Positions 1 to 64,000 of a stretch of DNA of 64,000 bases are shown here, one piece after another. The position numbers and the translations under genes were made by a program. Within the stretch, counting starts at the first letter, position 1. The number at the start of each line of letters is the position of its first letter. The notes under the pieces were generated by a model, which was given only the letters and a program-made list of their open reading frames with translations, made no database searches and had not been told where the DNA came from. The DNA is from Opitutaceae bacterium (GTDB lineage: Bacteria > Verrucomicrobiota > Verrucomicrobiia > Opitutales > Opitutaceae): contig JAUYAK010000124.1 in NCBI GenBank assembly GCA_030693515.1, forward strand, positions 1-64,000, read 5' to 3'.

Positions 1-1284
<1,284 letters not shown>

Positions 1285-1299
1285 CCAGGTCGGTTAACC

Positions 1300-1325
1300 G
1301 CTAATCCAAGCTAATCGGCGCTAAT
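1300..1325. repeat. Three GCTAAT hexamers at 10-bp spacing
   Basis: GCTAAT occurs at 1300, 1310 and 1320, exactly one helical turn apart, in the space between icd and the HAD gene and overlapping the HAD stop codon. From memory, related GCTAAT-type short repeats are scattered between genes of Opitutaceae; this was not checked. Confidence 0.55.
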
Positions 1326-2042
1326 TTGAACGGACGCTTTCCGCCGCTGGAATGCTTTCATCTCTGATCCGTTCTTCTTTTTCTTCAGGTCGCAGAGCAC
1401 ACGGATAATCGCATCAGCATCTGAATAATCGCGAAAAGCATGCTGAACTCCTAATTCCTTCAGTCGATCGATCCGACGACCCATTCCGATCATGGGAATG
1501 CCGAGGATGCCGCTAACTCGGACATCCCAAGGAGCATCGCCGAAATATACTACCGAGGAAACGGGGAATCCGGCTCGGCTCGCGGCAAGCGGAATAATAT
1601 CCCTTCTTCGCGGCGTATCGCTGGAGGTGGCGTGCGGAAAATCGTCGAGGGCGATGCCACAGCACTGGAGCTTAAATCTCGCGCTGATATCGAAACATCC
1701 GGTGGCAATCGCCACGGAGCAAATCGTCTCTTCCTTGAGGCGGGTAATGAACTGCACTGCGCCCAGCAAAGGGGTGAAATCACCGGGGAACCTCGGACGC
1801 TCTTGCTCGAGCAGTCGAACAAACTCGCGCTTGATCTGTTCTTCCTTCGTGAGCGCAGCCGGATCGCCGGCAAGAAGATCACGGACGATCGCGCTACTGG
1901 TGGGCTCATCGTAGGTCGTCCAATCCAGCGTCGAAAGCGATCTCCCAGTGACACGCTCGATAGCTCTCGCATAGCATGGGCCCTCGACATCCTGCGTGTC
2001 GCAAATCGTCCCGTCGTTATCGAATATCGCGAGTAGGTTCAT
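1311..2042 (-). CDS. HAD-superfamily phosphatase (phosphoglycolate-phosphatase-like)
   Basis: A 243-residue protein. The start is placed at the ATG at 2042 because HAD motif I (FDNDGTICDT) begins at residue 8; the upstream in-frame extension is Cys/Arg-rich and has no family match. Motif II lies in the AIATG segment, the motif III lysine/arginine region follows it, and motif IV is FGDAPWDV. An alpha-helical cap (residues about 20-90) suggests subclass I. Such enzymes hydrolyse small phosphoesters such as phosphoglycolate or are beta-phosphoglucomutases; the substrate cannot be read from sequence. It is the last gene with no obvious link to the conjugative element. A 10-bp inverted repeat lies upstream at 2111-2147. 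Confidence 0.85.
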   Translation of the reverse strand: MNLLAIFDNDGTICDTQDVEGPCYARAIERVTGRSLSTLDWTTYDEPTSSAIVRDLLAGDPAALTKEEQIKREFVRLLEQERPRFPGDFTPLLGAVQFITRLKEETICSVAIATGCFDISARFKLQCCGIALDDFPHATSSDTPRRRDIIPLAASRAGFPVSSVVYFGDAPWDVRVSGILGIPMIGMGRRIDRLKELGVQHAFRDYSDADAIIRVLCDLKKKKNGSEMKAFQRRKASVQISAD

Positions 2043-2110
2043 TCTTTGCCCAACGTCAAAGGCTAGCCCACGATTTCCTCTGGATTCACAAGCACGCGGT
2101 TGTGATTCAC

Positions 2111-2147
2111 TTCTATACAGACACGGAGAGAGTGGCACTGTATAGAA
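2111..2147. repeat. Perfect 10-bp inverted repeat with 17-bp spacer
   Basis: TTCTATACAG (2111-2120) and CTGTATAGAA (2138-2147) are perfect inverted copies. The site lies about 70 bp upstream of the HAD start and between chromosomal genes and the first element-like gene. It could be an operator, a hairpin, or part of an insertion boundary. There is no T-run on either side that would make it a convincing terminator. Confidence 0.6.
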
Positions 2148-2283
2148 AGGAACGCAAGTGAAGTTTCGTGTCACGCACCGTGTCAGGCAGACTTGCTGGT
2201 TGCAGCCATAGACTCTTGCTTTCACCTCGGCAACATCGGCCCCGCACGCCGGTCGTGTTGCCGGTGCCGCCGGCCCGCTTGCG

Positions 2284-2679
2284 CTATTCCTCGCCGTGAA
2301 ATCTTTCCATCACGCGAAGGAGTCCTTGATCGGGGTCGCCCCGTTCGACCAACTCAACGCCCAACGCTTCATACTCCGAGGCGTCCTCGCCTGCCATGGA
2401 CGCCCCGTGAACGATAATCCGCCCGTAGAATCCGGCCCGTCGCGCCAGTCGCGCTAAAGCCAGCTCTCCCAATTTTGGCATCTTGTGCTCGACGATCATG
2501 ACCGTGTAGCGGCTCACGTCCTGCGAAACGCATTGCAGCGCCGCTTCTCCGTCGCGGACGCGGGTGCATTCGTAGCCATTTACGGAAAACAGTTTCCCCA
2601 AAAGCTCGCCAACGAGAGTTCCATCGTCCGCGCAAAGCACCCGGTCGGGTTGATAATTTTCCGAGAGGTTCGAGTGCAT
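2284..2679 (-). CDS. Degenerate receiver-domain protein (Glu replaces phospho-Asp)
   Basis: A 131-residue single receiver (CheY-like) domain, start chosen at the ATG at 2679. The acidic pair D18-D19 is kept, but the phosphorylation site aspartate is Glu64 (in VMIVEHKMP), and the usual Lys of the C-terminal LxKP motif is missing (VERGDP near 112). A close relative in this window at 54278-54703 keeps Asp72 and Lys122 and shares the RVLCA(E/D)D and IIVH(S/G) blocks, so the change is a lineage-specific loss. Glu can mimic phospho-Asp, so the protein may be constitutively on or a pseudoreceiver. It lies just downstream of the terminator that closes the secretion operon. Confidence 0.8.
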   Translation of the reverse strand: MHSNLSENYQPDRVLCADDGTLVGELLGKLFSVNGYECTRVRDGEAALQCVSQDVSRYTVMIVEHKMPKLGELALARLARRAGFYGRIIVHGASMAGEDASEYEALGVELVERGDPDQGLLRVMERFHGEE

Positions 2680-2798
2680 TGCCGTATCGCCCGTTAGTTT
2701 CTCAAAACACTGACGGGGTTCCTCTGATTTACCACCGCTCGCGTGCCTGCGGGCCACACGTCCTGCGACATCTCCCTTCGCCAAGACTGCGGGGTATC

Positions 2799-2836
2799 AA
2801 GAAAAAGAAGGCGGCGGTCGCCGAAGCGACCGCCGC
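2799..2836 (-). terminator. Rho-independent terminator of the secretion operon
   Basis: An 11-bp perfect GC-rich stem (2811-2821 pairing with 2826-2836) with a CGAA/TTCG tetraloop is followed on the minus strand by CTTCTTTTTCTT. It begins 8 bases after the last secretion-operon gene (stop at 2844). Confidence 0.9.
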
Positions 2837-2843
2837 GTATTGG

Positions 2844-3215
2844 TCAGGAAGGCCGAGGCGTTCGCATTCCCTGCTTCATGAGCTCGGTCTTGGCGACGTT
2901 GAGAAAAGCGCGCTGGCGATTTTCATCCGGCACGTTCTTCACCCGTTCCTCGACGCGTTGCTTGATTTCCGGGTTCTGCTCGACCCACTCGCGGATCTCC
3001 TGATCGCGGGCGTTGTCACGCTTCCTCGTTTCCATAATCCCGAGGATTTTTTGACGGACCAGGTATTCCTTCGAATAAGCGTTGATCTTCTCATGGAGCT
3101 TTGGGTTCTCCTTGATGAAGGCATCGATTTCCGCGTCACGTTCGGCGTTACGCGGCGGGTCTTGACTAACGAGCGCCTTCTTTTTTTCGGCGATTTCTTC
3201 TCTGAGGGTGGGCAT
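2844..3215 (-). CDS. Small charged helical protein, last gene of the secretion operon
   Basis: A 123-residue hypothetical protein. The start at 3215 is supported by an AAGGAG sequence 7 bases upstream. It is almost entirely charged helix (Lys/Glu/Arg-rich, no signal peptide or membrane segment), with proline-marked breaks such as ENPKLHEK and QNPEIKQR repeated about 40 residues apart, suggesting two similar helical hairpins. It sits at the end of the conjugation operon directly before its terminator. No known family is recognised; a cytoplasmic accessory or DNA/relaxosome-associated role is possible but unproven. Confidence 0.7.
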   Translation of the reverse strand: MPTLREEIAEKKKALVSQDPPRNAERDAEIDAFIKENPKLHEKINAYSKEYLVRQKILGIMETRKRDNARDQEIREWVEQNPEIKQRVEERVKNVPDENRQRAFLNVAKTELMKQGMRTPRPS

Positions 3216-3308
3216 TTTTAGCTCCTTATTTTTCCCCAGCCATTATTGAACAAGGCGGCTGGTCGCCGGAACGGCATTGGACCTTGTCTGGGCGAGGCTC
3301 GCCCAAAG

Positions 3309-3584
3309 TCATAGACAGTCTTCATCGAACTCTCCGCTGGCGGTCGGATTCAGGGTTTTTCGCTCGATTTTGAGCACGGCGCATTCGAATGCCCGCCGGA
3401 TGCGCCACGATGTGCCGGAAGCGATCCAGAGCCGCATGAGCGCCGGCATACCAGGACTCATGCCGTAGTATTCGATGATCTGTTTCTCCGCCGTTTCAAA
3501 ATTCTCGCGCAGGTGCGGCGGTAGCGCCTGCACGAGTTCATCCACTTGATCGGGAAGAGCGGGTTCTTTTATTTCCGTGGGCAT
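3309..3584 (-). CDS. Hypothetical protein of the secretion operon
   Basis: A 91-residue protein starting 2 bases after the stop of the upstream lipoprotein gene, so it is translated from the same operon. No signal peptide, no clear membrane helix; acidic N-terminal helix (DQVDELVQALPPHLRENF) followed by a more basic, Trp-containing middle. No family recognised. Confidence 0.6.
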   Translation of the reverse strand: MPTEIKEPALPDQVDELVQALPPHLRENFETAEKQIIEYYGMSPGMPALMRLWIASGTSWRIRRAFECAVLKIERKTLNPTASGEFDEDCL

Positions 3585-3586
3585 GG

Positions 3587-4108
3587 TTATTCCTTTTTAC
3601 CGGACGGGGACTGGCTCTGACGCAGGTCTGCGATTTCCTTGCCGAGATTGGTCAGTTCCTTCGCCAGTGCTTCGTTCTGTTCGATCAACGAGGCAACGAG
3701 TTGATTTTGCTCCGCCATCTTTTGCTCCAATTCGGCCGGCAGCGGTGCGGGTGTTCTCGCCGGGTCCGCGACGGCGAGCACGGGACCAAGGGGAACGACC
3801 GTGGGGGCGTTCGGGTTCAGGTTCCAAGAAGCGCCAGCTTCCTTGCGGTAAACCACGTGCGCTTCGTGCATCACGTTGGTGTCTGTCGGATCGACGTAGC
3901 GGCCCACTGGGTAAGATTTCAGCGTTTCTCCGACACGAACTTTTTCGGTGTTGTTTTGATCGAGATCGGTGCCGGAGACCGGCGCGACCGCAGGTGCAGG
4001 CATGGGAGCTGGCAACGGCGCAGTGGCGGCCCCCATTTTCCTCGGCACGGTCTCACAGCCAGCGCAGAGCACCGCGACTGCGCACAGGATAAGCGCGTTA
4101 TTTTTCAT
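3587..4108 (-). CDS. Conjugation-associated lipoprotein
   Basis: A 173-residue protein. The start at 4108 has a strong GGAGG ribosome site and overlaps the end of virB10 by 11 bases; a longer in-frame reading to 4471 would lie inside virB10 and is rejected. Residues 1-19 are a lipoprotein signal ending in a lipobox-like LCAGC, so the mature protein should be anchored in a membrane at Cys17-19. A Pro/Ala-rich linker follows, and the last 55 residues form a coiled coil (EQNQLVASLIEQNEALAKEL). Position after virB10 suggests a channel-associated or peptidoglycan-spanning lipoprotein; the exact role is unknown. Confidence 0.75.
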   Translation of the reverse strand: MKNNALILCAVAVLCAGCETVPRKMGAATAPLPAPMPAPAVAPVSGTDLDQNNTEKVRVGETLKSYPVGRYVDPTDTNVMHEAHVVYRKEAGASWNLNPNAPTVVPLGPVLAVADPARTPAPLPAELEQKMAEQNQLVASLIEQNEALAKELTNLGKEIADLRQSQSPSGKKE

Positions 4109-5171
4109 TCTGCTTCCTCCAAAGTTCAGCATTCGCGACGTTTCCCCTCGTCCCCTTGGCCACATCGACGGTTTCGGTGACGTAGAGGTAGAACTGTTTT
4201 CCCGCGGGCACGCGGACAAAGAATCCGTCGCGCGCGATCGCCTCTTGAATCTGCCGCGCGTAGGCGTTGAGCACGTCCGATGTTCCTTGCAGCGCAGCAG
4301 AGCGGCCCGACGCGACCGGCACCTGAGCAATCCCTCCGAAGGCCGTTCCCTGATTCCGCAATTCCTGCAACCCGCCCGCGAAGCCCGCAAGGAACGTCGA
4401 GGCGAACAATTTGATTTCCTGCCAATCGTCCGTCTTGACCAACTGACCGAGGAGCCCTGCCGAGCCGTCACGAATGCCGAACTCGCCGCTCACATCGTCT
4501 TTCACCCGATCCAATGCGATTCCGTTTAAGACGAGTTCCGTGCCGTTGAGTGGACTACCGTCGCGCCAGACAACGACCCACTTGCCGGAAACGGCGACAC
4601 GCTCGCGCGCTCGATCCAATGAAGCCCTTCCATGGACCTCGGCGCCGGCCGGGATGATGAGTTCTCCTGCGTGCCAGACATCCTCCGTCACGAGCCCGAT
4701 GACCGGGGTGTCGAGTTTTGAGGATTCAATAGTGATGACGGTTTCGCAGGGAATCAGCCGTCCGAACGGCGCGTAGTTTTTCGACAACGCCGGGCCGGCG
4801 TCGGGCGCGGCGATGGCGACGAGGCTGATCGGCAGCACGCGTGGCTTTGGCGGTGGGCGATCAGCGCGACCATCCCGCCCCTCGCGCGCTACACGGGTTC
4901 GCGGCCCATCGTTCTCCTCGTTCGTTGCCTGTGGTGTTGACGATGTGGCCGCAACCGGGATGGCTCGGGCCTGCACTTTCAAGGGTTGGCCGGGGCGCAG
5001 AATGGATTCGCGCATCGAAACCGGCGAGCCGCTTTCTACTTTGGTCAGTTGCGCCGCCCGTGCTCTCTCCCTGGCATTGCTGCGAAGAATAAGCATTCCT
5101 CCCGCACCCACGAGGCAGACAAACAGGGCCACGCTGCCGGCCGGAGATTTGAAGAAGGTCAGAATTTTCAT
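4098..5171 (-). CDS. virB10: VirB10/TrbI-like type IV secretion channel protein
   Basis: A 357-residue protein starting at the ATG at 5171. Topology matches VirB10: a short cytoplasmic end, one membrane helix at residues about 9-30, a Pro/Arg-rich periplasmic linker (to about 130) and a C-terminal beta-barrel domain with the family-like segments LIPCETVITIESS, VIGLVTEDVWHAGELIIPAG and VHGRA. VirB10 spans both membranes and gates the channel in response to the energising ATPases. It follows virB9 with 4 bases between them, the usual order of this operon type. Confidence 0.9.
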   Translation of the reverse strand: MKILTFFKSPAGSVALFVCLVGAGGMLILRSNARERARAAQLTKVESGSPVSMRESILRPGQPLKVQARAIPVAATSSTPQATNEENDGPRTRVAREGRDGRADRPPPKPRVLPISLVAIAAPDAGPALSKNYAPFGRLIPCETVITIESSKLDTPVIGLVTEDVWHAGELIIPAGAEVHGRASLDRARERVAVSGKWVVVWRDGSPLNGTELVLNGIALDRVKDDVSGEFGIRDGSAGLLGQLVKTDDWQEIKLFASTFLAGFAGGLQELRNQGTAFGGIAQVPVASGRSAALQGTSDVLNAYARQIQEAIARDGFFVRVPAGKQFYLYVTETVDVAKGTRGNVANAELWRKQNEK

Positions 5172-5175
5172 GGGG

Positions 5176-6033
5176 CTACTGCGGCGTAACCAGTTTCGCG
5201 TCGCGCTCGACGCGCGGAACGACGACACTAAAATGATTCTTCACGCTAAGATTCGCCCGTCCGCCGCGCGGCGTGCCGCTAACAGCAAAGAAGCCCGTCG
5301 TTGACGCTTTGGGCGGGACAATGCCCGAGGCGTCCGAAATAGACGCGTGATAGACGTTTTGTCCGACTCGCGCCGCGAGCCGCTGCGGCTGATAAATGAC
5401 TTCATTCTCCCCGATGTTTTCAAACCGCAGGCGGAAAACTAGAGTGTCCTCGGGATCGAAGCGGAAGACTTCTTCCACGGTGACGCGGAAATCTCGGTAG
5501 TAAGTCACGCTGCCCGGTGTCGCGCGCTCGATTTGCTGCACGGCTTCCGGGTATTGCGTGGCGACCAGCGCGAAACTTTTCGCACGATCCAACAGGCCTA
5601 AAAGAACCTCCGGGGTGGCGCGTCGATTTACTTTCGCGCTGCGACCAGCGAGTTCATCCTCGTAGAACGTCACCGAACCATACGGCTCCGCGCCCACCGC
5701 GAACCGCAGCACGTAAGTCTTGTTTTTCCAGACGACATTGACCGCGGCGCGCGCATTGGGCTCAAGCGCGCGCACGCTGAAAAAAGTCCGACCCGGAGTA
5801 TAGGCGAGGAGCACCGGCGCAGGCATCTCGGGACTCGCCGAAACGTTGGCGCCCTCGATGGCTGTCAGCGCCGAAGGGAACATCAATGTAGTCGGAGCCT
5901 CCCCGCTGATTGGAATTTCATAGACCACCCGTTCGTCGAGCGGGAATTGTTTCACGGCCGGCGCAGCAAGCACCACCGAAGCAAGCAACGACCCGAGGCC
6001 GATGCTCAATAGACTGTGGCTTCGTATGACCAT
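5176..6033 (-). CDS. virB9: VirB9/TrbG-like outer-membrane channel component
   Basis: A 285-residue protein with a cleavable signal peptide (residues 1-24, cleavage near VLAAPA). The N-terminal beta domain and the C-terminal segment with YRDFRVTVEEVFRFDP and FRLRFENIGE fit the VirB9 fold, though the C-terminal beta sandwich is divergent and looks DUF-like. With VirB7-like lipoproteins and VirB10 it forms the outer-membrane core complex. The start overlaps the end of virB8 by 28 bases. Confidence 0.82.
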   Translation of the reverse strand: MVIRSHSLLSIGLGSLLASVVLAAPAVKQFPLDERVVYEIPISGEAPTTLMFPSALTAIEGANVSASPEMPAPVLLAYTPGRTFFSVRALEPNARAAVNVVWKNKTYVLRFAVGAEPYGSVTFYEDELAGRSAKVNRRATPEVLLGLLDRAKSFALVATQYPEAVQQIERATPGSVTYYRDFRVTVEEVFRFDPEDTLVFRLRFENIGENEVIYQPQRLAARVGQNVYHASISDASGIVPPKASTTGFFAVSGTPRGGRANLSVKNHFSVVVPRVERDAKLVTPQ

Positions 6034-6707
6034 ACGCCGAGTGGATAACGTTTGTTCGTCAGCATGTCCGGGTTGCGGGCGAACGTGAGGGTGAGGGTGA
6101 ATTTCGGACTTTCCGTGAAGGTCTGGTTTTCAAAAGCGCCTGCTCGCACAAGCTGGCCTTCGACTTTCACGAGCACGCGGTCCTCGCGCGTGCGCAGGAA
6201 GTCGATTTTGAAGACCTCAGGCTTCTGATGAATCTGCTTTGTTTCGAATTCCGGCTGCGATTTCTCCCGCGCCGTCGTCGCCTTGCTGTGGGCGTCCGCC
6301 AAAAACATTTTTTGCAGCATGTCCGGGTAGTCGAAATTCCTCGGGTTGCGCTGAAACAGCGCCAGTGTCGCCCACAACGCCATCGACTCGTGCAAGTCCT
6401 TCGCCTCCTCGAAGCCAAGCAGCGGTGAAATAGAGAACGATCCCGCACCGTCCAGCACAACGACCCGCTCACGTGTGCGATACGCCTTGATGATGAGATA
6501 CGGCTGGATGATACAGAATGCCAGGGCGCCACACGCGACGAAGAACCACACGCGCGCCGCGAATGCGTGATCGGCAAAAAGCTTCGCGGGCGAAAACCGG
6601 GCGCCGCGCGTTGCGCTCGCCGGCAGTCGGTTAGTTTGATCGACCGGCGTGTCGCGCAGCGTTTCGGGCAGTGGCGCTGGAACAGCTATTGATTCACCGT
6701 TAGCCAT
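6006..6707 (-). CDS. virB8: VirB8/TrbF-like inner-membrane protein
   Basis: A 233-residue protein with a cytoplasmic N-terminus, one membrane helix (about 50-72) and a periplasmic NTF2-like domain, the classic VirB8 layout. Segments such as FLRTREDRVLVKVEGQLVR and a C-terminal VWSYEATVY strand fit the family. VirB8 nucleates assembly of the inner-membrane complex and contacts VirB9 and VirB10, which follow in the operon. No strong ribosome site is seen ahead of the ATG at 6707; the gene lies 12 bases after virB6. Confidence 0.82.
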   Translation of the reverse strand: MANGESIAVPAPLPETLRDTPVDQTNRLPASATRGARFSPAKLFADHAFAARVWFFVACGALAFCIIQPYLIIKAYRTRERVVVLDGAGSFSISPLLGFEEAKDLHESMALWATLALFQRNPRNFDYPDMLQKMFLADAHSKATTAREKSQPEFETKQIHQKPEVFKIDFLRTREDRVLVKVEGQLVRAGAFENQTFTESPKFTLTLTFARNPDMLTNKRYPLGVWSYEATVY

Positions 6708-6719
6708 GACGAAGGTGCT

Positions 6720-7664
6720 TTATATTCCAGGGTGAACCGTCGCTATCGGCGGCGGAGTTGACGGAGGTGGAGTGCCGGGCGCGGAACCTGTCAGCTGCGG
6801 CATCGGTCCCCCGCCGCCCCGGCCCCACCGGTAGCTGAGGCCGTAGATCGAGCGAGAGCCCATATTGACCATGTGTCCGAAGTGACCCGATTGGCCGGTG
6901 AACGCGTTGCCCTGCGCAAAAAGCGCCTGCATCACGACCGGCGTCGAGAGCATACCGACGATGATCATGATCGTCGCGAGGATGCCGCCAAGAAACGTAA
7001 GCAGCGGCGAATACAACGCGTCGCCCACCGACGCCGGATTCGGGCCGACCGCGCCGCGGAAATCCGTCCACACCGCCAAGGCCACCAGATTCGTCAGCGC
7101 AAACCCAACCGGCCACGCCATGATGGCGAGCACCTGTTGGAAAAAACGAACTGCGATTCCGCCGAGGCCCGGCACCATGAACAACGCCAGCATGAACGGC
7201 GTGATTAAATAGAGGAGCCAGCGTAGGACGTATTGCAGGATATGCATCGGCACGGCGATCAGCGTGCCGACGTAGATGAAGACATTTGCGAGTGCGCGGG
7301 AAATCGCTTGGTAGATCGATTCGTTGACGTGCCGCCAGGACCACGTTTGGCCTTCGGGGTTGTCCGTCGTGGACTCGCGGATCGTCTGAGAGGCGGAGGT
7401 GGGGTTTTCGTTGTAACCCGGATCGACGTAGTTGGCGACGGTGAGGAAGACCTGTTCTACTTTCGGAAACCAAGTGTCCATGAAGGCAACCGCCGCCACG
7501 ATAACTATGGCCTTGGCCATGACACCGAACAGGCCCGAGGTGCCCGTGCGTTGGCCCGCCGCATAGGCGATAAGACCGGCGACCATGATCGCGAAGACAA
7601 TGAACCGGAACGCGCCTACGAGCGCGACCATCTTGGATTCGAGCGTGGGTAGGTAGATTTCCAT
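6720..7664 (-). CDS. virB6: VirB6/TrbL-like polytopic membrane protein
   Basis: A 314-residue protein with at least six hydrophobic segments (about 15-38, 46-64, 130-150, 152-175, 180-205, 222-245) and a Pro/Gly-rich tail (PGTPPPSTPPP). TrbL/VirB6 proteins form the inner-membrane translocation platform. The central block VLRWLLYLITPFMLALFMVP is typical of the family. The Pro-rich cytoplasmic or periplasmic tail is a common TrbL trait. It lies between a small lipoprotein gene (4-base gap) and virB8. Confidence 0.85.
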   Translation of the reverse strand: MEIYLPTLESKMVALVGAFRFIVFAIMVAGLIAYAAGQRTGTSGLFGVMAKAIVIVAAVAFMDTWFPKVEQVFLTVANYVDPGYNENPTSASQTIRESTTDNPEGQTWSWRHVNESIYQAISRALANVFIYVGTLIAVPMHILQYVLRWLLYLITPFMLALFMVPGLGGIAVRFFQQVLAIMAWPVGFALTNLVALAVWTDFRGAVGPNPASVGDALYSPLLTFLGGILATIMIIVGMLSTPVVMQALFAQGNAFTGQSGHFGHMVNMGSRSIYGLSYRWGRGGGGPMPQLTGSAPGTPPPSTPPPIATVHPGI

Positions 7665-7668
7665 GACG

Positions 7669-7935
7669 CTACGGCTTGCGCGCCGGTTCTGCCGTGGGCG
7701 CGGACTCGGCTTTCTTTTCGGGCGGCAGCCCCAAATCTAAGGGCGGCACCTTCCGACCAATCTTCTTTCCCATTTCTCCGATCACTTTGTTGGCCTTTTG
7801 AATGTCACGCTGGGCTTGCTTCTCTGCTTCGATGCGCTGGCGCTCGCGCTCGAGTTCCTCGCGGCTCCGGCCGCAACCGGCGAGCAGGCCAGACGCGACG
7901 AAAACGACGAGGGCGATGGAAAATCTATTTTTCAC
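7669..7935 (-). CDS. Small lipoprotein (VirB7/TrbK-like position)
   Basis: An 88-residue protein with a textbook lipoprotein signal (GLLAGC; lipidated Cys near residue 21), followed by a highly charged coiled coil (residues 25-55) and a Pro-rich tail. Small lipoproteins at this position act as VirB7 core-complex partners or as entry-exclusion factors (TrbK); sequence cannot decide. The start overlaps the end of virB5 by 11 bases. Confidence 0.75.
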   Translation of the reverse strand: MKNRFSIALVVFVASGLLAGCGRSREELERERQRIEAEKQAQRDIQKANKVIGEMGKKIGRKVPPLDLGLPPEKKAESAPTAEPARKP

Positions 7936-8734
7936 CGGGGGGATTCTTTCTTACGCGGAGCGTTTTCAGGTAGGCGCTCACACGCTGATTCGCCAAATAG
8001 TCGTCCCTCGAGCCCAACTCCGCAGCGGCGAGCCGTTCCTGTTCGAGCCGCGCATCGTTCGCGATTTTTTGGAGGGCCACGGCATCGACCTCGCGCCGTC
8101 GGGCGGTTTCAACCTGTGCAAGCTGACCGTTGAGGGCGGTCAATTTCGCCGAAAGCTTTTGAGTCTCTGACTCGGTCGGTGCGTCCCTCAGCTCTTCAAG
8201 CGTAATCGCGATCTCGGTCTGCAATTCCTTTTCGCGGGCTTTGGTTTCGCCGGACACCTGTTCGGTGTTGGTCTGCGTGGCGTCCAGGACGGCGTAGCGG
8301 CGATACGTCAGCGGGTCGCGTTTCAATTCGTTCCCGTCGAGATCAAGGTCTGAAATGGCTCGGTAATTCCCGTTCGTAGTGCGCTTGAGTGAATCGAGGC
8401 TCCCGACCAGCCCAAGGATGGCGCTCTTGGTCTTGCCATAGTCACGAACGAGATCCCTTTCACCCATGCCTTCGAGCACGACCTTGGCCCCGGCCTCGAC
8501 GGGATTGCCCGACCATCGCCTGATGTCGTCCTGAATGTTGATCTGCCGATTCAGTTGATCGATCTGCGTGCGGAGGTTGTTGATGCTCTCGACCCACTTC
8601 GCGAGGTTCGCCGATTGCGACGCCTGATTGACCGCAAGGTTCGCAACGTCTGTTACCGGAATTTGCGCCCGTCCATCGAAGGACAGCAGGAGCAAAAGCA
8701 CCGTCATAGGGAAAATCTTAAACGGGGTTTTCAT
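7925..8734 (-). CDS. trbJ: VirB5/TrbJ-like pilus-associated protein
   Basis: A 269-residue secreted protein: signal peptide at 1-23 (cleavage after DGRAQ region), then the TrbJ-type start (VTDVANLAVNQASQSANLAK) and long amphipathic helices with QIDQLNRQINIQDDIRRW. A second coiled-coil region (about 170-240) resembles the helical bundle of VirB5/TrbJ, minor pilins at the pilus tip and recipient contact. It overlaps the preceding lipoprotein gene by 4 bases (ATGA), a translational coupling signal. Confidence 0.85.
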   Translation of the reverse strand: MKTPFKIFPMTVLLLLLSFDGRAQIPVTDVANLAVNQASQSANLAKWVESINNLRTQIDQLNRQINIQDDIRRWSGNPVEAGAKVVLEGMGERDLVRDYGKTKSAILGLVGSLDSLKRTTNGNYRAISDLDLDGNELKRDPLTYRRYAVLDATQTNTEQVSGETKAREKELQTEIAITLEELRDAPTESETQKLSAKLTALNGQLAQVETARRREVDAVALQKIANDARLEQERLAAAELGSRDDYLANQRVSAYLKTLRVRKNPPGEK

Positions 8735-9162
8735 CGTTCCATGCGGATGTATTCGACGCGCGCAGTTTGAACGACTCCGTTGATGTTCGTCTCGGGGATG
8801 ACCACGGGCACGAGTCGCGCATCACGTTCGTCGCTGGCCGGCCGCTCACGTTGCTGCGCTTGCATGAGCCAGTATTGTTGCTTCACCGCCTGATTCATCG
8901 CGCGGTCGTAACCGCGTTTTTCGGCTTCGCTCATGCCGCGCTGAACCTCCGATTGCGCGACACGTGACCCAAGGTAGCCAAGGGCGGCCCCGGCCGCCGC
9001 GCCACCGATTTTCCCGTCCGATACATGATAGCCGGCCACCCCGCCCGCGCCGGCCAAGCCGAGGTCGGCTGCCGCGCTGCCTACCGTATTGCAGCCGGCG
9101 AACACCAACGCGACCGCGGCGAAGACCACTGCGATGAGACTACGCTGATTTTTCCATTTCAT
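8731..9162 (-). CDS. Glycine-zipper lipoprotein of the secretion operon
   Basis: A 143-residue protein. The ATG at 9162 is preceded by an ideal GAGGAGG ribosome site at 7 bases; an in-frame TTG two codons earlier is less likely. A lipoprotein signal ends in VFAGC (Cys near residue 24). Residues 35-65 form a Gly/Ala zipper (GGVAGYHVSDGKIGGAAAGAALGYLG), which often inserts in or spans a membrane. The rest is helical and charged. It overlaps virB4 by 23 bases and virB5 by 4 bases. Confidence 0.78.
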   Translation of the reverse strand: MKWKNQRSLIAVVFAAVALVFAGCNTVGSAAADLGLAGAGGVAGYHVSDGKIGGAAAGAALGYLGSRVAQSEVQRGMSEAEKRGYDRAMNQAVKQQYWLMQAQQRERPASDERDARLVPVVIPETNINGVVQTARVEYIRMER

Positions 9163-11767
9163 CGTCAACCTCCTCTTCTTTGTTCAATTCGACGTGGCGC
9201 ACCGTGCCGCAGAGCGGCGGATCGGTGACGGGACTGAAAAAGCAAACGCTCGAGAATTTTTTCCCCTCCGATTGCTGTTCCGGCATCGGGTAATTTTGGA
9301 TCGAAGCGCACACAGACTCTGGCAGCCCAATGTCAAGCGCGATGTCGTCCACATCGCTGCGGTCGAATTGGCGCATCAGCCAAAACTGTTTCGTATTGCC
9401 GATCACGGCGGAGCGAATGCGCGAACTCTTGAATTTCCCGTATTGTTGGACGACCGAAGCCGTCCAACAGTTGAACTTGCGAAGCTGCGCGTAGGACTCA
9501 GCGACGATCTTCTCGCCGCCCGGAACGTCGAGAAAGCGCGCGAGTTCCTCATAGACGATCCGCTTCCACTGCTCGCGCGGGAGCGAGATGATATGTTGGC
9601 GCGTGAATCCTGTAATCAGGAGACCCGCCGCCGTCTTGAGTTCCGTCGCCTGTTCGGGGATTAAGCCGAGTTCGAAGTGGGCGACCCGCCCGGTCAGCGA
9701 AATGTTGGTGGCCCCGTCGAACAGTCTTCCGTATTGCCCATGAGCACACCACGCCGAAAGCAGCGTCGCCAAGTGATCGACTTGCTCTTTTTTGTGCTCG
9801 GGGAACCGAGCGAACCGCATCAATTCGACCAGGCTTGCGTGAGTCGGATAATCCTCGCGGGTGTAGTGGGCGTGCGCGACGGCCATTACGAGCCGTTCGG
9901 TCTGAGGGTTTTTGAGGAACGCCGTAATGTCGGTTTCGGCCACGTCGGAGACGAACTGCTGCGCTTCGTCGTCCCGCCGGGCGAGGCGGTCGCGGATCTC
10001 GGCGAAGGCTTCGAGTTCAGTTGCGCCCAGTCCCATCCTCAGTTTCCAGCGGTGGACAGCGCAGGCCATGCGTTGAAGATCTGGCAATTGATCCCGGTGG
10101 CGTTTCGTCCATTCCTCAAACGCGTCTTGATAGAGCTGGCTGATATATTGACCGAGAACGGCCTGCCGTATTTGCTGGGCCTCGCCATCGGAAGCCTCCC
10201 CGATCATACGGGCAACGAGCGCTACCGCGGTGGCAATTTGAAGTTGTCCCAGCGGCATTCCGCCCGTGTCGAAATAGTTTATCGTTAGGTCGCCGTCGGG
10301 CTGCAAGACGATGGGTCGTTCGCCCATCATTCGCGTGAACGATTCGTAGGACAGTCCTTCTTCAATGAGCACAGTATAGGGATACCGCGCCGCTGTCTCG
10401 ACGAGCAGCCGGTGCATGAAACGCGACTTCCCCGCGCCAGTCGCACCAATCAAAATAGCGTGCTGCGGCGATGGCGGCACGCCGAGAAACGTCCTCAGTC
10501 CGACCAGATTTTTCTGCGATCCCTCAAGGACGATTTCCGCGCCACTGAGATGCCCGGTGAACGTGGCCGAGAACGGCAGCACGTCGGCCAAATAAGAGTC
10601 TTCGGCGTAGAGGGTGCGATGGCGGTAATTCGCGTGCGTCCAACCTGGCCACGAAGCGAAGAAGAGTTTTTTGGCGGTCGAAGGCCGGGAGCATTCGTAA
10701 TACTGTGCGCCAGCGAGGCCATTGATTGCGTTTTTGATCGCTCCACATTTGGCCGCGAGTCCCTGTTCCGTTTCATCCCATACCCGGATGATGTAGGTGA
10801 CGGCGAACGGACGGATAAATCCAGTCGAGAGCGATTCAATCTTTCGTTCCTTCTTCCCGATCGCGACAAGGAGTGAGTGGCGTTCGCTGTCTCGATATTC
10901 CCCCCTCAGCCGTTCGATGGATTTTTCCTCCTTATCGACTTCGCGTTTCTGCGGCAACGGCTCGACGTTGACGGTGAGTTGATAGTCCTGAAAGTCCAAG
11001 CCGGTCAGCCGGTAGACAATCCCCGGCGTCGTGTGGCTGGGCCAACGCTTAATCGCGAGGACCGCGTGATAACGGCCGTCGAGATGAAACCCGATCCGTT
11101 GCAGCCCCACGCCGTCGCCGTTCCAGCAGTTTTCCTGAATTGAAAGGGCGGGGTTGAATTGAGCCGCGTAGTCCAGGTCAAAACGGTCGCCAAAGGACGG
11201 GTTGAGGAATTTCGCGTAGTAGGTGAAGTGTCCGAGGTCGTCCATCGGCGTGACGGTCGTGTCGGCTCCGAAGATCGTGCGTAGAGCCTCGGCGAGTTCG
11301 TCGAATTGCGTCCGCAACTGCGCCAGCAATTTTTCATAGCGAACCCGCAAGGCTTCGCGCGTGGCTATCGTCCCCGACTGGCCGGCGATGCGCACAATGA
11401 TGAAAACGACCAGTTGCTCACGGCGAAGTGCACGTGTCAGGAGTTTCTTCCAATTGCGCCGCCAGTAACGCATCCGGACGCGACGGATTTGCGGGTCGGC
11501 GATCGCGAGGATTTCCCGGTAGACTGCCGAAAGCTCGGCACGATAGTCGCCGTCGCAGCCCCATTGGAATTGCGCCCACAGGTCAGGCCCAAGGAGCGCC
11601 AGCAGGTTTCGAACCTTGTCCTGATACGCGTTCAGTTGCGCGATGCTGGCGCCGCGCTTATCCGCAGGTTGCAGGAGAAACCCTTTGCTTGCGAGACTGC
11701 CCTTTTCGAGCGCGCCATAGAGCATCATGCCATCCGCAAAGAAACCGTTGGGCGGACTACTGCGCAT
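9140..11767 (-). CDS. virB4: VirB4/TrbE-type secretion ATPase
   Basis: An 875-residue ATPase. The ATG at 11767 with a GAAGGAA ribosome site is preferred over an Arg-rich extension. The N-terminal half carries the CagE/TrbE domain; the C-terminal RecA-like domain has Walker A (IGATGAGKSRFMHRL, near 450) and a Walker B with paired glutamates (IVYEELARFLD, near 770). VirB4 powers pilus biogenesis and substrate transfer at the inner membrane and is the most conserved protein of type IV secretion. It overlaps virB3 by 11 bases. Because no VirB11 is seen nearby, this may be the main energising ATPase besides the coupling protein. Confidence 0.95.
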   Translation of the reverse strand: MRSSPPNGFFADGMMLYGALEKGSLASKGFLLQPADKRGASIAQLNAYQDKVRNLLALLGPDLWAQFQWGCDGDYRAELSAVYREILAIADPQIRRVRMRYWRRNWKKLLTRALRREQLVVFIIVRIAGQSGTIATREALRVRYEKLLAQLRTQFDELAEALRTIFGADTTVTPMDDLGHFTYYAKFLNPSFGDRFDLDYAAQFNPALSIQENCWNGDGVGLQRIGFHLDGRYHAVLAIKRWPSHTTPGIVYRLTGLDFQDYQLTVNVEPLPQKREVDKEEKSIERLRGEYRDSERHSLLVAIGKKERKIESLSTGFIRPFAVTYIIRVWDETEQGLAAKCGAIKNAINGLAGAQYYECSRPSTAKKLFFASWPGWTHANYRHRTLYAEDSYLADVLPFSATFTGHLSGAEIVLEGSQKNLVGLRTFLGVPPSPQHAILIGATGAGKSRFMHRLLVETAARYPYTVLIEEGLSYESFTRMMGERPIVLQPDGDLTINYFDTGGMPLGQLQIATAVALVARMIGEASDGEAQQIRQAVLGQYISQLYQDAFEEWTKRHRDQLPDLQRMACAVHRWKLRMGLGATELEAFAEIRDRLARRDDEAQQFVSDVAETDITAFLKNPQTERLVMAVAHAHYTREDYPTHASLVELMRFARFPEHKKEQVDHLATLLSAWCAHGQYGRLFDGATNISLTGRVAHFELGLIPEQATELKTAAGLLITGFTRQHIISLPREQWKRIVYEELARFLDVPGGEKIVAESYAQLRKFNCWTASVVQQYGKFKSSRIRSAVIGNTKQFWLMRQFDRSDVDDIALDIGLPESVCASIQNYPMPEQQSEGKKFSSVCFFSPVTDPPLCGTVRHVELNKEEEVDDEMEKSA

Positions 11768-12098
11768 GAGATTCCTTCTGCGGCGAGTTCGCCGACACTG
11801 GCGCGGATAGCGACCAGCCTTCGCCATTCACCAGATCGTCAAAGAAATCCTCCGCGTAACCTTCCGGTTTGTTGTGTCGGAATAGCAAAACCCATGCAAG
11901 GACCGCAACCAGCACCGGGACCGAGAACATCAACGCGACCGCCATCCCAACGCGAAACAGGAAGGCGAAAACAAGGTATGCTCCCAGCGAGACAACGAAG
12001 GCGATGAGCACGTAAATGAAATCGTTTCCTTCCAGACCGAACGCGCGGCCCTTGCTATCGTTGACACTATTCGTGTCCGTGATGCGTAGTTCGCTCAT
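11757..12098 (-). CDS. virB3: VirB3/TrbD-like membrane protein
   Basis: A 113-residue protein with two closely spaced membrane helices (about 27-48 and 51-71), matching VirB3/TrbD. The ATG at 12098 is chosen over a GTG 4 codons upstream. VirB3 usually associates with VirB4 in the inner membrane. The gene lies between virB2 and virB4, its standard place. Confidence 0.82.
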   Translation of the reverse strand: MSELRITDTNSVNDSKGRAFGLEGNDFIYVLIAFVVSLGAYLVFAFLFRVGMAVALMFSVPVLVAVLAWVLLFRHNKPEGYAEDFFDDLVNGEGWSLSAPVSANSPQKESHAQ

Positions 12099-12119
12099 AG
12101 CTGGCCCCACGGTTGAAGC

Positions 12120-12410
12120 TCAGAAGGTGGGTGTCAGCGCCCCGTCAGCCATCCCGAAGATTGCGAACAACGCGGCCATGATGGCGGCGGCCGCAGCGAT
12201 GATGATGCCGGCGACGATGCCCATCTTCCCGTCAGCGTCTCCCTTGGACATCTTGTCGGCGCCACTCCATACTTTGATCACGCCCCATAAAAACCCGGTG
12301 AGAAACATGATGCCGAGCCCCGCTTGAAAGCCATCGCGCAGAGCACCGGGGATTTGGGCGAGCAATGGCCCGGTGCTGTAGATACCACTCCATAGGGTAT
12401 AAAGGCTCAT
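12120..12410 (-). CDS. virB2: VirB2/TrbC-like pilin
   Basis: A 96-residue protein with two hydrophobic helices (about 26-47 and 62-86) separated by a short polar loop (SGADKMSKGDADGK), the usual pilin architecture. The N-terminus is unusually short for a pilin signal sequence. The ATG at 12410 has GGAG nine bases upstream, but that site is embedded in a long hairpin (see 12414-12495). It is the first gene of the secretion operon. Confidence 0.82.
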   Translation of the reverse strand: MSLYTLWSGIYSTGPLLAQIPGALRDGFQAGLGIMFLTGFLWGVIKVWSGADKMSKGDADGKMGIVAGIIIAAAAAIMAALFAIFGMADGALTPTF

Positions 12411-12413
12411 GAG

Positions 12414-12495
12414 ATAGGTCTCCGATTCGCCCGAAGTTGTCTGCGGAGATTACCGCAGTTCATTTGCTTCGGGCGGTCCAAATCGACAGACCTAT
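12414..12495 (-). promoter_or_regulatory. 82-nt multi-segment hairpin covering the virB2 ribosome-binding site
   Basis: Four nested complementary segments share one axis: ATAGGTCT (12414-12421) with AGACCTAT (12488-12495), CGATT (12423-12427) with AATCG (12481-12485), GCCCGAAG (12429-12436) with CTTCGGGC (12467-12474), and CTGCGG (12441-12446) with CCGCAG (12453-12458), for 27 base pairs in all. In virB2 mRNA the GGAG ribosome site lies in the outer stem, 3 bases before the start codon. The fold would block initiation unless opened. It does not match integron attC core sites. Confidence 0.75.
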
Positions 12496-12517
12496 TGCGA
12501 CCTAGAGCCGGACAGTT

Positions 12518-13405
12518 CTACAAATTTTTGGAACCGTTCGCTGATTTTAACAGCACGCTCAGCGGATATCGGAAGAAGGACTTGAAACGACGATTGAGAT
12601 GACTCAGGTCGGAAAAACCGCATTGGCGCCAGATTTCCTCACGGGTGTGCTTACCGCCTCTCGCCAACTCACGGGCTTTCAACAAGCGGCATTCCCAAAC
12701 ATAATCCATCGGTGTATTACCTGTCGTATTTCGGCACAACGGGGTAAACTGCTGGGAGCTGAGTCCTACGGCTCGCGCTAAGTCCGGGACACGGAAATGC
12801 ACCGCCATGTTCGTCTGGACATATTTGTCCATCCGCTGCCGCTGATCGTCAGATAGCTTCGTCCCTCGAATCGGGGCGCGTGGCGTAGCATGACTGACGA
12901 ACAGTCGTCTGACAACCAACGCCGAGGCACCAACAACGAGCGAGGCGTCAATCTCGGGCTCCGCACACAAGAAACAAATCGCGCCTGATAACTCCCAAAT
13001 CACGGCATCGGTCTTCGCCTCCGGGAGATTTTCACGAGCAAAAAGGGCCGTCAGGGTCTCCGCTGGAAATCGGCGCAGGAAGGACGGTTCGAGATAGAGT
13101 TCGATTGATTCGCCCTCCCTGTCCCAGCGGTCTTCGTGTTCGACGCCAGATGGTATGCAAAGGATGTGGCGGCCCGAGATCTCTTGATGCAGCCAGTCGC
13201 CGGAGGCACGCCTGCGCCGATGCAGGCCAGAAACGGTCTCGAAAATGAGAACGAACTTTGCCTGCGAGTGGAGCCGTGGCAGGACAACCCCGACACAGAC
13301 TCGGCGATGCACGACATAAAACCCCTTTCCCTTGAACACATGGTCGGATGGTCCCAACCCAAGCGCCTTTCTGAATTGATGCGTCAAACGGGTGCTCACG
13401 GTCAT
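12518..13405 (-). CDS. AraC-family transcriptional regulator
   Basis: A 295-residue protein. The C-terminal 100 residues form two helix-turn-helix motifs of the AraC/XylS type ([19 protein letters not shown] and [20 protein letters not shown]). The N-terminal part is a cupin-like sensor with [19 protein letters not shown]; it contains several Cys residues (ICFLCAEPE) that could sense metal or redox, which is speculative. Its start overlaps the stop of the copper ATPase gene (ATGA), so the two are co-transcribed, and it lies directly upstream of the secretion operon in the same direction. It may link metal status to transfer genes. Confidence 0.88.
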
Positions 13406-15807
13406 TGATCTACCGCCGCTACCAACAACCGCACTTTCCTCAGTCGCAGTGCATTGGTGATGACCGACACGGATGAAAGCGACATCGCCGCACCCGCAAT
13501 CATCGGACTGAGCAGCACGCCGAAGAACGGAAAGAGCGCCCCCGCAGCGATGGGCACACCGACGGTGTTGTAGACAAAAGCGAAGAACAGGTTTTGCCGG
13601 ATGTTTCGCATCGTCGCGCGCGAAAGGTGAATCGCCTTCGCGATTCCGCGAAGGTCTCCCTTCACGAGCGTGACGCCCGCGCTTTCCATCGCGACATCCG
13701 TGCCTGTGCCCATCGCGATGCCGACATCAGCCGCGGCAAGCGCGGGCGCGTCGTTGATGCCATCGCCGGCCATCGCGACGCGAGCGCCGTCGCGCTTGAG
13801 CGCTTCGACGAGCCGGATTTTATCGGCCGGCTCAACCTCCGCCTCGAAACGATCCAGGCCGAGTTGCTTCGCGACGGATTCCGCGGTGCGGCGGTTGTCG
13901 CCCGTCGCCATGACCAGCTTGATGCCGAGCCCGTGAAGATCGGCGATGGCCTCGCGTGTGGTGTCCTTGATCGGATCGGCCACCGCGAGCAGGCCAGCGA
14001 GGCGACCGTCGATCGCGACGAACAGCACGGTCTTCCCCTCGGCTTGTAGAGCGCTCGCGCGTTCGACACCTGATTGAGGAAGGGAGACGTGTTCGGCCTC
14101 GAGGAATTTCGATTTGCCGACGAGCACGATGCGACCATCAACCTTGCCGGCGACCCCGCCAGCCGTGACGGAGCGAAAATCGGCGGCGTCACGCAGCGAA
14201 ATCTTTTTCGCCTCGGCACCGCGCACAATGGCGGCGGCGAGCGGATGCTCCGAAGAGCGTTCCAGCGAAGCGGCGAGTTGAACGAGAGTCTTCTCGTCGG
14301 AGCCTTCAAACGTCACCACGTCCGCGAGCTGAGGACGGCCTTCTGTCAGCGTGCCGGTTTTGTCGATCACGAGCCATTGCACCTTGCCAAGCAGTTCCAG
14401 CGCCTCGGCGTTTTTGACGAGCACGCCTTCCTGCGCACCGCGGCCGATGCCGACCATGATCGACATCGGTGTGGCGAGACCGAGCGCGCAAGGACACGCG
14501 ATGATCAATACCGCGACCGCATTGACGATAGCGTAGGCAAGCCGCGGCTCGGGTCCGAAGAAAAACCAGATGGCGAACGTGAGCCCCGCGATGATGACGA
14601 CGGCGGGCACGAAGATCCGGGCGACCTTGTCGGCGAGCCCCTGAATCGGTGCGCGGCTGCGCTGCGCATCGGCGACCATGTTCACGATGCGCGCGAGCAT
14701 CGTGTCGGCGCCGATTTTCTCCGCGCGCATGATAAAGCCACCCGTCGCATTCACGGTGCCACCGGTCACGCGGTCGCCGGCCTTCTTCTCCACGGGCATC
14801 GACTCGCCGGTGAGCATCGACTCATCCACGGACGACGCTCCCTCTTCAATTACCCCATCAACCGCCACCTTCGCGCCGGGCCGCACGCGCAGCCGGTCGC
14901 CAACCTCCACTTCGGAAAGTGGCACTTCCTGATCACCGCTTTCGGTCACACGCAACGCGGTCGGCGGCGACAAGTTGAGGAGCGCTTTGATCGCGCTCGA
15001 CGTGCGTGCGCGGGCGCGCAGTTCGAGCACTTGCCCGAGCAGCACGAGGACCACGATGACCGCCGCCGCCTCAAAATATACGTCAACGACGCCGTGCGCT
15101 CGCATCGCCTCGGGAAAGACGCCCGGCAGGAAGAACGCCACGACACTGTAAATCCACGCTGCCCCTACGCCGATTGCGATCAGCGTGAACATATTCCAGT
15201 GGCCCGAGCGCAGCGATTTCGCGCCGCGCACGAAGAACGGCCACCCGGCCCAGAGCACGACCGGCGTTGAGAGCAGGAACTGCGTCCAGCGGCTCCAGGG
15301 AGCGTTCACCACATGCATCAGCGACGGCACGAGGTGCAGCATTCCGAGCACGAAAACCGGCAGTGTGAGCGCCGCGCCGATCCAAAACCGACGCGTCATG
15401 TCGCGCAGCTCGTGATTTTCTTCCGGCGCAGCGCTCACGGTTTTCGGTTCAAGCGCCATGCCGCAGATGGGGCACTCGCCCGGATGATCCTGCTCGATCT
15501 GGGGATGCATCGGGCAGGTGTAGATTGTTTTTCCGGCCAGCGGGACCGCAGCATTGCGTTCCAATGCCATGCCGCATTTCGGACAATCCCCCGGCTTGTC
15601 CGACTCGACGCCGGGACACATCGGACAATAATACGCGGCAGACGCCGACGGTTTCACGTCTCCGTGGTGCCCGTGGCCCTGAGGCTGATCGCCGTGGTGT
15701 GCACACGCATGGCCGTCGTGTTCGGCAGGCTCGGCCTTCGGCGCGGGTTTCTTGCCGTCGGGTGCGTCGTCGCCGTTCGGAGGATGCTTGTGCGAGTGAT
15801 GGTTCAT
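13402..15807 (-). CDS. Copper-exporting P1B-type ATPase with two N-terminal heavy-metal-binding domains
   Basis: An 801-residue inner-membrane pump that should export Cu(I) from the cytoplasm. The N-terminus is His-rich and carries two HMBD/YHS-like modules (residues 60-83 and 96-120; YTCPMHPQI and ECPICGMAL) in place of classic HMA domains. Eight membrane helices are expected. Key sites: TGES (333-336), CPC in the metal-binding membrane helix (438-440), DKTGT with phosphorylated Asp482, TGDN and GDGINDAP. This architecture resembles SilP/CopA-2 type pumps. It lies 29 bases after the CorE-like sigma gene and overlaps the AraC gene by 4 bases. Confidence 0.95.
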
Positions 15808-15831
15808 AACCGGCTGACGGAGCTGGCGCCG

Positions 15832-15842
15832 ATTCCTTACAC
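15832..15842 (-). promoter_or_regulatory. GTGTAAGGAAT motif before the copper ATPase
   Basis: It matches 10 of 11 bases of the motif found before copA and the TylF-type gene. It overlaps the sigma gene stop codon and lies only 25 bases from the ATPase ATG, so as a promoter it would give a leaderless or nearly leaderless message. This copy may be coincidental. Confidence 0.35.
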
Positions 15843-16502
15843 TCTTTCTTTTCCGTCCCTAGCACAGAAGCATTCCAGGCATTTTTCGCGACTGCACGCG
15901 CCACAAAGAATTTCGAGTCGTCGCCGCAGGGAATAACGCGCCCGATGCAGCGCCACGGCCATCGTGGCCGACTGAATCTTCAACTCGCGGCTCACGGCTG
16001 CCTGCGATTCACCGTTCAGGTCTATCCGCCGAATAAGTTGCGCGTAGCGCGGCTTGAGCGTTGGCAGCAACTCTCTGAAGCAGACGCATACCGCGACATC
16101 CCACGCCTTCGGCGGCTGTCCGACATCGTCGCCTGCCGCATGCATCTCCGTCCAGAGGCGATCCGCGCGCTGGCGCTCGCTCGTTCTTTGGCGATAGTGA
16201 TCCGCGACAGCGTTGCGGAGGATGCGATAAAACCAAGCAACGGCGCGTTCGCCGCGCCGCAGGGTATCGCCGCTCTTCAGCGCTTTCAGCAAGCTTTGCT
16301 GCAGCAGGTCTTCCGCTTCCGCCTCGCTACCGACTCGGGTGGCAAGAAACCGGTGAAACTTCGCGCGCTGCGCCACCAGCACGGCGATCGATTTCGCAGT
16401 CTTGTTCTCCCGACGGCCCGCCGCCGGAGCCTTACGATCTTGCGGCGGGCCCTGGGGTTGCCGGGCAGAGTGTCGTTTTCGGGTGGTAAGCGCAGATTCC
16501 AC
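15837..16502 (-). CDS. CorE-like ECF sigma factor with C-terminal Cys-rich domain
   Basis: A protein of about 221 residues from a GTG at 16502; GTGs at 16382 or 16376 are also possible because the first 45 residues are a charged leader. Region 2 is [10 protein letters not shown]...[13 protein letters not shown] with a [17 protein letters not shown] core, and region 4 is [20 protein letters not shown]. The last 22 residues contain five cysteines ([15 protein letters not shown]). A Cys-rich tail of this kind defines the CorE/ECF44 group, in which copper binding to the tail controls the sigma factor without an anti-sigma partner. No anti-sigma gene adjoins it. Its neighbours are copper genes, so copper sensing is a strong inference. 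Confidence 0.85.
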
Positions 16503-16540
16503 ATAAGGTGAACGCAGGAGCCACCCCGCACCCCTCAAAT

Positions 16541-16550
16541 TTTCTTACAG
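16541..16550 (-). promoter_or_regulatory. CTGTAAGAAA motif upstream of the CorE-like sigma gene
   Basis: This is a near match to the GTGTAAGGAA element and lies about 40 bases before the GTG start, at a suitable distance for an autoregulatory -35 box. Two mismatches make the call tentative. Confidence 0.3.
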
Positions 16551-16588
16551 TGCAGTCAAAATCGCCTGCGCCGCGATGCCCCGGCGAG

Positions 16589-17308
16589 CTAGTGTTTGTG
16601 CGCGGGCTCCGCTTTCTGTTCGCCTTTACCTGCGGGCGGCGCGGTCGGCTTCGTGTCGGCGTTGGCTCGTAGAAGAGTTTCCTTTTGTTCCGGCGCGAGC
16701 AGGTTGGCGGCTTCCGCTACGGAGCGGATGAAGGCAATCCGTTGGTCGGCGCGGAGCTTTTCCACGTCGCGGACCTTGGCTTCGATTCCCGCGATGTCGG
16801 GCCGTTCGCTGGCCGTGAGCTTCCAGAGCTGCTGCTCGGCTTCCTGAAGTTTTTTGTCCGCCGCCATCATCGCCATCGCGGAACGCTCTTTGATTTCACC
16901 GAGCGTTTTCGCCTGATCGGCGCGCGGCGTGAACGTCTGCGGCCGATCTAGGAAAAAACCCTTCGCTCCAATGTGCATCAGCGCCGCCGGCCCGGATTCT
17001 TCCATTGCGGGCTGGGCTGGCGTCGCCGACTTCATGCCTTCGTGGCCCATCGATGCATGCATGTCGCCTTTTTTTGCGGCAGACGACATGTCGCCGTGTC
17101 CCTTCATCGGCATGTCGCCACTCTTCCCTTCGGACTTTCCGCCCTTGTCGTGATCGTGGCCCGCACCGCCTGAAGCGCCGCTCGCAGCGTGCTCATGCCC
17201 GCCGGCTTCAGGATCATAGTTACGAAAATAAGCGACGAGCAAGGCACCCGGCACCGCGAGCACCAGCAGCGCGGCGAGAAACGATTTTAGGTTGAGCAAG
17301 GGTTGCAC
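16589..17308 (-). CDS. Membrane-anchored Spy/CpxP-like periplasmic protein, His/Met-rich
   Basis: A 239-residue protein with a GTG start at 17308. One N-terminal membrane helix (about 8-27) anchors or exports it. Residues 35-100 are rich in His, Met, Gly and Asp (GHDHDKGG, MPMKGHGDM, MHASMGHEGM), a likely Cu/Ag-binding low-complexity region. Residues 125-215 form a helical LTxxQ/Spy-like domain (FTPRADQAKTLGEIKE, LLAPEQKETLL). CnrX, CzcE-like or CpxP-like proteins of this type buffer or sense periplasmic metal. It lies between the flavoprotein and the sigma gene in the copper block. Confidence 0.78.
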   Translation of the reverse strand: MQPLLNLKSFLAALLVLAVPGALLVAYFRNYDPEAGGHEHAASGASGGAGHDHDKGGKSEGKSGDMPMKGHGDMSSAAKKGDMHASMGHEGMKSATPAQPAMEESGPAALMHIGAKGFFLDRPQTFTPRADQAKTLGEIKERSAMAMMAADKKLQEAEQQLWKLTASERPDIAGIEAKVRDVEKLRADQRIAFIRSVAEAANLLAPEQKETLLRANADTKPTAPPAGKGEQKAEPAHKH

Positions 17309-17320
17309 GACGGACGGCGG

Positions 17321-18661
17321 TTAAAGGCTGAAACGCTCGAAATGAATTCGGCGCGGCGGCACGCCCGCCTGCCGGAGCACGCGGATCGCCTGACTCATCG
17401 CCGCTGGCGGAGCGCAAAGGTAATACGCCCGGTCCACGCCCAACGGCCTGCAAAGCTTCGCGACCATTTCCGCATCGAGCCGACCGCGTTCGCCACGCCA
17501 TTCCGCGGAAGGCTTGCTCAAAATATGCACCACTTTGAGCGAAGCGACGCCGGTGCGTTCCATCTCGGCGAGTTCGTCGCGGAATGTAATGTCCTGCTCG
17601 TTGGTGTTGCCGTAGAGCAGCGTCACCGTGCGTTTCGCCTGGGTGTCGCGTATGTGGCGAAGCATTGCCATCAGCGGCGTGATCCCGATACCGCCAGCGA
17701 GGAAAACCAAATCGCGCTGCTCCGGGTGCAGCGCATAGGAGAAGCGGCCGAACGGGCCGCAAACGAGCGCGGTGTCGCCCGGTTTGGTCTCGCCGATTGT
17801 CGCCGTGAAATCGCCCGATTCCTTGATCGTCGTGCGCAACACGCCCGTTTCCGTCGGGCTCGACGAAATGGTCCAGTGATGTTCTTCGACCGGCAGGTGA
17901 GCAGCACGGCGGAAGGTGAGAAATTGAAACTGGCCCGGCAGAAAATCGAACCGCGGCACGCCGACCGGCGCAGCGAGCGCAATCGTCCAGACTCCGTCCG
18001 CCTCTTTGCGAAGGTCCGTGACCGTGTAGGGCTCGCGCCGTAAGCGCAATGGCCGCACGAAACGATGCCACCCATAAGCGGCGACGGCCGAGCCGAACAG
18101 CATGACCCACAACACGCGCATCGCCGGAAGCTGAAGATCGCCGCCCGCTTTCCAGCTATGGAGAAACGCCAGCGGCAGAAACACCAAGGCCACGACGTTG
18201 TGGATGAAGCGCCACGTTTCGTAATTCAGCCGGATGATCAGCCGGAAGCTCGCCAGCATCACGTGAAACAGAATCACGACCATCGCGATTCGGCCCAACC
18301 AGATGTGCCAGTTCACCTCCGGGCCTAAAACCAGTGAGCGCTTGCCGCCGCCAAGCACGAGCAAGACCGGGTGCGAAAGCACCAGCAGCGAAGCGACGAC
18401 CGCCATCGTCTTGTGGAAACTGAAGAGCAGGTTGAGCCCGAACGGGCGCTCGATCCACTTGAGCCGTGCCGAGAGGACGAACTGCATCGCGAATATCGCG
18501 AAGCCGACCAGCGCGAGATTCTTGCCAATCGTATAGACAAAACTGTGATCCGTCGCCGGGCGGACAAGCGCGACGATGATGAGCGGCGAGAGCACGATCA
18601 CTACATACGCCAGCATTCGCGCCAGCGCGCCCGATTGTCCGCTGGTTTCGTCGCTCGACAT
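17321..18661 (-). CDS. Ferric-reductase-like transmembrane flavoprotein
   Basis: A 446-residue protein from the ATG at 18661 (a TTG 13 codons earlier is less likely). The N-terminal 210 residues hold about six membrane helices with His residues spaced as heme ligands (SFHKTMAVV, LSHPVLL, LFHVML, FIHNVV). The C-terminal half is a ferredoxin-reductase-like module with an FAD site (HHWTISSSP) and an NAD(P) site (GGIGITPLMAML, LYGNTNEQD). It would pass electrons from cytosolic NAD(P)H across the membrane, possibly reducing Cu(II) or Fe(III), or acting as a heme-flavin oxidoreductase. Its place between copper genes favours a role in copper redox. Confidence 0.88.
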   Translation of the reverse strand: MSSDETSGQSGALARMLAYVVIVLSPLIIVALVRPATDHSFVYTIGKNLALVGFAIFAMQFVLSARLKWIERPFGLNLLFSFHKTMAVVASLLVLSHPVLLVLGGGKRSLVLGPEVNWHIWLGRIAMVVILFHVMLASFRLIIRLNYETWRFIHNVVALVFLPLAFLHSWKAGGDLQLPAMRVLWVMLFGSAVAAYGWHRFVRPLRLRREPYTVTDLRKEADGVWTIALAAPVGVPRFDFLPGQFQFLTFRRAAHLPVEEHHWTISSSPTETGVLRTTIKESGDFTATIGETKPGDTALVCGPFGRFSYALHPEQRDLVFLAGGIGITPLMAMLRHIRDTQAKRTVTLLYGNTNEQDITFRDELAEMERTGVASLKVVHILSKPSAEWRGERGRLDAEMVAKLCRPLGVDRAYYLCAPPAAMSQAIRVLRQAGVPPRRIHFERFSL

Positions 18662-18718
18662 GAGACGTGGATTGCAGCGGCGCCGCGCTTTCGGGTCCAA
18701 TTGACCCGGAAGGATGGC

Positions 18719-18850
18719 TCAGTGCTTGTGCCCGCAACCGTCCACCCCGAAGAGCGGCATGAAGAGCGCGAGCGCCAACACCGTCTGCCGTAGCCATTGC
18801 GTCTGGGTCAGAGCGAACATTGCGCGGATGATTTTGTTTTTTGTTTTCAT
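18719..18850 (-). CDS. Twin small membrane peptide A (43 aa, ends GCGHKH)
   Basis: A 43-residue peptide from the ATG at 18850. It starts MKTKNKI, has one hydrophobic helix (about 20-36) and ends GCGHKH. Its sister at 18908-19039 has the same length, the same first seven residues and an LTQ/LSQ-x-xWL motif before the helix. The Cys-Gly-His-Lys-His tail would lie just outside the membrane and looks like a metal ligand set; the Cys could also be a lipidation site with a very short mature peptide. No family is recognised. Confidence 0.75.
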   Translation of the reverse strand: MKTKNKIIRAMFALTQTQWLRQTVLALALFMPLFGVDGCGHKH

Positions 18851-18907
18851 AGTCGGCCTGTTTTCATGATTTCTCCGGCCACCGCCGGGATTACTCTGGA
18901 GACTCAC

Positions 18908-19039
18908 TCAATGGTGCGGCTTGCAGCCGGTGATTCCAATCAAGACGACGGCGACCACCAGGGTCACCGCTGCGGGTTGCAGCCATTTCGATTGAGAAAG
19001 CGTGAGCACGAAGCTCGTGATTTTGTTTTTCGTTTTCAT
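18908..19039 (-). CDS. Twin small membrane peptide B (43 aa, ends GCKPHH)
   Basis: A 43-residue paralogue of the peptide at 18719-18850: same MKTKNKI start, one hydrophobic helix (about 19-37), and a GCKPHH tail with Cys and two His. It lies 57 bases upstream of its twin and 40 bases downstream of copB, so all are likely co-transcribed. A tandem duplication with the Cys-His tail retained argues for function. Confidence 0.75.
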   Translation of the reverse strand: MKTKNKITSFVLTLSQSKWLQPAAVTLVVAVVLIGITGCKPHH

Positions 19040-19079
19040 GGGATTCCGTGTTGCGGAGATATTTTGAATTCGGGTGGAT

Positions 19080-19880
19080 TCAGAACCATGTCCGCAGTCC
19101 GAATACCACGGACGTGGATGAAGTGTCCTCGCCACTGCGCCGCACCAAATCGGCGGTCTTGCCGAGCACGCGACGCCAGGTCACGCCGACGTAGGGCGAG
19201 AATTGCCGCCGGAGGTCGTAGCGCAGACGCACGCCGAATTCGAAATCGTTGACCCCGGCGGCGACATTCCGACGAGTGTCGTCCTGGAGCGCGGCGTTGA
19301 GATCGATGCGCGGTTGGATGACCCAGCGCTGCGTGATCAATTGATCGTAGCTCGATGTGAAGCGAAACGAGGCCTTGCCCTTTTCGCTCAGGAAGAGCGC
19401 CGGCTCGATGTCGAACCAGTAAGGCGCGAGTCCTTCGAGTCCCACCACGAAAAACGCCGTGGTGTCTCGCGCGCGGCCACTGTATTGCCTGTCCACACGC
19501 ACGCCGGTTTGGAAATCCCAAAACGGGCTGAAGAGCCGGCTGTAGAGTGCCTGCGCTTCGAACTCGCCAGTCTTCGCGCCCTTCGTCTCCTGCTCGCCCT
19601 CGGCTTTCCACCAGAACCGCTGGTAGTCGCCGCCGATCCAGCCCTGCGCATCGACGACCGCTGCGTCGGGCGCATCGCCGGTGCGGAACTCGGATTTTTC
19701 AAACAGTGTGAACGTCCTGAACATCGGATCGTGCATCGCCGGCTCCCAGCCGGGCGGCAGTGGTTTTCCCAGACCGCCGCCATGCCCTGAGTGACCGGAC
19801 TCGGCGGCGAACCCCACGGCCGACGAGCCGAGGAGGAACGTGAGCGCGACAACGAAGTGAGAAAGCGTTTTCGTGTTCAT
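19080..19880 (-). CDS. copB: CopB/PcoB-like outer-membrane copper resistance protein
   Basis: A 266-residue protein from the ATG at 19880. A signal peptide (1-26) is followed by a short His/Gly stretch (SGHSGHGGG) and the CopB domain: GWIGGDYQRFWWKAEGEQ, ALYSRLFSPFWDFQTGVR, GLAPYWFDIEPALFLSEKG, ending in FGLRTWF, an outer-membrane C-terminal signature ending in Phe. CopB works with the multicopper oxidase CopA, whose gene is immediately upstream (12-base gap). The usual Met-rich N-terminal repeats of Pseudomonas CopB are missing. Confidence 0.94.
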   Translation of the reverse strand: MNTKTLSHFVVALTFLLGSSAVGFAAESGHSGHGGGLGKPLPPGWEPAMHDPMFRTFTLFEKSEFRTGDAPDAAVVDAQGWIGGDYQRFWWKAEGEQETKGAKTGEFEAQALYSRLFSPFWDFQTGVRVDRQYSGRARDTTAFFVVGLEGLAPYWFDIEPALFLSEKGKASFRFTSSYDQLITQRWVIQPRIDLNAALQDDTRRNVAAGVNDFEFGVRLRYDLRRQFSPYVGVTWRRVLGKTADLVRRSGEDTSSTSVVFGLRTWF

Positions 19881-19891
19881 GGTGGTTCTCC

Positions 19892-21922
19892 TCACGCGAC
19901 GCTGAACACGCGGAACATCCCCGCATCCATGTGATATTGCAGATGGCAGTGGAAGGCCCAGTCGCCGCGCGCGTCCGCGGTTACGAGCACCGAGATTTTC
20001 TCGCCGGGCTTCACGGTCACGGTGTGCTTCAGCGGTGCGAGTCCCTCGGCGCCGTTCTCAAGTTCCATGAACATCCCGTGCAGGTGCAGCGGATGCTCCA
20101 TCATCGTGTGATTGATGAATGTCACACGCACGCGTTCGCCGAAGCGCAGTCGAATCGGTTCTGACTCGGAGAATTTCTTGCCATCGAAGCCCCAAATGAA
20201 TCGCTCCATGTTGCCCGTGATGTTCATCGTGATCTCGCGCTCGGGCGCAGGCATCGGTCGCGCATCGAGTCCCACCAAATCTCGATAAACCAAAACGCGC
20301 CGGCCATCTTCGCCGAGCCCGGTGCCGGGCTCGTGCGCGCGGCTCATCGGCGACATCGCCATCATGCTGTTGCCCGGCCCGAATTCGTTTTTCATCGCGC
20401 CCATCCCGCCATGGCCGCTGCTCATGCCCGCCATGCCTTCGTGACCGCTCGGCGCGGCGGAAGACGACGGAGCCGAAGCAGTGCCTGCCGACGGAGCGGC
20501 GCCGTGGCCGGCGTGTCCTCCCGCAGTCGGAGCAGCGGGCGTTGACGGCGCTGCGGCATTCGAGCCGTGCGCACTCTGATTCATGCCGGGCATCGCCCCC
20601 GCCGTGGGAGCCGGTTTTGGGGTGCCCATCATCGCCGAATGGTCAGCGGCGCTCATGCCGCTCATCCCGCCCTTTTGCTTTCCACCCATTTCCATCTTCC
20701 CCATCGCGGAGTCGCCCATCGCCATGTCGCCCATGCCCATGTCGGCCATGGTGCGCAGCGGTCGCTTTCTCTGCGCGGGGATTTCTGGCATCATGCCTTC
20801 GCGAGGCGCGAGCGTGCCGAGCGCGAAACCGCTCCGGTCGGTCGACTCGGCAAAGAGTGCGTAAGCCCGGTCCTCTGTCGGCTCGACGAGGACATCGTAG
20901 GTTTCAGCCGCGCCCATACGGAATTCTTCGACCTCAACCGGCTTCACGTGCTGACCGTCCGCCTGCACCACGGTCATTTTCAATCCGGGAATGCGGACAT
21001 CGAAATGCGTGGTCGCCGCGGAATTGATGATCCGCAACCGCACGCGCTCACCAGGACGGAAGGTTCCCGTCCACGGCGTCGCCGCCGGCCGGCCGTTGAG
21101 CAAGAAGTTGAAATATGTCCCGGTGAGGTCGGCGATGTCGGTGGGGTCCATCCGCATTTTCCCCCACATCGCTCGCTCCGCCCAAGTCTGCTTGAAGCCT
21201 TTCTTCGACACGTCGTCGAAGAAGTCGCCCAGCGTTCGCTGCTGCATGTTGCTAAAATTGCTCTGCTTTTTCAGCTTCGCGAGGAGCCGGTGCGGGTCCG
21301 CGAACGTCCAATCCGAAAGCACCACGGTATGTTCGCGCGAGTAATTGAACGGCTCGGGTTCGGCGGGATCTATGATGAACGGGCCGTAGAGCCCGAGCTG
21401 CTCCTGCATCCCAGAATGACTGTGATACCAATACGTGCCGTATTGCTTCAGTGGAAAACGATAGATGAACGTCTCGCCCGGATCGACGCCCTTGAACGTC
21501 ACGCCCGGCACGCCATCCATTTCGTTTGGCAGGAGGATGCCGTGCCAGTGGATCGACGTGCGCTCCTTCAGCCGATTCGTGACGCGCAGCTCGACATCCT
21601 GGCCTTGCCGGAAGCGCAGCAGTCGCGCCGGCAACGAACCGTTGACGGTTACCGCCTGTCCAACGCGGTCGCCGATGCGGAAATCCATTTTATCAATCGT
21701 GAGTTCGACGACGGTTGGATTCCCCGGCGCTGACGCAGCCGACGCAGCAGGTGTGCTCGGCGTCGTTGCTCCGGAGTGGCCCGCATGTGGCGTCTGCGCA
21801 TAAGCCGGAGCAAGTCGGGACAACCCAGCCCACAGGCCGGCCGCGCCCGCGGCGCGCAGGAAATCACGGCGCGACGACCCCAAAGCGTAAGCGCGGACGG
21901 GAGAAAGTTCAGCGCGAGGCAT
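19892..21922 (-). CDS. copA: CopA-type multicopper oxidase
   Basis: A 676-residue periplasmic enzyme that oxidises Cu(I) and sequesters copper. The ATG at 21922 begins a Tat signal peptide with SSRRDFLRAAGA. The three cupredoxin domains carry all copper motifs: HWHG (first pair), WYHSHSG, HPLHLHGMFMEL and HCHLQYHMDAGMF, with Met at the end as T1 axial ligand. A Met/His-rich insertion (residues about 420-540, many GHxGM and MGxM units) lies before the last domain, as in CopA and PcoA. A GTGTAAGGAAC promoter-like site lies 96 bases upstream. Confidence 0.96.
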   Translation of the reverse strand: MPRAELSPVRAYALGSSRRDFLRAAGAAGLWAGLSRLAPAYAQTPHAGHSGATTPSTPAASAASAPGNPTVVELTIDKMDFRIGDRVGQAVTVNGSLPARLLRFRQGQDVELRVTNRLKERTSIHWHGILLPNEMDGVPGVTFKGVDPGETFIYRFPLKQYGTYWYHSHSGMQEQLGLYGPFIIDPAEPEPFNYSREHTVVLSDWTFADPHRLLAKLKKQSNFSNMQQRTLGDFFDDVSKKGFKQTWAERAMWGKMRMDPTDIADLTGTYFNFLLNGRPAATPWTGTFRPGERVRLRIINSAATTHFDVRIPGLKMTVVQADGQHVKPVEVEEFRMGAAETYDVLVEPTEDRAYALFAESTDRSGFALGTLAPREGMMPEIPAQRKRPLRTMADMGMGDMAMGDSAMGKMEMGGKQKGGMSGMSAADHSAMMGTPKPAPTAGAMPGMNQSAHGSNAAAPSTPAAPTAGGHAGHGAAPSAGTASAPSSSAAPSGHEGMAGMSSGHGGMGAMKNEFGPGNSMMAMSPMSRAHEPGTGLGEDGRRVLVYRDLVGLDARPMPAPEREITMNITGNMERFIWGFDGKKFSESEPIRLRFGERVRVTFINHTMMEHPLHLHGMFMELENGAEGLAPLKHTVTVKPGEKISVLVTADARGDWAFHCHLQYHMDAGMFRVFSVA

Positions 21923-21995
21923 AGGATTTAGTGCCGAGTAGGTGGGCACGCGGGCATTAAGTCCGTCGCACGCAAGACCACTGTCGGCGTAAACA

Positions 21996-22028
21996 CAGAA
22001 CGGGGGTTCACTTGGCAGTTCCTTACAC
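21996..22028 (-). promoter_or_regulatory. Putative ECF promoter of copA (GTGTAAGGAAC-N16-GTTCTG)
   Basis: On the minus strand GTGTAAGGAAC (22028-22018) is followed after 16 bases by GTTCTG (22001-21996). Transcription would begin about 70 bases before copA. An identical 11-mer lies in the same 356-base intergenic gap facing the other way. The rest of the gap shows no convincing gene; a short minus-strand reading frame at 22093-22287 is not supported. Confidence 0.55.
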
Positions 22029-22221
22029 TTCCCATCCACAAGCGCTTACCTCATGAACGCGGCAGACAGCGTTATGAATCGAAAAGCGCGCTTCACTTCA
22101 TTTCAGCGCAGACGCTGTCAATCGACCCTATGTTTGTGCGCGCCGCGATGGCGCTCAGCAGCGGCTCCGTGATCTCGAACCCGCTGCCGCACGGCGGCTT
22201 CGGTTGTGACGTTATGCCGGA

Positions 22222-22255
22222 GTGTAAGGAACCCCGAGCGCGGAAAAGGTCTATC
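22222..22255 (+). promoter_or_regulatory. Putative ECF promoter of the TylF-type gene (GTGTAAGGAAC-N16-GTCTATC)
   Basis: The same 11-base element as before copA (22222-22232) is followed after 16 bases by GTCTATC (22249-22255), giving a start near 22262 and a leader of about 17 bases. GGAAC-N16-GTC is the general form of many ECF promoters. The two copies in one divergent gap imply co-control of copA and this methyltransferase. Confidence 0.55.
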
Positions 22256-22278
22256 TTGGCGCCCCAATAGCAGCCCTG

Positions 22279-23052
22279 ATGAACCAAAATCTCGCCACGA
22301 CCTTATTTCCGGAATGGACCACCACGCCTCCCAAATTCCTCCGAACGATTAATAAAGTGATACGCCGGCGACCACTGCGGTTCCGATTGGAGCGCGCCGT
22401 CGATGGTCGCATTGATATGACTACAATCGAACAGCGCGTTCACCTGATGGAGCTGCTCACAGTCGTAGTGCAGTATGAAGTGGCGGGTGACGTTGTGGAG
22501 TTGGGAACTTTCGAAGGAAAGACCGCCGTCTTACTCACGCGAGTGCTTCAAGAACTTGGTTCACCAAAGAAGCTCCACGTTTATGATGCGTTCGACGTAG
22601 GATATTTTCTGGGCGAAGAAGCCGATGTTCTCGCGCTTCTGCGTCAAAACTTTGCGGGTGCTGGAGCGCGCCTGCCCGAAATTCACAAGGGCTACTTCGA
22701 GCAGACGCTGCCGGCCGAACTCCCTGAAACCGTTTGTTTCGCGCATCTCGATGTCGGTATCGGTCCGCATCCGGATCGCCACAAAGGAGTCATGTTAAAA
22801 TGCCTGGAGAGTATATACCCGAGGCTCGCGCCGGGGGGTATTTGCCTGCTGATGGACTACAATGACGGGAGCTTCTCGGATGTGGCGGACGGCCACCCTG
22901 GTGTTCGCCAGGCCACGGACGAGTTCCTGCTAAACAAGCCTGAGAAGGCGGTGACGCTCTACGGCGGTCAGGGTGCGATGGGCTATTTTAGGAAATCAGG
23001 GATGCCGGCGCCGCAGAAAGCCGTGGAGCGAGAACACATGGCGGTTAGGTGA
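22279..23052 (+). CDS. TylF/MycF-type SAM-dependent O-methyltransferase
   Basis: A 257-residue protein. The SAM site is VVELGTFEGKTAVLLTRVLQ (about 74-93), followed by VYDAFDV and the metal-ligand-bearing segments FAHLDVGIGPH and CLLMDYNDGSF typical of Mg2+-dependent TylF methyltransferases. Known members methylate sugars of macrolides and similar small molecules. It is the only plus-strand gene in the copper block and has its own copy of the GTGTAAGGAAC promoter, so it is probably copper-induced. Its substrate here is unknown; a surface glycan or small metabolite is plausible. Confidence 0.82.
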   Translation: MNQNLATTLFPEWTTTPPKFLRTINKVIRRRPLRFRLERAVDGRIDMTTIEQRVHLMELLTVVVQYEVAGDVVELGTFEGKTAVLLTRVLQELGSPKKLHVYDAFDVGYFLGEEADVLALLRQNFAGAGARLPEIHKGYFEQTLPAELPETVCFAHLDVGIGPHPDRHKGVMLKCLESIYPRLAPGGICLLMDYNDGSFSDVADGHPGVRQATDEFLLNKPEKAVTLYGGQGAMGYFRKSGMPAPQKAVEREHMAVR

Positions 23053-23216
23053 GCGGGCGGGCGCTCAACAACAACCCGCTGCCCGCTGCCTTGATTAGGT
23101 TTCAAAGGCGGTAAGGCGTCGTTGCGATGCCCGCGCTCAAAGAACATCATGTCAGCGACGGCGATTCGATGAGAGTGTTAAATACCTCATCGCGCTTCGC
23201 CGCGCATCATACCTGC

Positions 23217-23246
23217 AAAGAAAAAGCCCGGAGCGCAGCTCCGGGC
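23217..23246 (-). terminator. Rho-independent terminator after the double DUF305 gene
   Basis: A perfect 9-bp stem GCCCGGAGC/GCTCCGGGC (23226-23234 and 23238-23246) with a 3-base loop is followed on the minus strand by CTTTTTCTTT. It lies 30 bases past the DUF305 gene stop at 23277. Confidence 0.9.
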
Positions 23247-23276
23247 CGTGAAGAAAGTGAGTGTTGTGAGGGAGGC

Positions 23277-24101
23277 TTAGCGCGAGGCGCCTCGCTTGAA
23301 GCCCTTCAACTCGTCGATTTCTTTTTTCTGAACGTCGATCGTCTTTTGTGCGAACTGTTTCACTTCGGCGCTGCTGGCTTGGTTCTTCGCCAACTCGGAC
23401 ATCTCGATCGCCATAGCGTGATGCTTGATCATTTCGTCCGTGAACACGCGGTCGAATTCGGCGCCTTGCGCAGCTTGCAGCTTGCCCATCGACTCAGTCT
23501 TCATCGCTTCGTGCGAGGAACCTTCATGAGAGGTGCGGCCGGTCGGGGCGCCTGCGTGCGTGGCCGTGCTTGCGTGCGAGGTCTGATCCGTGCTGCCGGT
23601 GTGCACGCCACGGGTCTCGTCAACGCGCGACACGTTGGTCTTGGACACGTGCTGCGTATTTTCCGCGGACCCAGTATTCCGCCCGCTCGTAAGCGAGCTC
23701 TTGTCCGTCGACGTCGGGCCGACGTGGGTGCCCTTAGTCTCTTCCGAACGCGAGATGCCCGCGGTGGTGGAGACGTGGCGGTCGCTGCTTGTGCCGCTCG
23801 CAGAGGCGTGATGGCCGCTCCCGGCCAAGCCTTTCAGTTCCTCAACCTCCTTCTGCTGCTTGTCGGACATCTTTTGTGCGAACTGCTTGATTTCGGGCCG
23901 TTGCGCGCGCTGCTGCGCAAGGCCCGCCATCTCGATTCCTTGTTGATGATGCTCGATCATCTGGCCGACGAACTTGTGGTCGAACTCCTCGCCTTTGAGC
24001 TTTTTGAGGTTCTCCGTCATGGGATCTTTGGCAGCGAGCTGACCCGCTGCGAGGACGCACATCGCGAGCGCCGTGATGCTAAATTTCAGAGGTGATTTCA
24101 T
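23277..24101 (-). CDS. Periplasmic protein with two DUF305 domains
   Basis: A 274-residue protein with a signal peptide (1-24). Two copies of the DUF305 signature are separated by a 100-residue Ser/Thr/Gly/His linker: FDHKFVGQMIEHHQQGIEMA (about 40-59) and FDRVFTDEMIKHHAMAIEMS (about 213-232), each with the MIxHH motif followed by a helical repeat ending in EELKG/DELKG. DUF305 proteins are four-helix bundles, often copper- or ferritin-like. Tandem duplication inside one chain is uncommon. The linker repeats HxS/THV and TG motifs, suggesting low-complexity slippage. A strong terminator follows it. Confidence 0.85.
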   Translation of the reverse strand: MKSPLKFSITALAMCVLAAGQLAAKDPMTENLKKLKGEEFDHKFVGQMIEHHQQGIEMAGLAQQRAQRPEIKQFAQKMSDKQQKEVEELKGLAGSGHHASASGTSSDRHVSTTAGISRSEETKGTHVGPTSTDKSSLTSGRNTGSAENTQHVSKTNVSRVDETRGVHTGSTDQTSHASTATHAGAPTGRTSHEGSSHEAMKTESMGKLQAAQGAEFDRVFTDEMIKHHAMAIEMSELAKNQASSAEVKQFAQKTIDVQKKEIDELKGFKRGASR

Positions 24102-24273
24102 ACTGTGTTAGAGGTTGATTGTGAACGCCTACTTCCGGTGGAAGTGATGATGATAGGACCGGTGAAGCCTGTTATTTGTGCGCGGCCTCGGCTTAGAAGG
24201 GAGCTGCCACACACGAGCCATCTGCAAACTGCGTTTGAAACAATGCGGCTGTAACCCGGACAGCGCACAGCCG

Positions 24274-24308
24274 GACCGGTTCATTACACTAACCATAAGA
24301 CCGGTTCA
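24274..24308. repeat. 10-bp direct repeat GACCGGTTCA with an embedded GTGTAATGAAC element
   Basis: GACCGGTTCA occurs at 24274-24283 and 24299-24308, 25 bases apart. Between and overlapping them, on the minus strand, is GTGTAATGAAC (24289-24279), one base away from the copA promoter element, pointing toward the double DUF305 gene 178 bases away. The gap 24102-24478 otherwise shows only an unsupported plus-strand frame. Confidence 0.5.
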
Positions 24309-24478
24309 CGAACTGTTTGGGGCAAGGAACCTTCCGTTGAACCCCGCTCACCGGTCATCAAAGATATCCGTCCTTCAGCTAGATCCCATCATCAGTTCTT
24401 TCCGGAATGGAGTCCAACGCTTCGACTCCCGAATTGAAGAGTTTCGCCGCGGCAAGACGTGGCCCGAGAGAGCCGGAT

Positions 24479-25720
24479 TTATCGCACAGTGACTAGCGCC
24501 GTCACGACCTTCGATGGCGTGCCTTCCTGAGTATAGCAGAGGAGAAACTGCGCGGGTGAAGCATCGTGCAGCAGCGTGATGCGCGGAAAGCCGCTGGCTC
24601 GCGCCGTGGTCGTCGGGGCTAACAGCATTGGCGCCGAGAGTTCGCCGCGCGGCGACTGCACGCGCAGAAAGATGCCACCTTCCTTTTCTGTGCCGGAATT
24701 CTCCAACCATGTGACGACTGCCGCGCCATCGGAGAGGACCGCGCAGTCAACGCGACCCGCCGGACGACCAAGATCGATTTGCGTCGGCAAACCGAACTCC
24801 GCCGTCCGATCTTTCGCGCGGGCAAGATACACCCGCGGTTGATTGTTCGCCACGGTGAACCACGCGGCCGTTACGTGTTCGCGGGAGCTGGCGAGCTGCG
24901 GACCATTCACCGGACACCCCGCGATTTTCCAGCCATCGGCATGAAGCAGCTGTGATGGCTCCCAGCGACCAGCTCGAAATCGAGCGGTGCGCATATCGCG
25001 CACTTCGTCCTTCGTGCGTCCACGATAGGCGAGCAGCGCACCGCCGTCGGCGGTTGGCACGAACGAGAGCTGACAGCAGTCGCACACGAAATCATCGACG
25101 AGCACGTCAGCGCCAATTTCGCCGCCGAGCACGCGCGAGTAGAGCGCTTGCTGGTTCTTTCCACCGCGTCGGGCTCGACCATCGAGCCATGCAGCGAGCA
25201 AGCGCCCATCGGGCAGCGGTTGGAATGCGACGAACTCAACCGAGTCGCTCGCGCGCGTGAGTGGCTGCGGTGCGCTCCACGTCGCGCCGCCATCCGTCGA
25301 AACGCTAAACTCGGCGTGATAGCCGTCGCCGTGATGACCGCCGCCACCGTGGCTGCCCACGAACCACGCTGCCGTCAGCCTATCCTTTTGCACGGCGAGC
25401 GCCGGAAAATCCGCCCAATTGACAAACCAGCCGGCACCCCGAGCAATGAGGCGCGATTCACCCCAACGAGAGCGCGCGGCATCGAAGCGCGCGCATTTGA
25501 GCGCGTGCTGCCCGGCTTCGACCGGCTCAAGCCACGAGAGCCAGTGTTCGCCCTCCGCCGACGTGACGAGCGACGAGCCCATCGCACCCGGCCCGCACGG
25601 AGACGGGATCGACGCGACGTTCGCCACGAGCGGCCGCACAGGCGCGGCGGCGAAGACCTGCGAACCGTGCATGGCGATTGCCGCGGCGAGCGTGAATTGA
25701 ATGCGGGTGAAGAATGGCAT
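24479..25720 (-). CDS. Secreted sialidase-fold beta-propeller protein with a CDCC motif
   Basis: A 413-residue protein with a signal peptide (1-25). It is built from propeller blades with Asp-box-like turns (STDGGATWSAPQPL is a canonical BNR box; others are degenerate). A VCDCCQ motif near residue 213 and a GCPVNGPQL segment near 270 recur, from memory, in propeller proteins of unknown function near metal or respiratory genes. Sialidase catalytic Arg triad and Tyr are not evident, so enzymatic sialidase activity is unlikely. His-rich HGGGGHHGDGYH (about 124-135) may bind metal. It begins 24 bases after a terminator, so its transcription may be attenuated. Confidence 0.75.
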   Translation of the reverse strand: MPFFTRIQFTLAAAIAMHGSQVFAAAPVRPLVANVASIPSPCGPGAMGSSLVTSAEGEHWLSWLEPVEAGQHALKCARFDAARSRWGESRLIARGAGWFVNWADFPALAVQKDRLTAAWFVGSHGGGGHHGDGYHAEFSVSTDGGATWSAPQPLTRASDSVEFVAFQPLPDGRLLAAWLDGRARRGGKNQQALYSRVLGGEIGADVLVDDFVCDCCQLSFVPTADGGALLAYRGRTKDEVRDMRTARFRAGRWEPSQLLHADGWKIAGCPVNGPQLASSREHVTAAWFTVANNQPRVYLARAKDRTAEFGLPTQIDLGRPAGRVDCAVLSDGAAVVTWLENSGTEKEGGIFLRVQSPRGELSAPMLLAPTTTARASGFPRITLLHDASPAQFLLCYTQEGTPSKVVTALVTVR

Positions 25721-25743
25721 TCGAGCGATAACGACAGGGGATG

Positions 25744-25786
25744 AGAAAAAATCCAGCCCCCCGCTCGCTAAAACAGGAGGCTGGAT
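25744..25786 (-). terminator. Rho-independent terminator after the DUF3347 gene
   Basis: An 8-bp stem ATCCAGCC/GGCTGGAT (25751-25758 and 25779-25786) with a 20-base loop is followed on the minus strand by TTTTTCTC. It closes the operon that runs leftward from the RND/FkbM genes. A smaller inverted repeat (CGCTAG/CTAGCG) lies at 25787-25805. Confidence 0.75.
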
Positions 25787-25850
25787 CGCTAGTTACCAGC
25801 TAGCGCCAATGTCCGCACCAAACTCCTCAGTCTTGTGCGGAATTCGTGCA

Positions 25851-26333
25851 TCACTTGATGCTGCCGCAGGTGAGCATCGATTTTCCGAAATACGGGTTGC
25901 TGATCTTTTTCGAGGTCTGCACCCAATCGCCTTCGCCGCCCTCGACCATTGGACAATTCGCGACAAAGTAACCTTCCTTGCCTTCCGCATAGTGAATCGC
26001 TCGCTTGCTCAGCGCCTTGAACTCGGCACGCGCCGTCTTGAGCGAGTCAGCCGTGGCGATCTTCTTCACCAGCCCCGCGAACTTTGCCTGCCGGTCCTGC
26101 TGTTCCTCCGTGAGCGGCTCTTTGAGCGGAGTTTTCGGCTGCGTCGGAATCGCCGCCGCGGCCTTTTTCGTCGCCGCGAGATCGTCCGCCGCGAGCGCAG
26201 CGCGCACCGCCTCGTATTGAGACAGGAACGCCTTTTGGTCGTCGTTTAACGGAGCACTTTTGTCGTGAGCATAAACGGTCGTTCCCAAGAGGGAGCAGCC
26301 GGCGAGGGTCAGCAGCAGTCGGATGTTTTTCAT
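25851..26333 (-). CDS. DUF3347-type periplasmic copper-associated protein
   Basis: A 160-residue protein from the ATG at 26333, with a signal peptide (1-22). The C-terminal 45 residues contain the signature NCPMVEGGEGDWVQ...NPYFGKSMLTCG, the conserved DUF3347 ending found in CusB-like adaptors and stand-alone periplasmic proteins; the Cys-Pro-Met and Met-Leu-x-Cys-Gly parts probably bind copper. The middle is helical. It is 5 bases after the preceding gene and is the last gene before a terminator. Confidence 0.85.
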   Translation of the reverse strand: MKNIRLLLTLAGCSLLGTTVYAHDKSAPLNDDQKAFLSQYEAVRAALAADDLAATKKAAAAIPTQPKTPLKEPLTEEQQDRQAKFAGLVKKIATADSLKTARAEFKALSKRAIHYAEGKEGYFVANCPMVEGGEGDWVQTSKKISNPYFGKSMLTCGSIK

Positions 26334-26338
26334 GAGGA

Positions 26339-26791
26339 TTAATTTTTCTTCGGCAAATTGCGGGAGGAGCTGTGGGTCTGGATTATTTTCCACTCGGCAC
26401 CGAGTTTCTTCAACACCGACGTGGCAACGCCGCGCTTTTCGATTACACGGTCGTCCTTGAGCACGATCTTGTAGATGTAGGTCTCGGTCGCGAAGGCGTA
26501 GAGCGCATCCACGTGCACATCTACCTTGTAGTCGCGGAAACTGAATTCCTTGAACTCCCCAAGTTCGGGACCGATGTGATGTTCGAGGTAATTCGCGAAC
26601 GTGCCTTCGACACCGCCGGATTCGAACACCTGCGAATCAGCGGTGAACACGTTTAACGCCGGAGCCGCATCGCGCCTTTCGAGCGCGGCCTTGTAGACCT
26701 TGAGCACGGCTTTGACGGCGGCGACATCGGCCGACTCCGCCGCGAGAGCGGGGCTGCCGAGCAAGGCGAAAATCAGCAGGAAGCGTTTCAT
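26339..26791 (-). CDS. Secreted SnoaL/DUF4440-like protein
   Basis: A 150-residue protein from the ATG at 26791, with a signal peptide (1-17). The fold is NTF2-like: an N-terminal helix pair (VKAVLKVYKAALERRDA) and a curved sheet ending in GAEWKIIQTHSSSRN, a typical SnoaL/DUF4440 finish. Function is unknown; the His-Ser-Ser-Ser-Arg ending is conserved in the family. It overlaps neither neighbour (5 and 2 base gaps) and belongs to the copper operon. Confidence 0.75.
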   Translation of the reverse strand: MKRFLLIFALLGSPALAAESADVAAVKAVLKVYKAALERRDAAPALNVFTADSQVFESGGVEGTFANYLEHHIGPELGEFKEFSFRDYKVDVHVDALYAFATETYIYKIVLKDDRVIEKRGVATSVLKKLGAEWKIIQTHSSSRNLPKKN

Positions 26792-26793
26792 GG

Positions 26794-27390
26794 TCAGGCT
26801 TTCTTCGGGACGAGTTTCATCCCGCCGCACTTCGGGCAGGTGGCACCGGGCTCCGCTGCCGTCACGTCGGGATGCATCGAGCAGTAGTAAGTATGGCCGG
26901 CATCGCCATGCGCCGTCCCGACCGCGATCGGCGCGGTCGCCGCCACGTCAGCGGGAAATTGCGCGGCGAGCACTTTAAGGAGCGACTCGACCGTCTTCAC
27001 GTGTTTCTCCGTCAATGCCTGATCGCCTTCGTCCGCGTCATCGTGCACCGCATCGAGCGCCTTGACGAGATTGTTCACTGCGCCCTCGGCGCGTTTGAGT
27101 TTGTCCGCTGGAAGGTCTTTCGAGAGGCCAGGTAATGCCTTGAGCACGGCCGTCAACGTTTCGGTGACATCGTGCACCCCTTTCAGATTTTTTTCCTGCA
27201 CGAGGCGGAGCAGCTTTTCCCGCAGCCCGTTGATATGTCCCCACGCCTCGACCGCGGATTTCGGCGCGGGCGCCGCGCCACCTTGACCATGAGCACCGTG
27301 TTCGGCGGCGTAGCTTGATGTCAGGGGCACGAGCAGGGCCAAGCCGAGGACGACGCTGGTTCGGTGAATGAGATTACGGATCGGATACAT
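26794..27390 (-). CDS. Helical secreted protein with C-terminal heavy-metal-binding domain
   Basis: A 198-residue protein from the ATG at 27390, with a signal peptide (to about residue 28). Residues 40-150 form a four-helix-like domain (LVQEKNLKGVHDVTETL, LSKDLPADKLKRAEGAV) shared with the next gene upstream. The last 30 residues are an HMBD/YHS-like module: YYCSMHPDVTAAEPGATCPKCG. This couples an unknown helical domain to a Cu/Ag ligand module. It is likely a product of tandem duplication with gain or loss of the HMBD. Confidence 0.8.
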   Translation of the reverse strand: MYPIRNLIHRTSVVLGLALLVPLTSSYAAEHGAHGQGGAAPAPKSAVEAWGHINGLREKLLRLVQEKNLKGVHDVTETLTAVLKALPGLSKDLPADKLKRAEGAVNNLVKALDAVHDDADEGDQALTEKHVKTVESLLKVLAAQFPADVAATAPIAVGTAHGDAGHTYYCSMHPDVTAAEPGATCPKCGGMKLVPKKA

Positions 27391-27462
27391 AGGTGGGGGA
27401 TCGAAGTTCGCGGCGGCTCGCCGCGAAGTCTCCACGGCGAGCCGATTTGGCGGTCGAACGAC

Positions 27463-27948
27463 TCAGTGGGCCTTTTTCGCGTGGTCGCTCATCGCGGGAT
27501 ACTGCGATGAAATCATCGTCAGCAACGAATCGACGGTTTTGAGATGCTTCTCCGAGTTGGCCTGGTTGCCGTCGTCGGCGGCGTCGTGCAACGTGTCGAG
27601 CGCCTTGGCGAGATTTTTGACGGAACCTTCGACGCGCTTCAGTTTGTCGGCCGGAAGATCCTTCGAGACGGCCGGCAGCGCGTTGGCCGCGGCGGTGAGC
27701 TTCTCGCACGTTTCGTGAACGGCCTTGAGCTGCTTGCCTTTGACCTGCGCCGCCAACTCGGCGTGCAGCTTGTGGATCGTTTCCAAAGCCGCGGCGGATG
27801 ACGCCGGCTTTGCCATGTCGGCGTGGCCGTGTTCGCCTCCATGAGCTTTCTTTTCATCAGCAGCACGGACCGACGAATTGGCGCTGAACAACAGCAATCC
27901 GCCCGCGAGAAGCGCGGCGGTGCGAAGCGAATAAACGTTAGTTTTCAT
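27463..27948 (-). CDS. Helical secreted protein, paralogue without metal-binding tail
   Basis: A 161-residue protein with a signal peptide (1-29). Its helical region (LAAQVKGKQLKAVHETCEKL, VSKDLPADKLKRVEGSV, LTMISSQYP) is clearly related to residues 40-150 of the downstream neighbour, but it lacks the CxMHP/CPKCG module. A short His/Glu stretch (KKAHGGEHGHADM) near the N-terminus may bind metal. Its start codon overlaps the stop of the receiver gene (ATGA). Confidence 0.78.
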   Translation of the reverse strand: MKTNVYSLRTAALLAGGLLLFSANSSVRAADEKKAHGGEHGHADMAKPASSAAALETIHKLHAELAAQVKGKQLKAVHETCEKLTAAANALPAVSKDLPADKLKRVEGSVKNLAKALDTLHDAADDGNQANSEKHLKTVDSLLTMISSQYPAMSDHAKKAH

Positions 27949-28361
27949 TTTGGTTTTTCACTGCGATTTTCGGACGAGGGAAGGACTTCGAGAAGGGAGG
28001 CGAGAAACGAGTCGGTGCTGAACGGCTTGTGGAGAATGCGTTCGACGCCGAGTCGCTCGGCTTCGAGCGATTCTGCCGGCGTGATACTGTCCACGAGGAT
28101 AATTGCGGGTCCGGTGAAACCGCGTTCGCGAAGTGCGGCCACGAGCGACAAGCCGGGGAGGCCAACCGGCGAGCGATCGGTGACCAGCAAATCAAAAAAA
28201 GATTCGGTGTTGAACGCGTGCAAAGCGGCGTCGCTGCTGCGAAACGACCGCACGCAGTATCGCTGACGTTCGAGCACGGCGCAGAGCACGCGGACGATTT
28301 CGCGTTCGCTTTCCACGAGCAGGATGCGGGAAGCCGATCGTGGCGTGGAGCGTGTCGGCAT
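27945..28361 (-). CDS. Receiver-only response regulator of the copper operon
   Basis: A 138-residue single CheY-like domain starting at the ATG at 28361. Phospho-acceptor Asp62 (LLVTDRSP), Ser92 and Lys112 (LHKPF) are present, but the acidic pair is weakened to Glu-Ser-Glu (VESER, residues 17-19). No kinase, DNA-binding or enzymatic domain is attached or adjacent. It is translationally coupled to the helical protein gene. It joins the unusual set of receiver-only proteins in this window. Confidence 0.85.
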   Translation of the reverse strand: MPTRSTPRSASRILLVESEREIVRVLCAVLERQRYCVRSFRSSDAALHAFNTESFFDLLVTDRSPVGLPGLSLVAALRERGFTGPAIILVDSITPAESLEAERLGVERILHKPFSTDSFLASLLEVLPSSENRSEKPK

Positions 28362-28401
28362 ATCATGGCCCGTGGTTGTTGGTTTTGCGGCAGAGGCATC
28401 G

Positions 28402-29664
28402 TCAGGCAGCGATAAGGTTGAGCGCGCTGCACACGACCGTGAGCGGACCATAGAGCGCGCGGTGGATGTGATCGCCGTCCACGCATTTGCTCGTCTGGTA
28501 GAGATCGATCTTCTCGACCGCGGGCCGGATGCGCTCGAATAGCTCGGCGAGAACCTCCGGCGGCCGGGCAGAAAGCAGATAGTTCAGAAAGAGCAGATTT
28601 CCGCGCACCACCGGTTGGAGCTCGGACGTGGCGCGCAAGCCTTCGTCCGTGATGGAATAGAATTGATAACCGTGCTCACGCAGGAACGCCGCGTAGGCGG
28701 GTGAGGACTTCACCGCCACCTCGGTAATGATGTCCGGCTTGAGCGCGGCGATGGTTTCACGGGCACCCTTGAAAAACGCGTCCTCAGCGCCCTCGACATC
28801 CACCTTCAGCACGAGCCGCCCGGACAGCGCGCGCGATTTCAGATACGAATCCAGCGTGACTGTTTTCACTTCAATCGGCGGCGCTTCGTGAAACGCAAAG
28901 TCGGGGCGCAGCGATGCGCTCATGTCGGAATCCGCGAGATAGAACGGAGCGGTGCCGTCGGCATCCGACAACGCGAGAGGTTCGCAGACGAGATGACGAA
29001 ATCCGTTGCTCGCCGCGTTCTTCGCCAACAGGGCGTGGTTCCTCGGGTTCGGCTCAAATGCGATGACCCGCAGGCTTGGCTTCTGCGCCGACAGCAGCAG
29101 CGAGAAAAATCCGATGTTGGCCCCCACGTCGATGAAGGTGTCACCGGGCCACACCAGCTCGCCCAGCACCATGCTCGTGATCGGCTCGTAGAACGTCGTC
29201 CCCTTCCAAAACACTTGGAAGCTCAGGTAATTTTCTCCGATGCTCGCCAACTTGATGTTTTTGCCATCGCGCGTTTGCACGCGCGCGACGCGCCCGCGGA
29301 ACCACTCCTTCTTTGTGCGCACCCCGAAGCGCAATAACGGCCGCTTCGCCGCAGGGAAAAGATTACAGGTGTGAAAAAGGCACGCACCTGCGACGCGTTT
29401 GAAGAAACGCTTGGTGTGTTCACGCCACGCGGGTGCGTCCGCGTCCCCGTTTTCCGCCGGCACGTCGGTCGGATGAAATCCGGCCGCCAACGCTGCCTGG
29501 CGGATTTGCCGTGGAGTGGTGGCATCCGTCGAATATTCGGCCACGACACGTCCAGACGCCGGATTTATTTCGACCGAAGTGACGCCTGGCAAAGCACGCA
29601 ACACGTCTGCTAGCCGTTGCTCGTCGGCGTCAGCAGGAGGGGGGATAAAAAATAGCGTCTGCAT
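28402..29664 (-). CDS. Fusion of an HMA-like domain to an FkbM-family methyltransferase
   Basis: A 420-residue protein. Residues 1-65 follow the ferredoxin-like HMA pattern (LADVLRALPGVTSVEINPASG, then IRQAALAAGFHP) but lack the CxxC metal site. Residues about 150-370 are an FkbM-type methyltransferase: SAM motif FIDVGANIGFFSLLLS, then VIAFEPNP and LVLKVDVEGAEDAFFKGA. FkbM enzymes O-methylate sugars or small molecules. Nothing in the chain suggests a signal peptide, so it acts in the cytoplasm. It lies between the RND pump genes and the copper receiver gene (40- and 12-base gaps). An HMA/FkbM combination is not one I know. Confidence 0.85.
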   Translation of the reverse strand: MQTLFFIPPPADADEQRLADVLRALPGVTSVEINPASGRVVAEYSTDATTPRQIRQAALAAGFHPTDVPAENGDADAPAWREHTKRFFKRVAGACLFHTCNLFPAAKRPLLRFGVRTKKEWFRGRVARVQTRDGKNIKLASIGENYLSFQVFWKGTTFYEPITSMVLGELVWPGDTFIDVGANIGFFSLLLSAQKPSLRVIAFEPNPRNHALLAKNAASNGFRHLVCEPLALSDADGTAPFYLADSDMSASLRPDFAFHEAPPIEVKTVTLDSYLKSRALSGRLVLKVDVEGAEDAFFKGARETIAALKPDIITEVAVKSSPAYAAFLREHGYQFYSITDEGLRATSELQPVVRGNLLFLNYLLSARPPEVLAELFERIRPAVEKIDLYQTSKCVDGDHIHRALYGPLTVVCSALNLIAA

Positions 29665-29676
29665 TTGATATTCGTT

Positions 29677-32600
29677 TCAATTGGACTGCGCCGGAGCGGT
29701 CGGCTGGGGGCTCGCCACGAGCGCGTCGAGCGGATCGACCTTGGCGCGCTCGAGATATTTTTCCGCGGCGCGGCGACCGAACTTGAAGAACACCGCCGGC
29801 GTCACCGCCATGTCGAGGAAGGTCGAGCTGACCAGACCGCCGAGAATCACGACGGCGACCGGATAGAGGATTTCCTTGCCCGGCTGATTCGCAGCGAGGA
29901 CGAGCGGGATGAGCGCAAGGCCAGCGACCGCCGCCGTCATGGTCACGGGCACGAGCCGCTCCAGCGAGCCGCGGATAATCATGTGCGCGTCGAATTTTTC
30001 GCCCTCGTGCTCCATTAAATGGAGGTAGTGCGAGATCATCATGATCGTGTTGCGCGAGGCGATGCCCGCGAGCGTGATGAGGCCAACGAGCGTCGCGATC
30101 GACACGGTGCCGACCATGAAATACGTGAGGACGAGCGCGCCGATGAACGCCAGCGGGATGTTGAGCAAGACCTGCGCGACAATCATGCCGGAGCGAAAAT
30201 GGCTGTAGAGGAGCAGGAAGATCGTGCCGAACGTGAAGAGCGCGAGAATGCCGATCACGCGCGTCGCTTCCTGCTGGCTCTGAAACTGGCCCTCAAAGCT
30301 GAGAAAATAACCCGTCTCCAGGTGCAGCTTTTCGTTGAGCGTGCTCTGAATCTCAGTGACCACCGAACCGAGATCGCGACCCGACACATTCGCGGAGACG
30401 ACGATCCGCCGCTGCACGTCTTCGCGATTGATCGCATTCGGGCCTTTGCTCTCGCGCACGTCGGCGATGAGATAGAGTGGCACCTTTCCGCCCACGGGCG
30501 CATCGATCAACAGATCGCGAATCACCGCCACGTTTTGCCGATGACGTTCGCCGAGCCTGACCACGAGATCGTAGGTGCGCTGGCCTTCGAGGATCTGCGC
30601 CACCGTGCTTCCGTTGAGCGCGGCTTCAAGCTGCTCGTTGAGCGAGCCGGGCTTGAGGCCATACATCGCCGCCTTCTCGCGGTTCACCTGAATCTTCACT
30701 TGATCGATCAGCACCTGCTTCTCGACCTGAAGATCCACCAGCCCGCTGATGTCGTGCATCGCCGCTTCCGCCTCAGCCCCGTAAGCGCGCAGCTTGTCGA
30801 GGTCGGGGCCGAAAATCTTTACGGCGATTTGCGCGCGCACGCCGGAGAGCAAATGGTCCAGCCGGTGCGAGATCGGTTGCCCGACACTGCTGACGATGCC
30901 CGGAATCTGTCCCAGCTTTTCGCGAATATCGTCGAGGATGGCTTCGCGCGTGCGCTGCGACGGTTTGAAATCCACGTCGATTTCTGTGTAGTGGACGCCT
31001 TCCGCGTGCTCGTCCAATTCCGCGCGGCCCGTTCGCCGGCCAGTCGATGCTACTTCGGGCACCTCTAACAACAGCTTCTCCGCGATGAAGCCGATCCGGT
31101 TCGACTCGACAAGCGACGTGCCGGGCGCGGACAGGATATTGATCGTCGAGGTGCCTTCGTTGAAGTCGGGCAGGAACAGTTTGCCCATGCGGGGATACAG
31201 CAGGAACGAGCCGGCCACCAGCAGCGCAGCCAGGACAATCACGATCCACGGATGCCGCATCGACGGGCGCAGAATGATTTTCTCGTCGAAGGCTTTTAGC
31301 CCGCGCACGAGCCAGCCATCCTTCTCGTGTTCCATCCGCTTCATCCGCGGCAGCAGATACGAGGCGAGCGCCGGAATGACGGTGAGAGACACGACAAACG
31401 ACGCGATCATCGCAACAATCGTCGCCACCCCGATCGGCGCGAAGAGCCGGCCCTCGATTCCACCGAGCGCGAACAACGGAATAAAAACGAGAATGATGAC
31501 GAGAGTCGCGTAGAGGATCGAATTTCTGACTTCGGAGGAAGCGCTGGCGATTACGCGCAACACCGGACGCGGATTCGGCAGATGCCGGTTCTCGCGCAGC
31601 CGGCGGAAAACGTTTTCCACGTCCACAATCGCATCGTCCACGACCATGCCAATGGCGACCGCCAGACCGCCGAGCGTCATTGTGTTGATGGTGATGCCGG
31701 CGAATTTGAAGTATAGGCCCGTGACGACGAACGAGAGCGGAATCGCCGTGAGCGTGATCAGCGTCGTGCGGAAATTCAGCAGGAAGAGGAAAAGCACGAT
31801 GACCACCATGATCGCGCCATCGCGAATCGCCTCTTCGACGTTGGTCACGGCCGCGCCGATGAAGTTCGCCTGCTTGAACAGGGTGACGACCTTCACGTCC
31901 GCCGGCAGCGTCTTGCCGAGTTCGGCGAGCGCCGCCTCGACTTTCTGCGTGAGCGAGATCGTGTCGCTGCCCGGCTGTTTCTGAACCGAGAGGATGACGG
32001 CAGGCTGGCCGTTCACGCCGGCATCGCCTCGCATCACCTGACGACCGAACTTGACCTCAGCCACATCGCGCAGTCGCACGGGCACGCCCTTGCGCACCAT
32101 CACGACTGTGTTGCCGATGTCTTCGAGCGAAGTTGTGCGGCCGATGTTGCGCACGAGCGCCTCGCGATTGGCGCTCTCCAGAAAACCACCGGAGCTGTTT
32201 TCCTGCGATTCGCGTGTTGCTACCATCACGTCATCGAGGCTCACGCCGAGCGCCGCCATTCTTTCCGGCGACGGGAGCACCTGATACTGCTTCACGCCGC
32301 CGCCGATCGCGATGACCTGCGAGACACCGGGGATCGTGAGCAACCGCTGGCGCACGGACCAGTCCGCCAGCGAACGAATGTCCATCGGCGCGGTCGCGCC
32401 ATTTTCGCTGCGCAGGCCGATGAGCATGATCTCGCCCATGATTGAGCTGATTGGCCCCATCGTCGGCGTGACACCGCGCGGCAGTTTCTCGGCGGCGAGC
32501 TGTAATCGTTCCTGCACGAGTTGGCGCGCGCGGTAGATGTCCATGCCCCAGTCGAACTCGACGTAGAGAATCGAGAGGCCGATGCCGGCGTTGGAACGCA

Positions 32601-32844
32601 CGCGCTTGACGCCGGGCGCGCCGTTGAGCGCGGTTTCCATCGGCAAGTTTACGAGCGTCTCCACTTCCTCGGGCGCGAGGCCCTCGGCTTCCGTCAGGAT
32701 GTTGACGGTGGGCCGGTTCAGATCCGGAAACACGTCCACAGGAAGCTTCACGATGACGTAGCCGCCGTAAACGAGCAGGAGCGCGCTCACCGCCAGGACA
32801 AAAAGGCGGTTGCGCAGCGAGAATTCGATCAGCCGGTTCAGCAT
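29677..32844 (-). CDS. Heavy-metal RND efflux pump, inner-membrane subunit (CusA/CzcA family)
   Basis: A 1055-residue transporter from the ATG at 32844. Twelve membrane helices and two large periplasmic loops are expected. The family start [14 protein letters not shown] and the fourth-helix segment [17 protein letters not shown] are visible. The latter differs from the DFGxxVDGA motif of CzcA (Zn/Co/Cd) found in the second pump of this window, and from the Cu/Ag type, so the substrate is uncertain. It forms a tripartite complex with the two upstream gene products. The operon is driven from a CnrH-type promoter motif. Confidence 0.93.
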
Positions 32845-32854
32845 GGCGCGTCGG

Positions 32855-33877
32855 TCAATGCTTGTGGCCGTGTCCATCCGCAGCCGGCTTCGCCGCGTCC
32901 GCTTTCGCACCGTCAGGCTTGGCATTCGCCACCGCGGGCGCGGGCTTCGCGGTCGGTGCGACGTATTGCAACTGATAGTTGCCGATGACGACGACGCTGC
33001 CCCCGGGCAAAACGCCCTCGATAATTTCCACGTAGCGATCGTCACGCTGGCCCACGACCACCGGCGTCCGCATAAACGTGTGTGGATTTTTGTCGTCCTG
33101 AACGAACACGAACAAATTTCCCGCCTCGCCCAGCACGGCCGCGTGCGCGATGGTGATCACAGAATCCGCCTCCGCGGTGACGATGTTCATTGTCGCCCGC
33201 ATATTCGGGAGGAGCTTGCCTTCGGGATTGGCCACTCGCACGCGCACGCCGAGTGTTCGCGTCTCCGGATCGAGTCGCGGAGTGTAACCTTCCACCGTGC
33301 CGGTGAACGCGTCGTCGGGATACGCCTCCGCGCGAATCCGCACGGTCTGGCCCTTTTTTACCTGCGCGACCTGTCCTTCGTAGAGCCGGCCCACGAGGTA
33401 AATCTCCGAGAGATCGGCGAGCGTGAGCAGCCGCGCCTCGGGTTCGACGCTGTCGCCAGTGAAAATCGGTTGCTCGTAAATGGTGCCTTTGATCGGCGCA
33501 TTGAATTCCACCTTCGGCGGCGGATCGCCGATCTGACGGCTCTCGATTTCGAGCAGGAAATCGCCCTTCGCCACCACGTCGCCTTCCTTCACGGCAAGCC
33601 GCGAGATGCGCCCGGAAATCCGGCTCGCAACGACGGCGACTTTGGCGGGGTCGATCTCCACGTTGCCGAGGACTGAAACGGTTTTCTCCAATGTCCGTAG
33701 TTCCGCTGCCTCGACCTTGAGTCCGAGATTTTTTTCCGCCTCGGGAGTGATTGTCACCGGACCAGTGACCGCGCCGCCTTGTTCACCCGGCGCTTTGTTG
33801 TGACCCTCATGTGCGCGAAGAGCGATGCCGCACGCGGCGAAGAGGACGATTAAGAAAATCCGAAACAGACAATTCAT
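32855..33877 (-). CDS. RND efflux membrane-fusion (periplasmic adaptor) subunit
   Basis: A 340-residue CusB/CzcB-family adaptor with a signal peptide (1-22) followed by HEGHNK. The lipoyl/barrel-sandwich halves ([23 protein letters not shown] and [21 protein letters not shown]) and beta-barrel are visible, and the C-terminus is His-rich (ADGHGHKH). It bridges the inner-membrane pump and the outer-membrane channel. Its start overlaps the stop of the channel gene by 4 bases. Confidence 0.93.
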
Positions 33878-35157
33878 GGCTGCGAAGAAGGATGTGGATG
33901 GGAATGAGGCGTGCGGACGTGAGGATGCGCGCCCGTGGCAGTCTCAATGGCGATTAGCGCTTCCACCTTCCGCGCGAGATGGCTCTGGTAATCGAGTTCG
34001 AGCGCGAACCGCTGTTGCTGCGCCTGAAAAACCGGTGGAATGCCGAGCTGACCTTGCTGATAGGCGCGCTGCACCGCTTGAAAATGTCTCTCTGCCATCG
34101 GCAGCAGCTCGTCCCGGTAGCGCGTGAGCAACGGTTCGAGCTGCGCGACCACAGCGCGCGTCTGCGCGACTTCCGACGCGATGCGCTGGCCCGTCGCATC
34201 CAATTCCGCCTCCGCCTGCCGGTGCGCCGCCTGCTGCTCAAGGATGCGACCTTGGTTTTTGTTTCGCACCGGAATCGGAATCGAAACCTTGAAGCCAAGA
34301 TAGTAATCCTTCTTCACACCGATTGGTCCGTCGAAGACCGACCGCTCGTTTTCAAAATCGGCACCGACGGTGATGTCATCATACGCCTCGGCTTTCGCCA
34401 CCCGCACATTTGCCTCGGCTTGGGCGATGCGCGCCTTCGCCGCCTGGTAGTCCGGACGCGCTTCGGAGCGGAATGCGACAGCCGATTCACGCTCCCAGCG
34501 CGCTGCTGCGTCCTCCACCGTGCTCGTCAGGGTGAGCGGCTCGTCCGGCGGCAGTCCGAGTGCGAATTTCAACTTGAGTTCGGCCGCGGTTTTTTCCGCG
34601 GTGAGCAGTTGCTGTTCCTGGACGAGCTTCGCGTTTTCGATCCGAATCGGCGCGATGTCAGTTTGCGGGACCTCGCCGGCTTGATAGCGCTGCTCCACGA
34701 TCGCCGCGAGCTTCTCGCCGGTTTCGATCAATTTTTGCCGAGCGACGTAGCGGGTGTTAAAACCGACCGCTTGAACGTAGAGCGTCTGAACCTCGCCAAT
34801 GAGCTGGCGCTCCGCTTCACGCGCGAGTTCCTGTTGCTCGTTCACGGAGAGATTCGCCGCCTCGCGCGCCAGTCGAAGCCGACCCTTGCGCGCAATCGCC
34901 TGCGATACGCCGAGCGACACGGTGCGCTCGCCTTCGTTCTTGAAGAGCAAGTCTGAACGACCGCCAACCTCGATCTCCGGATTTTTCGGCAAGCCGGCCT
35001 GGAGCGCGCGACCCTGCGCTTTTTCAATCTCGAAACGACCCGCAGCGGCGAGCGCGCGATTGTTCGCTACCGCCTGCTCCACCGCGCGATCCAGCGAGAG
35101 TTCAGCCGAAAAAACAGCGGAAACGAGGGCGACGAAGAGAACAAAAATACGGGTCAT
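33874..35157 (-). CDS. RND efflux outer-membrane channel (TolC/CzcC family)
   Basis: A 427-residue protein with a signal peptide (1-18) and two repeated coiled-coil/beta-barrel halves typical of the OEP family (ANNRALAAAGRFEIEKAQGRALQAG; AKARIAQAEANVRVAKAEAYDDITVGA). The C-terminus is His/Pro-rich (HPHVRTPHSHPHP), a possible metal-binding addition. First gene of the CBA operon, 31 bases after the putative -10 element at 35188-35194. Confidence 0.92.
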   Translation of the reverse strand: MTRIFVLFVALVSAVFSAELSLDRAVEQAVANNRALAAAGRFEIEKAQGRALQAGLPKNPEIEVGGRSDLLFKNEGERTVSLGVSQAIARKGRLRLAREAANLSVNEQQELAREAERQLIGEVQTLYVQAVGFNTRYVARQKLIETGEKLAAIVEQRYQAGEVPQTDIAPIRIENAKLVQEQQLLTAEKTAAELKLKFALGLPPDEPLTLTSTVEDAAARWERESAVAFRSEARPDYQAAKARIAQAEANVRVAKAEAYDDITVGADFENERSVFDGPIGVKKDYYLGFKVSIPIPVRNKNQGRILEQQAAHRQAEAELDATGQRIASEVAQTRAVVAQLEPLLTRYRDELLPMAERHFQAVQRAYQQGQLGIPPVFQAQQQRFALELDYQSHLARKVEALIAIETATGAHPHVRTPHSHPHPSSQP

Positions 35158-35187
35158 GTGGGCTACGCGGGAAACGTCTACTCTCTT

Positions 35188-35216
35188 TTCAACGCAGCCC
35201 GCCGCCGATTCCCTCA
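35188..35216 (-). promoter_or_regulatory. Putative CnrH-type promoter of the RND operon
   Basis: On the minus strand TGAGGGA (35216-35210), 15 bases, then CGTTGAA (35194-35188). The same two heptamers, 16 bases apart, face the other way before the cnrYXH-like genes. Start near 35180 gives a leader of about 23 bases. Confidence 0.65.
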
Positions 35217-35282
35217 GATTAATTGACGCTGGCGCGCATCGGTTTCTTTTCGCGGGACGGGATGGGCGATTTTCTCAAAGGT

Positions 35283-35312
35283 TGAGGGATGCCGCCCGAT
35301 TCTTACGTTGAA
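35283..35312 (+). promoter_or_regulatory. Putative CnrH-type promoter of the cnrYXH-like operon
   Basis: TGAGGGA (35283-35289), 16 bases, CGTTGAA (35306-35312). Transcription would begin near 35319, which makes the ATG at 35325 the likely start of the anti-sigma gene and excludes the upstream ATG at 35289. Confidence 0.65.
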
Positions 35313-35324
35313 GTGGTATCACCT

Positions 35325-35660
35325 ATGAACCCGGACCCGATTGACGACCTCCTCAGCGCCTACGCGAAGCAGCCGCTGCCGACCGCCCCCGATCGATTGA
35401 CAGCGGATGTCTGGCGCGACATCGAGCGGCGGCGTTCTCGTTTCGGCTGGTTGATCGGCCTGAGCTGGCACGAGCTGCTACGGCAGCCGCGCCTCGCCGT
35501 TGCGGCGCTCGGGCTCGCGCTCCTCGCCGGGCTGTTGCCTGCCGCGACTCTTCGTTCAGTGGAGCACGCGCAGCGCGCGCGCGAATCGCTCCACTTTGAA
35601 GTCTTCTCGCCCGACACAACGTCGGTCTTGCAGGCGACCGCGCGAGTCATCCGCAAGTAG
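35325..35660 (+). CDS. cnrY: CnrY-like membrane anti-sigma factor
   Basis: A 111-residue protein. Residues 1-60 are a charged cytoplasmic part (DPIDDLLSAYAKQPLP, RLTADVWRDIERRR), residues about 64-85 a membrane helix (RLAVAALGLALLAGLLPA), and the rest periplasmic, ending FEVFSPDTTS. Length and topology match CnrY, the anti-sigma factor that holds CnrH at the membrane and is released by CnrX. Sequence identity to CnrY is low, so the name rests mainly on gene order with the clear CnrX homologue 3 bases downstream. Confidence 0.7.
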   Translation: MNPDPIDDLLSAYAKQPLPTAPDRLTADVWRDIERRRSRFGWLIGLSWHELLRQPRLAVAALGLALLAGLLPAATLRSVEHAQRARESLHFEVFSPDTTSVLQATARVIRK

Positions 35661-35663
35661 CCT

Positions 35664-36092
35664 ATGAAAACCATTATCGGGCTCTTCGTTGCGGTCGTGG
35701 CGGTTGCGGCGCTCTCGTCGTTTTGCACGCTCCGTTGGATGGAGTCGCGCCGCGCACGCGCCGTCGATCCGCACGAGTGGCTACACTCGGAATTGAAAAT
35801 CACCCCCGCGCAGCACGCGGCGCTTGAGCCCATCGAAGCGAAATTCGCCGAGCAGAATCGCGTGTTGCGCGAGCGACTGCGCGCCGCGAACCACGAGTTG
35901 GGTGGCGCAATTCGCAAAGGTCGGTCCGATTCGCCAGAAATCACCGCCGCGGTGGGCAAGATTCACGTGCACATGCGCGAACTGCAGAAGGCGTCGATTG
36001 ACCACATTTTCGAGATGCGCAGCGTGCTGACGCCGGAGCAGGGCGACAAGCTGTTGCAGCTCGCCGAAAAGGGATTGGACGTAGCACCGTAA
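35664..36092 (+). CDS. cnrX: CnrX-like periplasmic metal sensor
   Basis: A 142-residue membrane-anchored periplasmic protein: helix at 4-22, then a four-helix hooked hairpin. It matches CnrX in the ligand segments: HEWLH (His37, His41), a glutamate near residue 58, and DHIFEM (His114, Met118), corresponding to the Ni/Co site of CnrX. The LRERLRAANHELGGAIRK block also matches. Metal binding in CnrX alters its interaction with CnrY so that CnrH is freed. The sensor is therefore expected to respond to Ni2+ or Co2+, perhaps Zn2+. Confidence 0.92.
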   Translation: MKTIIGLFVAVVAVAALSSFCTLRWMESRRARAVDPHEWLHSELKITPAQHAALEPIEAKFAEQNRVLRERLRAANHELGGAIRKGRSDSPEITAAVGKIHVHMRELQKASIDHIFEMRSVLTPEQGDKLLQLAEKGLDVAP

Positions 36093-36099
36093 CGCGCCT

Positions 36100-36669
36100 G
36101 TGGACCCGGACCTGCCGCTGATCGAGGCTTTGCAGGCGGGCGAGGATTTGGCGCTCAACGAGCTGATCCAACGCCACCGCGAGCCGCTTTTTCATTTCGC
36201 GTTTCGCTACCTGCGCAACGAGGCGGCGGCGCGCGACGTGGTGCAGGAGACATTTGTGCGCGTGTATTTCAAAGCCGGCTCCTTCAAGCCGCACTCGGCC
36301 GTCAAGACCTGGCTCTACACAATCACTGCGAATCTTTGTCGTGATCGCCTGCGAAGGCTCGCCAAGCACCGCCAGGATATTTCAATCGACGCTCCCGCGG
36401 CTGAGCACGCGGCGGTGACCGAACAAGCCGATGCACGCCCTAACCCCGCCGAACAGAGCGCACAGGCGGATCAATTCAAAGTTTTGCAGCGCGCGATCGA
36501 CCAGCTTCCACACACGCTCAAGCTACCACTCATCTTGAGTGCGTTGGAAGGGAAGACTCACAAGGAGACTGCCGAAATCTTGGACACGACGCCCAAGACC
36601 GTTGAGCTACGAATCTATCATGCGAAAGCGAAGCTGCGGGAACTGCTCTCAGGCTCAGCTCGCGAGTAG
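36100..36669 (+). CDS. cnrH: CnrH-like ECF sigma factor
   Basis: A 189-residue sigma factor with a GTG start at 36100, 7 bases after cnrX. Region 2 is HFAFRYLRNEAAARDVVQET with VKTWLYTITANLCRDRLRR, and region 4 is LPLILSALEGKTHKETAEILDTTPKTVELRIYHAK. Order Y-X-H is that of cnrYXH in Cupriavidus metallidurans, but here the efflux genes are divergent rather than downstream. It likely recognises the paired TGAGGGA/CGTTGAA elements at 35188-35312. Its 3' end overlaps the convergent methyltransferase gene by 15 bases. Confidence 0.9.
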   Translation: MDPDLPLIEALQAGEDLALNELIQRHREPLFHFAFRYLRNEAAARDVVQETFVRVYFKAGSFKPHSAVKTWLYTITANLCRDRLRRLAKHRQDISIDAPAAEHAAVTEQADARPNPAEQSAQADQFKVLQRAIDQLPHTLKLPLILSALEGKTHKETAEILDTTPKTVELRIYHAKAKLRELLSGSARE

Positions 36670-37377
36670 GTGCGATGCGGCGCCAGGAGTCCGCTCAGCC
36701 GAGTCGGCGCGCACAGTATCGCGACCCGCCACCACCAGCCGGACAAATCCACGCGCGAAAGAACGGTCCTTGAGGATCGTCAGCTCGGCGCGCCGAAGAT
36801 GAGATTCAAAACCTTCATCGGTCCAATCTTTCGCGCAGGGTGGCTCCAATAGTGTGAGATAGATCTGTAGACAGCGTCGCCTAATGTCCCCGGTTGGTTT
36901 GACCCAATCGACAATTCCAATCGTTCCTTCCGGAGCCAGAACACGGCGCGCGAATCGAAGGGCGTGCATCCGTGTTTCCGCGTCGAGATGGTGCAGGACG
37001 AACGCGAGGAGCACTCGATCAAATCGCCGCTCGCACTGAAGACTCCTGATGTCCGCGCGAATGATTGTCGCGCTCGGCGCACGGCGCCGCGCGCGCTTGA
37101 GCATCGGCTCGGATCGGTCGATTGCGGTGACGCACGCCCCACGTTTGATCAATTTCTCGGTTATGCCGCCAGTGCCGCAGCCCAATTCGAGAACATGCTC
37201 GCCAGCCCGCACCTCAAACGTATCGAGCGCTTGCTCGCGCAACGTATCCCAACCGCCGAGCGGAGAAAAAAGCGCCGGAGCGCCCAAATCGTAAACGACC
37301 GGCACCAGCCAGGTGAACGGACTTTCGTGTCCTTCCGATTGAACCGAATCATTCCCTGTCACGGTGGATTCCTTCAT
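36655..37377 (-). CDS. Class I SAM-dependent methyltransferase
   Basis: A 240-residue protein from the ATG at 37377. The SAM motif HVLELGCGTGGITEKLIKRG (about 64-83) is followed by VTAIDRSEPML and DRVLLAFVLHHL, typical of UbiE/methyltransf_11 enzymes. The substrate cannot be told. It is convergent with and overlaps cnrH by 15 bases. It is the third methyltransferase in the metal region. Confidence 0.85.
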   Translation of the reverse strand: MKESTVTGNDSVQSEGHESPFTWLVPVVYDLGAPALFSPLGGWDTLREQALDTFEVRAGEHVLELGCGTGGITEKLIKRGACVTAIDRSEPMLKRARRRAPSATIIRADIRSLQCERRFDRVLLAFVLHHLDAETRMHALRFARRVLAPEGTIGIVDWVKPTGDIRRRCLQIYLTLLEPPCAKDWTDEGFESHLRRAELTILKDRSFARGFVRLVVAGRDTVRADSAERTPGAASHLLAS

Positions 37378-37522
37378 GCGCGGACTTCGATTCGAGCAGT
37401 TGTCGGCGGGACTGAGCATTTGACCGCAGAGCGGCGGACGGATCACGCTTCACAACCTATTAAACGACGGGTGCCGCAGCCCTCCCTCAACAAAATGCGC
37501 CCTATCTGTCACGTGCCTCGAC

Positions 37523-37897
37523 TTAGATGCGCGCTACGTCGGCTGGCGCATCATCGACCAAGAGTTCAAACTTCGCATGAGGTCCGGGCTTGCGTGAACT
37601 CGCAGGAAGGTCGGCAGGCGTAAACCCTACGGTGCTTTCTTTGAGCAGCGTCCCCCGTGCATCGAAGAACGCGATGTGAATGTTGGTGCGCGCCGTCGTA
37701 ACGCCACCGACGGCCCGTTCCACGTAGCCGACGAGATATGCGTGACCGTCGCGGTGTTCGAAAAACGGGCGTGCGACATCAACCGAAGGAGACGATGCGC
37801 GCTCCAGCTTTGCGCCAGCAAGCCGCGCCGGCGGATTGTTCACCAACACACAGCCGCTGAGAAGCGTCACGGCTAGAACGAGGGAAAGCGTTTTCAC
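37523..37897 (-). CDS. Small lipoprotein of the nickel/zinc block
   Basis: A 124-residue protein from a GTG at 37897; the longer frame to 37981 has no signal at its start. The lipobox is LLSGC (Cys near 16). The mature part has a beta-rich layout with ERAVGGVTTARTNIHIAFFDARGTLLKEST, resembling the FxLYD-type domain. It follows rcnA by 59 bases. A supporting role at the envelope is all that can be said. Confidence 0.65.
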   Translation of the reverse strand: MKTLSLVLAVTLLSGCVLVNNPPARLAGAKLERASSPSVDVARPFFEHRDGHAYLVGYVERAVGGVTTARTNIHIAFFDARGTLLKESTVGFTPADLPASSRKPGPHAKFELLVDDAPADVARI

Positions 37898-37956
37898 AGC
37901 GTTGGCTATCGTGGTTGAATTTGCTGCCGAGGAATACGTGCGCCGCGGAAAGCGGG

Positions 37957-39072
37957 TCAGAGGTGTCGCCAACCTTGCCAAGCGAAGAAAAGTCCTAAGG
38001 CGGTCAGCAGTGCGCTGGAAAAATATGGCGCTTTGCGCGCGAATTCGCCGAAGCCTTTGATTCGCTTGGATGCGTGATGGACGCCCCAGGCAGCAATTGC
38101 GCCCGTCGTGACGAGCGTGAGCGCCAGTCCGATGCTAAAGCAAAGCACGAGCGCGAACCCAAGCGTCACCTGCTTCAGCTGCAGGCAGACGAGCAGAATC
38201 GTCAGCGCTGCCGGGCACGGCATAAGTCCGCCAGTCAGGCCAAACAGAATGATTTGACCTGTTGAGACGGTGCGATCGGTAAAGCGTTTCGCGATGTCAG
38301 AGGCGTGGGCGCGTTCGTGGGCGTCCTGAAATTCGCCATCTGAAACGTCAAGGCCCGCGTGCGAGTGATGGTGGTGTTCATCCTCAGCGAATTGGAACGG
38401 ATAGACGTGTGCGTGATCGCCATGAGCTAGAGTAAGCGTTGCATCGAACTCATGCGGCTCCGGCAATTCCTCGGTCGCTTCGAGAAACGCGCCTTGCGCG
38501 GCGAACATGAATTTCTGTCGGACGCTTTTGGTCCGGACGGTTTCCAGCGTGACTTCTCCAGGGGACGGAGGCGCGGTCTCGGCACGTTTGGCATCGAAAA
38601 AGAAAAGCCGGAAACGCGGAGGAACGTTCGTTTCGAAAACCGTGACCTCCGCCAATCCGTGACCCGTATCTATTAGTTTTCCCCCGTTGGGGCCTTCATT
38701 GTCATGGGAGTGCGACGCAGCGAGCTTGGTATCCCGGCGTGTCCGCCAGAACATCCATGCGGCCATCGCGACAATGATGACGCCAGATGCGATTTGGAAA
38801 TAGGGCTCGGTTCTCTCTGCTGTCCACTGAGAGCCGAATTTTAACGCGACCGCTGCGAGCGCCCAGATCACAAGTGAGTGCGAGAATGCCGCAGAGAGCC
38901 CGAGCAGCACGGCCTGTCCGATTGTGCCGCGAATCGCGATAATGAACGCTGCCATCATCGTCTTGGAGTGCCCAGGCTCGAGTCCGTGCAATGCACCGAG
39001 CAGAATGGCCGTGGGAATGAAAAGCCAGGCGTGGGCCGCGCCTTGCTGGAGCAATTCGGTGAAGGAAGTCAT
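37957..39072 (-). CDS. rcnA: RcnA-type nickel/cobalt exporter with an inserted CzcB-like domain
   Basis: A 371-residue protein from the ATG at 39072. The RcnA/NicO signature LHGLEPGHSKTMMAAFIIA lies near residues 28-46, with further membrane helices at about 53-75, 90-110 and a C-terminal set after residue 270 (FGLTGGLMPCPAALTILLVC). Between them is a loop of about 150 residues: a beta domain with GPNGGKLIDTGHGLAEVTVFE and VPPRFRLFFFD, then EDEHHHHSHAG. This domain resembles the N-terminal domain of the CzcB at 44586-45854 (GPHGGKLFRDGDFAAELAIYE, VPPEFRAWF). RcnA exports Ni2+/Co2+; the insert is probably a metal-handling module. Confidence 0.9.
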   Translation of the reverse strand: MTSFTELLQQGAAHAWLFIPTAILLGALHGLEPGHSKTMMAAFIIAIRGTIGQAVLLGLSAAFSHSLVIWALAAVALKFGSQWTAERTEPYFQIASGVIIVAMAAWMFWRTRRDTKLAASHSHDNEGPNGGKLIDTGHGLAEVTVFETNVPPRFRLFFFDAKRAETAPPSPGEVTLETVRTKSVRQKFMFAAQGAFLEATEELPEPHEFDATLTLAHGDHAHVYPFQFAEDEHHHHSHAGLDVSDGEFQDAHERAHASDIAKRFTDRTVSTGQIILFGLTGGLMPCPAALTILLVCLQLKQVTLGFALVLCFSIGLALTLVTTGAIAAWGVHHASKRIKGFGEFARKAPYFSSALLTALGLFFAWQGWRHL

Positions 39073-39158
39073 GACTTGTTTGGCATTGTGGTTGCGGGTT
39101 TCCGATAAAGAGCAGTGGCGATCAGCCAGCCACTCGACGGGTGTTGCGCGATCAGCAA

Positions 39159-41018
39159 TTAGGAATCGATCCTCACGCGCAGGAGCTTGATCGAATTGAC
39201 GAAGACGAGGACATCCGGTCCGAGATGCAGGAGCGCCGCTTGCACCGGTCCGATCCACCCGAGGAGTGCGGCGGTGATGCCGAGCACGTGCACCACGCCA
39301 ACGCCCACGTAGAGATTTTCCTGAATGGTGCGATACGCGCGCCGGGCGAGCGCCCGTGCGAACACAATTCTAGAAAGGTCGTCGGTCATGAGCGCCACGT
39401 CTGCCGCTTCGATCGCCGCTTGTGTCCCGCGCGCGCCCATCGCGATGCCCACGTTCGCTCGCGCCAACGCGGGCGCATCGTTCACGCCATCGCCGACCAT
39501 CGCGACGACATGTTTCGCCTGCTGCAATCCCGCGATGGCGTTCACCTTGTCCTCGGGCAGCAAGTCCGCGCGCACGTCGTCAATCCCGAGTTCCGCCGCG
39601 ACCTGCTGCGCGGTCCGCGCGCTGTCGCCCGTGAGCATCACCACTTTTTTGACGCCGGTGGCCTTGAGTCGCGCGACGGCGTCTTTGGCGCCGGGACGAA
39701 GTCGATCAGCCAGGTCCAACGTGCCAGCCACCCGGCCATCCACGGCGACGTAGATCGTCGTCCCCGCTTGTTCGCGCCCCAGCGGCGGCGCGACGATGCC
39801 ATTTTCGGTGAGGAAGGCACCGTTCCCTACGAGCACGGGCTTGCCCTCGACGGTCGCTTTCACCCCGCGACCACGAACCATTTCAAAGGCGGACGGTTCG
39901 GGCACGGAAAGTTTCATCTCTTCCGCACGAACAACGACCGCCTTCGCCAAGGGGTGGCCCGACCGACGATCCGCCGCGGCTGCGAACCTCATAAGCGCTT
40001 CGTTGGTGAAACTGGCATCCGTGGGATGGATGCCGACGACGGCGGGTGCGCCGGCAGTGAGGGTGCCGGTTTTGTCGAACACGACGACATCCGCTTTCGC
40101 GAGTAATTCCAGATAAATGCCCCCCTTGACCAGGATGCCCTGCCGCGCCGCCCGCGCGATGGCTGCGATCATGACGAGTGGCGTCGCGAGCCCGAGTTCC
40201 GCCGGTGAAGTGAAAATCATCAGCGTCACGACCTTTCTCAGATCGTGGGTCACGAGATAGACGCCGAGAAGGAATACGAAAACCACCGGAATCAGCCACG
40301 CCGCAACTTTGTCCGCCAGCTTCTGCACGGGGGCTTGATGTTCCTCGGCATTTTCCACCAGCGAGACGATCCGCGCGAACATCGTGTCCCCACCGAGCTT
40401 GTCGGTGCGAATGTCCAGCGCACCCGATTCCACCACAGTGCCGGCCAGCACCGAGGCATCGCGCGACTTTTCCTGCGGCATGCTTTCACCGGTGATCGGC
40501 GCTTCATTCACCGCCCCTTCGCCCGAAACCACGGTGCCATCGACGGGAATCTTTTCCCCGCCGCGCACGAGGACCACATCGCCCACTTTCAATTCCGCCA
40601 GCGGCACGGTGCGTTCCTGCCCGTCTGCGCGGATGGTGGCTGTCTGCGGGACGGAACCGATGAGCGCCTTGATCGAAGCGCGGGCACGGTCTGTGTTCAG
40701 CTCGGCGATGAACTCCGCTATCAAAATGATCGTCATCAAGACGGCGCCGGCCACGTATTCATGGCCGATCATCGCGATCACCGTCGCGACCGTGACAAAA
40801 ATTTCCGTGCCGATTTTTCGCTCCCGCACGAGATCGAGCACCCCCGTCTTAACCAGAGGATACAGGCCTAACGCAACCGCTCCAAACAAGACCGACAGTG
40901 GCACGATTTGCCCCCAAAAGAGCAGGGTAATGACGCCGACGACAATAATGCGCGTGATCTCCAACCACCGATCACGGGTGATCAACGAGGGACGTTTTTC
41001 GAGGTCGGCCGGAGTCAT
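39159..41018 (-). CDS. P1B-type metal ATPase with atypical SPA membrane motif
   Basis: A 619-residue ATPase from the ATG at 41018 with no N-terminal HMA domain. Catalytic sites are intact: TGES (177-180), DKTGT with Asp315, GDGVNDAP and a TGDS hinge. The metal-binding membrane helix reads FTSPAELGLATP, so the usual CPC is SPA (271-273). HEYVAG (86-91) and AEFIAE (101-106) supply candidate carboxylate/His ligands in earlier helices. The pump sits between czcA and rcnA, suggesting Zn/Cd/Co/Ni export, but the ligand set is unlike the P1B-1 to P1B-4 groups I know. Confidence 0.9.
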   Translation of the reverse strand: MTPADLEKRPSLITRDRWLEITRIIVVGVITLLFWGQIVPLSVLFGAVALGLYPLVKTGVLDLVRERKIGTEIFVTVATVIAMIGHEYVAGAVLMTIILIAEFIAELNTDRARASIKALIGSVPQTATIRADGQERTVPLAELKVGDVVLVRGGEKIPVDGTVVSGEGAVNEAPITGESMPQEKSRDASVLAGTVVESGALDIRTDKLGGDTMFARIVSLVENAEEHQAPVQKLADKVAAWLIPVVFVFLLGVYLVTHDLRKVVTLMIFTSPAELGLATPLVMIAAIARAARQGILVKGGIYLELLAKADVVVFDKTGTLTAGAPAVVGIHPTDASFTNEALMRFAAAADRRSGHPLAKAVVVRAEEMKLSVPEPSAFEMVRGRGVKATVEGKPVLVGNGAFLTENGIVAPPLGREQAGTTIYVAVDGRVAGTLDLADRLRPGAKDAVARLKATGVKKVVMLTGDSARTAQQVAAELGIDDVRADLLPEDKVNAIAGLQQAKHVVAMVGDGVNDAPALARANVGIAMGARGTQAAIEAADVALMTDDLSRIVFARALARRAYRTIQENLYVGVGVVHVLGITAALLGWIGPVQAALLHLGPDVLVFVNSIKLLRVRIDS

Positions 41019-41020
41019 GG

Positions 41021-41263
41021 CTATTGAGTTTTCTTTTGCGCGCGTTTGCGCCACCAGAACCGCACGAGTTCCACGACCCCGCCAAGCGCCGCGCCGGCGA
41101 CGCCGCCAGCAAACATGATTAGCGCGCTCGGACGGACCACAAACTCGGCCGCCACGCCGACGAGCATCCCGCAACCGGCGCCCACGGCGAGGCCAGTCAT
41201 TTCAAACTCCGCGGCGGCGGGCCGCGGTCGCCGCAGCGCCTTGGATTTGTTGATTCGTTTCAT
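41021..41263 (-). CDS. Small membrane protein before the SPA-type ATPase
   Basis: An 80-residue protein from the ATG at 41263. After a basic start (MKRINKSKALRRPRP) there are two Gly/Ala-rich hydrophobic helices (about 25-44 and 47-68, AGGVAGAALGGVVELV), then a basic tail (WWRKRAQKKTQ). It lies 2 bases before the ATPase gene. It may be an accessory subunit; no family is recognised. Confidence 0.6.
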   Translation of the reverse strand: MKRINKSKALRRPRPAAAEFEMTGLAVGAGCGMLVGVAAEFVVRPSALIMFAGGVAGAALGGVVELVRFWWRKRAQKKTQ

Positions 41264-41343
41264 ACTCGGCAGGTGGCGCTCGTTGCTCAAAACCCGTGCG
41301 AGGAAGAATTGGCGTGGCAGCGTAGCCGTTGAATGCGATCGGC

Positions 41344-44550
<3,207 letters not shown>

Positions 44551-44585
44551 TTAGACGGCGTTCCGGATTTTCCGTGGGTGACGGG

Positions 44586-45854
44586 TCAATGGTCGTGCGT
44601 GGCGCCGGACTTCCCGATGTCGGCCTTGATGAGAAAACTATTTTCGGTGACGTAGAGTTCGCCGGCCTTGAGACCCTTGAGCACCTCGACATAGCCGCCG
44701 CTACGGCGGCCGATTTCCACTGGACGCGCCTGATAGAGATCGCCGTGCTGCGAAAAAACCACGGTGAAGGAAAACAGCGTTTGCAGGCCCGATTCTTTCA
44801 CCGCCACCGGCACGGGAATTTCTTCGACCGTGATCGCCGCTTTGACGAAGAGTCCGGGACGCCAGCGGCCATCGGAATTCGGCATCACGACGCGCGCCGA
44901 AAGCGTTTGGGATTCGACCGAGCCGAGCGGCGAAATCCACGCCAGTTTGCCCGTGGCTTCCTTGCCTCCGTCATCGGCATGGAGGGCGACGGCCTGGCCG
45001 ACTCGCACTCGCGCTTGATCGCGCTTCTGGATATTGAGGTCGATCCAGACATCCGCGAGATCGGCAATGGTATAGAGCGGCGCGCCTTCGGCGACAGCCT
45101 CACCCGCGGTTGTCCCTCGCTCGACGATGATGCCGGCGATGGGCGCTTTCACCTCGAAAGTGGTGAGCGTCTGATTTGACTCGATGACGGCCACGACTTC
45201 GCCCGCAGTCACGGCGTCGCCAAGTGCCTTGCGCGCTTCGCGCACCACGCCGGGGAAGCGGGGAATGACGCGGGAGACCTTGTTGCCGTTGAGCTTTACC
45301 TGGCCGTAGACGGCCACGGTTTCGGCGAGCGTGGCCGGGCCGGCCGGTTCAGCGACCACCCCCGCGGTCTTGGCACTCTCCGCGTTGATGGTCGTCTGCA
45401 TTTCGGGCGCGGCGAGTTCCCAGCGGTGGCTCCGCCCGCCGTGCTCGGCCGTGATCAGGTAAGTGAAGGAGTGCGGTTCATAGACCTCCGATGAACCGCG
45501 CAGATAATCACCTTCCTGCGTGAACGTGTAGTGATCGACGACGTTGCCGGGTCGCGTCAGTTGCAGGTTGAACTTGACCGTGGCCGGGGCGAGCGGCTTG
45601 CCGCCCTGGGTAAACCACGCGCGAAATTCCGGCGGCACGCCTTTCTCGTAGATCGCCAACTCAGCGGCGAAATCGCCATCGCGGAAAAGTTTTCCGCCGT
45701 GCGGGCCTTTCGGAGCTTCTTCGGCTGCCGCCGCGCCGTGTCCGGATTCCGCCGATCCAGCCGCCGTGTGACTGGCTCGTTTGGAGATAAAGTAAACTCC
45801 GGCGCCGCCCAGAACGAGCACGGCGAGAATCGTGAGAGGAAGTTTCAATTTCAT
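44586..45854 (-). CDS. czcB: CzcB membrane-fusion protein
   Basis: A 422-residue adaptor with an N-terminal membrane anchor (5-23). An N-terminal beta domain (about 45-160; KGPHGGKLFRDGDFAAELAIYEKG) precedes the hairpin, lipoyl and barrel parts (VIPRFPGVVREARKALGDAVTAG, IIVERGTTAGEAV). The same N-terminal domain is found inserted in RcnA in this window. The C-terminus ends GATHDH. It lies 47 bases before czcA. Confidence 0.93.
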   Translation of the reverse strand: MKLKLPLTILAVLVLGGAGVYFISKRASHTAAGSAESGHGAAAAEEAPKGPHGGKLFRDGDFAAELAIYEKGVPPEFRAWFTQGGKPLAPATVKFNLQLTRPGNVVDHYTFTQEGDYLRGSSEVYEPHSFTYLITAEHGGRSHRWELAAPEMQTTINAESAKTAGVVAEPAGPATLAETVAVYGQVKLNGNKVSRVIPRFPGVVREARKALGDAVTAGEVVAVIESNQTLTTFEVKAPIAGIIVERGTTAGEAVAEGAPLYTIADLADVWIDLNIQKRDQARVRVGQAVALHADDGGKEATGKLAWISPLGSVESQTLSARVVMPNSDGRWRPGLFVKAAITVEEIPVPVAVKESGLQTLFSFTVVFSQHGDLYQARPVEIGRRSGGYVEVLKGLKAGELYVTENSFLIKADIGKSGATHDH

Positions 45855-45900
45855 GAAATGGGATGGCTGTAAATTATGTGGGGTGGCTGCGCGCGAACGC

Positions 45901-47166
45901 TCAGGGTGCCGCCGAGGCGCCGATCAGGCGTTCGATTTCGACCAGTGTGCGGTGATACTCGGCGTCGGCCCGGATCAATTGCTGGCGCGCGCCAAGCAAT
46001 GCCTGCTGCGCCTCAAGTAGATCGCGGACGGCATAGCGCCCGGTGTTTGCGCCGTCGCGCACCGCTTTCAGCCACGCTTCTGCCGCCGGAATCAACTCCT
46101 TCTGCGCGGCCTCATGCTCGATCTGCGCGTGCTTGATCTCCTGCACGAGTTCGAAGAGTAGCGCCTTCGCTTCGATCAACGCGGCCTCACCTTCCGCACT
46201 CGTGCGGTCACGCTCGGCACGCGCTTCGGCGGCCAGCGCTTCGCCATGCGCGCGGGACGGCCACGCGTAGTTGAGTCCGAGAACGAAGCCCCAATCGTCG
46301 GTTCGTTCGACGCGACGGATGCCGCCGCCGACCCGCGCCTCGCCGCGCGCCGCGTTCGCACGGGCGAGTTTCTCCTGGGCGAGTCGCCAGCGACCGAGCG
46401 CGGCGTAACGCGCCTGCCCCGGCGTCGCCGCCAACCGCTGGGTCAGCACGCCGAATTCCGCCAGCTTCGGGAGCGTTCCCAGATCAGCCTGCACGCCCTC
46501 GAAATCGGCGGTGTCCGCCCCCCACAACAACGCGAGCGCTTGTTTCGCGGCGCTCATTTGGTGTTCCGCGTGCTCCGCTTCGAGGTCGGCCTGAACGCGG
46601 GTGAGTTGTGTGCGCGCCACATCGGCAGCCGTGGCCGCGGTTTGCTCTGCACGGCGGCGAATATCGGCTTCGGTTTCCGCCGCGAGCTTCGCAACCTCAC
46701 GAGATGCGGCCACGTCTGCGGCAGCGGCGGCGATGCGGATGAACCGACGAGCGGCTTCGGCGAGTAATTCGCGGCGCTTCTCCTCCCATTCGAGACGTTC
46801 GGCTTCGTTCAGTCCGGTCGCGACGGCAGCTCGCGCCGAACGCCGCGCGGACCAATCAATCGCCCGGCTGAGTTGCAAAGTGGTTTCCAAGCTCCGGAAC
46901 GCCCGCAGTTCGCCGGTGCCGAGTCCGTTTTCAAATTGGAGTGACGCCTCGGGCGTTGGGCGCACGGCAGCTTGGGCACTACGCGCTTCGGCGAGCCGTG
47001 CTTGCGCATCGCGCGTGCGCATCCACGGGTGGCCGGCCTCGACGCGTGCGAGCGCTTCGGACAGGCTCAGCGGCGCCGCGCGAGCGACGGACGGGGCCAG
47101 GGTGCCAAAGGACACACCGGCAAAAATGAGAGACAGGACAGGACGAAAACGAAATAAGGCATTCAT
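45901..47166 (-). CDS. czcC: CzcC outer-membrane efflux channel
   Basis: A 421-residue OEP-family protein with a signal peptide (1-30). Repeated coiled-coil segments (EALARVEAGHPWMRTRDAQARLAEAR; LEAEHAEHQMSAAKQAL) fit CzcC. It is the first gene of the czcCBA cluster. Upstream (47167-47267) is a CGGTCAACCGG palindrome near the start that may be an operator. Confidence 0.92.
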   Translation of the reverse strand: MNALFRFRPVLSLIFAGVSFGTLAPSVARAAPLSLSEALARVEAGHPWMRTRDAQARLAEARSAQAAVRPTPEASLQFENGLGTGELRAFRSLETTLQLSRAIDWSARRSARAAVATGLNEAERLEWEEKRRELLAEAARRFIRIAAAAADVAASREVAKLAAETEADIRRRAEQTAATAADVARTQLTRVQADLEAEHAEHQMSAAKQALALLWGADTADFEGVQADLGTLPKLAEFGVLTQRLAATPGQARYAALGRWRLAQEKLARANAARGEARVGGGIRRVERTDDWGFVLGLNYAWPSRAHGEALAAEARAERDRTSAEGEAALIEAKALLFELVQEIKHAQIEHEAAQKELIPAAEAWLKAVRDGANTGRYAVRDLLEAQQALLGARQQLIRADAEYHRTLVEIERLIGASAAP

Positions 47167-47267
47167 GAGGCTTCCCGGTTGACCGGAACAATACGAAGTC
47201 CCGGCGCACCACGTGCGCGGGAACGAGGCTCAACGCGTGCGCAGGAGCGAACGCGCGGAAAGCCGCC

Positions 47268-47660
47268 TCAAATCAAGAATGCCATCGACCGTAGTAACGG
47301 TGGTGGCGCGTGCACCATTTCCGACTCCGCGGAAGGATGCGCCAGACTGACGAAACGTTCCACTGGCATTCGTTGCGCCAGCGCGTTCAACCAAATCTGA
47401 GTGACGAGCACCGGCGCGCCGATTTCGCGCAGCACGGAAGATTTCTGGATCTGACTCCACCCGAGCCGGTGAGCGTGCAACCCCTCGGCATCATGGGAAC
47501 CGGTCACGTGATAAGCCTCACTCAACCCCAATAACCCCGCGTTATGCTCTCCGTGATCGTCATGATCGTCGTGCGCGTGAAAGACAGTAAGCCCGTTCGC
47601 CGGCACGAGTGCCACGGCGAACATCAGGACTAAGAGCGCCCATGACAGGCTGCACTTCAT
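47268..47660 (-). CDS. His-rich secreted protein before czcC (CzcI-like position)
   Basis: A 130-residue protein from the ATG at 47660 with a signal peptide (1-23). The next 45 residues are rich in His and Asp (FHAHDDHDDHGEHNAG, SHDAEGLHAHRLGW), a probable zinc or nickel buffer. The C-terminal half is less charged. CzcI occupies this place upstream of czcC in other clusters, but similarity is too weak to name it. Confidence 0.72.
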   Translation of the reverse strand: MKCSLSWALLVLMFAVALVPANGLTVFHAHDDHDDHGEHNAGLLGLSEAYHVTGSHDAEGLHAHRLGWSQIQKSSVLREIGAPVLVTQIWLNALAQRMPVERFVSLAHPSAESEMVHAPPPLLRSMAFLI

Positions 47661-48089
47661 TCGACGCACAGAGCGGAAAGAGAACCTGAACGCATCTTCC
47701 GTCAAGCCATCCCTGAATGCGCTGAGCCCGGCAAGAAAGCCGAGCCGTAGCAGTTTTATCCCCCCGCGCCGACCTAGCTAGCCGACGCGGTGCGTGCGAA
47801 TCACTGGAGCGATTCGGAAATGTTCTGATTATCAAACATGGCATCAAGGACACCGCGATGTCCGCCTTCGGCCAATCCCATGCCCACAAAGACATCCGGG
47901 CGCTCACCGCCCTCGCGCGGAATCCGCGACACCGCCCGAGCAACGTGGTGCGGTGAGCGAACGTGCCTCGCCGAAGGAGAAAGAGGGTTCAACGAAAGAC
48001 CCTGCCGGACGAGAAACCCAGCAGCACGCCGCGGAGCCGACCCACCCGCGCAAACATTCACCTGGCACGTGAGCGCGTGAAACACTTCC
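47661..48089. other. Intergenic stretch without a convincing gene
   Basis: Several overlapping frames on both strands exist but none has a ribosome site, family match or coding-like composition. A CTAGCTAG palindrome lies near 47775-47785. An inverted repeat (CGCGTGA/TCACGCG) overlaps the end of the next gene at about 48073-48095. Confidence 0.5.
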
Positions 48090-48728
48090 TCACGCGTGCG
48101 TCGCCCACATGGTCGCCGCCATCGCTACCATGCCGAGATCTTCGGTTAGCGCGACCGTCGAGAGCGGCACCTTGAGCACCGTGCCCATGCACGCGCACTC
48201 CAAGTCGAGCCCCTGGCGCAGCGCGCGGATAACGCCGAGCGCGCCGAACAGCATGACGACAATGGTCGCTCCATATACGACCGGCAGGTTCCGCTGTGCG
48301 AGATAGCCGAGGCCGAGTCCGAGCTCGATAAACGGATACACGTAGGCGTAAGGCCGGAACGGTTTCGCCAGCAAGTCATACATCTGAAAACCATCCGCGA
48401 ACCCCGCCAGGTTGAAGAATTTGAACATCGAGAACACGACGAGGAAGAGTCCCATGAAGTCGTGCATCCACCCGCGACCATCCCATGCGCTGGCGGCGGC
48501 GACCTGCTTCGCCGAGGCGGCGAGCACCGTGAGGGTGAGAATGACGATCAACGGCAGGTAGTCCTTCCAAGGCGTGCCGCGCCGTTTCTGCCGGTGGTGA
48601 ACGGTGTCGGTCGGCTGCGCGCGTTTCGCGGCCGGTGCGACCGGGGCGGGCGAATGCGCCGCGTGGCCAGGTTTGGCGTGAGCGTGCGGCGCGCGATGCG
48701 CGGAGGAATGTCGGGCGGTTGTTTTCAC
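48090..48728 (-). CDS. MauE/DoxX-like four-helix membrane protein
   Basis: About 212 residues from a GTG at 48728; the exact start is unsure because the frame is open further upstream. A His/Ala/Pro-rich leader (HSSAHRAPHAHAKPGHAAHS) precedes four membrane helices starting near DYLPLIVILTLTVLAA. The pair LECACMGTVLKVPL near residue 180 (Cys-x-Cys) is typical of MauE-like proteins, which help disulfide or redox maturation. It may handle thiol or copper redox at the membrane. It follows the PepSY genes by 97 bases. Confidence 0.75.
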   Translation of the reverse strand: MKTTARHSSAHRAPHAHAKPGHAAHSPAPVAPAAKRAQPTDTVHHRQKRRGTPWKDYLPLIVILTLTVLAASAKQVAAASAWDGRGWMHDFMGLFLVVFSMFKFFNLAGFADGFQMYDLLAKPFRPYAYVYPFIELGLGLGYLAQRNLPVVYGATIVVMLFGALGVIRALRQGLDLECACMGTVLKVPLSTVALTEDLGMVAMAATMWATHA

Positions 48729-48825
48729 CGGGATTTTTCCATTTGCACAACGTGCATGTGTCCACGACCGCACGCCAGCAAGAGACGCCCCGATCTCAGC
48801 GTGGGAGAATTCCCGCCGCATCCCC

Positions 48826-49509
48826 TCACACCCCAATCCACCGCAGCCCGACGACAAACCAGCCACACACAAGAATTCCGCATCCAAGCGCAACCAGCCC
48901 CAATGCCCGCTTGCCCGCGAGTCCCCACCACATGATGAGCCCGCTGATCACCAACACCGCCAGCCCGAGGGCCACCGCATCCATCGAAAGCGCCCAAATC
49001 GTCGTGAGCATCCAATCGCGCTGATTCTTCGCGTCGTTCATCCGAACGCCGGTGAACGTATGCAGCGCGCGCATGACGCCCCACGCGTTGACTTCCGTGC
49101 GCTGAACCGTAGCCCGTCCTAGCTTCAAATCCGCTTTGATGTCGAATTGGAGGCCGGGCTTCGTTGCGCGAAATTCAAGTCGCCCTGAATCGCCCGGTTG
49201 CGTCGTGAGCCACTGGATTTCACCAGCGATGCCGAGTTGCCGCATCACGTCCCTCGCTTCATCGAGCGCGGTGCCGTCCGCAGGCGCCTTAATCTGTCGC
49301 TCCACGGTCGCCACTTTGCGATTCGGCCAGAACTCGGTGAACGCCCACGAATGGTTGAGCAACAATCCCGTGAGCGCGAACAACCAGATGAAGAACAGAA
49401 AATAAAGTCCGAGGTAAAAGTGCAGTTTCCGGTTCCATGTCTTGTAACCTTGGGTGAACGCCCGAGGGCCGTTTCCCGCGGGCATCTGCTGCTCAGGCGA
49501 CGAGGGCAT
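48826..49509 (-). CDS. PepSY-associated transmembrane protein
   Basis: A 227-residue protein from the ATG at 49509. Helices lie at about 33-54, 165-190 and 195-225, with a periplasmic PepSY-like domain between (VERQIKAPADGTALDEARDVMRQLG; LQFDIKADLKLGRATVQRTEVNAWG). Such proteins are often heme- or iron-uptake-linked reductase relatives. It overlaps the preceding PepSY gene by 17 bases. Confidence 0.8.
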   Translation of the reverse strand: MPSSPEQQMPAGNGPRAFTQGYKTWNRKLHFYLGLYFLFFIWLFALTGLLLNHSWAFTEFWPNRKVATVERQIKAPADGTALDEARDVMRQLGIAGEIQWLTTQPGDSGRLEFRATKPGLQFDIKADLKLGRATVQRTEVNAWGVMRALHTFTGVRMNDAKNQRDWMLTTIWALSMDAVALGLAVLVISGLIMWWGLAGKRALGLVALGCGILVCGWFVVGLRWIGV

Positions 49510-50119
49510 AGACGAGTCCTCCGAACGAAAGCGCACCCGCAGCGAGCATCACGATCCCCACGCGGCGCTCGTTTTTCAACACCACCCATAAATAGATCCC
49601 GCTCATTGAAAGAAAAAGCAGCAGGTAGACGGTCGCGTCCGCCAGCCAGCGCCAGACAGTCATGAAGGCGGAGTTACCGCGAACGTTCACGTTGTGCGGC
49701 CCCGGCATCTTGTGCAAAAACACCATCGCGTCCGCGACGCCCGTCGTGCGCGATGAGATCTTCGCGGAGCGAGACTCCACGTTGAGTTCGACGACGGTTT
49801 CACTTCCCGGCACGGACACCGGAATCACGAAGCGCCGCTCTTTGGGGAACTGACGGACGAACCCGATCTCACCGCGAACCGGGATCTGATCGAGCAGCGC
49901 GTGCGCGGCCGCGACTTGTTCGCGCCCTTTCAGCCGCTCGAAATCGGAAGGAATCGAGAGGTTCGTTGCATTTCGACTCGCCGCAGGTGCTCCACTTCCC
50001 GGCACCCACGAGTGCACGAGAAATATCACGCTGATCGCAAAAACCAAAACGAACGGGCTCAGGAAAAGGCCAACATACAAATGAAGACCGCGGACGAAGA
50101 CGTAGAATGATTGGCGCAT
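49493..50119 (-). CDS. Second PepSY-associated transmembrane protein
   Basis: A 208-residue protein from the ATG at 50119; the longer Arg-rich frame upstream lies in the neighbouring gene and is rejected. Topology is helix (about 10-32), periplasmic PepSY-like part (SARKISSRTTGVADAMVFLHKMPGPHN), then two helices. Together with its neighbour it forms a two-subunit arrangement. Its start overlaps the stop of the previous gene by one base. Confidence 0.78.
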   Translation of the reverse strand: MRQSFYVFVRGLHLYVGLFLSPFVLVFAISVIFLVHSWVPGSGAPAASRNATNLSIPSDFERLKGREQVAAAHALLDQIPVRGEIGFVRQFPKERRFVIPVSVPGSETVVELNVESRSAKISSRTTGVADAMVFLHKMPGPHNVNVRGNSAFMTVWRWLADATVYLLLFLSMSGIYLWVVLKNERRVGIVMLAAGALSFGGLVYALVA

Positions 50120-50751
50120 CAATGGTGAGCCCCAAGGCCGCCGCCGGTGAGATGCTTGATGACGACAAACAGCAAGACCAGGGCGCCAACGCTGACCCCA
50201 GCGATCCAAACCCAGCGCGGCGCGCTGCCGTTTGATTCGCGCTCGGATTCCGCGAGCTGCCTGCGGCCGAACGGTGTCAACCCCTGCGGTTTGAATACCG
50301 ACAATGCGGTTGCGATCACCAACACCACCACCGCGCCAGCGCCGTCGGCCACGAGTTGAATCCGCATTCCGCGGAAATCGCCCGCGGCCAGCGTCGTCCC
50401 GGCCACCACGTCTGCCATACGGCTGGCCACCTGCATGTGCACGAGCAAGAGGATGCTGGCGACGACGGTGATCAGGAGCTTCGCCACGATCCAATAGTGC
50501 CGGAACAACCCCCACGTGGTGCCCAACGATTGGACAAGCCCGGTGAGCAGCGACGCGACGCTCAACGGAACAATCACACACCAGCCGACCAATTCAATCG
50601 CGACGTAGGACGCACGCACGATCTGCGCGTCTTGGCTCATGAGACCGGCGACAGCCAAAGCCAGGAAACCTGCAACCGAACCGAGCCAGCCGACCGAGGA
50701 AGTGATATGCGCGGTGAGTGCCAACTTACGGACGCCGGGTGTCATGGTCAT
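50119..50751 (-). CDS. Predicted integral membrane protein (DUF2269-like)
   Basis: A 210-residue protein from the ATG at 50751 with five hydrophobic helices (about 10-30, 50-75, 85-110, 130-150, 175-195). The start (LALTAHITSSVGWLGSVAGFLAL) and HYWIVAKLLITVVASILLL resemble DUF2269-type membrane proteins with conserved His. The C-terminus ends GGLGAHH. It is first in the membrane module 50751-48090. Confidence 0.75.
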   Translation of the reverse strand: MTMTPGVRKLALTAHITSSVGWLGSVAGFLALAVAGLMSQDAQIVRASYVAIELVGWCVIVPLSVASLLTGLVQSLGTTWGLFRHYWIVAKLLITVVASILLLVHMQVASRMADVVAGTTLAAGDFRGMRIQLVADGAGAVVVLVIATALSVFKPQGLTPFGRRQLAESERESNGSAPRWVWIAGVSVGALVLLFVVIKHLTGGGLGAHH

Positions 50752-50983
50752 CACGGTGTTGGGGTCTATTTCCGCTTGGCAAAGAAATCAACTCACCACG
50801 CGCGCGGGCGCGGCACGGTTATGGCTGTGCTTCGTGGGTCGATGTGCGAGCAAATGCGAAACCCCAGCCACACCCGGCGGGACCAGCAACCAACGCCATT
50901 ATCAGAGACGCCCTCGCAGGGCACAGAGATTGCGTCACCCGTGCCACTGTAGCTCACGACGGGGACAGTGGGCCACGGCGCGG

Positions 50984-51232
50984 TCAGCGCCCGGCCGACG
51001 GAAAAATGTTGAGTTCGATCCGCCGCGCTTCGCGAACTTCCGCGACATCATCATTCGCGGCCAAATCATCCCCGACAAACTCGCTGCAGCTGCCATCTGA
51101 CCAGCAAACCACCCACCTGCCAGGCACGCTGCTCACTCGCACCACGCGACCTCGATCCGCATGATGACCTCGTCGCTGAACCGACGCTCCATTTTCAAAC
51201 GTCTTCGGCCACGGTTTTCGTTCGATGAGCAT
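50984..51232 (-). CDS. Possible small protein
   Basis: An 82-residue reading frame with a plausible compact fold (VVRVSSVPGRWVVCWSDGSCSEF), but no ribosome site and no family match. The first 30 residues are Arg-rich and may not be translated. The 232-base stretch before it (50752-50983) shows nothing. Confidence 0.35.
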   Translation of the reverse strand: MLIERKPWPKTFENGASVQRRGHHADRGRVVRVSSVPGRWVVCWSDGSCSEFVGDDLAANDDVAEVREARRIELNIFPSAGR

Positions 51233-51283
51233 TAATATTCGCGGCGCAAGAGGGCGAGTTGAGATACCAAGCGACGGGATGCG

Positions 51284-51553
51284 TTATCCTTGGCGACGCA
51301 CCAACACACGCGTTAACGCCGACGCCAGATCTGCGATTGGCCGCGACATTTTTTCGGATTCGCCACTGGAGAGCGTTCGTTTCGTAGCCTCATCGCGAAG
51401 CTGCTCCATTTCGCCGTCCAAGACGACGAGGAGGTGTTCCACTTGCTCACTGTTCAGCTCCTCGGGGTCGAATTCGCCGGATGCCTTTCCGATGATCGAC
51501 TCAAAGTAAGAAGCGGCTTCCGCCGACAGCGGAGGTAGAATGAGACGTGCCAC
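51284..51553 (-). CDS. Small hypothetical protein
   Basis: An 89-residue protein from a GTG at 51553 (an ATG at 51592 is possible). It is acidic and helical (SEAAASYFESIIGK..EFDPEELNSEQVEHLLVVLDGEME) with coding-like composition. No family recognised. It opens the receiver cluster region. Confidence 0.5.
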   Translation of the reverse strand: MARLILPPLSAEAASYFESIIGKASGEFDPEELNSEQVEHLLVVLDGEMEQLRDEATKRTLSSGESEKMSRPIADLASALTRVLVRRQG

Positions 51554-51767
51554 GTTTTGAAGCCTTATCCCCAACCTTGAAATGCGAGGCAATCCACTTC
51601 GTTAGCACTACGATTTTGGAACACCCACCGCGCAAGAAAGCACAGCCGCGCTTCAGCCGAGAATGCCATTCCTTGGCGCCAAACCGGCGTGCACTTCCCG
51701 CTTGTGCTCGACCAGACCCGGGGTGCAATACGACCCGGCCCGTTCAAATCTCCGAAGACCTACCGCA

Positions 51768-52166
51768 ATGCCGACACTGCTCGTGATCGACGACAACGCT
51801 TCGGTGCGCGAGACGCTGTCGGAGTGGTTTACCCTCGGCGGCTATACCGTGCTCGAGGCGAAAAGCGGCCCGGAGGCTCTATCGCTCATGCTTCACGTGC
51901 GGATCGATGCCGCGATTGTGGATGTCCACATGCCACGTATGGACGGCACTGCGGTCTGCCGCGCTCTGCGTGCGCGAGCAGAAGCGTCGGCGCAAGATCT
52001 GCCCGTTTGGCTGATGACCGGGGCGCGAACAGCGGCCGATGCGAAATCGGCCCGCGACGCCGGGGCGCTCGCCATTTTGGGTAAACCTTTCGATCTCGGC
52101 GCTCTCGCGCAGCAAATCCACGAGCAGTTGCAGCGCAGTAACCGTGGACAAGTTGCCGCCTCGTAG
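51768..52166 (+). CDS. Receiver-only response regulator 1
   Basis: A 132-residue single CheY-like domain from the ATG at 51768. All conserved residues are present: Asp9-10 pair (VIDDN), phospho-acceptor Asp52 (IVDVHMPRMDG), Thr84 and Lys106 (LGKPF). No output domain follows. It is the only intact receiver on the plus strand in the cluster and converges with the next receiver, 2 bases apart. Closest within the window is the 54700-55161 protein (both have DVHMP and WxMTGA). Confidence 0.92.
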   Translation: MPTLLVIDDNASVRETLSEWFTLGGYTVLEAKSGPEALSLMLHVRIDAAIVDVHMPRMDGTAVCRALRARAEASAQDLPVWLMTGARTAADAKSARDAGALAILGKPFDLGALAQQIHEQLQRSNRGQVAAS

Positions 52167-52168
52167 AA

Positions 52169-52561
52169 TCAACGCGACTCCCTCTCATTCGGTGCGGACG
52201 AAAGCGCTGCGCGCAGATAGGTGGCAAAATCGCCGCGATCAGCGGAAAACACCTTGTTGGCTCCGGCCTCATATGCGGCGCGCTCCACTTTCGGATCGGT
52301 GCTCCCCGTCACCACCACGACGGGGCAGGTGATCCCTCGTTGCCGTAAACCTCGAATGAATTCCACGCCACTTTCACCGCCGAGTTTATTGTCGGTCACG
52401 ATTGCGTCGATCCTGGTTTGATCGAGCGCGGCACGCGCCGCCTGAGCAGAGGCACACGAAAGGATTTCCGCACCCTCGAATTGCCCCACTAACGCACGTT
52501 CCAGGAGGAATCGACCGTCTTGGTCGTCATCGACGATGAGAAAGGTGAAACCGATTGCCAT
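52169..52561 (-). CDS. Receiver-only response regulator 2 (no conserved Lys)
   Basis: A 130-residue receiver domain from the ATG at 52561. The acidic residues Asp11-13, phospho-acceptor Asp57 (IVTDNKLGG) and Thr85 are present, but the usual KP motif is replaced (VFSADRGD near 104-111). The pseudogene at 57536-57848 shares this TDNK signature and the missing Lys, so both belong to one subfamily. Confidence 0.88.
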   Translation of the reverse strand: MAIGFTFLIVDDDQDGRFLLERALVGQFEGAEILSCASAQAARAALDQTRIDAIVTDNKLGGESGVEFIRGLRQRGITCPVVVVTGSTDPKVERAAYEAGANKVFSADRGDFATYLRAALSSAPNERESR

Positions 52562-52724
52562 CGTGCGACCAGCATATTCTCCGGCCAACCGGTCGCAACT
52601 TGGTTCGCGTCGTCGTTTGCCAAATGCCACAATTATGGCAGCGTGTAAGGCTTCCACTGGATGAGGTCGTGAGCAGCATCCACAAACGTCGGGTGGACAA
52701 CTCCGCGCTGTCACCACATTCTAA

Positions 52725-53195
52725 CTACGATCGCCGCGCGAGCAAATTAAAGGCCGCGTCGAACACCTCTTTCTCGCGCCCCTTCGGTTGTCCGCTAAAT
52801 TTTTCAACAGCGCCGAGCACGTCGCGCATGACCGCAGGAGCCGGATGCTTGGTCAGGTAACAATCGGCGCCGAGTTTCGCAGCCTTGGCTATGTCCGCTG
52901 GATCGTCGGACGAGGACAGCATGATCACCGGCACCGAGTCGAATTCCTGACGCCGGCGAACCCACCGCAGGACATCAAATCCGTTCGTCCCCGGCATCTT
53001 GATGTCGAGAAAGCAGACCAACAGCACCTCATCACTTGAACCTTCGGCCACAGACGACAACCGCGCAATCGCAGCATCACCCGACAAAGCCGACCGGATC
53101 GGATTTCCGACGCCGGCTTTCTTCAACAGTCGCTCGAAAAGAAAAATATCCTCTTCGCCGTCGTCCGTGACGAGGACCACGCGCTCAATCTTCAT
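52725..53195 (-). CDS. Receiver-only response regulator 3 (Rcp1-like)
   Basis: A 156-residue receiver from the ATG at 53195. Asp11-12 (VTDDGEED), Asp64 (FLDIKMPGTNG), Ser94 and Lys116 (LTKHP) are present. The spacing, with a longer loop before the phospho-site, is of the Rcp1 type, which in cyanobacteria pairs with phytochrome kinases. A C-terminal helix of about 30 residues is added. Upstream 53220-53260 holds AGCAAGCC direct repeats and an inverted repeat. Confidence 0.9.
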   Translation of the reverse strand: MKIERVVLVTDDGEEDIFLFERLLKKAGVGNPIRSALSGDAAIARLSSVAEGSSDEVLLVCFLDIKMPGTNGFDVLRWVRRRQEFDSVPVIMLSSSDDPADIAKAAKLGADCYLTKHPAPAVMRDVLGAVEKFSGQPKGREKEVFDAAFNLLARRS

Positions 53196-53337
53196 GCTGG
53201 AATCGTGAGTGTCGCGGCCCAATCGCTCGATTAGCAAGCCGCTAGTTCCTAGCAAGCCATAGCGGCTCCACCGCTCCCTGCTCGACGGTATCAATGTAGC
53301 CAACAAATCGTTCGCTGCCGCACCAGCGAGGCTGCGC

Positions 53338-53550
53338 CTACTTTCCAAGTAGTCGAACCAGACGGAAAGCGATTTGGAGTTGGCGCAGGCGCTTGCCCTT
53401 TTCCCAATCCGACACGGTTTGCTGAGAGACGCCGCCGATCTCACGCGCAAATTGTCCTTGGTTCATCTTTAGCCGGATTCGCAATCGTCGAATAGCACCT
53501 GCCAGCACTGCGTTCGAGCGGTCTACGGATTTCGTCTGTCGGCGGGCCAT
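53338..53550 (-). CDS. XRE-family helix-turn-helix regulator
   Basis: A 70-residue protein, essentially one lambda-repressor-like HTH: IRRLRIRLKMNQGQFAREIG (helices 1-2) and VSQQTVSDWEKGKRLR (recognition helix). Such small regulators control adjacent genes or act as antitoxins. It follows the small reading frame 53554-53751 by 3 bases. Confidence 0.88.
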   Translation of the reverse strand: MARRQTKSVDRSNAVLAGAIRRLRIRLKMNQGQFAREIGGVSQQTVSDWEKGKRLRQLQIAFRLVRLLGK

Positions 53551-53553
53551 CGA

Positions 53554-53751
53554 TTAGCGGTCTGCATCAAGAAACGCGGCGCGTGAAGCGCCCGCACCCG
53601 CGGGGTCGGGTGCGGGCGCACGCGCTACCGTATGTCCTGCGGGCGGAGTCGCGATACCCCGCGCGGAATGCCCGGATACAATGTGAAGCTCATCGTGCGA
53701 GCATCGGTAGGTTTCGAGCCACGGTCGCGCTGGCTCGAAAGGAAAGTCCAA
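53554..53751 (-). CDS. Possible small protein upstream of the XRE gene
   Basis: A 65-residue frame ending 3 bases before the XRE start, compatible with an operon. The second half (VARAPAPDPAGAGAS) is encoded by a 12-bp perfect inverted repeat (53588-53599 and 53608-53619). No family match; coding is uncertain. Confidence 0.4.
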   Translation of the reverse strand: MDFPFEPARPWLETYRCSHDELHIVSGHSARGIATPPAGHTVARAPAPDPAGAGASRAAFLDADR

Positions 53752-53779
53752 GGGCGATCAGTCCGTGTGGAAACGCACC

Positions 53780-54001
53780 TCATGCCGGGGTTGGTGCCTC
53801 CTCGAAATGCGATGCCGGCGCGTGAAATGGCGGCGTAACGTCGCCGCCCGCCTCCGCCGCTCCCAGCCGGCCCTCCGGTATTGGCAGCCACTTTTTCGCG
53901 CTGCCATAGTAACGGCCATCGACCAAGCTCAGTATCGTCAGCATCCCAACCGCGGCGTATTCGAAATCCTCACGGGTTGGGGCATCCGCGCTGCTAAACA
54001 C
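53780..54001 (-). CDS. Small hypothetical protein
   Basis: A 73-residue frame with a GTG start at 54001 and an AGGG ribosome-like site. The segment FEYAAVGMLTILSLVDGRYYGSA is coding-like. It may form a short operon with the next two frames leading to the XRE gene. No family recognised. Confidence 0.45.
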   Translation of the reverse strand: MFSSADAPTREDFEYAAVGMLTILSLVDGRYYGSAKKWLPIPEGRLGAAEAGGDVTPPFHAPASHFEEAPTPA

Positions 54002-54053
54002 GCAGCCCTGATCGTTGAGGAATATGTATCGGGCCGGAGAACATGAGACGCGT

Positions 54054-54281
54054 TCAGGGTGACGCCGGGCGCTCTGGCGGCAAATTCACTTTTAGGCCGG
54101 GGTGCAAATCCGCCAGCACGTGCGCCCATGCGACCGCCGCATCGCTGTCGCCGTTGGAGTTTTGCTCAAGCACCCGAGCCAATGCCTCCGCAAGTGCACG
54201 GTCGCGGCAGGCTTCGTGCAGCTTTTGCCACTCTGTCTCGCCGCCGTGCAAAGCGGTGTTGAGTAGTTCTTGATCCGTCAT
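54054..54281 (-). CDS. Small acidic helical protein coupled to a receiver
   Basis: A 75-residue protein whose ATG overlaps the stop of the receiver gene 54278-54703 (ATGA). Sequence is helical and acidic (TDQELLNTALHGGETEWQKLHEACRDRALAEAL). Tight coupling suggests it works with that receiver, but no family is known. Confidence 0.65.
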   Translation of the reverse strand: MTDQELLNTALHGGETEWQKLHEACRDRALAEALARVLEQNSNGDSDAAVAWAHVLADLHPGLKVNLPPERPASP

Positions 54282-54703
54282 GGCACCGTGACTCTCATCC
54301 GCTGGACAACCTTCAACAGTTCCATGAACTGCGTAGGTTTGGTGAAAATGTGATCGACCGCGAATGCGAGATAGGCGGTGGCGTCAAACTCCGGCAAGTG
54401 GGAGCTGTGAACAATGATCTTTCCTGAAAAGTCAGTTTGCCGAATACGCTCAACCAGTTTGAGACCGGACAGGCGTGGCATGCGGTGATCCGTGATCAGA
54501 ACGTCGAAAAACTTCAAGTCCGCGGTAAGCCGCTCAAGCGCATGCTGTCCGTCTGCGGCGCATTCGACGAGATGTCCGGCTCCTTCCAGCGCGCGTTTCA
54601 ACAATTCTGAGAGGTGCACATCGTCTTCCGCACACAATACTCGCAGCGGTTTCCCCGCACTACCTTCGGCGGAACGCACCGTTGCCCTCCGGTCGCTGCT
54701 CAT
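54278..54703 (-). CDS. Receiver-only response regulator 4
   Basis: A 141-residue receiver with an N-terminal tail of 20 residues. Asp27-28 (CAEDD), Asp72 (LITDHRMPRLSG), Ser100-101 and Lys122 (FTKPT) are present. It is the intact relative of the degenerate receiver at 2284-2679. It overlaps the genes on both sides by 4 bases, so 55161 to 54054 is one translationally coupled operon. Confidence 0.92.
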   Translation of the reverse strand: MSSDRRATVRSAEGSAGKPLRVLCAEDDVHLSELLKRALEGAGHLVECAADGQHALERLTADLKFFDVLITDHRMPRLSGLKLVERIRQTDFSGKIIVHSSHLPEFDATAYLAFAVDHIFTKPTQFMELLKVVQRMRVTVP

Positions 54704-55161
54704 GGCGGGTTACTACTGCTCGCGCCATCGTCGACCGTAGTTGAAGGAAGCGACGGAAGCGGGGAAGAAAAGCCGGCCTCGAGCCTGGCTAAAAATGACG
54801 GGCACTCGAATGGTTTCGCGAAAACACCGAGCGCGCCAAGCCGGGCGCTGCGACGTTCAAGATCACCAGTGAACGCTCCTGTCATGAACCACACTCTCAG
54901 TTCGCGGCCGAGCGTTCGCGCTTGCGCTTGCAGACGCACGCACGTTTCCAAGCCATTCATCACCGGCATGTGCACGTCGATCAATGCTCCGTCGACGGAT
55001 TCCGTCGCCGCCAAAACAATCGCATTGGCGCCGGAGTCCGCGCCGATCACATTGTAGCCGGACAGCCGCAGGAGGTATACGAGCGAGACGCGCACGGAAT
55101 GTTGATCGTCGATTACCAGCATGGTGCGTTGCGTCTTTGGCTGTTCCGGGCTGTCGCTCAC
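54700..55161 (-). CDS. Receiver-only response regulator 5
   Basis: A 153-residue receiver. Asp18-19 (VIDDQ), Asp62 (LIDVHMPVMNG), Thr94 and Lys116 (FAKPF) are present; a Ser/Pro-rich tail of about 20 residues follows. It starts the three-gene coupled operon. The 196-base gap to the divergent XRE gene (55162-55357) holds no further gene. Confidence 0.92.
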   Translation of the reverse strand: MSDSPEQPKTQRTMLVIDDQHSVRVSLVYLLRLSGYNVIGADSGANAIVLAATESVDGALIDVHMPVMNGLETCVRLQAQARTLGRELRVWFMTGAFTGDLERRSARLGALGVFAKPFECPSFLARLEAGFSSPLPSLPSTTVDDGASSSNPP

Positions 55162-55357
55162 TTCGGCTCAAGGTGGGGTAGATAGGCAAATTCACGCAAC
55201 GCGAATGCGGGCGGGTGATGTGCTGCTGCCAGGAATCCCTGTCCACGGGCAACAACCAGGTTCAGCACCCGCGTCGCCAGAAGAGAAGAGCATCATCTTG
55301 GGCGCACGCTACGTTCATGACGTGGAGCGCTTCAAGCGGAAACGCTAGGATCGTAGC

Positions 55358-55621
55358 GTGACCGCCCTGGAGATCCTGCAACAAAACCTACGCAATCTAC
55401 GATTACGAATGGGTCTCACGCAGGAAAAGGCGGCAGAGAAAATCGGCGTCGCCTACCGTCATTTCCAGGCAATCGAAGTCGAGAAACGCGAAGGTCTGCA
55501 GTTAGCTACCGTTGAGCGGATCGCCAAGGGACTGAAAGTTGAAATTTGGCAACTTCTGCAAGCCGGCCATTTTCCACCGCCGGGCAAAACGCGCGGAAAT
55601 TCTGGACGGATCGAACGTTAA
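55358..55621 (+). CDS. XRE-family helix-turn-helix regulator, second
   Basis: An 87-residue protein with a GTG start. The HTH is NLRLRMGLTQEKAAEKIGVAYRHFQAIEVEK; the following LATVERIAKGLKVEIWQLL is the usual fifth helix. It faces away from receiver 5 and may control the divergent pair. Confidence 0.88.
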   Translation: MTALEILQQNLRNLRLRMGLTQEKAAEKIGVAYRHFQAIEVEKREGLQLATVERIAKGLKVEIWQLLQAGHFPPPGKTRGNSGRIER

Positions 55622-55711
55622 ACTAGCCGTCGTGTGAACTTGCCGCGACATCGTTGGCCGCGACGATTAGGGCATCGCAAGTGCGACTTCGCATTCGCCC
55701 AACAGTGCGCG

Positions 55712-55927
55712 TCAACCGGCGCAGACCACTGCGCCCGCAGGAGTGAGAAACCAGGCGCAATTATTTCGATCGCACTTGCGCCATGGTTCGACGCATAGGA
55801 CGGCGTGCCTCGGAGGGGGAATCAGCACGCCGCCCGTGGCCTCGCGCAGCGATGCGGCACGCGTGCCGGGGTTCGGGACGTTCGTCGCTGCGCCCGCCGT
55901 TCGAGCCCTTGATAGGGCGCGACACAA
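55712..55927 (-). CDS. Possible small protein in a 492-base gap
   Basis: A 71-residue frame with a coding-like second half (GVLIPPPRHAVLCVEPWRKC, then ending AGAVVCAG). No ribosome site or family. The gap 55622-56113 otherwise shows only overlapping Arg-rich frames. Confidence 0.3.
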   Translation of the reverse strand: MCRALSRARTAGAATNVPNPGTRAASLREATGGVLIPPPRHAVLCVEPWRKCDRNNCAWFLTPAGAVVCAG

Positions 55928-56113
55928 AAACTACGGCGAGCGTCTTTCCGCTCCTCACGTCCCGAGTCTCGGCATCGGCCGCCGGTTGTAGGCGCACGCG
56001 CGCTCACCAAAAATAAGGGCCACCTTTTCTGCGACGCGCCGCGATTGGAGCCGCTCGATGTTACGGCACTTGGTGCCGACGATAAATGTGCCTATGCACT
56101 CACGACTCGCGTG

Positions 56114-56518
56114 TCATCGCGGTGGTTTCGGCCACGCGTCGCGCACCATCCGCAGCGTTAAGTCTTCGCCGACGAAAGCCACCAGCAAACCAAGCACCTG
56201 GGCCACCAAAACCACTCCGCCCTCGAAAAATACGTCCGCGCCGACCTGCGCTTGAAGTTCCTCCAACCCTTCAAAAGCCCCATCTGCCTTCACGCGCACC
56301 GTGCGCAGCCAGGGGACTTCCGCCTTGGCCAGCGCGAGCGCGCGTGAAAGATGCGCCCAATACCCGGAGTTCCCCATTAGCGTCGCAAGATGGGGACGAA
56401 GTTTTTCACAAACGCGAAAGGCCGCCTGACTTTTTGTTTCGGAAGATTCATCTCCACTCCCCTCGGTGGCCATGAGATCCTTGGCGAGACGCCGCATTTG
56501 TGGAGAGCTTCGGCTCAT
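56114..56518 (-). CDS. Hypothetical protein of the receiver cluster
   Basis: A 134-residue protein: charged N-terminal helices (SQAAFRVCEKLRPHLATLMG, WAHLSRALALAKAEVPWL) followed by a hydrophobic C-terminal part (VFFEGGVVLVAQVLGLLVAFVGEDLTL) that could be a membrane-associated or buried helix pair. Codon use looks like its neighbours. Not recognised. Confidence 0.6.
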   Translation of the reverse strand: MSRSSPQMRRLAKDLMATEGSGDESSETKSQAAFRVCEKLRPHLATLMGNSGYWAHLSRALALAKAEVPWLRTVRVKADGAFEGLEELQAQVGADVFFEGGVVLVAQVLGLLVAFVGEDLTLRMVRDAWPKPPR

Positions 56519-56604
56519 TTGCTAACTCCTCCCGCCGATGCGCCGACTACGATTCCGTTCCCACACATACGTCCGTTTCTCCGGGCGCTCCGAACCGCAT
56601 CCTC

Positions 56605-57084
56605 TTAGCTTGCCTCTGCGGGAACCATGAATGCTACGCTACTCGACGTCGGTTGATTGAGTTGCAGCCAGTAACGTTTCACCAACTCCATCATTTCGCT
56701 CAAATCGAAAGGATTGGACGGCTTCACGAGGTAGGAGTTCGCGCCAAGCGAACAGGCCGTCTGAATGTCCGTTCGTTGCTGCGACGAAGTCAGCATAACG
56801 ACGAGCATCATATCCAATTCGCGCTGCTCGCGAATCCATTTCAGCACGTCGATTCCCATCACCCGCGGTAATTTCAAATCCAAGAGGACCAATGCGGGCA
56901 GCGGATACCGCGTGCGATCGCCGAAGTCGCCCTGACCGCTGAGATAGTTGATCGCCTGCGCCCCGTCTTCTACCACCTGGAGTCCGCTGGCGACTCCCGC
57001 CTTTTCCAACGCCATCCTCACGAAAACAACGTCATTTTCGTCATCCTCCACCAGCAGGATGGTCTGGGTGGTAATCGCATTCAT
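56605..57084 (-). CDS. Receiver-only response regulator 6 (Rcp1-like)
   Basis: A 159-residue receiver. Asp14-15 (VEDDEND), Asp69 (LLDLKLPRVMG), Thr99 and Lys121 (LVKPS) are all present. The longer beta3 loop and VLKWIREQRELDMM segment mark the Rcp1/CheY-like group often linked to phytochrome-type kinases. It stands alone between a hypothetical gene and the octamer repeat region. Confidence 0.92.
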   Translation of the reverse strand: MNAITTQTILLVEDDENDVVFVRMALEKAGVASGLQVVEDGAQAINYLSGQGDFGDRTRYPLPALVLLDLKLPRVMGIDVLKWIREQRELDMMLVVMLTSSQQRTDIQTACSLGANSYLVKPSNPFDLSEMMELVKRYWLQLNQPTSSSVAFMVPAEAS

Positions 57085-57281
57085 AATACTCCCGTTGACG
57101 CAGCCGGGACCAAAATTTGCTGCCTTGGCCGAGCGCCTATTTCACCAGGCACGCGATGCCGGTCGGAACCGGTAGATGCGCCAACAGCAGCGAGGACATT
57201 CTCAAACCACGCTCGAAGACCACGCCGCCCCCGATGGGGTAGCTGATTCTTAGCGGGACCGCCCTCAACTCTTCGCGCTCG

Positions 57282-57377
57282 ATGCCCGGATGCCCGGATG
57301 CCCGGATGCCCGGATGCCCGGATGCCCGGATGCCCGGATGCCCGGATGCCCGGATGCCCGGATGCCCGGATGCCCGG
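57282..57377. repeat. Twelve perfect copies of the octamer ATGCCCGG
   Basis: An uninterrupted 96-bp tandem array of ATGCCCGG. Because 8 is not a multiple of 3, copy-number change would shift any frame across it; the array is translatable in all frames on both strands as an 8-residue repeat, which is an artefact of periodicity. It lies in the 450-base gap between receiver 6 and a receiver relic; no gene is otherwise evident there (57085-57535). Confidence 0.95.
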
Positions 57378-57535
57378 ATTTTTTGAGAGTGGTTTACTCA
57401 GCTTCACGCAACCTAATTCTAGTCGTGGTCGTCACATTAGCGAGGACTGACTTGGGGAATCGCCCAGCGCGGCGGCAGCCGTCCCGAAAAGTTTACCGTG
57501 CTCGCCCAACCTCCGGCTCTTTCTAAATCGGGAAG

Positions 57536-57848
57536 GTGCTGCGCCAGACGTTTCCAGACTCGGAAATTTTTGGCGCCCGCGATGGGACCGAGGCGATGGC
57601 GATCCTGATGCGCCTCCGAGTGGACGCCGTCGTGACGGATAACAAAAATGTCGGCCATGTCGGGATTAGAGATGGTGCGGCAAATTCGACGAGCCGGTTC
57701 GCGAATTCCTATCATCATGCTCACCGGATCGGATGAGATTGAAAAGGACGCGTTGGACGCCGGAGTGACGATATTTCATCGCACATCGGAGTGGTCGAGC
57801 GTCGGCGCAGCTCTTCAGCGATGCTTCCAGCAGTCGGCAACGGATTGA
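57536..57848 (+). pseudogene. Frameshifted, N-terminally truncated receiver domain
   Basis: Two plus-strand frames together spell most of a receiver: frame one from 57536 (DGTEAMAILMRLRVDAVVTDNK) and frame two from about 57648 (MSGLEMVRQIRRAGSRIPIIMLTG, ending GAALQRCFQQS). The switch lies near 57645, right after the phospho-site Asp. The first strand with the acidic pair is missing. It belongs to the same subfamily as receiver 2. The 5' loss lies next to the octamer array. Confidence 0.8.
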
Positions 57849-57968
57849 CCCGACCGATTTCGAACCTGTGTGACCGAAGGAAATACAGGTTACAGTTCGC
57901 GGCATCGCATTCGGCTTTCTTGCCGGAGCGCACCGCAACCGCACTAACGATCAACGGCCCACCTACCG

Positions 57969-58364
57969 CTATTTCCCTTTTACCAGGCCGAGCGCCTTTT
58001 TGATATTTTGCACGCTCGGCAGAGAAATGCCCACCGCCTTGGCGACTTCGTTCCCGGTCTTACCGGCCTCAACGAGTTTTTTCACTTCAGCCCGCATGGC
58101 ATCGGTGATCTTCGCACGTTTCCGGCGTTTGCCGGCGGTCGTTTTGGCCCCCGCGGCTACAGCTACACGGGGTTTGCGGCCAGGCCGTCCGCGCCGCGTG
58201 CCAGATGCGTTGCGCACAGCGGCGATGAACGCATCGACGCTATTAAACCCATACATAGCCGGTAGTGTCGCGAGTTCGCTGGCGAGTTCGGACGCGATGG
58301 ACGCTTCGAGCTGTGCTACCTTGGCACGCGTAGCAGCCAATTCTTTGAGAATGTCGGTATTCAT
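57969..58364 (-). CDS. Small DNA-binding protein with resolvase-type HTH
   Basis: A 131-residue protein from the ATG at 58364. An N-terminal coiled coil (LKELAATRAKVAQLEASIASELASEL) is followed by a Lys/Arg/Ala-rich linker (GRPGRKPRV, AGKRRKRAK) and a C-terminal HTH like that of Hin recombinases (MRAEVKKLVEAGKTGNEVAKAVGISLPSVQNIKKALG). It could be a nucleoid-associated or regulatory protein. No catalytic resolvase domain is present. Confidence 0.8.
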   Translation of the reverse strand: MNTDILKELAATRAKVAQLEASIASELASELATLPAMYGFNSVDAFIAAVRNASGTRRGRPGRKPRVAVAAGAKTTAGKRRKRAKITDAMRAEVKKLVEAGKTGNEVAKAVGISLPSVQNIKKALGLVKGK

Positions 58365-58561
58365 GTTTCGGAGTGGCAGAGGGCAGTGAGCCTTGGCGAA
58401 ATCACACGCCTGTCGAGACTCACCGGCGAGCCGGCTAGGGACGAGAAGTAAGCATCCGTTGCAGGTGTCTTCCTCACGGGAAAAGCCCCGACCCGCCACC
58501 GCCCCCTAACTTGGCTGCGACCGTGGCCAACCCAAGAATTCGAGGAGCATGATTCGTTCTC

Positions 58562-58656
58562 GGGGAAAGGGCTTTCCCCGCACGCGAGTCTCCGTCTCGC
58601 GCTCCCCTTTCTAGCGGGGCTCCGCCCCGCAACGCCCCGACGCCGGCTCGCGCCGG
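58562..58656. repeat. Four consecutive hairpins
   Basis: Adjacent perfect stems: GGGGAAA/TTTCCCC (58562-58579), CGCGAG/CTCGCG (58583-58601), GCGGGGC/GCCCCGC (58614-58630) and CCGGC/GCCGG (58643-58656). No T-run follows. The array sits in a 377-base stretch without an intact gene (58365-58741), beside the RND pump relic, and may be a REP-like mosaic or recombination hotspot. Confidence 0.7.
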
Positions 58657-58741
58657 AATTCTTCTAGCTGGCCGCTGGCCGTCGCAAGAAATTCGCTCAG
58701 TCACCGGCTTCGCCCGCACCCCAGCAATCGCTCAGGCGCTT

Positions 58742-59017
58742 ACGGCCGGACTCGCGTTGATTCCGCTTGTCCTGTCCGCGCACGAACCGGGCAAGGAAAT
58801 CCTCTATCCGGTCGCCGTCGTGATTCTCGCCGGATTGGTCAGCTCCACGTTCCTCGACATGGCCGTTACCCCGGCCGTGTTTTTCCGATTCGGTCGCAAG
58901 GCCGCCGAGCGCGCGCTGGCGCGCGCCCGCATCGATCCACTCGCCGAGCCGGCTCCCAAGCGCGACGGTCTTCGCGAGTTCTCCTTGCATCTTCGGTTTC
59001 AAGCGGCCTGCACTTAG
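58742..59017 (+). pseudogene. C-terminal relic of an RND metal-efflux pump
   Basis: About 91 codons match the C-terminus of the pump at 29677-32844: [33 protein letters not shown], and [20 protein letters not shown]. The preceding 1000 residues are absent. The relic lies on the opposite strand from the intact pump. It marks a deletion or rearrangement end point. Confidence 0.9.
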
Positions 59018-59463
59018 CTCAGAGTCCAGGAAACCGCGGGATCATCGGGCCAAGCAGAGCCGCAAAGCGGTTGACCGCACCGGTCCGTCATGTCGATCGC
59101 GATGCGAAGCGGCTCGCCGCGCCGCGTCGCGGCCTTGATCTGTTTCCATGTCAGGTGCGAGAGGTGAACTTTCAGCCGACGGAACATCTGAAACGTCGGA
59201 GTGGAACCGCCCCGGCCCCAAGAAAGGTAGAAGAAGCGTTCGTCGCGCGGACCCTGCGCGTAAGGTCCGATAAAATTCGGCACCCCGTCGAAATCCGTCA
59301 CACGGAAATCCGGCGTGAATACCATTTTTCCAACCGCGGCCGGCACGATGTTCACCACGTCGCGGTCTCGTTGAATGCCGAGAAAAACTGCTTCGCCCGC
59401 ACAGGCCGCAGGCAGCCGGAGGCAGCGGACTTCCACGGTTATGCTTAGAGGCAACGACGCCAT
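59014..59463 (-). CDS. DUF5990 family protein
   Basis: A 149-residue protein from the ATG at 59463. The segments LSITVEVRCLRLP, VFLGIQRDRDVVN, GPYAQGPRDERFFYLSWG and FQMFRRLKVHLSHLTW fit my recollection of the DUF5990 family, cytoplasmic proteins of unknown function. Its 3' end overlaps the pump relic by 4 bases, an unusual junction. Confidence 0.72.
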   Translation of the reverse strand: MASLPLSITVEVRCLRLPAACAGEAVFLGIQRDRDVVNIVPAAVGKMVFTPDFRVTDFDGVPNFIGPYAQGPRDERFFYLSWGRGGSTPTFQMFRRLKVHLSHLTWKQIKAATRRGEPLRIAIDMTDRCGQPLCGSAWPDDPAVSWTLS

Positions 59464-59554
59464 GCCCGCCGAAACTGAAATCGCGTCGGTGGGAGTGCAA
59501 GGCGCGCATCGCTTGCGCCGGGGCGCTCCGCCGTCACCATGCGGCGTCAAACCG

Positions 59555-59690
59555 ATGAAGCTGACGACCGTTCTCACGTTCCTGCTCCTGTTGGCCGTGC
59601 CGGGTTTCGGTGCGGTGCCCGAGTATCGATCGATGGGTCAGGATATTTTCGACCCGAAGGCGGGAGCTGAAGTCTTGATCGCGAAATCCT
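59555..59690 (+). pseudogene. Possible truncated gene start with signal peptide
   Basis: From the ATG at 59555 the frame gives a convincing signal peptide (LTTVLTFLLLLAVPGFGA) and about 25 mature residues (PEYRSMGQDIFDPKAGAEVL), then turns into non-coding-like Ser/Arg-rich sequence that is antisense to the transfer genes. A gene interrupted near 59690 by the end of the transfer block would explain this. Confidence 0.45.
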
Positions 59691-59702
59691 CGCCATCATC
59701 CG

Positions 59703-59936
59703 TCATGGTGGCGAGTAGCGTTCGCAGGGCCACATGGCCGTCGATAAGTTCAGTCGCGGCCTCAAATAGATCAGGCCACCTACGGGGTGCGCTGCCGGGC
59801 GCATCCGCGCTCCCGCAATTTCGTGCGCCTTCATGTCGAGACACGCCACCGCGACGACGGGGTGGAGGTGGGCGGACTCGCTTCGGGGGATGTCCGTCGC
59901 ACGCAGGACCAGATTTTCCCCTTGCGCGGCCGTCAC
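59703..59936 (-). CDS. Small protein after the AAA+ gene, possibly frameshifted
   Basis: A 77-residue frame with a GTG directly after the AAA+ stop. The first 55 residues (AHLHPVVAVACLDMKAHEIAGARM) look coding. From about 59770 the neighbouring frame reads FEAATELIDGHVALRTLLATMT and continues to 59638, suggesting a one-base frameshift in an originally longer protein. No family is recognised. Confidence 0.45.
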   Translation of the reverse strand: MTAAQGENLVLRATDIPRSESAHLHPVVAVACLDMKAHEIAGARMRPAAHPVGGLIYLRPRLNLSTAMWPCERYSPP

Positions 59937-60887
59937 TCAGGCCGTCGGCGCAATTAGTCCCAAGCGACTGCCATCGCCGGTCACGACGAGTTGGCCCGAG
60001 GATTTCTCGCCGCGCAACAGCGCGTCGGCGAGAGCGTCCTGCATGAACCGCTCCACTGCTCCGCGCATCGGGCGTGCGCCCAGCGAGCGATGGTAACCTT
60101 GCCGCACCAGGAATTCGATCGCATCCGCGCTCACCTCCACGGTGTGACCCATGGCAGAGAGGCGGGCGATTTCGCTTTCGATCATCCCGGCGCAGATCGC
60201 GCGTTGGGTGGCGTAGTCGAGACGGCCGAATACCACGATTTCGTTGACGCGGCCCACCAGTTCCGGGCGCAGCCGCTCGCGCACCCGCATCAACACCGTG
60301 CGTTCGACCGACGCGAACGGCGCGGATTCCATGCGCATGGTTTCTTCCGACCCGATGTTCGAGGTGCAAACGATATAGAACGGCCGCAAGTCCAACGTCT
60401 CGCCGGTGGCCAGCGTCACGCGAGCGTCCTCGAGGATTTGCAGGAATAAGTCCAAGACCAATGGATGCGCTTTTTCGACTTCGTCGAAAAGCAATGTGCC
60501 GCGTGTCGCAGTTCGCAGCGCGCGCCCAAGCAAGCCGCGATCATCGCGGCTCTCGCCGAGGAGTTTATCGACGGAGCCCTGGAGTTGATATTCGGACATG
60601 TCGAACCGCACCGGCGCCGCACCATCGAAGAGATAGTCCGTGAACACATTGGTCGTCTCCGTTTTTCCCACGCCCGTCGGTCCGACCAAGAGGAAGGAGC
60701 CGCGCGGCCGGCGCGGATGCGCGAACCCAAGTTCGCCACGCGTCAGCACCGAACAGATGCGGGGCAGCGCATGTTGCTGGCCCCGAATCTTGGCGGCCAG
60801 ATGGGACGGCAGTCGGCGCAGTCGATCCGTCGTGGCGGAGCCGTTGCCGCCGGTCGTAACCGCTGACGCGCTCAATTGCGAAACCAT
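59937..60887 (-). CDS. Clp-type AAA+ ATPase of the transfer region
   Basis: A 316-residue protein corresponding to the second AAA+ module of ClpA/ClpB: Walker A GPTGVGKTETTN (about 69-80), DMSEY pore-loop region, Walker B LLFDEVEKAHP, sensor 1 CTSNIGS and sensor 2 GARPMRGAVERF. The N-terminal domain, the first AAA+ module and the ClpP-binding loop are absent. Its start overlaps the coupling-protein gene by 16 bases, tying it to conjugation. It could unfold or remodel a transfer protein such as the relaxase. Confidence 0.92.
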   Translation of the reverse strand: MVSQLSASAVTTGGNGSATTDRLRRLPSHLAAKIRGQQHALPRICSVLTRGELGFAHPRRPRGSFLLVGPTGVGKTETTNVFTDYLFDGAAPVRFDMSEYQLQGSVDKLLGESRDDRGLLGRALRTATRGTLLFDEVEKAHPLVLDLFLQILEDARVTLATGETLDLRPFYIVCTSNIGSEETMRMESAPFASVERTVLMRVRERLRPELVGRVNEIVVFGRLDYATQRAICAGMIESEIARLSAMGHTVEVSADAIEFLVRQGYHRSLGARPMRGAVERFMQDALADALLRGEKSSGQLVVTGDGSRLGLIAPTA

Positions 60888-62359
60888 GACGGCACCTTTC
60901 CATCCGCTCCACAGGGCGGGAGCGTGACCTTGCGAAACCCGCCATTGCAGTGCTGCACCACGGCTTCAAACCGCCGCAGCTTTCGGAGCTGATACGGTTC
61001 GAACCAGTATTTATCCTCGTCCGTCACGGAGGTGCTGCGCTTGCCGCCGGTATAACCAACGGTGCGCTTCTTGGCCTTGCGCTTCCCGATCGTGTCCGCC
61101 GCGATCTTCGCGGACTCCTCGTCAGCCGCACAGAAAGTGACCCGGTTGGCCATGTTGGCGATGAAGACCTTTGCTTTTCGCTCATCCCCCATCGGCGGAA
61201 TGAGGGATTGATACGACTGCGTTGCGGCCACCACAGTGGCGCGCGCCTCGCGAATCACATCGACCACATTGTAGTCGGACATCCCGTCGTCGGAGGCGGT
61301 CACGATTTTCTGTGCTTCGTCCGCCCAGAGAATGAGGAGGTTGTCATTCGCACGCACGGCGGCCGGTTTGTCGAATCGGCGCAACGCCTGGGAGTAGAAC
61401 GAAAGTTTCAAGAGCGTATTGATATAGCGGCGCTCGACTTGAAACCGCTGGGGCATCGAAACGCATACGATCTTGCCGAGCGCCAAATCGTCGAAACTGA
61501 AACTCGGATTCGAGGGGCAAAAAACTTCCGCCATGCTCGGCTCCGCAAAATAGTGGAGGTAGTTCGCGATGGTCGTTTTGATGCCACCGAGCTGTTCGGC
61601 CGGTTGCGCGCGAAACGCACTTTCGTAGTGCTCCACCAGTGCCCGTGACTCCGGGGTATTTTGCTCTCCCAGCACTTCCATGGCTTCCGCCAGCGCTTGG
61701 TCCGAGGTGAGCAGGCGATACGTTCTCGCCAGTGTCACCGGCACCCCGGCCGTCGCCAGGACATGGAACGCGAACTCCATCTGCACCTGGGCCTGCATTC
61801 GGAAAAACGTTTGCTCCGAGCGCTGGCCGACCGAAGCGGCCACGTCACAGACGATCTTGGCCTTGGCGGAAAACGGCAGATGGGGATTGGCCAGAAAATT
61901 AAACGTGTGCACCGGTTTCCAGTCGGATGCCGCATCGGATGGCCGGACCTGCAAGAGAATCAGATCTTTCTCGCGGCCGAGTTCGCGCAACATTGGGCGC
62001 AGCGTTTCCCAATACAGCCCCTTGTCATCGACGCAGACGCCGCCCCAATTCGGGCAATTCTGCGACACCTGCCACAGCATCCGATTGATCGCAGCACTCG
62101 TCTTGCCCGTGCCGACCTGCCCAGTGATGAGCCAGCCCCGGCAAAAGTCTTCCATCGGCCATAAGAATCCGCCCAAGCGCAACACGGGCTTCGCCATTCG
62201 GCGTCGCGAGTTGCTAACGGCGCAGTAAAGCTGCCAGCACGCGAACACCGCAAAACCGCTGGCGACGCCGCGCGCGATGAAAGCGCCAGGCCACAGCGCG
62301 AACGCGATCCAGACGCTCCCAGCGGCAAGCAAGAGATTCAGCAGCATATCGCGGCGCAT
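60872..62359 (-). CDS. virD4: VirD4/TraD-type coupling protein
   Basis: A 495-residue ATPase from the ATG at 62359 (a TTG at 62389 is possible). Two N-terminal membrane helices (about 8-45) are followed by Walker A (ITGQVGTGKTSAAIN), Walker B (LLILWADEAQ) and the C-terminal segment NRVTFCAADEESAKIAADTIG shared with TraD/TraG proteins. Coupling proteins bring the relaxase-DNA complex to the secretion channel. It lies between a small gene and the AAA+ gene. Confidence 0.93.
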   Translation of the reverse strand: MRRDMLLNLLLAAGSVWIAFALWPGAFIARGVASGFAVFACWQLYCAVSNSRRRMAKPVLRLGGFLWPMEDFCRGWLITGQVGTGKTSAAINRMLWQVSQNCPNWGGVCVDDKGLYWETLRPMLRELGREKDLILLQVRPSDAASDWKPVHTFNFLANPHLPFSAKAKIVCDVAASVGQRSEQTFFRMQAQVQMEFAFHVLATAGVPVTLARTYRLLTSDQALAEAMEVLGEQNTPESRALVEHYESAFRAQPAEQLGGIKTTIANYLHYFAEPSMAEVFCPSNPSFSFDDLALGKIVCVSMPQRFQVERRYINTLLKLSFYSQALRRFDKPAAVRANDNLLILWADEAQKIVTASDDGMSDYNVVDVIREARATVVAATQSYQSLIPPMGDERKAKVFIANMANRVTFCAADEESAKIAADTIGKRKAKKRTVGYTGGKRSTSVTDEDKYWFEPYQLRKLRRFEAVVQHCNGGFRKVTLPPCGADGKVPSWFRN

Positions 62360-62415
62360 GGCGCCTACGATAACTGACCTTCGAATCAAAATTCGGGTTA
62401 GAACGGTTCGCCGAT

Positions 62416-62799
62416 TTATTGGGACGGTTCGCGGATTTCAGCTGCGCCTGACCGGGGACGCACTTCGATACGCGTGATGAAGGGTTGCCCGGCCTCACCG
62501 GGCGGCCGGTAGTCCGGCGGAAAATCCCGCACCGAACTCACGCGGAACGCCGCCAGATCGGGCAGCAGCGCCCGCAGTTTCCGACCTTGAATCACTACGA
62601 CGTGGTTGGGAAAGGAAAGTTCGAGCCGAGTGCTGCCTCCTAACTTCGCATTGGCGAACTGCGCCCACGGCAGCACCCACGTATCGCCTTCCCAAATGGA
62701 CACGACGAGCGTCGCGACCGGCGCGGAAGCGACCACGAACGCGGCCTCTGCCGTTTGTGTTGCGCGGCGTTCAGCGAGTTCTTCACGGAGTGTGCTCAT
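62416..62799 (-). CDS. Small protein between relaxase and coupling protein
   Basis: A 127-residue protein whose ATG overlaps the relaxase stop (ATGA). The middle is beta-rich (PVATLVVSIWEGDTWVLPWAQF, RLELSFPNHVVVIQGRKL), resembling a small single-domain binding protein. No family recognised; its coupling to the relaxase suggests a relaxosome role. Confidence 0.7.
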   Translation of the reverse strand: MSTLREELAERRATQTAEAAFVVASAPVATLVVSIWEGDTWVLPWAQFANAKLGGSTRLELSFPNHVVVIQGRKLRALLPDLAAFRVSSVRDFPPDYRPPGEAGQPFITRIEVRPRSGAAEIREPSQ

Positions 62800-64000
62800 A
62801 CGGCGACGCGATGGCGGACCTGTTGTTTCTGGCCTTGCTGGACGATGGCCATATGCGCGTTGTGCAGACGCGTGCGCTCGACGGCTTCGAGCACGCGCGC
62901 CGATTCTTCGGCCGCCTGCCGGCGTTCTGCCTCTGCCGTGATCTCATTTTGCAGATCCATCGCCAACTCACGACCGCCGACGCGCACCACATTGGCGCGC
63001 AGTTCGTCACGGTCGGAGGTGAAAACCATGACGCGCTTCCGCCCGCGGGAAATCGTGACATACCACTGTTCCGCACTCGTCGCGGCGCGATTCGCCGCAT
63101 CCGAGAAAAGCACCGTATCCACGGTCTTGCCCTGCGAACCATAGGAGGTGACGGCGTAGCCGCGGACCAGCACGCATTGCGCGGGCGCGACAGTCTTTCT
63201 CTTTCCCTCCGCGCCCGCCACGCTCAGCACTCCGTCAGCGGCGATGCTGTGCACGGTCACGAGTTCGCCATTGTTGAGCGGCAGCCCCTCGCGAGACGTT
63301 GCGTTCAGCTTGAGCTGCAATCGGTCGCCCGGCGCAATCTCCAGCTCGCGGCGGGTAGTGACGACGATGCGCTTGGCGTAATGGTAGCTCAGGGTCGAAC
63401 GCCGCCCGTTCTTGATGATGACGAGACCGCGAGCATTCGCCTCGACGATCTCGCAGAGTTCGCCTTTGGCGTAGCGACCGTAGCGCTGAATGAAACACGC
63501 ATATTGGCCGAGCCGGTAAAAACGCGGGTCGCGTTTTTGGGCTTCGCCCAAGTCAACTGGCTGGAAAGTCGGAAGCGTCTTGCCCGTCTTGATCTGGCCT
63601 GAATCCCGCAGCCGAGTGCGAACCGTTTCGTTCACGGCGTTTGCCTCGTCTCGGGTTTGCGCGACCACCAGTGCATTCTCGTTCCGGCCGACCGCCGCGA
63701 GATATTCGTCCGCCAGCCTAGCGCGCCGCTCCCCACCGCCGCATTCGCGCACGCAGCCGAGCCGGTCGAGCCGGTCGTATGAACCGACAATGTCGCCGGT
63801 CGCAGCAGCTTTGACCGCGGCGCGATACTGGCGGATGAAGCCCCGTTCTTTGGCCGACGCACCGAGAGCCGGATCTTGCCGGCGAATCTCTCTCAGCACC
63901 GCCGGTTTCAGCCGGGCGTGCTTCTCAATCGCGCGGAGCGCGTCGGAGGCCGCAACCGCGCCATGCTGGCGCGTGTCGCCGGAAAGGATCAGCCGGCCGG
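62796..64000 (-). CDS. traI: MobF-type relaxase/helicase TraI, C-terminal part (5' end outside window)
   Basis: At least 401 residues, open to the window edge. It is the SF1 helicase half of a TrwC/TraI relaxase: motif III GDTRQHGAV at the edge, motif IV region ALVVAQTRDEANAVNE, motif V YAVTSYGSQGKTVD and motif VI YVTISRGRKR, followed by a helical tail. MobF relaxases nick oriT and unwind the transferred strand. The N-terminal relaxase domain and oriT should lie to the right of the window. Confidence 0.93.
   Translation of the reverse strand, partial: GRLILSGDTRQHGAVAASDALRAIEKHARLKPAVLREIRRQDPALGASAKERGFIRQYRAAVKAAATGDIVGSYDRLDRLGCVRECGGGERRARLADEYLAAVGRNENALVVAQTRDEANAVNETVRTRLRDSGQIKTGKTLPTFQPVDLGEAQKRDPRFYRLGQYACFIQRYGRYAKGELCEIVEANARGLVIIKNGRRSTLSYHYAKRIVVTTRRELEIAPGDRLQLKLNATSREGLPLNNGELVTVHSIAADGVLSVAGAEGKRKTVAPAQCVLVRGYAVTSYGSQGKTVDTVLFSDAANRAATSAEQWYVTISRGRKRVMVFTSDRDELRANVVRVGGRELAMDLQNEITAEAERRQAAEESARVLEAVERTRLHNAHMAIVQQGQKQQVRHRVAV

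Follow-up and report, generated by a model that had tools for sequence, protein, structure and literature searches.

A putative AraC-type promoter and a predicted structured 5' leader upstream of a VirB2-like pilin gene in an Opitutaceae bacterium

Introduction

What does an 82-nt hairpin do directly in front of a conjugative pilin gene? The question was raised by a 64,000-nucleotide stretch of Opitutaceae DNA (hereafter the window), whose preliminary description proposed that the hairpin locks the ribosome site of the gene. A literature search on Opitutaceae conjugative elements yielded little. In Tn10/IS10 and in phage T4 gene e, transcripts from outside promoters fold back over the start site, and this fold-back protection has been experimentally proven. 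In Bacillus subtilis, the ribosome-binding site of sigG is hidden by a hairpin of 20+ pairs when transcription reads through from the operon upstream, but not in transcripts of the gene's own promoter, which cannot form this hairpin; the leader also contains a second, small hairpin (PMC5942855). In the present study, we analysed the hairpin, its genetic surroundings and the corresponding region of related pilin genes.

Gene order around the pilin gene

The genes that matter here are as follows.

12120-12410, minus strand: VirB2-like conjugative pilin gene, 96 aa, ATG at 12410-12408 (ORF; orthologues in the same gene order)
12518-13405, minus strand: AraC-family regulator gene (Pfam HTH_18, 7e-17), co-oriented with and directly upstream of the pilin gene
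13402-15807, minus strand: Cu P-type ATPase ORF, overlapping the start of araC
13402-59979, minus strand: metal-efflux cargo of about 46 kb between the araC and AAA ATPase genes of the transfer region (ORFs, gene order)
59937-60887: AAA ATPase gene; AAA and VirD4-like genes together occupy 59937-62389

A Pfam search of the pilin-like protein returned no match. The N-termini of its orthologues looked signal-peptide-like by eye, and the orthologous genes were found in the same order, ahead of PrgI-like and VirB4-like genes. Protein searches across Opitutaceae and other Verrucomicrobia recovered relatives of the pilin that fell into two clades. In clade A, which includes the window, an araC-type gene lies directly upstream of the pilin gene in the same direction; clade-B pilin genes have a small, divergently oriented neighbour. 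Searches with the araC gene at order and phylum level revealed no additional araC-pilin pairs, and neither a plasmid collection (searched by protein and DNA) nor viral contigs gave a match.

The cargo consists of the Cu P-type ATPase, a multicopper-oxidase-like protein, CusA/CzcA-like RND pumps and another P-type ATPase. In the nearest orthologue (L032), the AAA gene abuts araC, whereas about 46 kb of metal-efflux genes lie between the two in the window. This comparison of gene order shows an apparent insertion of the metal cargo directly upstream of araC. Both araC and the cargo genes are co-directional with the pilin gene, and no coding-strand terminator was found. The cargo would be the likely source of read-through, and its transcripts could enter araC and the pilin gene.

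A different arrangement was observed in clade B, where about 35 loci carry a long inverted repeat immediately ahead of the pilin ATG whose loop holds an invariant TTGACAAG (clade B loci: L014-L018, L023-L026, L043-L056 and L079-L105, including G000:C77 (L023) and G000:C57 (L096) of the window's own genome). Among 32 distinct rows, two-sided changes occurred at 18 of the 18 arm pairs (160 cells, compared with 28-54 in slid registers), and 85% stayed paired. At most of these loci, the product of a divergent gene resembles, by eye, a two-domain ribbon-helix-helix regulator; a Pfam search of this protein gave no match. The repeat and the divergent gene look like a co-evolving pair of operator and regulator.

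Fold and rarity of the hairpin

Because the pilin-like ORF is on the minus strand, the hairpin at 12414-12495 belongs to the upstream region of this gene. It lies directly 5' of the gene on the same strand and stops 3 nt short of the ATG. The predicted fold comprised about 31 pairs in segments of 8 + 6 + 9 + 2 + 6, with the following parts, all on the minus strand.

12495-12488 with 12414-12421: outer 8 pairs
12486-12481 with 12422-12427: outer 6 pairs
12475-12467 with 12428-12436: inner 9 pairs
12458-12453 with 12441-12446: apical 6 pairs, CTGCGG/CCGCAG
12488-12495: left arm of the outer stem, ATAGGTCT, pairing together with 12486-12481
12414-12427: right arm of the outer stem, AATCGGAGACCTAT, holding GGAG (the Shine-Dalgarno site, 12423-12420)
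12428-12475: inner stem-loop, made of CGCCCGAAG, CTTCGGGCG and the apical stem; predicted 5' leader hairpin

The fold bore out two claims of the preliminary description, namely a four-segment hairpin ending 3 nt before the pilin start and a GGAG inside its outer stem. A comparison of free energy with shuffled controls had also been proposed: the 85 nt at 12411-12495, folded as the plus strand, gave a minimum free energy of -41.9 kcal/mol (z -6.05), which none of 200 shuffles equalled. The same hairpin was retained in a 151-nt fold of the transcribed minus strand (-52.5 kcal/mol, z -3.45), and 85-nt windows of that strand gave z values down to -5.3. With a z of about -5 to -6, the hairpin ranked first when 12,784 stretches of 85 nt from the two strands of the window were compared. 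The outer arms alone were not exceptional for this GC-rich DNA, since 52 of 5,112 equally spaced 20-mer pairs in the window paired as well or better.

Three regulatory devices had been suggested for the hairpin, and the results supported none of them. A thermometer needs a marginally stable Shine-Dalgarno hairpin whose melting falls within a physiological range, so an RNA thermometer was rejected at about -40 kcal/mol, which is far too stable, and no Rfam thermometer family was matched. A riboswitch was rejected because the Rfam search of the hairpin found no match up to E 5 and a conserved sequence core was absent, the leaders differing between orthologues. An attenuator based on an intrinsic terminator was rejected because the coding strand has no U-tract and the sole terminator-like site lies on the other strand. 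A mobile repeat was likewise rejected: a search for further copies in the own genome gave chance-level matches only, so the sequence is single-copy.

The window also contains an 18-codon ORF (12407-12463, minus strand) inside the hairpin, ending in an ATGA that overlaps the pilin start. Its translation would open the hairpin and couple a leader peptide to pilin synthesis. Such coupling is highly improbable, given that the small ORF is absent from most orthologues, including L032, and has a weak Shine-Dalgarno site.

Promoter-like layout in relatives

To compare the upstream regions, 21 gaps in front of clade-A pilin genes were aligned by eye on the second of two repeats. A promoter-like layout was observed in 19 of them (18 relatives and the window, in 11 similarity groups), with otherwise little common sequence. 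The layout consists of two direct repeats, GTCC.AAAAAT and GTCCAA, with a spacing of exactly 21 bp, followed by GG and a -10-like hexamer. In all 19 loci the hexamer was fixed at positions 28-33 after repeat 2 (constant +27), and the conserved columns were GG26-27 and T33 (91%). The hexamers of relatives included CATAAT, TAGAGT, CAAAAT and CATGAT. In the window, the elements are placed as follows.

12514-12534, minus strand: putative AraC half-site 1, GTTCCAAAAATTTGTAGAACT, a direct repeat that precedes half-site 2 by 21 bp and is conserved across 11 orthologue groups
12502-12513, minus strand: putative AraC half-site 2, GTCCGGCTCTAG, a conserved GTCCAA-like repeat
12481-12486, minus strand: putative -10 hexamer TCGATT, within the left part of the hairpin, at a fixed position in 19 loci
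12472-12478 (about 12474), minus strand: predicted transcription start zone, about 7 nt past the -10 hexamer, from whose position it was deduced

AraC-family half-sites typically lie 21 bp apart, and promoters activated by AraC/XylS-type regulators carry two direct half-sites at this distance beside the promoter. The clade-A loci resemble them in the adjacent regulator gene and in conserved, putative direct half-sites that are spaced by about 21 bp and flank the predicted promoter; unlike in those promoters, the half-site consensus, GTCCNAAAAAT, is specific to these loci. The hexamer TCGATT of the window is a poor one (3/6 match), and no sigma-70 consensus promoter was found in its gap. Because the -10-like hexamer occupies 12486-12481, transcription would begin at about 12472-12478, where the inner stem CGCCCGAAG/CTTCGGGCG has its base. 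With a start near 12474, the outer left arm ATAGGTCT and the adjoining GTCGATT would be promoter DNA, absent from RNA made from the gene's own promoter.

Some clade-A loci differ in detail. One orthologue (L031:3880-4003) has araC beside the pilin gene without the repeats and without a notable hairpin. Most clade-A relatives carry a C/T-rich tract (TCTCCGCC, CTCCCGCC), not a Shine-Dalgarno sequence, in the last 8-10 nt before the pilin ATG; GGAG in this place occurs only in the window and L032 among the clade-A loci.

The dyad might also act as DNA, as an operator for a protein covering the -10 hexamer and the gene start. The co-varying inverted repeat at the same place in clade B, with its divergent ribbon-helix-helix-like gene, speaks for this reading. 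AraC proteins, however, usually use direct repeats, which are present here, and the arms in the window are long and interrupted and differ from those of the nearest orthologue. We consider an operator very unlikely.

Leader structure in relatives

The arm sequences were unrelated outside close groups, which limited alignment-based covariation to the pair of the window and L032; swap and control tests were therefore used in place of a search for a common helix. The leader of the window folded with a z of -5.0. Across the family, predicted leaders had a mean z of -1.8, compared with -0.26 for controls taken from the same loci (P=0.005 in a paired Wilcoxon test that left out the window). The 5' part of a leader also paired better with its own middle than with the middles of other groups (swap test, P=0.005 without the window). 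In the lower inner stem, L032 kept C-G, G-C, A-T and G-C pairs of the window and had one pair clearly changed on both sides (A-T to G-C) and another changed on one side (C-G to U-G). The leader sequences themselves differed among orthologues. These results gave modest but consistent support for a leader stem-loop that is a family trait in structure, not in sequence, and that would have been selected as structure.

In L032, 6 of the 14 pairs of the outer stem were kept and 8 were broken, with no two-sided change in that register, and a different helix can cover its ATG. The pair-preserving changes expected by the preliminary description were thus seen in the lower inner stem of L032 but not in most of the outer lock. 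An outer lock is possible and would be specific to this lineage, rather than an established family feature.

Pairing of the Shine-Dalgarno site

In RNA containing the whole hairpin, the Shine-Dalgarno site was about 5% unpaired (95% paired), and opening the region from -15 to +3 cost 10.7 kcal/mol. In RNA from the predicted start at about 12474, it was about 21% unpaired, at an opening cost of 4.8 kcal/mol. Since the occlusion drops without the promoter segment, a lock is physically meaningful only for read-through RNA. The proposed lock on the ribosome site is thus plausible for the whole-hairpin RNA, but the predicted start would remove its outer left arm. Pairing between promoter and start was slightly better in cis than after swapping across the family (P=0.02 without the window); including the window gave P=0.002, although the window had been selected for its hairpin. 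The costs of opening the start were not significantly raised over shuffled promoters in the family (Fisher P=0.09), and the window alone gave p=0.15 against a shuffled promoter segment. A read-through lock across the family is at best suggestive.

According to a further reading, every pilin mRNA contains the complete hairpin, which forms a regulated lock, switched by temperature, a ligand or a protein. The 95% paired site in long RNA and the very low folding energy fit this reading, which is nevertheless quite unlikely: the predicted promoter lies within the left arm, the outer lock is not conserved in L032, no Rfam family was matched, and the fold is far too stable for a thermometer.

Alternatively, only the inner stem-loop matters, as a generic 5' leader hairpin that stabilises the message or tunes translation, and the outer arms arose by accident in this lineage, for example as a quasipalindrome perfected by template switching. 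Of the two structures, only the inner one behaves as a family trait, and about 1% of random arm pairs in the window reach the pairing of the outer arms. Stabilising 5' stem-loops of this kind are known from Acinetobacter recA and Helicobacter vacA (PMC7509114); there, too, a structured 5' leader precedes the coding region at a short distance, the one here being predicted from sequence. On the other side, the inner and outer segments stack so that the Shine-Dalgarno site lies precisely within, and together they form the most extreme hairpin of the window. We regard this reading as somewhat unlikely.

Discussion

Computation showed the fold, its rarity, a layout common to relatives and an excess of leader structure across the family. 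The reading that we tentatively prefer, as possible rather than assured, combines an AraC-type promoter and a structured 5' leader with a lineage-specific, sigG-like lock against read-through. Judging from conservation, the AraC-type regulator encoded just upstream would bind the two direct repeats (12534-12502) and activate a promoter with its -10 hexamer at 12486-12481. The pilin messenger would then have its 5' end near 12474, where the inner stem begins, and would carry a 5' stem-loop that leaves the Shine-Dalgarno site in a weakly paired tail. Such a stem-loop may protect an abundant pilin message or tune its translation. Read-through RNA from araC and the metal cargo would include the promoter region and, in this lineage, fold into the full 82-nt hairpin; with the Shine-Dalgarno site hidden, no pilin would be made from it.

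The closest parallel is sigG, with which the locus shares a ribosome-binding site paired with sequence further upstream (here GGAG, in long RNA). The conserved promoter-like elements predict that own-promoter RNA would lack the left arm, a geometry equal to that of sigG but with promoter and start predicted rather than mapped. It differs from sigG in that the regulator is of the AraC type and not a sigma factor, the gene encodes a conjugative pilin, and the lock appears not to be conserved beyond its own lineage. Transcripts from outside would also fold over the start of a mobile-element gene, as they do in Tn10/IS10 and phage T4 gene e.

A more specific proposal, which we consider unlikely though worth stating, is that the conjugative element silences its pilin against read-through from its own metal cargo by placing the promoter inside the arm of the Shine-Dalgarno lock, so that only AraC-activated transcripts would be translated. 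If true, a large inducible cargo could sit directly upstream of the transfer operon without its induction triggering costly pilus synthesis. It would also provide a testable promoter and regulator model for the conjugative elements of Opitutaceae.

Follow-up and report, generated by a model that had tools for sequence, protein, structure and literature searches.

Stand-alone receivers and small XRE regulators gathered inside a MobF/T4SS conjugative element of an Opitutaceae bacterium

What might a group of stand-alone receivers do on a mobile element, next to small repressor-like proteins and with no kinase at hand? The question is raised by the window, i.e. the 64,000-nucleotide stretch of an Opitutaceae contig (C29, 82,263 bp) analysed here. 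A sequence-only reading had listed six intact single-domain receivers, a decayed seventh, two XRE proteins and one further HTH protein, with no output domains. Six single-domain receivers were identified at 51768-57084 (Pfam Response_reg, no other domain), and the acid pair, phospho-Asp, Thr/Ser and Lys are all present in R1, R3, R4, R5 and R6; only five of the six are thus complete, because R2 lacks the switch lysine, which is replaced by A (T, Y and W at the same place in its relatives). Two more receivers, noticed earlier in the copper operon and after the secretion operon, also exist (RCu and RT4), and both are degenerate, raising the incomplete receivers to three of the eight on the contig. 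The seventh is a relic, truncated and frameshifted: the N-terminal part with the acid pair is gone, the remainder is split across two frames, and alignment assigned it to the R2 subfamily. The HTH proteins are real as well (HTH_3 twice, and an HTH_23-like match). The receivers themselves are devoid of output domains, but DNA-binding proteins are present, namely the two XREs within the cluster, and an AraC regulator and a sigma factor elsewhere in the element.

Features of the receiver cluster and of the transfer and cargo regions around it (window positions unless stated)
Feature	Position	Strand	Basis or remark
RT4, degenerate R4-type receiver, end of T4SS operon	2284-2784	-	phospho-Asp replaced by Glu; no Lys
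Left transfer half	3309-13405	-	AraC regulator (12518-13405) and T4SS genes (VirB4-like, TraG_N, TrbI)
RCu, degenerate receiver, metal-efflux operon	27945-28451	-	Pfam; part of acid pocket and Thr/Ser lost
w51284, small helical protein, 102 aa	51284-51592	-	TTG start; divergent to R1
R1, stand-alone receiver	51768-52166	+	only Pfam domain Response_reg; complete D-D-D-T-K site
R2, stand-alone receiver, lysine-less subfamily	52169-52561	-	only Pfam domain Response_reg
R3, Rcp1-like stand-alone receiver	52725-53195	-	only Pfam domain Response_reg; complete site, Ser for Thr
XRE1, repressor-like, 70 aa	53338-53550	-	Pfam HTH_3
w54054, small four-helix protein, 75 aa	54054-54281	-	last gene of overlapping R5-R4-w54054 operon
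R4, stand-alone receiver, element-associated subfamily	54278-54703	-	only Pfam domain Response_reg; complete site E-D-D-S-K
R5, stand-alone receiver	54700-55161	-	only Pfam domain Response_reg; complete site
R5/XRE2 intergenic region, 196 bp, predicted XRE operator/promoter	55162-55357		divergent layout
XRE2, repressor-like, 87 aa	55358-55621	+	Pfam HTH_3; PADLOC: R-M control-protein-like
w56114, conserved hypothetical, adjoins R6	56114-56518	-	no Pfam match
R6, Rcp1-like stand-alone receiver	56605-57084	-	only Pfam domain Response_reg; complete site
Receiver relic, R2 subfamily	57536-57848 (about)	+	N-terminus missing; frameshifted
HTH (HTH_23-like) DNA-binding protein	57969-58409	-	HTH_23 match just under cut-off
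AAA ATPase, right transfer half	59937-60887	-	Pfam AAA_2/ClpB_D2-small
T4 coupling protein, right transfer half	60872-62389	-	Pfam TrwB_AAD_bind
MobF relaxase, right transfer half	62796-65642 of contig, past window end	-	Pfam TrwC

The absence of a kinase, first remarked on for the close surroundings, holds for the whole contig, on which no HATPase_c domain (histidine kinase/CheA) was found; the genome contains 65 such matches. A cognate kinase on the contig was thereby rejected, and the CheA partner expected of a chemotaxis CheY protein is missing from it as well, as CheA would register as HATPase_c. Single-domain receivers are concentrated on C29, with eight copies versus about 12 across the remaining 6.56 Mb of the genome (0.25 expected, P about 3e-10), and the enrichment persists when all 96 receivers of the genome are counted (P about 3e-5). 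This density is not due to chance.

The mobile-element location proposed for the cluster was supported by transfer genes on both sides of it (MobF relaxase, TrwB-like coupling protein, VirB4/TrbI T4SS). TrwC relaxase, coupling protein and T4SS occur on one contig in the gene order of two sister elements from Opitutaceae, G231 and G172:C20. Because the two transfer halves, contiguous in both sister elements, here flank the receivers, the cluster lies within a conjugative element of the MobF/T4SS type. G231 has relaxase, T4CP, AAA, XRE, AraC and T4SS genes in a single run, and in G172:C20 the AAA gene is followed by a divergent pair of XRE and R4-type receiver, an AraC gene that shares 14 nt with the receiver frame, and then the T4SS. 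The window copy differs from these elements in that the receiver island sits together with a large cargo for metal efflux between the AAA ATPase and AraC, the two genes that bound this interval in G231 and G172 too. The window lacks a tRNA, the genes scanned did not include an integrase, and the contig ends at 82 kb. Among known plasmids, R5 had no relative, and the coupling protein had only a distant match, in Termitidicoccus mucosus.

The cluster had been described as an expansion, and phylogeny had been suggested as a test for recent duplications. The trees do not support an expansion, as each cluster receiver grouped with receivers of other genomes instead of with its neighbours; the cluster was therefore assembled, and duplication in place is rejected. 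R3 grouped with a receiver of G013:C19 (support 99/96), R5 formed a clade with the copies of G239, G202 and G362 (100/98), and RT4 grouped (99/56) with the receiver located within the control region of the G172 T4SS. The best PDB sequence matches of R6 were phytochrome response regulators, e.g. RphyB, RcpB and Rcp1, and R3 belonged to the same tree clade as Rcp1-like receivers (Rcp1, RcpA/B, RphyB). The Rcp1-like relatives in L009 and L012 adjoin receiver-bearing multidomain proteins, whereas the window contig has no kinase.

Assembly from several subfamilies without a common origin would also be expected of a cargo hot spot where ordinary orphan receivers of the host and small regulators of other kinds have piled up without serving a common function. 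Many orphan receivers are found on Opitutaceae chromosomes, and the receiver relic, a CusA remnant and repeats share the area. Parts of the cluster are, however, syntenic on other elements, as had been suggested for checking. The XRE1-R4-R5-XRE2 block is kept in G239:C22, of another genus, with the same order, strands and 4-bp R4-R5 overlap (identities of 66% for XRE1, 51% for R4, 65-68% for R5 and 45% for XRE2), and a MobF relaxase is encoded on the same contig; the divergent R5/XRE2 gap is 125 bp there versus 196 bp in the window. In a third genus (G202:C17), the R4/R5 pair is present with a divergent XRE, and a relaxase is 3 kb away. The convergent R1-type/R2-type pair also occurs in G319:C214 and is conserved in the genus. 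Comparison with G239:C22 gave dN/dS ratios of 0.12-0.29 for XRE1, R4 and R5 (R4 about 0.29, R5 about 0.27), which at the sequence level indicates purifying selection on the three genes. Conservation across genera and this selection, together with the repeated linkage to XRE genes, make a mere gathering of passengers unlikely as an account of the whole island, although R1, R2, R3 and R6 could be unrelated passengers.

The small XREs had been listed by the sequence-only reading but left out of its interpretation. A small XRE was found within 1 kb of the R4-type receiver in eight of nine element-borne cases versus none of 15 chromosomal ones (Fisher 1e-5); the former set had been collected by searching for receivers, and some of these XREs had also served as seeds of the XRE profile. 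A further family, XRE3, whose members are about 80% identical and have an exact 18-bp motif upstream of them, is located beside receivers in four genomes. In G172, the stretch from the XRE to the receiver contains three palindromes, (G)CCGTC-N4-GACGG(C), of which two are perfect; no clear operator was found in the 196-bp region of the window, nor one common to the window and G239 intergenic regions, and in a promoter scan of the cluster the matches were no more numerous than in shuffled sequence. The layout resembles phage-like and ICE repressor switches and R-M control proteins, in which a small HTH_3 protein faces a divergent gene, but the facing gene here is a stand-alone receiver instead of a Cro, antirepressor or restriction gene. 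Because the XRE partners of the receivers are of different families, co-conservation does not establish a specific XRE-receiver contact. There is a weak resemblance of XRE1 and XRE2 to HipB-like antitoxins and to R-M control proteins, which would suit a locus of the toxin-antitoxin, defence or phage-repressor kind that was mistaken for a signalling one; every named-family score was, however, far under the curated cut-offs, and no toxin, nuclease or restriction partner was found in the cluster. A defence or toxin-antitoxin locus was accordingly rejected, and a misreading of this kind is very improbable.

Single-domain receivers are known to serve as phosphate sinks, as hubs and as inhibitors of kinases (PMC5964349, PMC9430884), and the cluster had been interpreted as a phosphate-sink or phosphorelay-hijacking system. 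Its receivers would then drain or redirect host phosphoryl groups, as LovR does in Caulobacter, or inhibit a kinase, as Osp does in Rhodobacter, for the benefit of the element. This agrees with the kinase-free contig and the five complete sites. A uniform sink, on the other hand, is not borne out by R2, RCu and RT4, whose phosphorylation sites are incomplete. Moreover, in a blind survey only two of 35 MobF regions carried stand-alone receivers, which is not above background. The idea that MobF elements generally carry such receivers was thereby rejected, and receivers are evidently not needed for conjugation; this lack of enrichment would also suit passenger genes. With receivers atypical of MobF elements and three of eight degenerate, a general phosphate sink is unsupported, and the conservation of the XRE linkage is more suggestive of a regulatory circuit. 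We regard sink or hijack activity as quite improbable; it is nonetheless compatible with a receiver-repressor island.

The explanation we favour, with a chance that we judge about even, is a mobile, reshuffled receiver-repressor island without a kinase of its own, its receivers probably obtaining phosphoryl groups from kinases of the host and connected to the small XREs. Such an island would have entered the element in its control interval, which runs from the AAA ATPase to the AraC gene, and its core is a divergent unit in which XRE2 faces the overlapping R5-R4-w54054 operon, followed by XRE1. The XRE proteins may repress the divergent promoter region and in this way set receiver expression. 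As the search of the contig found no kinase, R1, R3, R4, R5 and R6 would be phosphorylated by those of the host; in this state they would act through contacts with other proteins, the XRE or AraC regulators being the simplest candidates, and would thereby couple transfer or metal-cargo genes of the element to signals of the host. R2, RCu and RT4 may be phosphorylation-independent binding partners, or decaying. Like CheY, DivK, MrrA, LovR and Osp, the complete receivers have one domain with its full site, no output domain and no adjoining cognate kinase; unlike these regulators, they occur together on a conjugative element and have small XRE repressors as associates. No account of such an arrangement came up when the library consulted was searched for ICE-borne single-domain or orphan receivers, or for such receivers alongside XRE genes. 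A wider and more doubtful idea is that an XRE with kinase-less receivers forms an exchangeable cassette, by which conjugative elements might read the phosphorelay state of any host, with pseudo-receivers as phosphorylation-independent antagonists.

Sensing of host state by conjugative elements is known for few systems, and portable receivers relying on host kinases would, if real, represent a simple, host-adaptable input and account for the shared mobility of orphan receivers and small XRE genes. XRE2 with R4 and R5 provides testable partners, in a phylum where conjugation has hardly been studied.

Three further proteins accompany the receivers. The frame of w54054 overlaps that of R4 by 4 bp, and its AlphaFold model (mean pLDDT 80) consists of four helices without a match in the PDB, with no sign of an Hpt domain. 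In G326:C97, the gene of a homologue (48%) overlaps that of an R1-type receiver. The homologue of w51284 in G000:C117 (40% over 91 aa) is beside an R1-type receiver and XRE3, and that of w56114 (49%) was found in a G114 MobF element that likewise contains an R6-type receiver.

Six stand-alone receivers (R1–R6) had been proposed from the sequence alone; all six proved real and each single-domain. They share contig C29 (82,263 bp), whose positions 1–64000 make up the window, with a decayed seventh receiver and two small HTH_3 repressor-like proteins (XRE1 and XRE2), in a genome of 6.65 Mb in 130 contigs whose relatives, like the named relatives, are Opitutaceae/Verrucomicrobiota. The claimed lack of kinases also held, with no HATPase_c on C29 versus 65 matches genome-wide. 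Successive 4-bp overlaps join R5, R4 and a 75-aa protein at 54054–54281 (w54054), which therefore look like one translationally coupled operon, divergent from XRE2 with 196 bp between. A perfect hairpin with 13-bp arms (GCGCCCGCACCCG...) is located upstream of XRE1 at ca. 53588–53619, and 12.4 perfect tandem copies of the 8-bp unit GATGCCCG (57281–57379) separate R6 from the receiver relic.

Genes of the receiver island, flanking transfer genes, and the upstream motif of an XRE family (window numbering unless a stretch of another genome, L, is named)
Feature	Position	Strand	Description
R1	51768–52166	+	single-domain receiver
R2	52169–52561	-	single-domain receiver
R3	52725–53195	-	single-domain receiver
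XRE1	53338–53550	-	
R4	54278–54703	-	single-domain receiver
R5	54700–55161	-	single-domain receiver
XRE2	55358–55621	+	
R6	56605–57084	-	single-domain receiver
Receiver relic	57536–57848		R2 subfamily
T4SS genes	3.3–12.4 kb		left of island
AraC	12518–13405		left of island
ClpB-like AAA ATPase	59937–60887		right of island
TrwB-like coupling protein	60872–62389		right of island
TrwC/MobF relaxase	62796–65642		right of island
CCTGACTACTGTCTGTGT exact motif	L238:1830–1847, L147:5677–5694, L258:1277–1294, L285:2391–2408		upstream of mobile 78-aa XRE family, several genera

The concentration of receivers on C29 is not due to chance: 8 of the ca. 20 single-domain receivers in the genome's receiver list fall there versus 0.25 expected (P ~3e-10), where the count took open frames of ≤215 aa plus R3 and the number outside C29 is a minimum. 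P was still ~3e-5 when all 96 genome receivers formed the base.

In a maximum-likelihood tree of 63 sequences, R4 grouped with a receiver of another genome's contig, G239:C22 (96/89), R5 with the G239 and G202 copies (100/99), R3 with a same-genus receiver (99/96), R2 joined O. terrae-like and same-genus receivers (97/89; genome G135 is presumably O. terrae), and R6 fell among Rcp1-like receivers. An extended tree placed R5 with G239, G202 and G362 (100/98). Judged from these trees, which rule out in-place amplification, the cluster is assembled from distinct lineages, and the "expansion" suggested in the sequence-only reading was not borne out.

Its placement on a mobile element, by contrast, was upheld. 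On the basis of gene order, the island and the copper/CusABC cargo lie within a conjugative element, in its control interval, because the transfer halves flanking them on the right and left are contiguous in two sister elements, G231 (relaxase, T4CP, AAA, divergent XRE, AraC, T4SS) and G172:C20. The latter has the same order plus an R4-type receiver between XRE and AraC, the receiver frame overlapping AraC by 14 nt. The genes scanned include no integrase and the window no tRNA, and no end of the element came to light. A CusA-type efflux pump C-terminus remnant (58690–59000, +) matches 111 bp of the pump gene (29773–29883) with 88% identity, and a GC-rich 86-bp non-coding sequence at 58562–58647, which looks like a dispersed repeat, has an 83% match in the G239 element (L238:3103–3185).

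Sub-blocks of the cluster recur on other elements. G239:C22, a 59-kb contig with a MobF relaxase, keeps the order, strands and overlap of XRE1-R4-R5-XRE2 at identities of 66%, 51%, 68% and 45%, respectively, with dN/dS of ~0.12 (XRE1), ~0.29 (R4) and ~0.27 (R5) and dS near saturation. In G202:C17 a relaxase lies 3 kb from an R4/R5 pair with divergent XRE. G319:C214 shows the window's convergent arrangement of R1-type and R2-type receivers, with a frameshift in its own R2 copy; a w54054 homologue (48%) overlaps an R1-type receiver in G326:C97, and a homologue (40%) of the small protein at 51284 (w51284) lies near one in G000:C117.

An XRE gene was found ≤1 kb from the R4-type receiver in 8/9 element-borne versus 0/15 chromosomal cases (Fisher 1.2e-5), a comparison in which some of the same XREs had served to seed the XRE profile and the set came from receiver searches. 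Divergent XRE/R4-type pairs were present in G172 (twice), G000:C26 and G080:C32; the G172 intergenic region carries three palindromes (G)CCGTC-N4-GACGG(C), two perfect, a pattern that repressor operators would be expected to show. In five genomes the exact 18-bp motif CCTGACTACTGTCTGTGT, probably an autoregulatory operator or promoter, precedes the gene of a third small XRE family (~80% identical), which adjoins receivers in four of them. In the fifth, 2 kb of G202:C11 (L268), including the XRE and its motif, are 97.9% identical to G080:C5 (L267) of another genus, and the identity ends where G080:C5 has its receiver; such sharing across two genera points to recent transfer.

Phosphorylation sites are complete in R1, R3, R4, R5 and R6. 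The switch lysine is absent in R2 and every seen member of its subfamily, two of which also lack the aspartate, and the subfamily is likely a pseudo-receiver family. Glu replaces the aspartate in the R4-type receiver ending the T4SS operon, and part of the acid pocket is gone from the receiver of the metal-efflux operon. The most economical model, each molecular step of which we infer, is a repressor-receiver switch: receiver expression would be set by XRE2 (and XRE1), phosphorylation by host kinases, and the receivers would act through contact on XRE or AraC regulators. Of the earlier proposal, a phosphate sink or hijacking of host phosphorelays, a hijacking role may still apply, since work on MrrA, LovR and Osp documents single-domain receivers that serve as a phosphorylation hub, a phosphate sink or a direct inhibitor of a kinase (PMC5964349, PMC9430884).

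The separate parts of the island are of known kinds; the recurrent receiver/XRE combination on conjugative elements was found neither in the literature searched, which covered few subscription journals, nor in plasmid records. In a blind survey of 35 MobF regions (1.3 Mb) picked irrespective of receivers, receivers of ≤200 aa occurred in 2, versus 2 of 20 background regions (0.4 Mb), and receiver carriage therefore characterizes some elements rather than MobF elements in general. The 7.9-Mb Opitutaceae genome G255 had 23 TrwC relaxase matches, an unusual MobF element load for a single genome.
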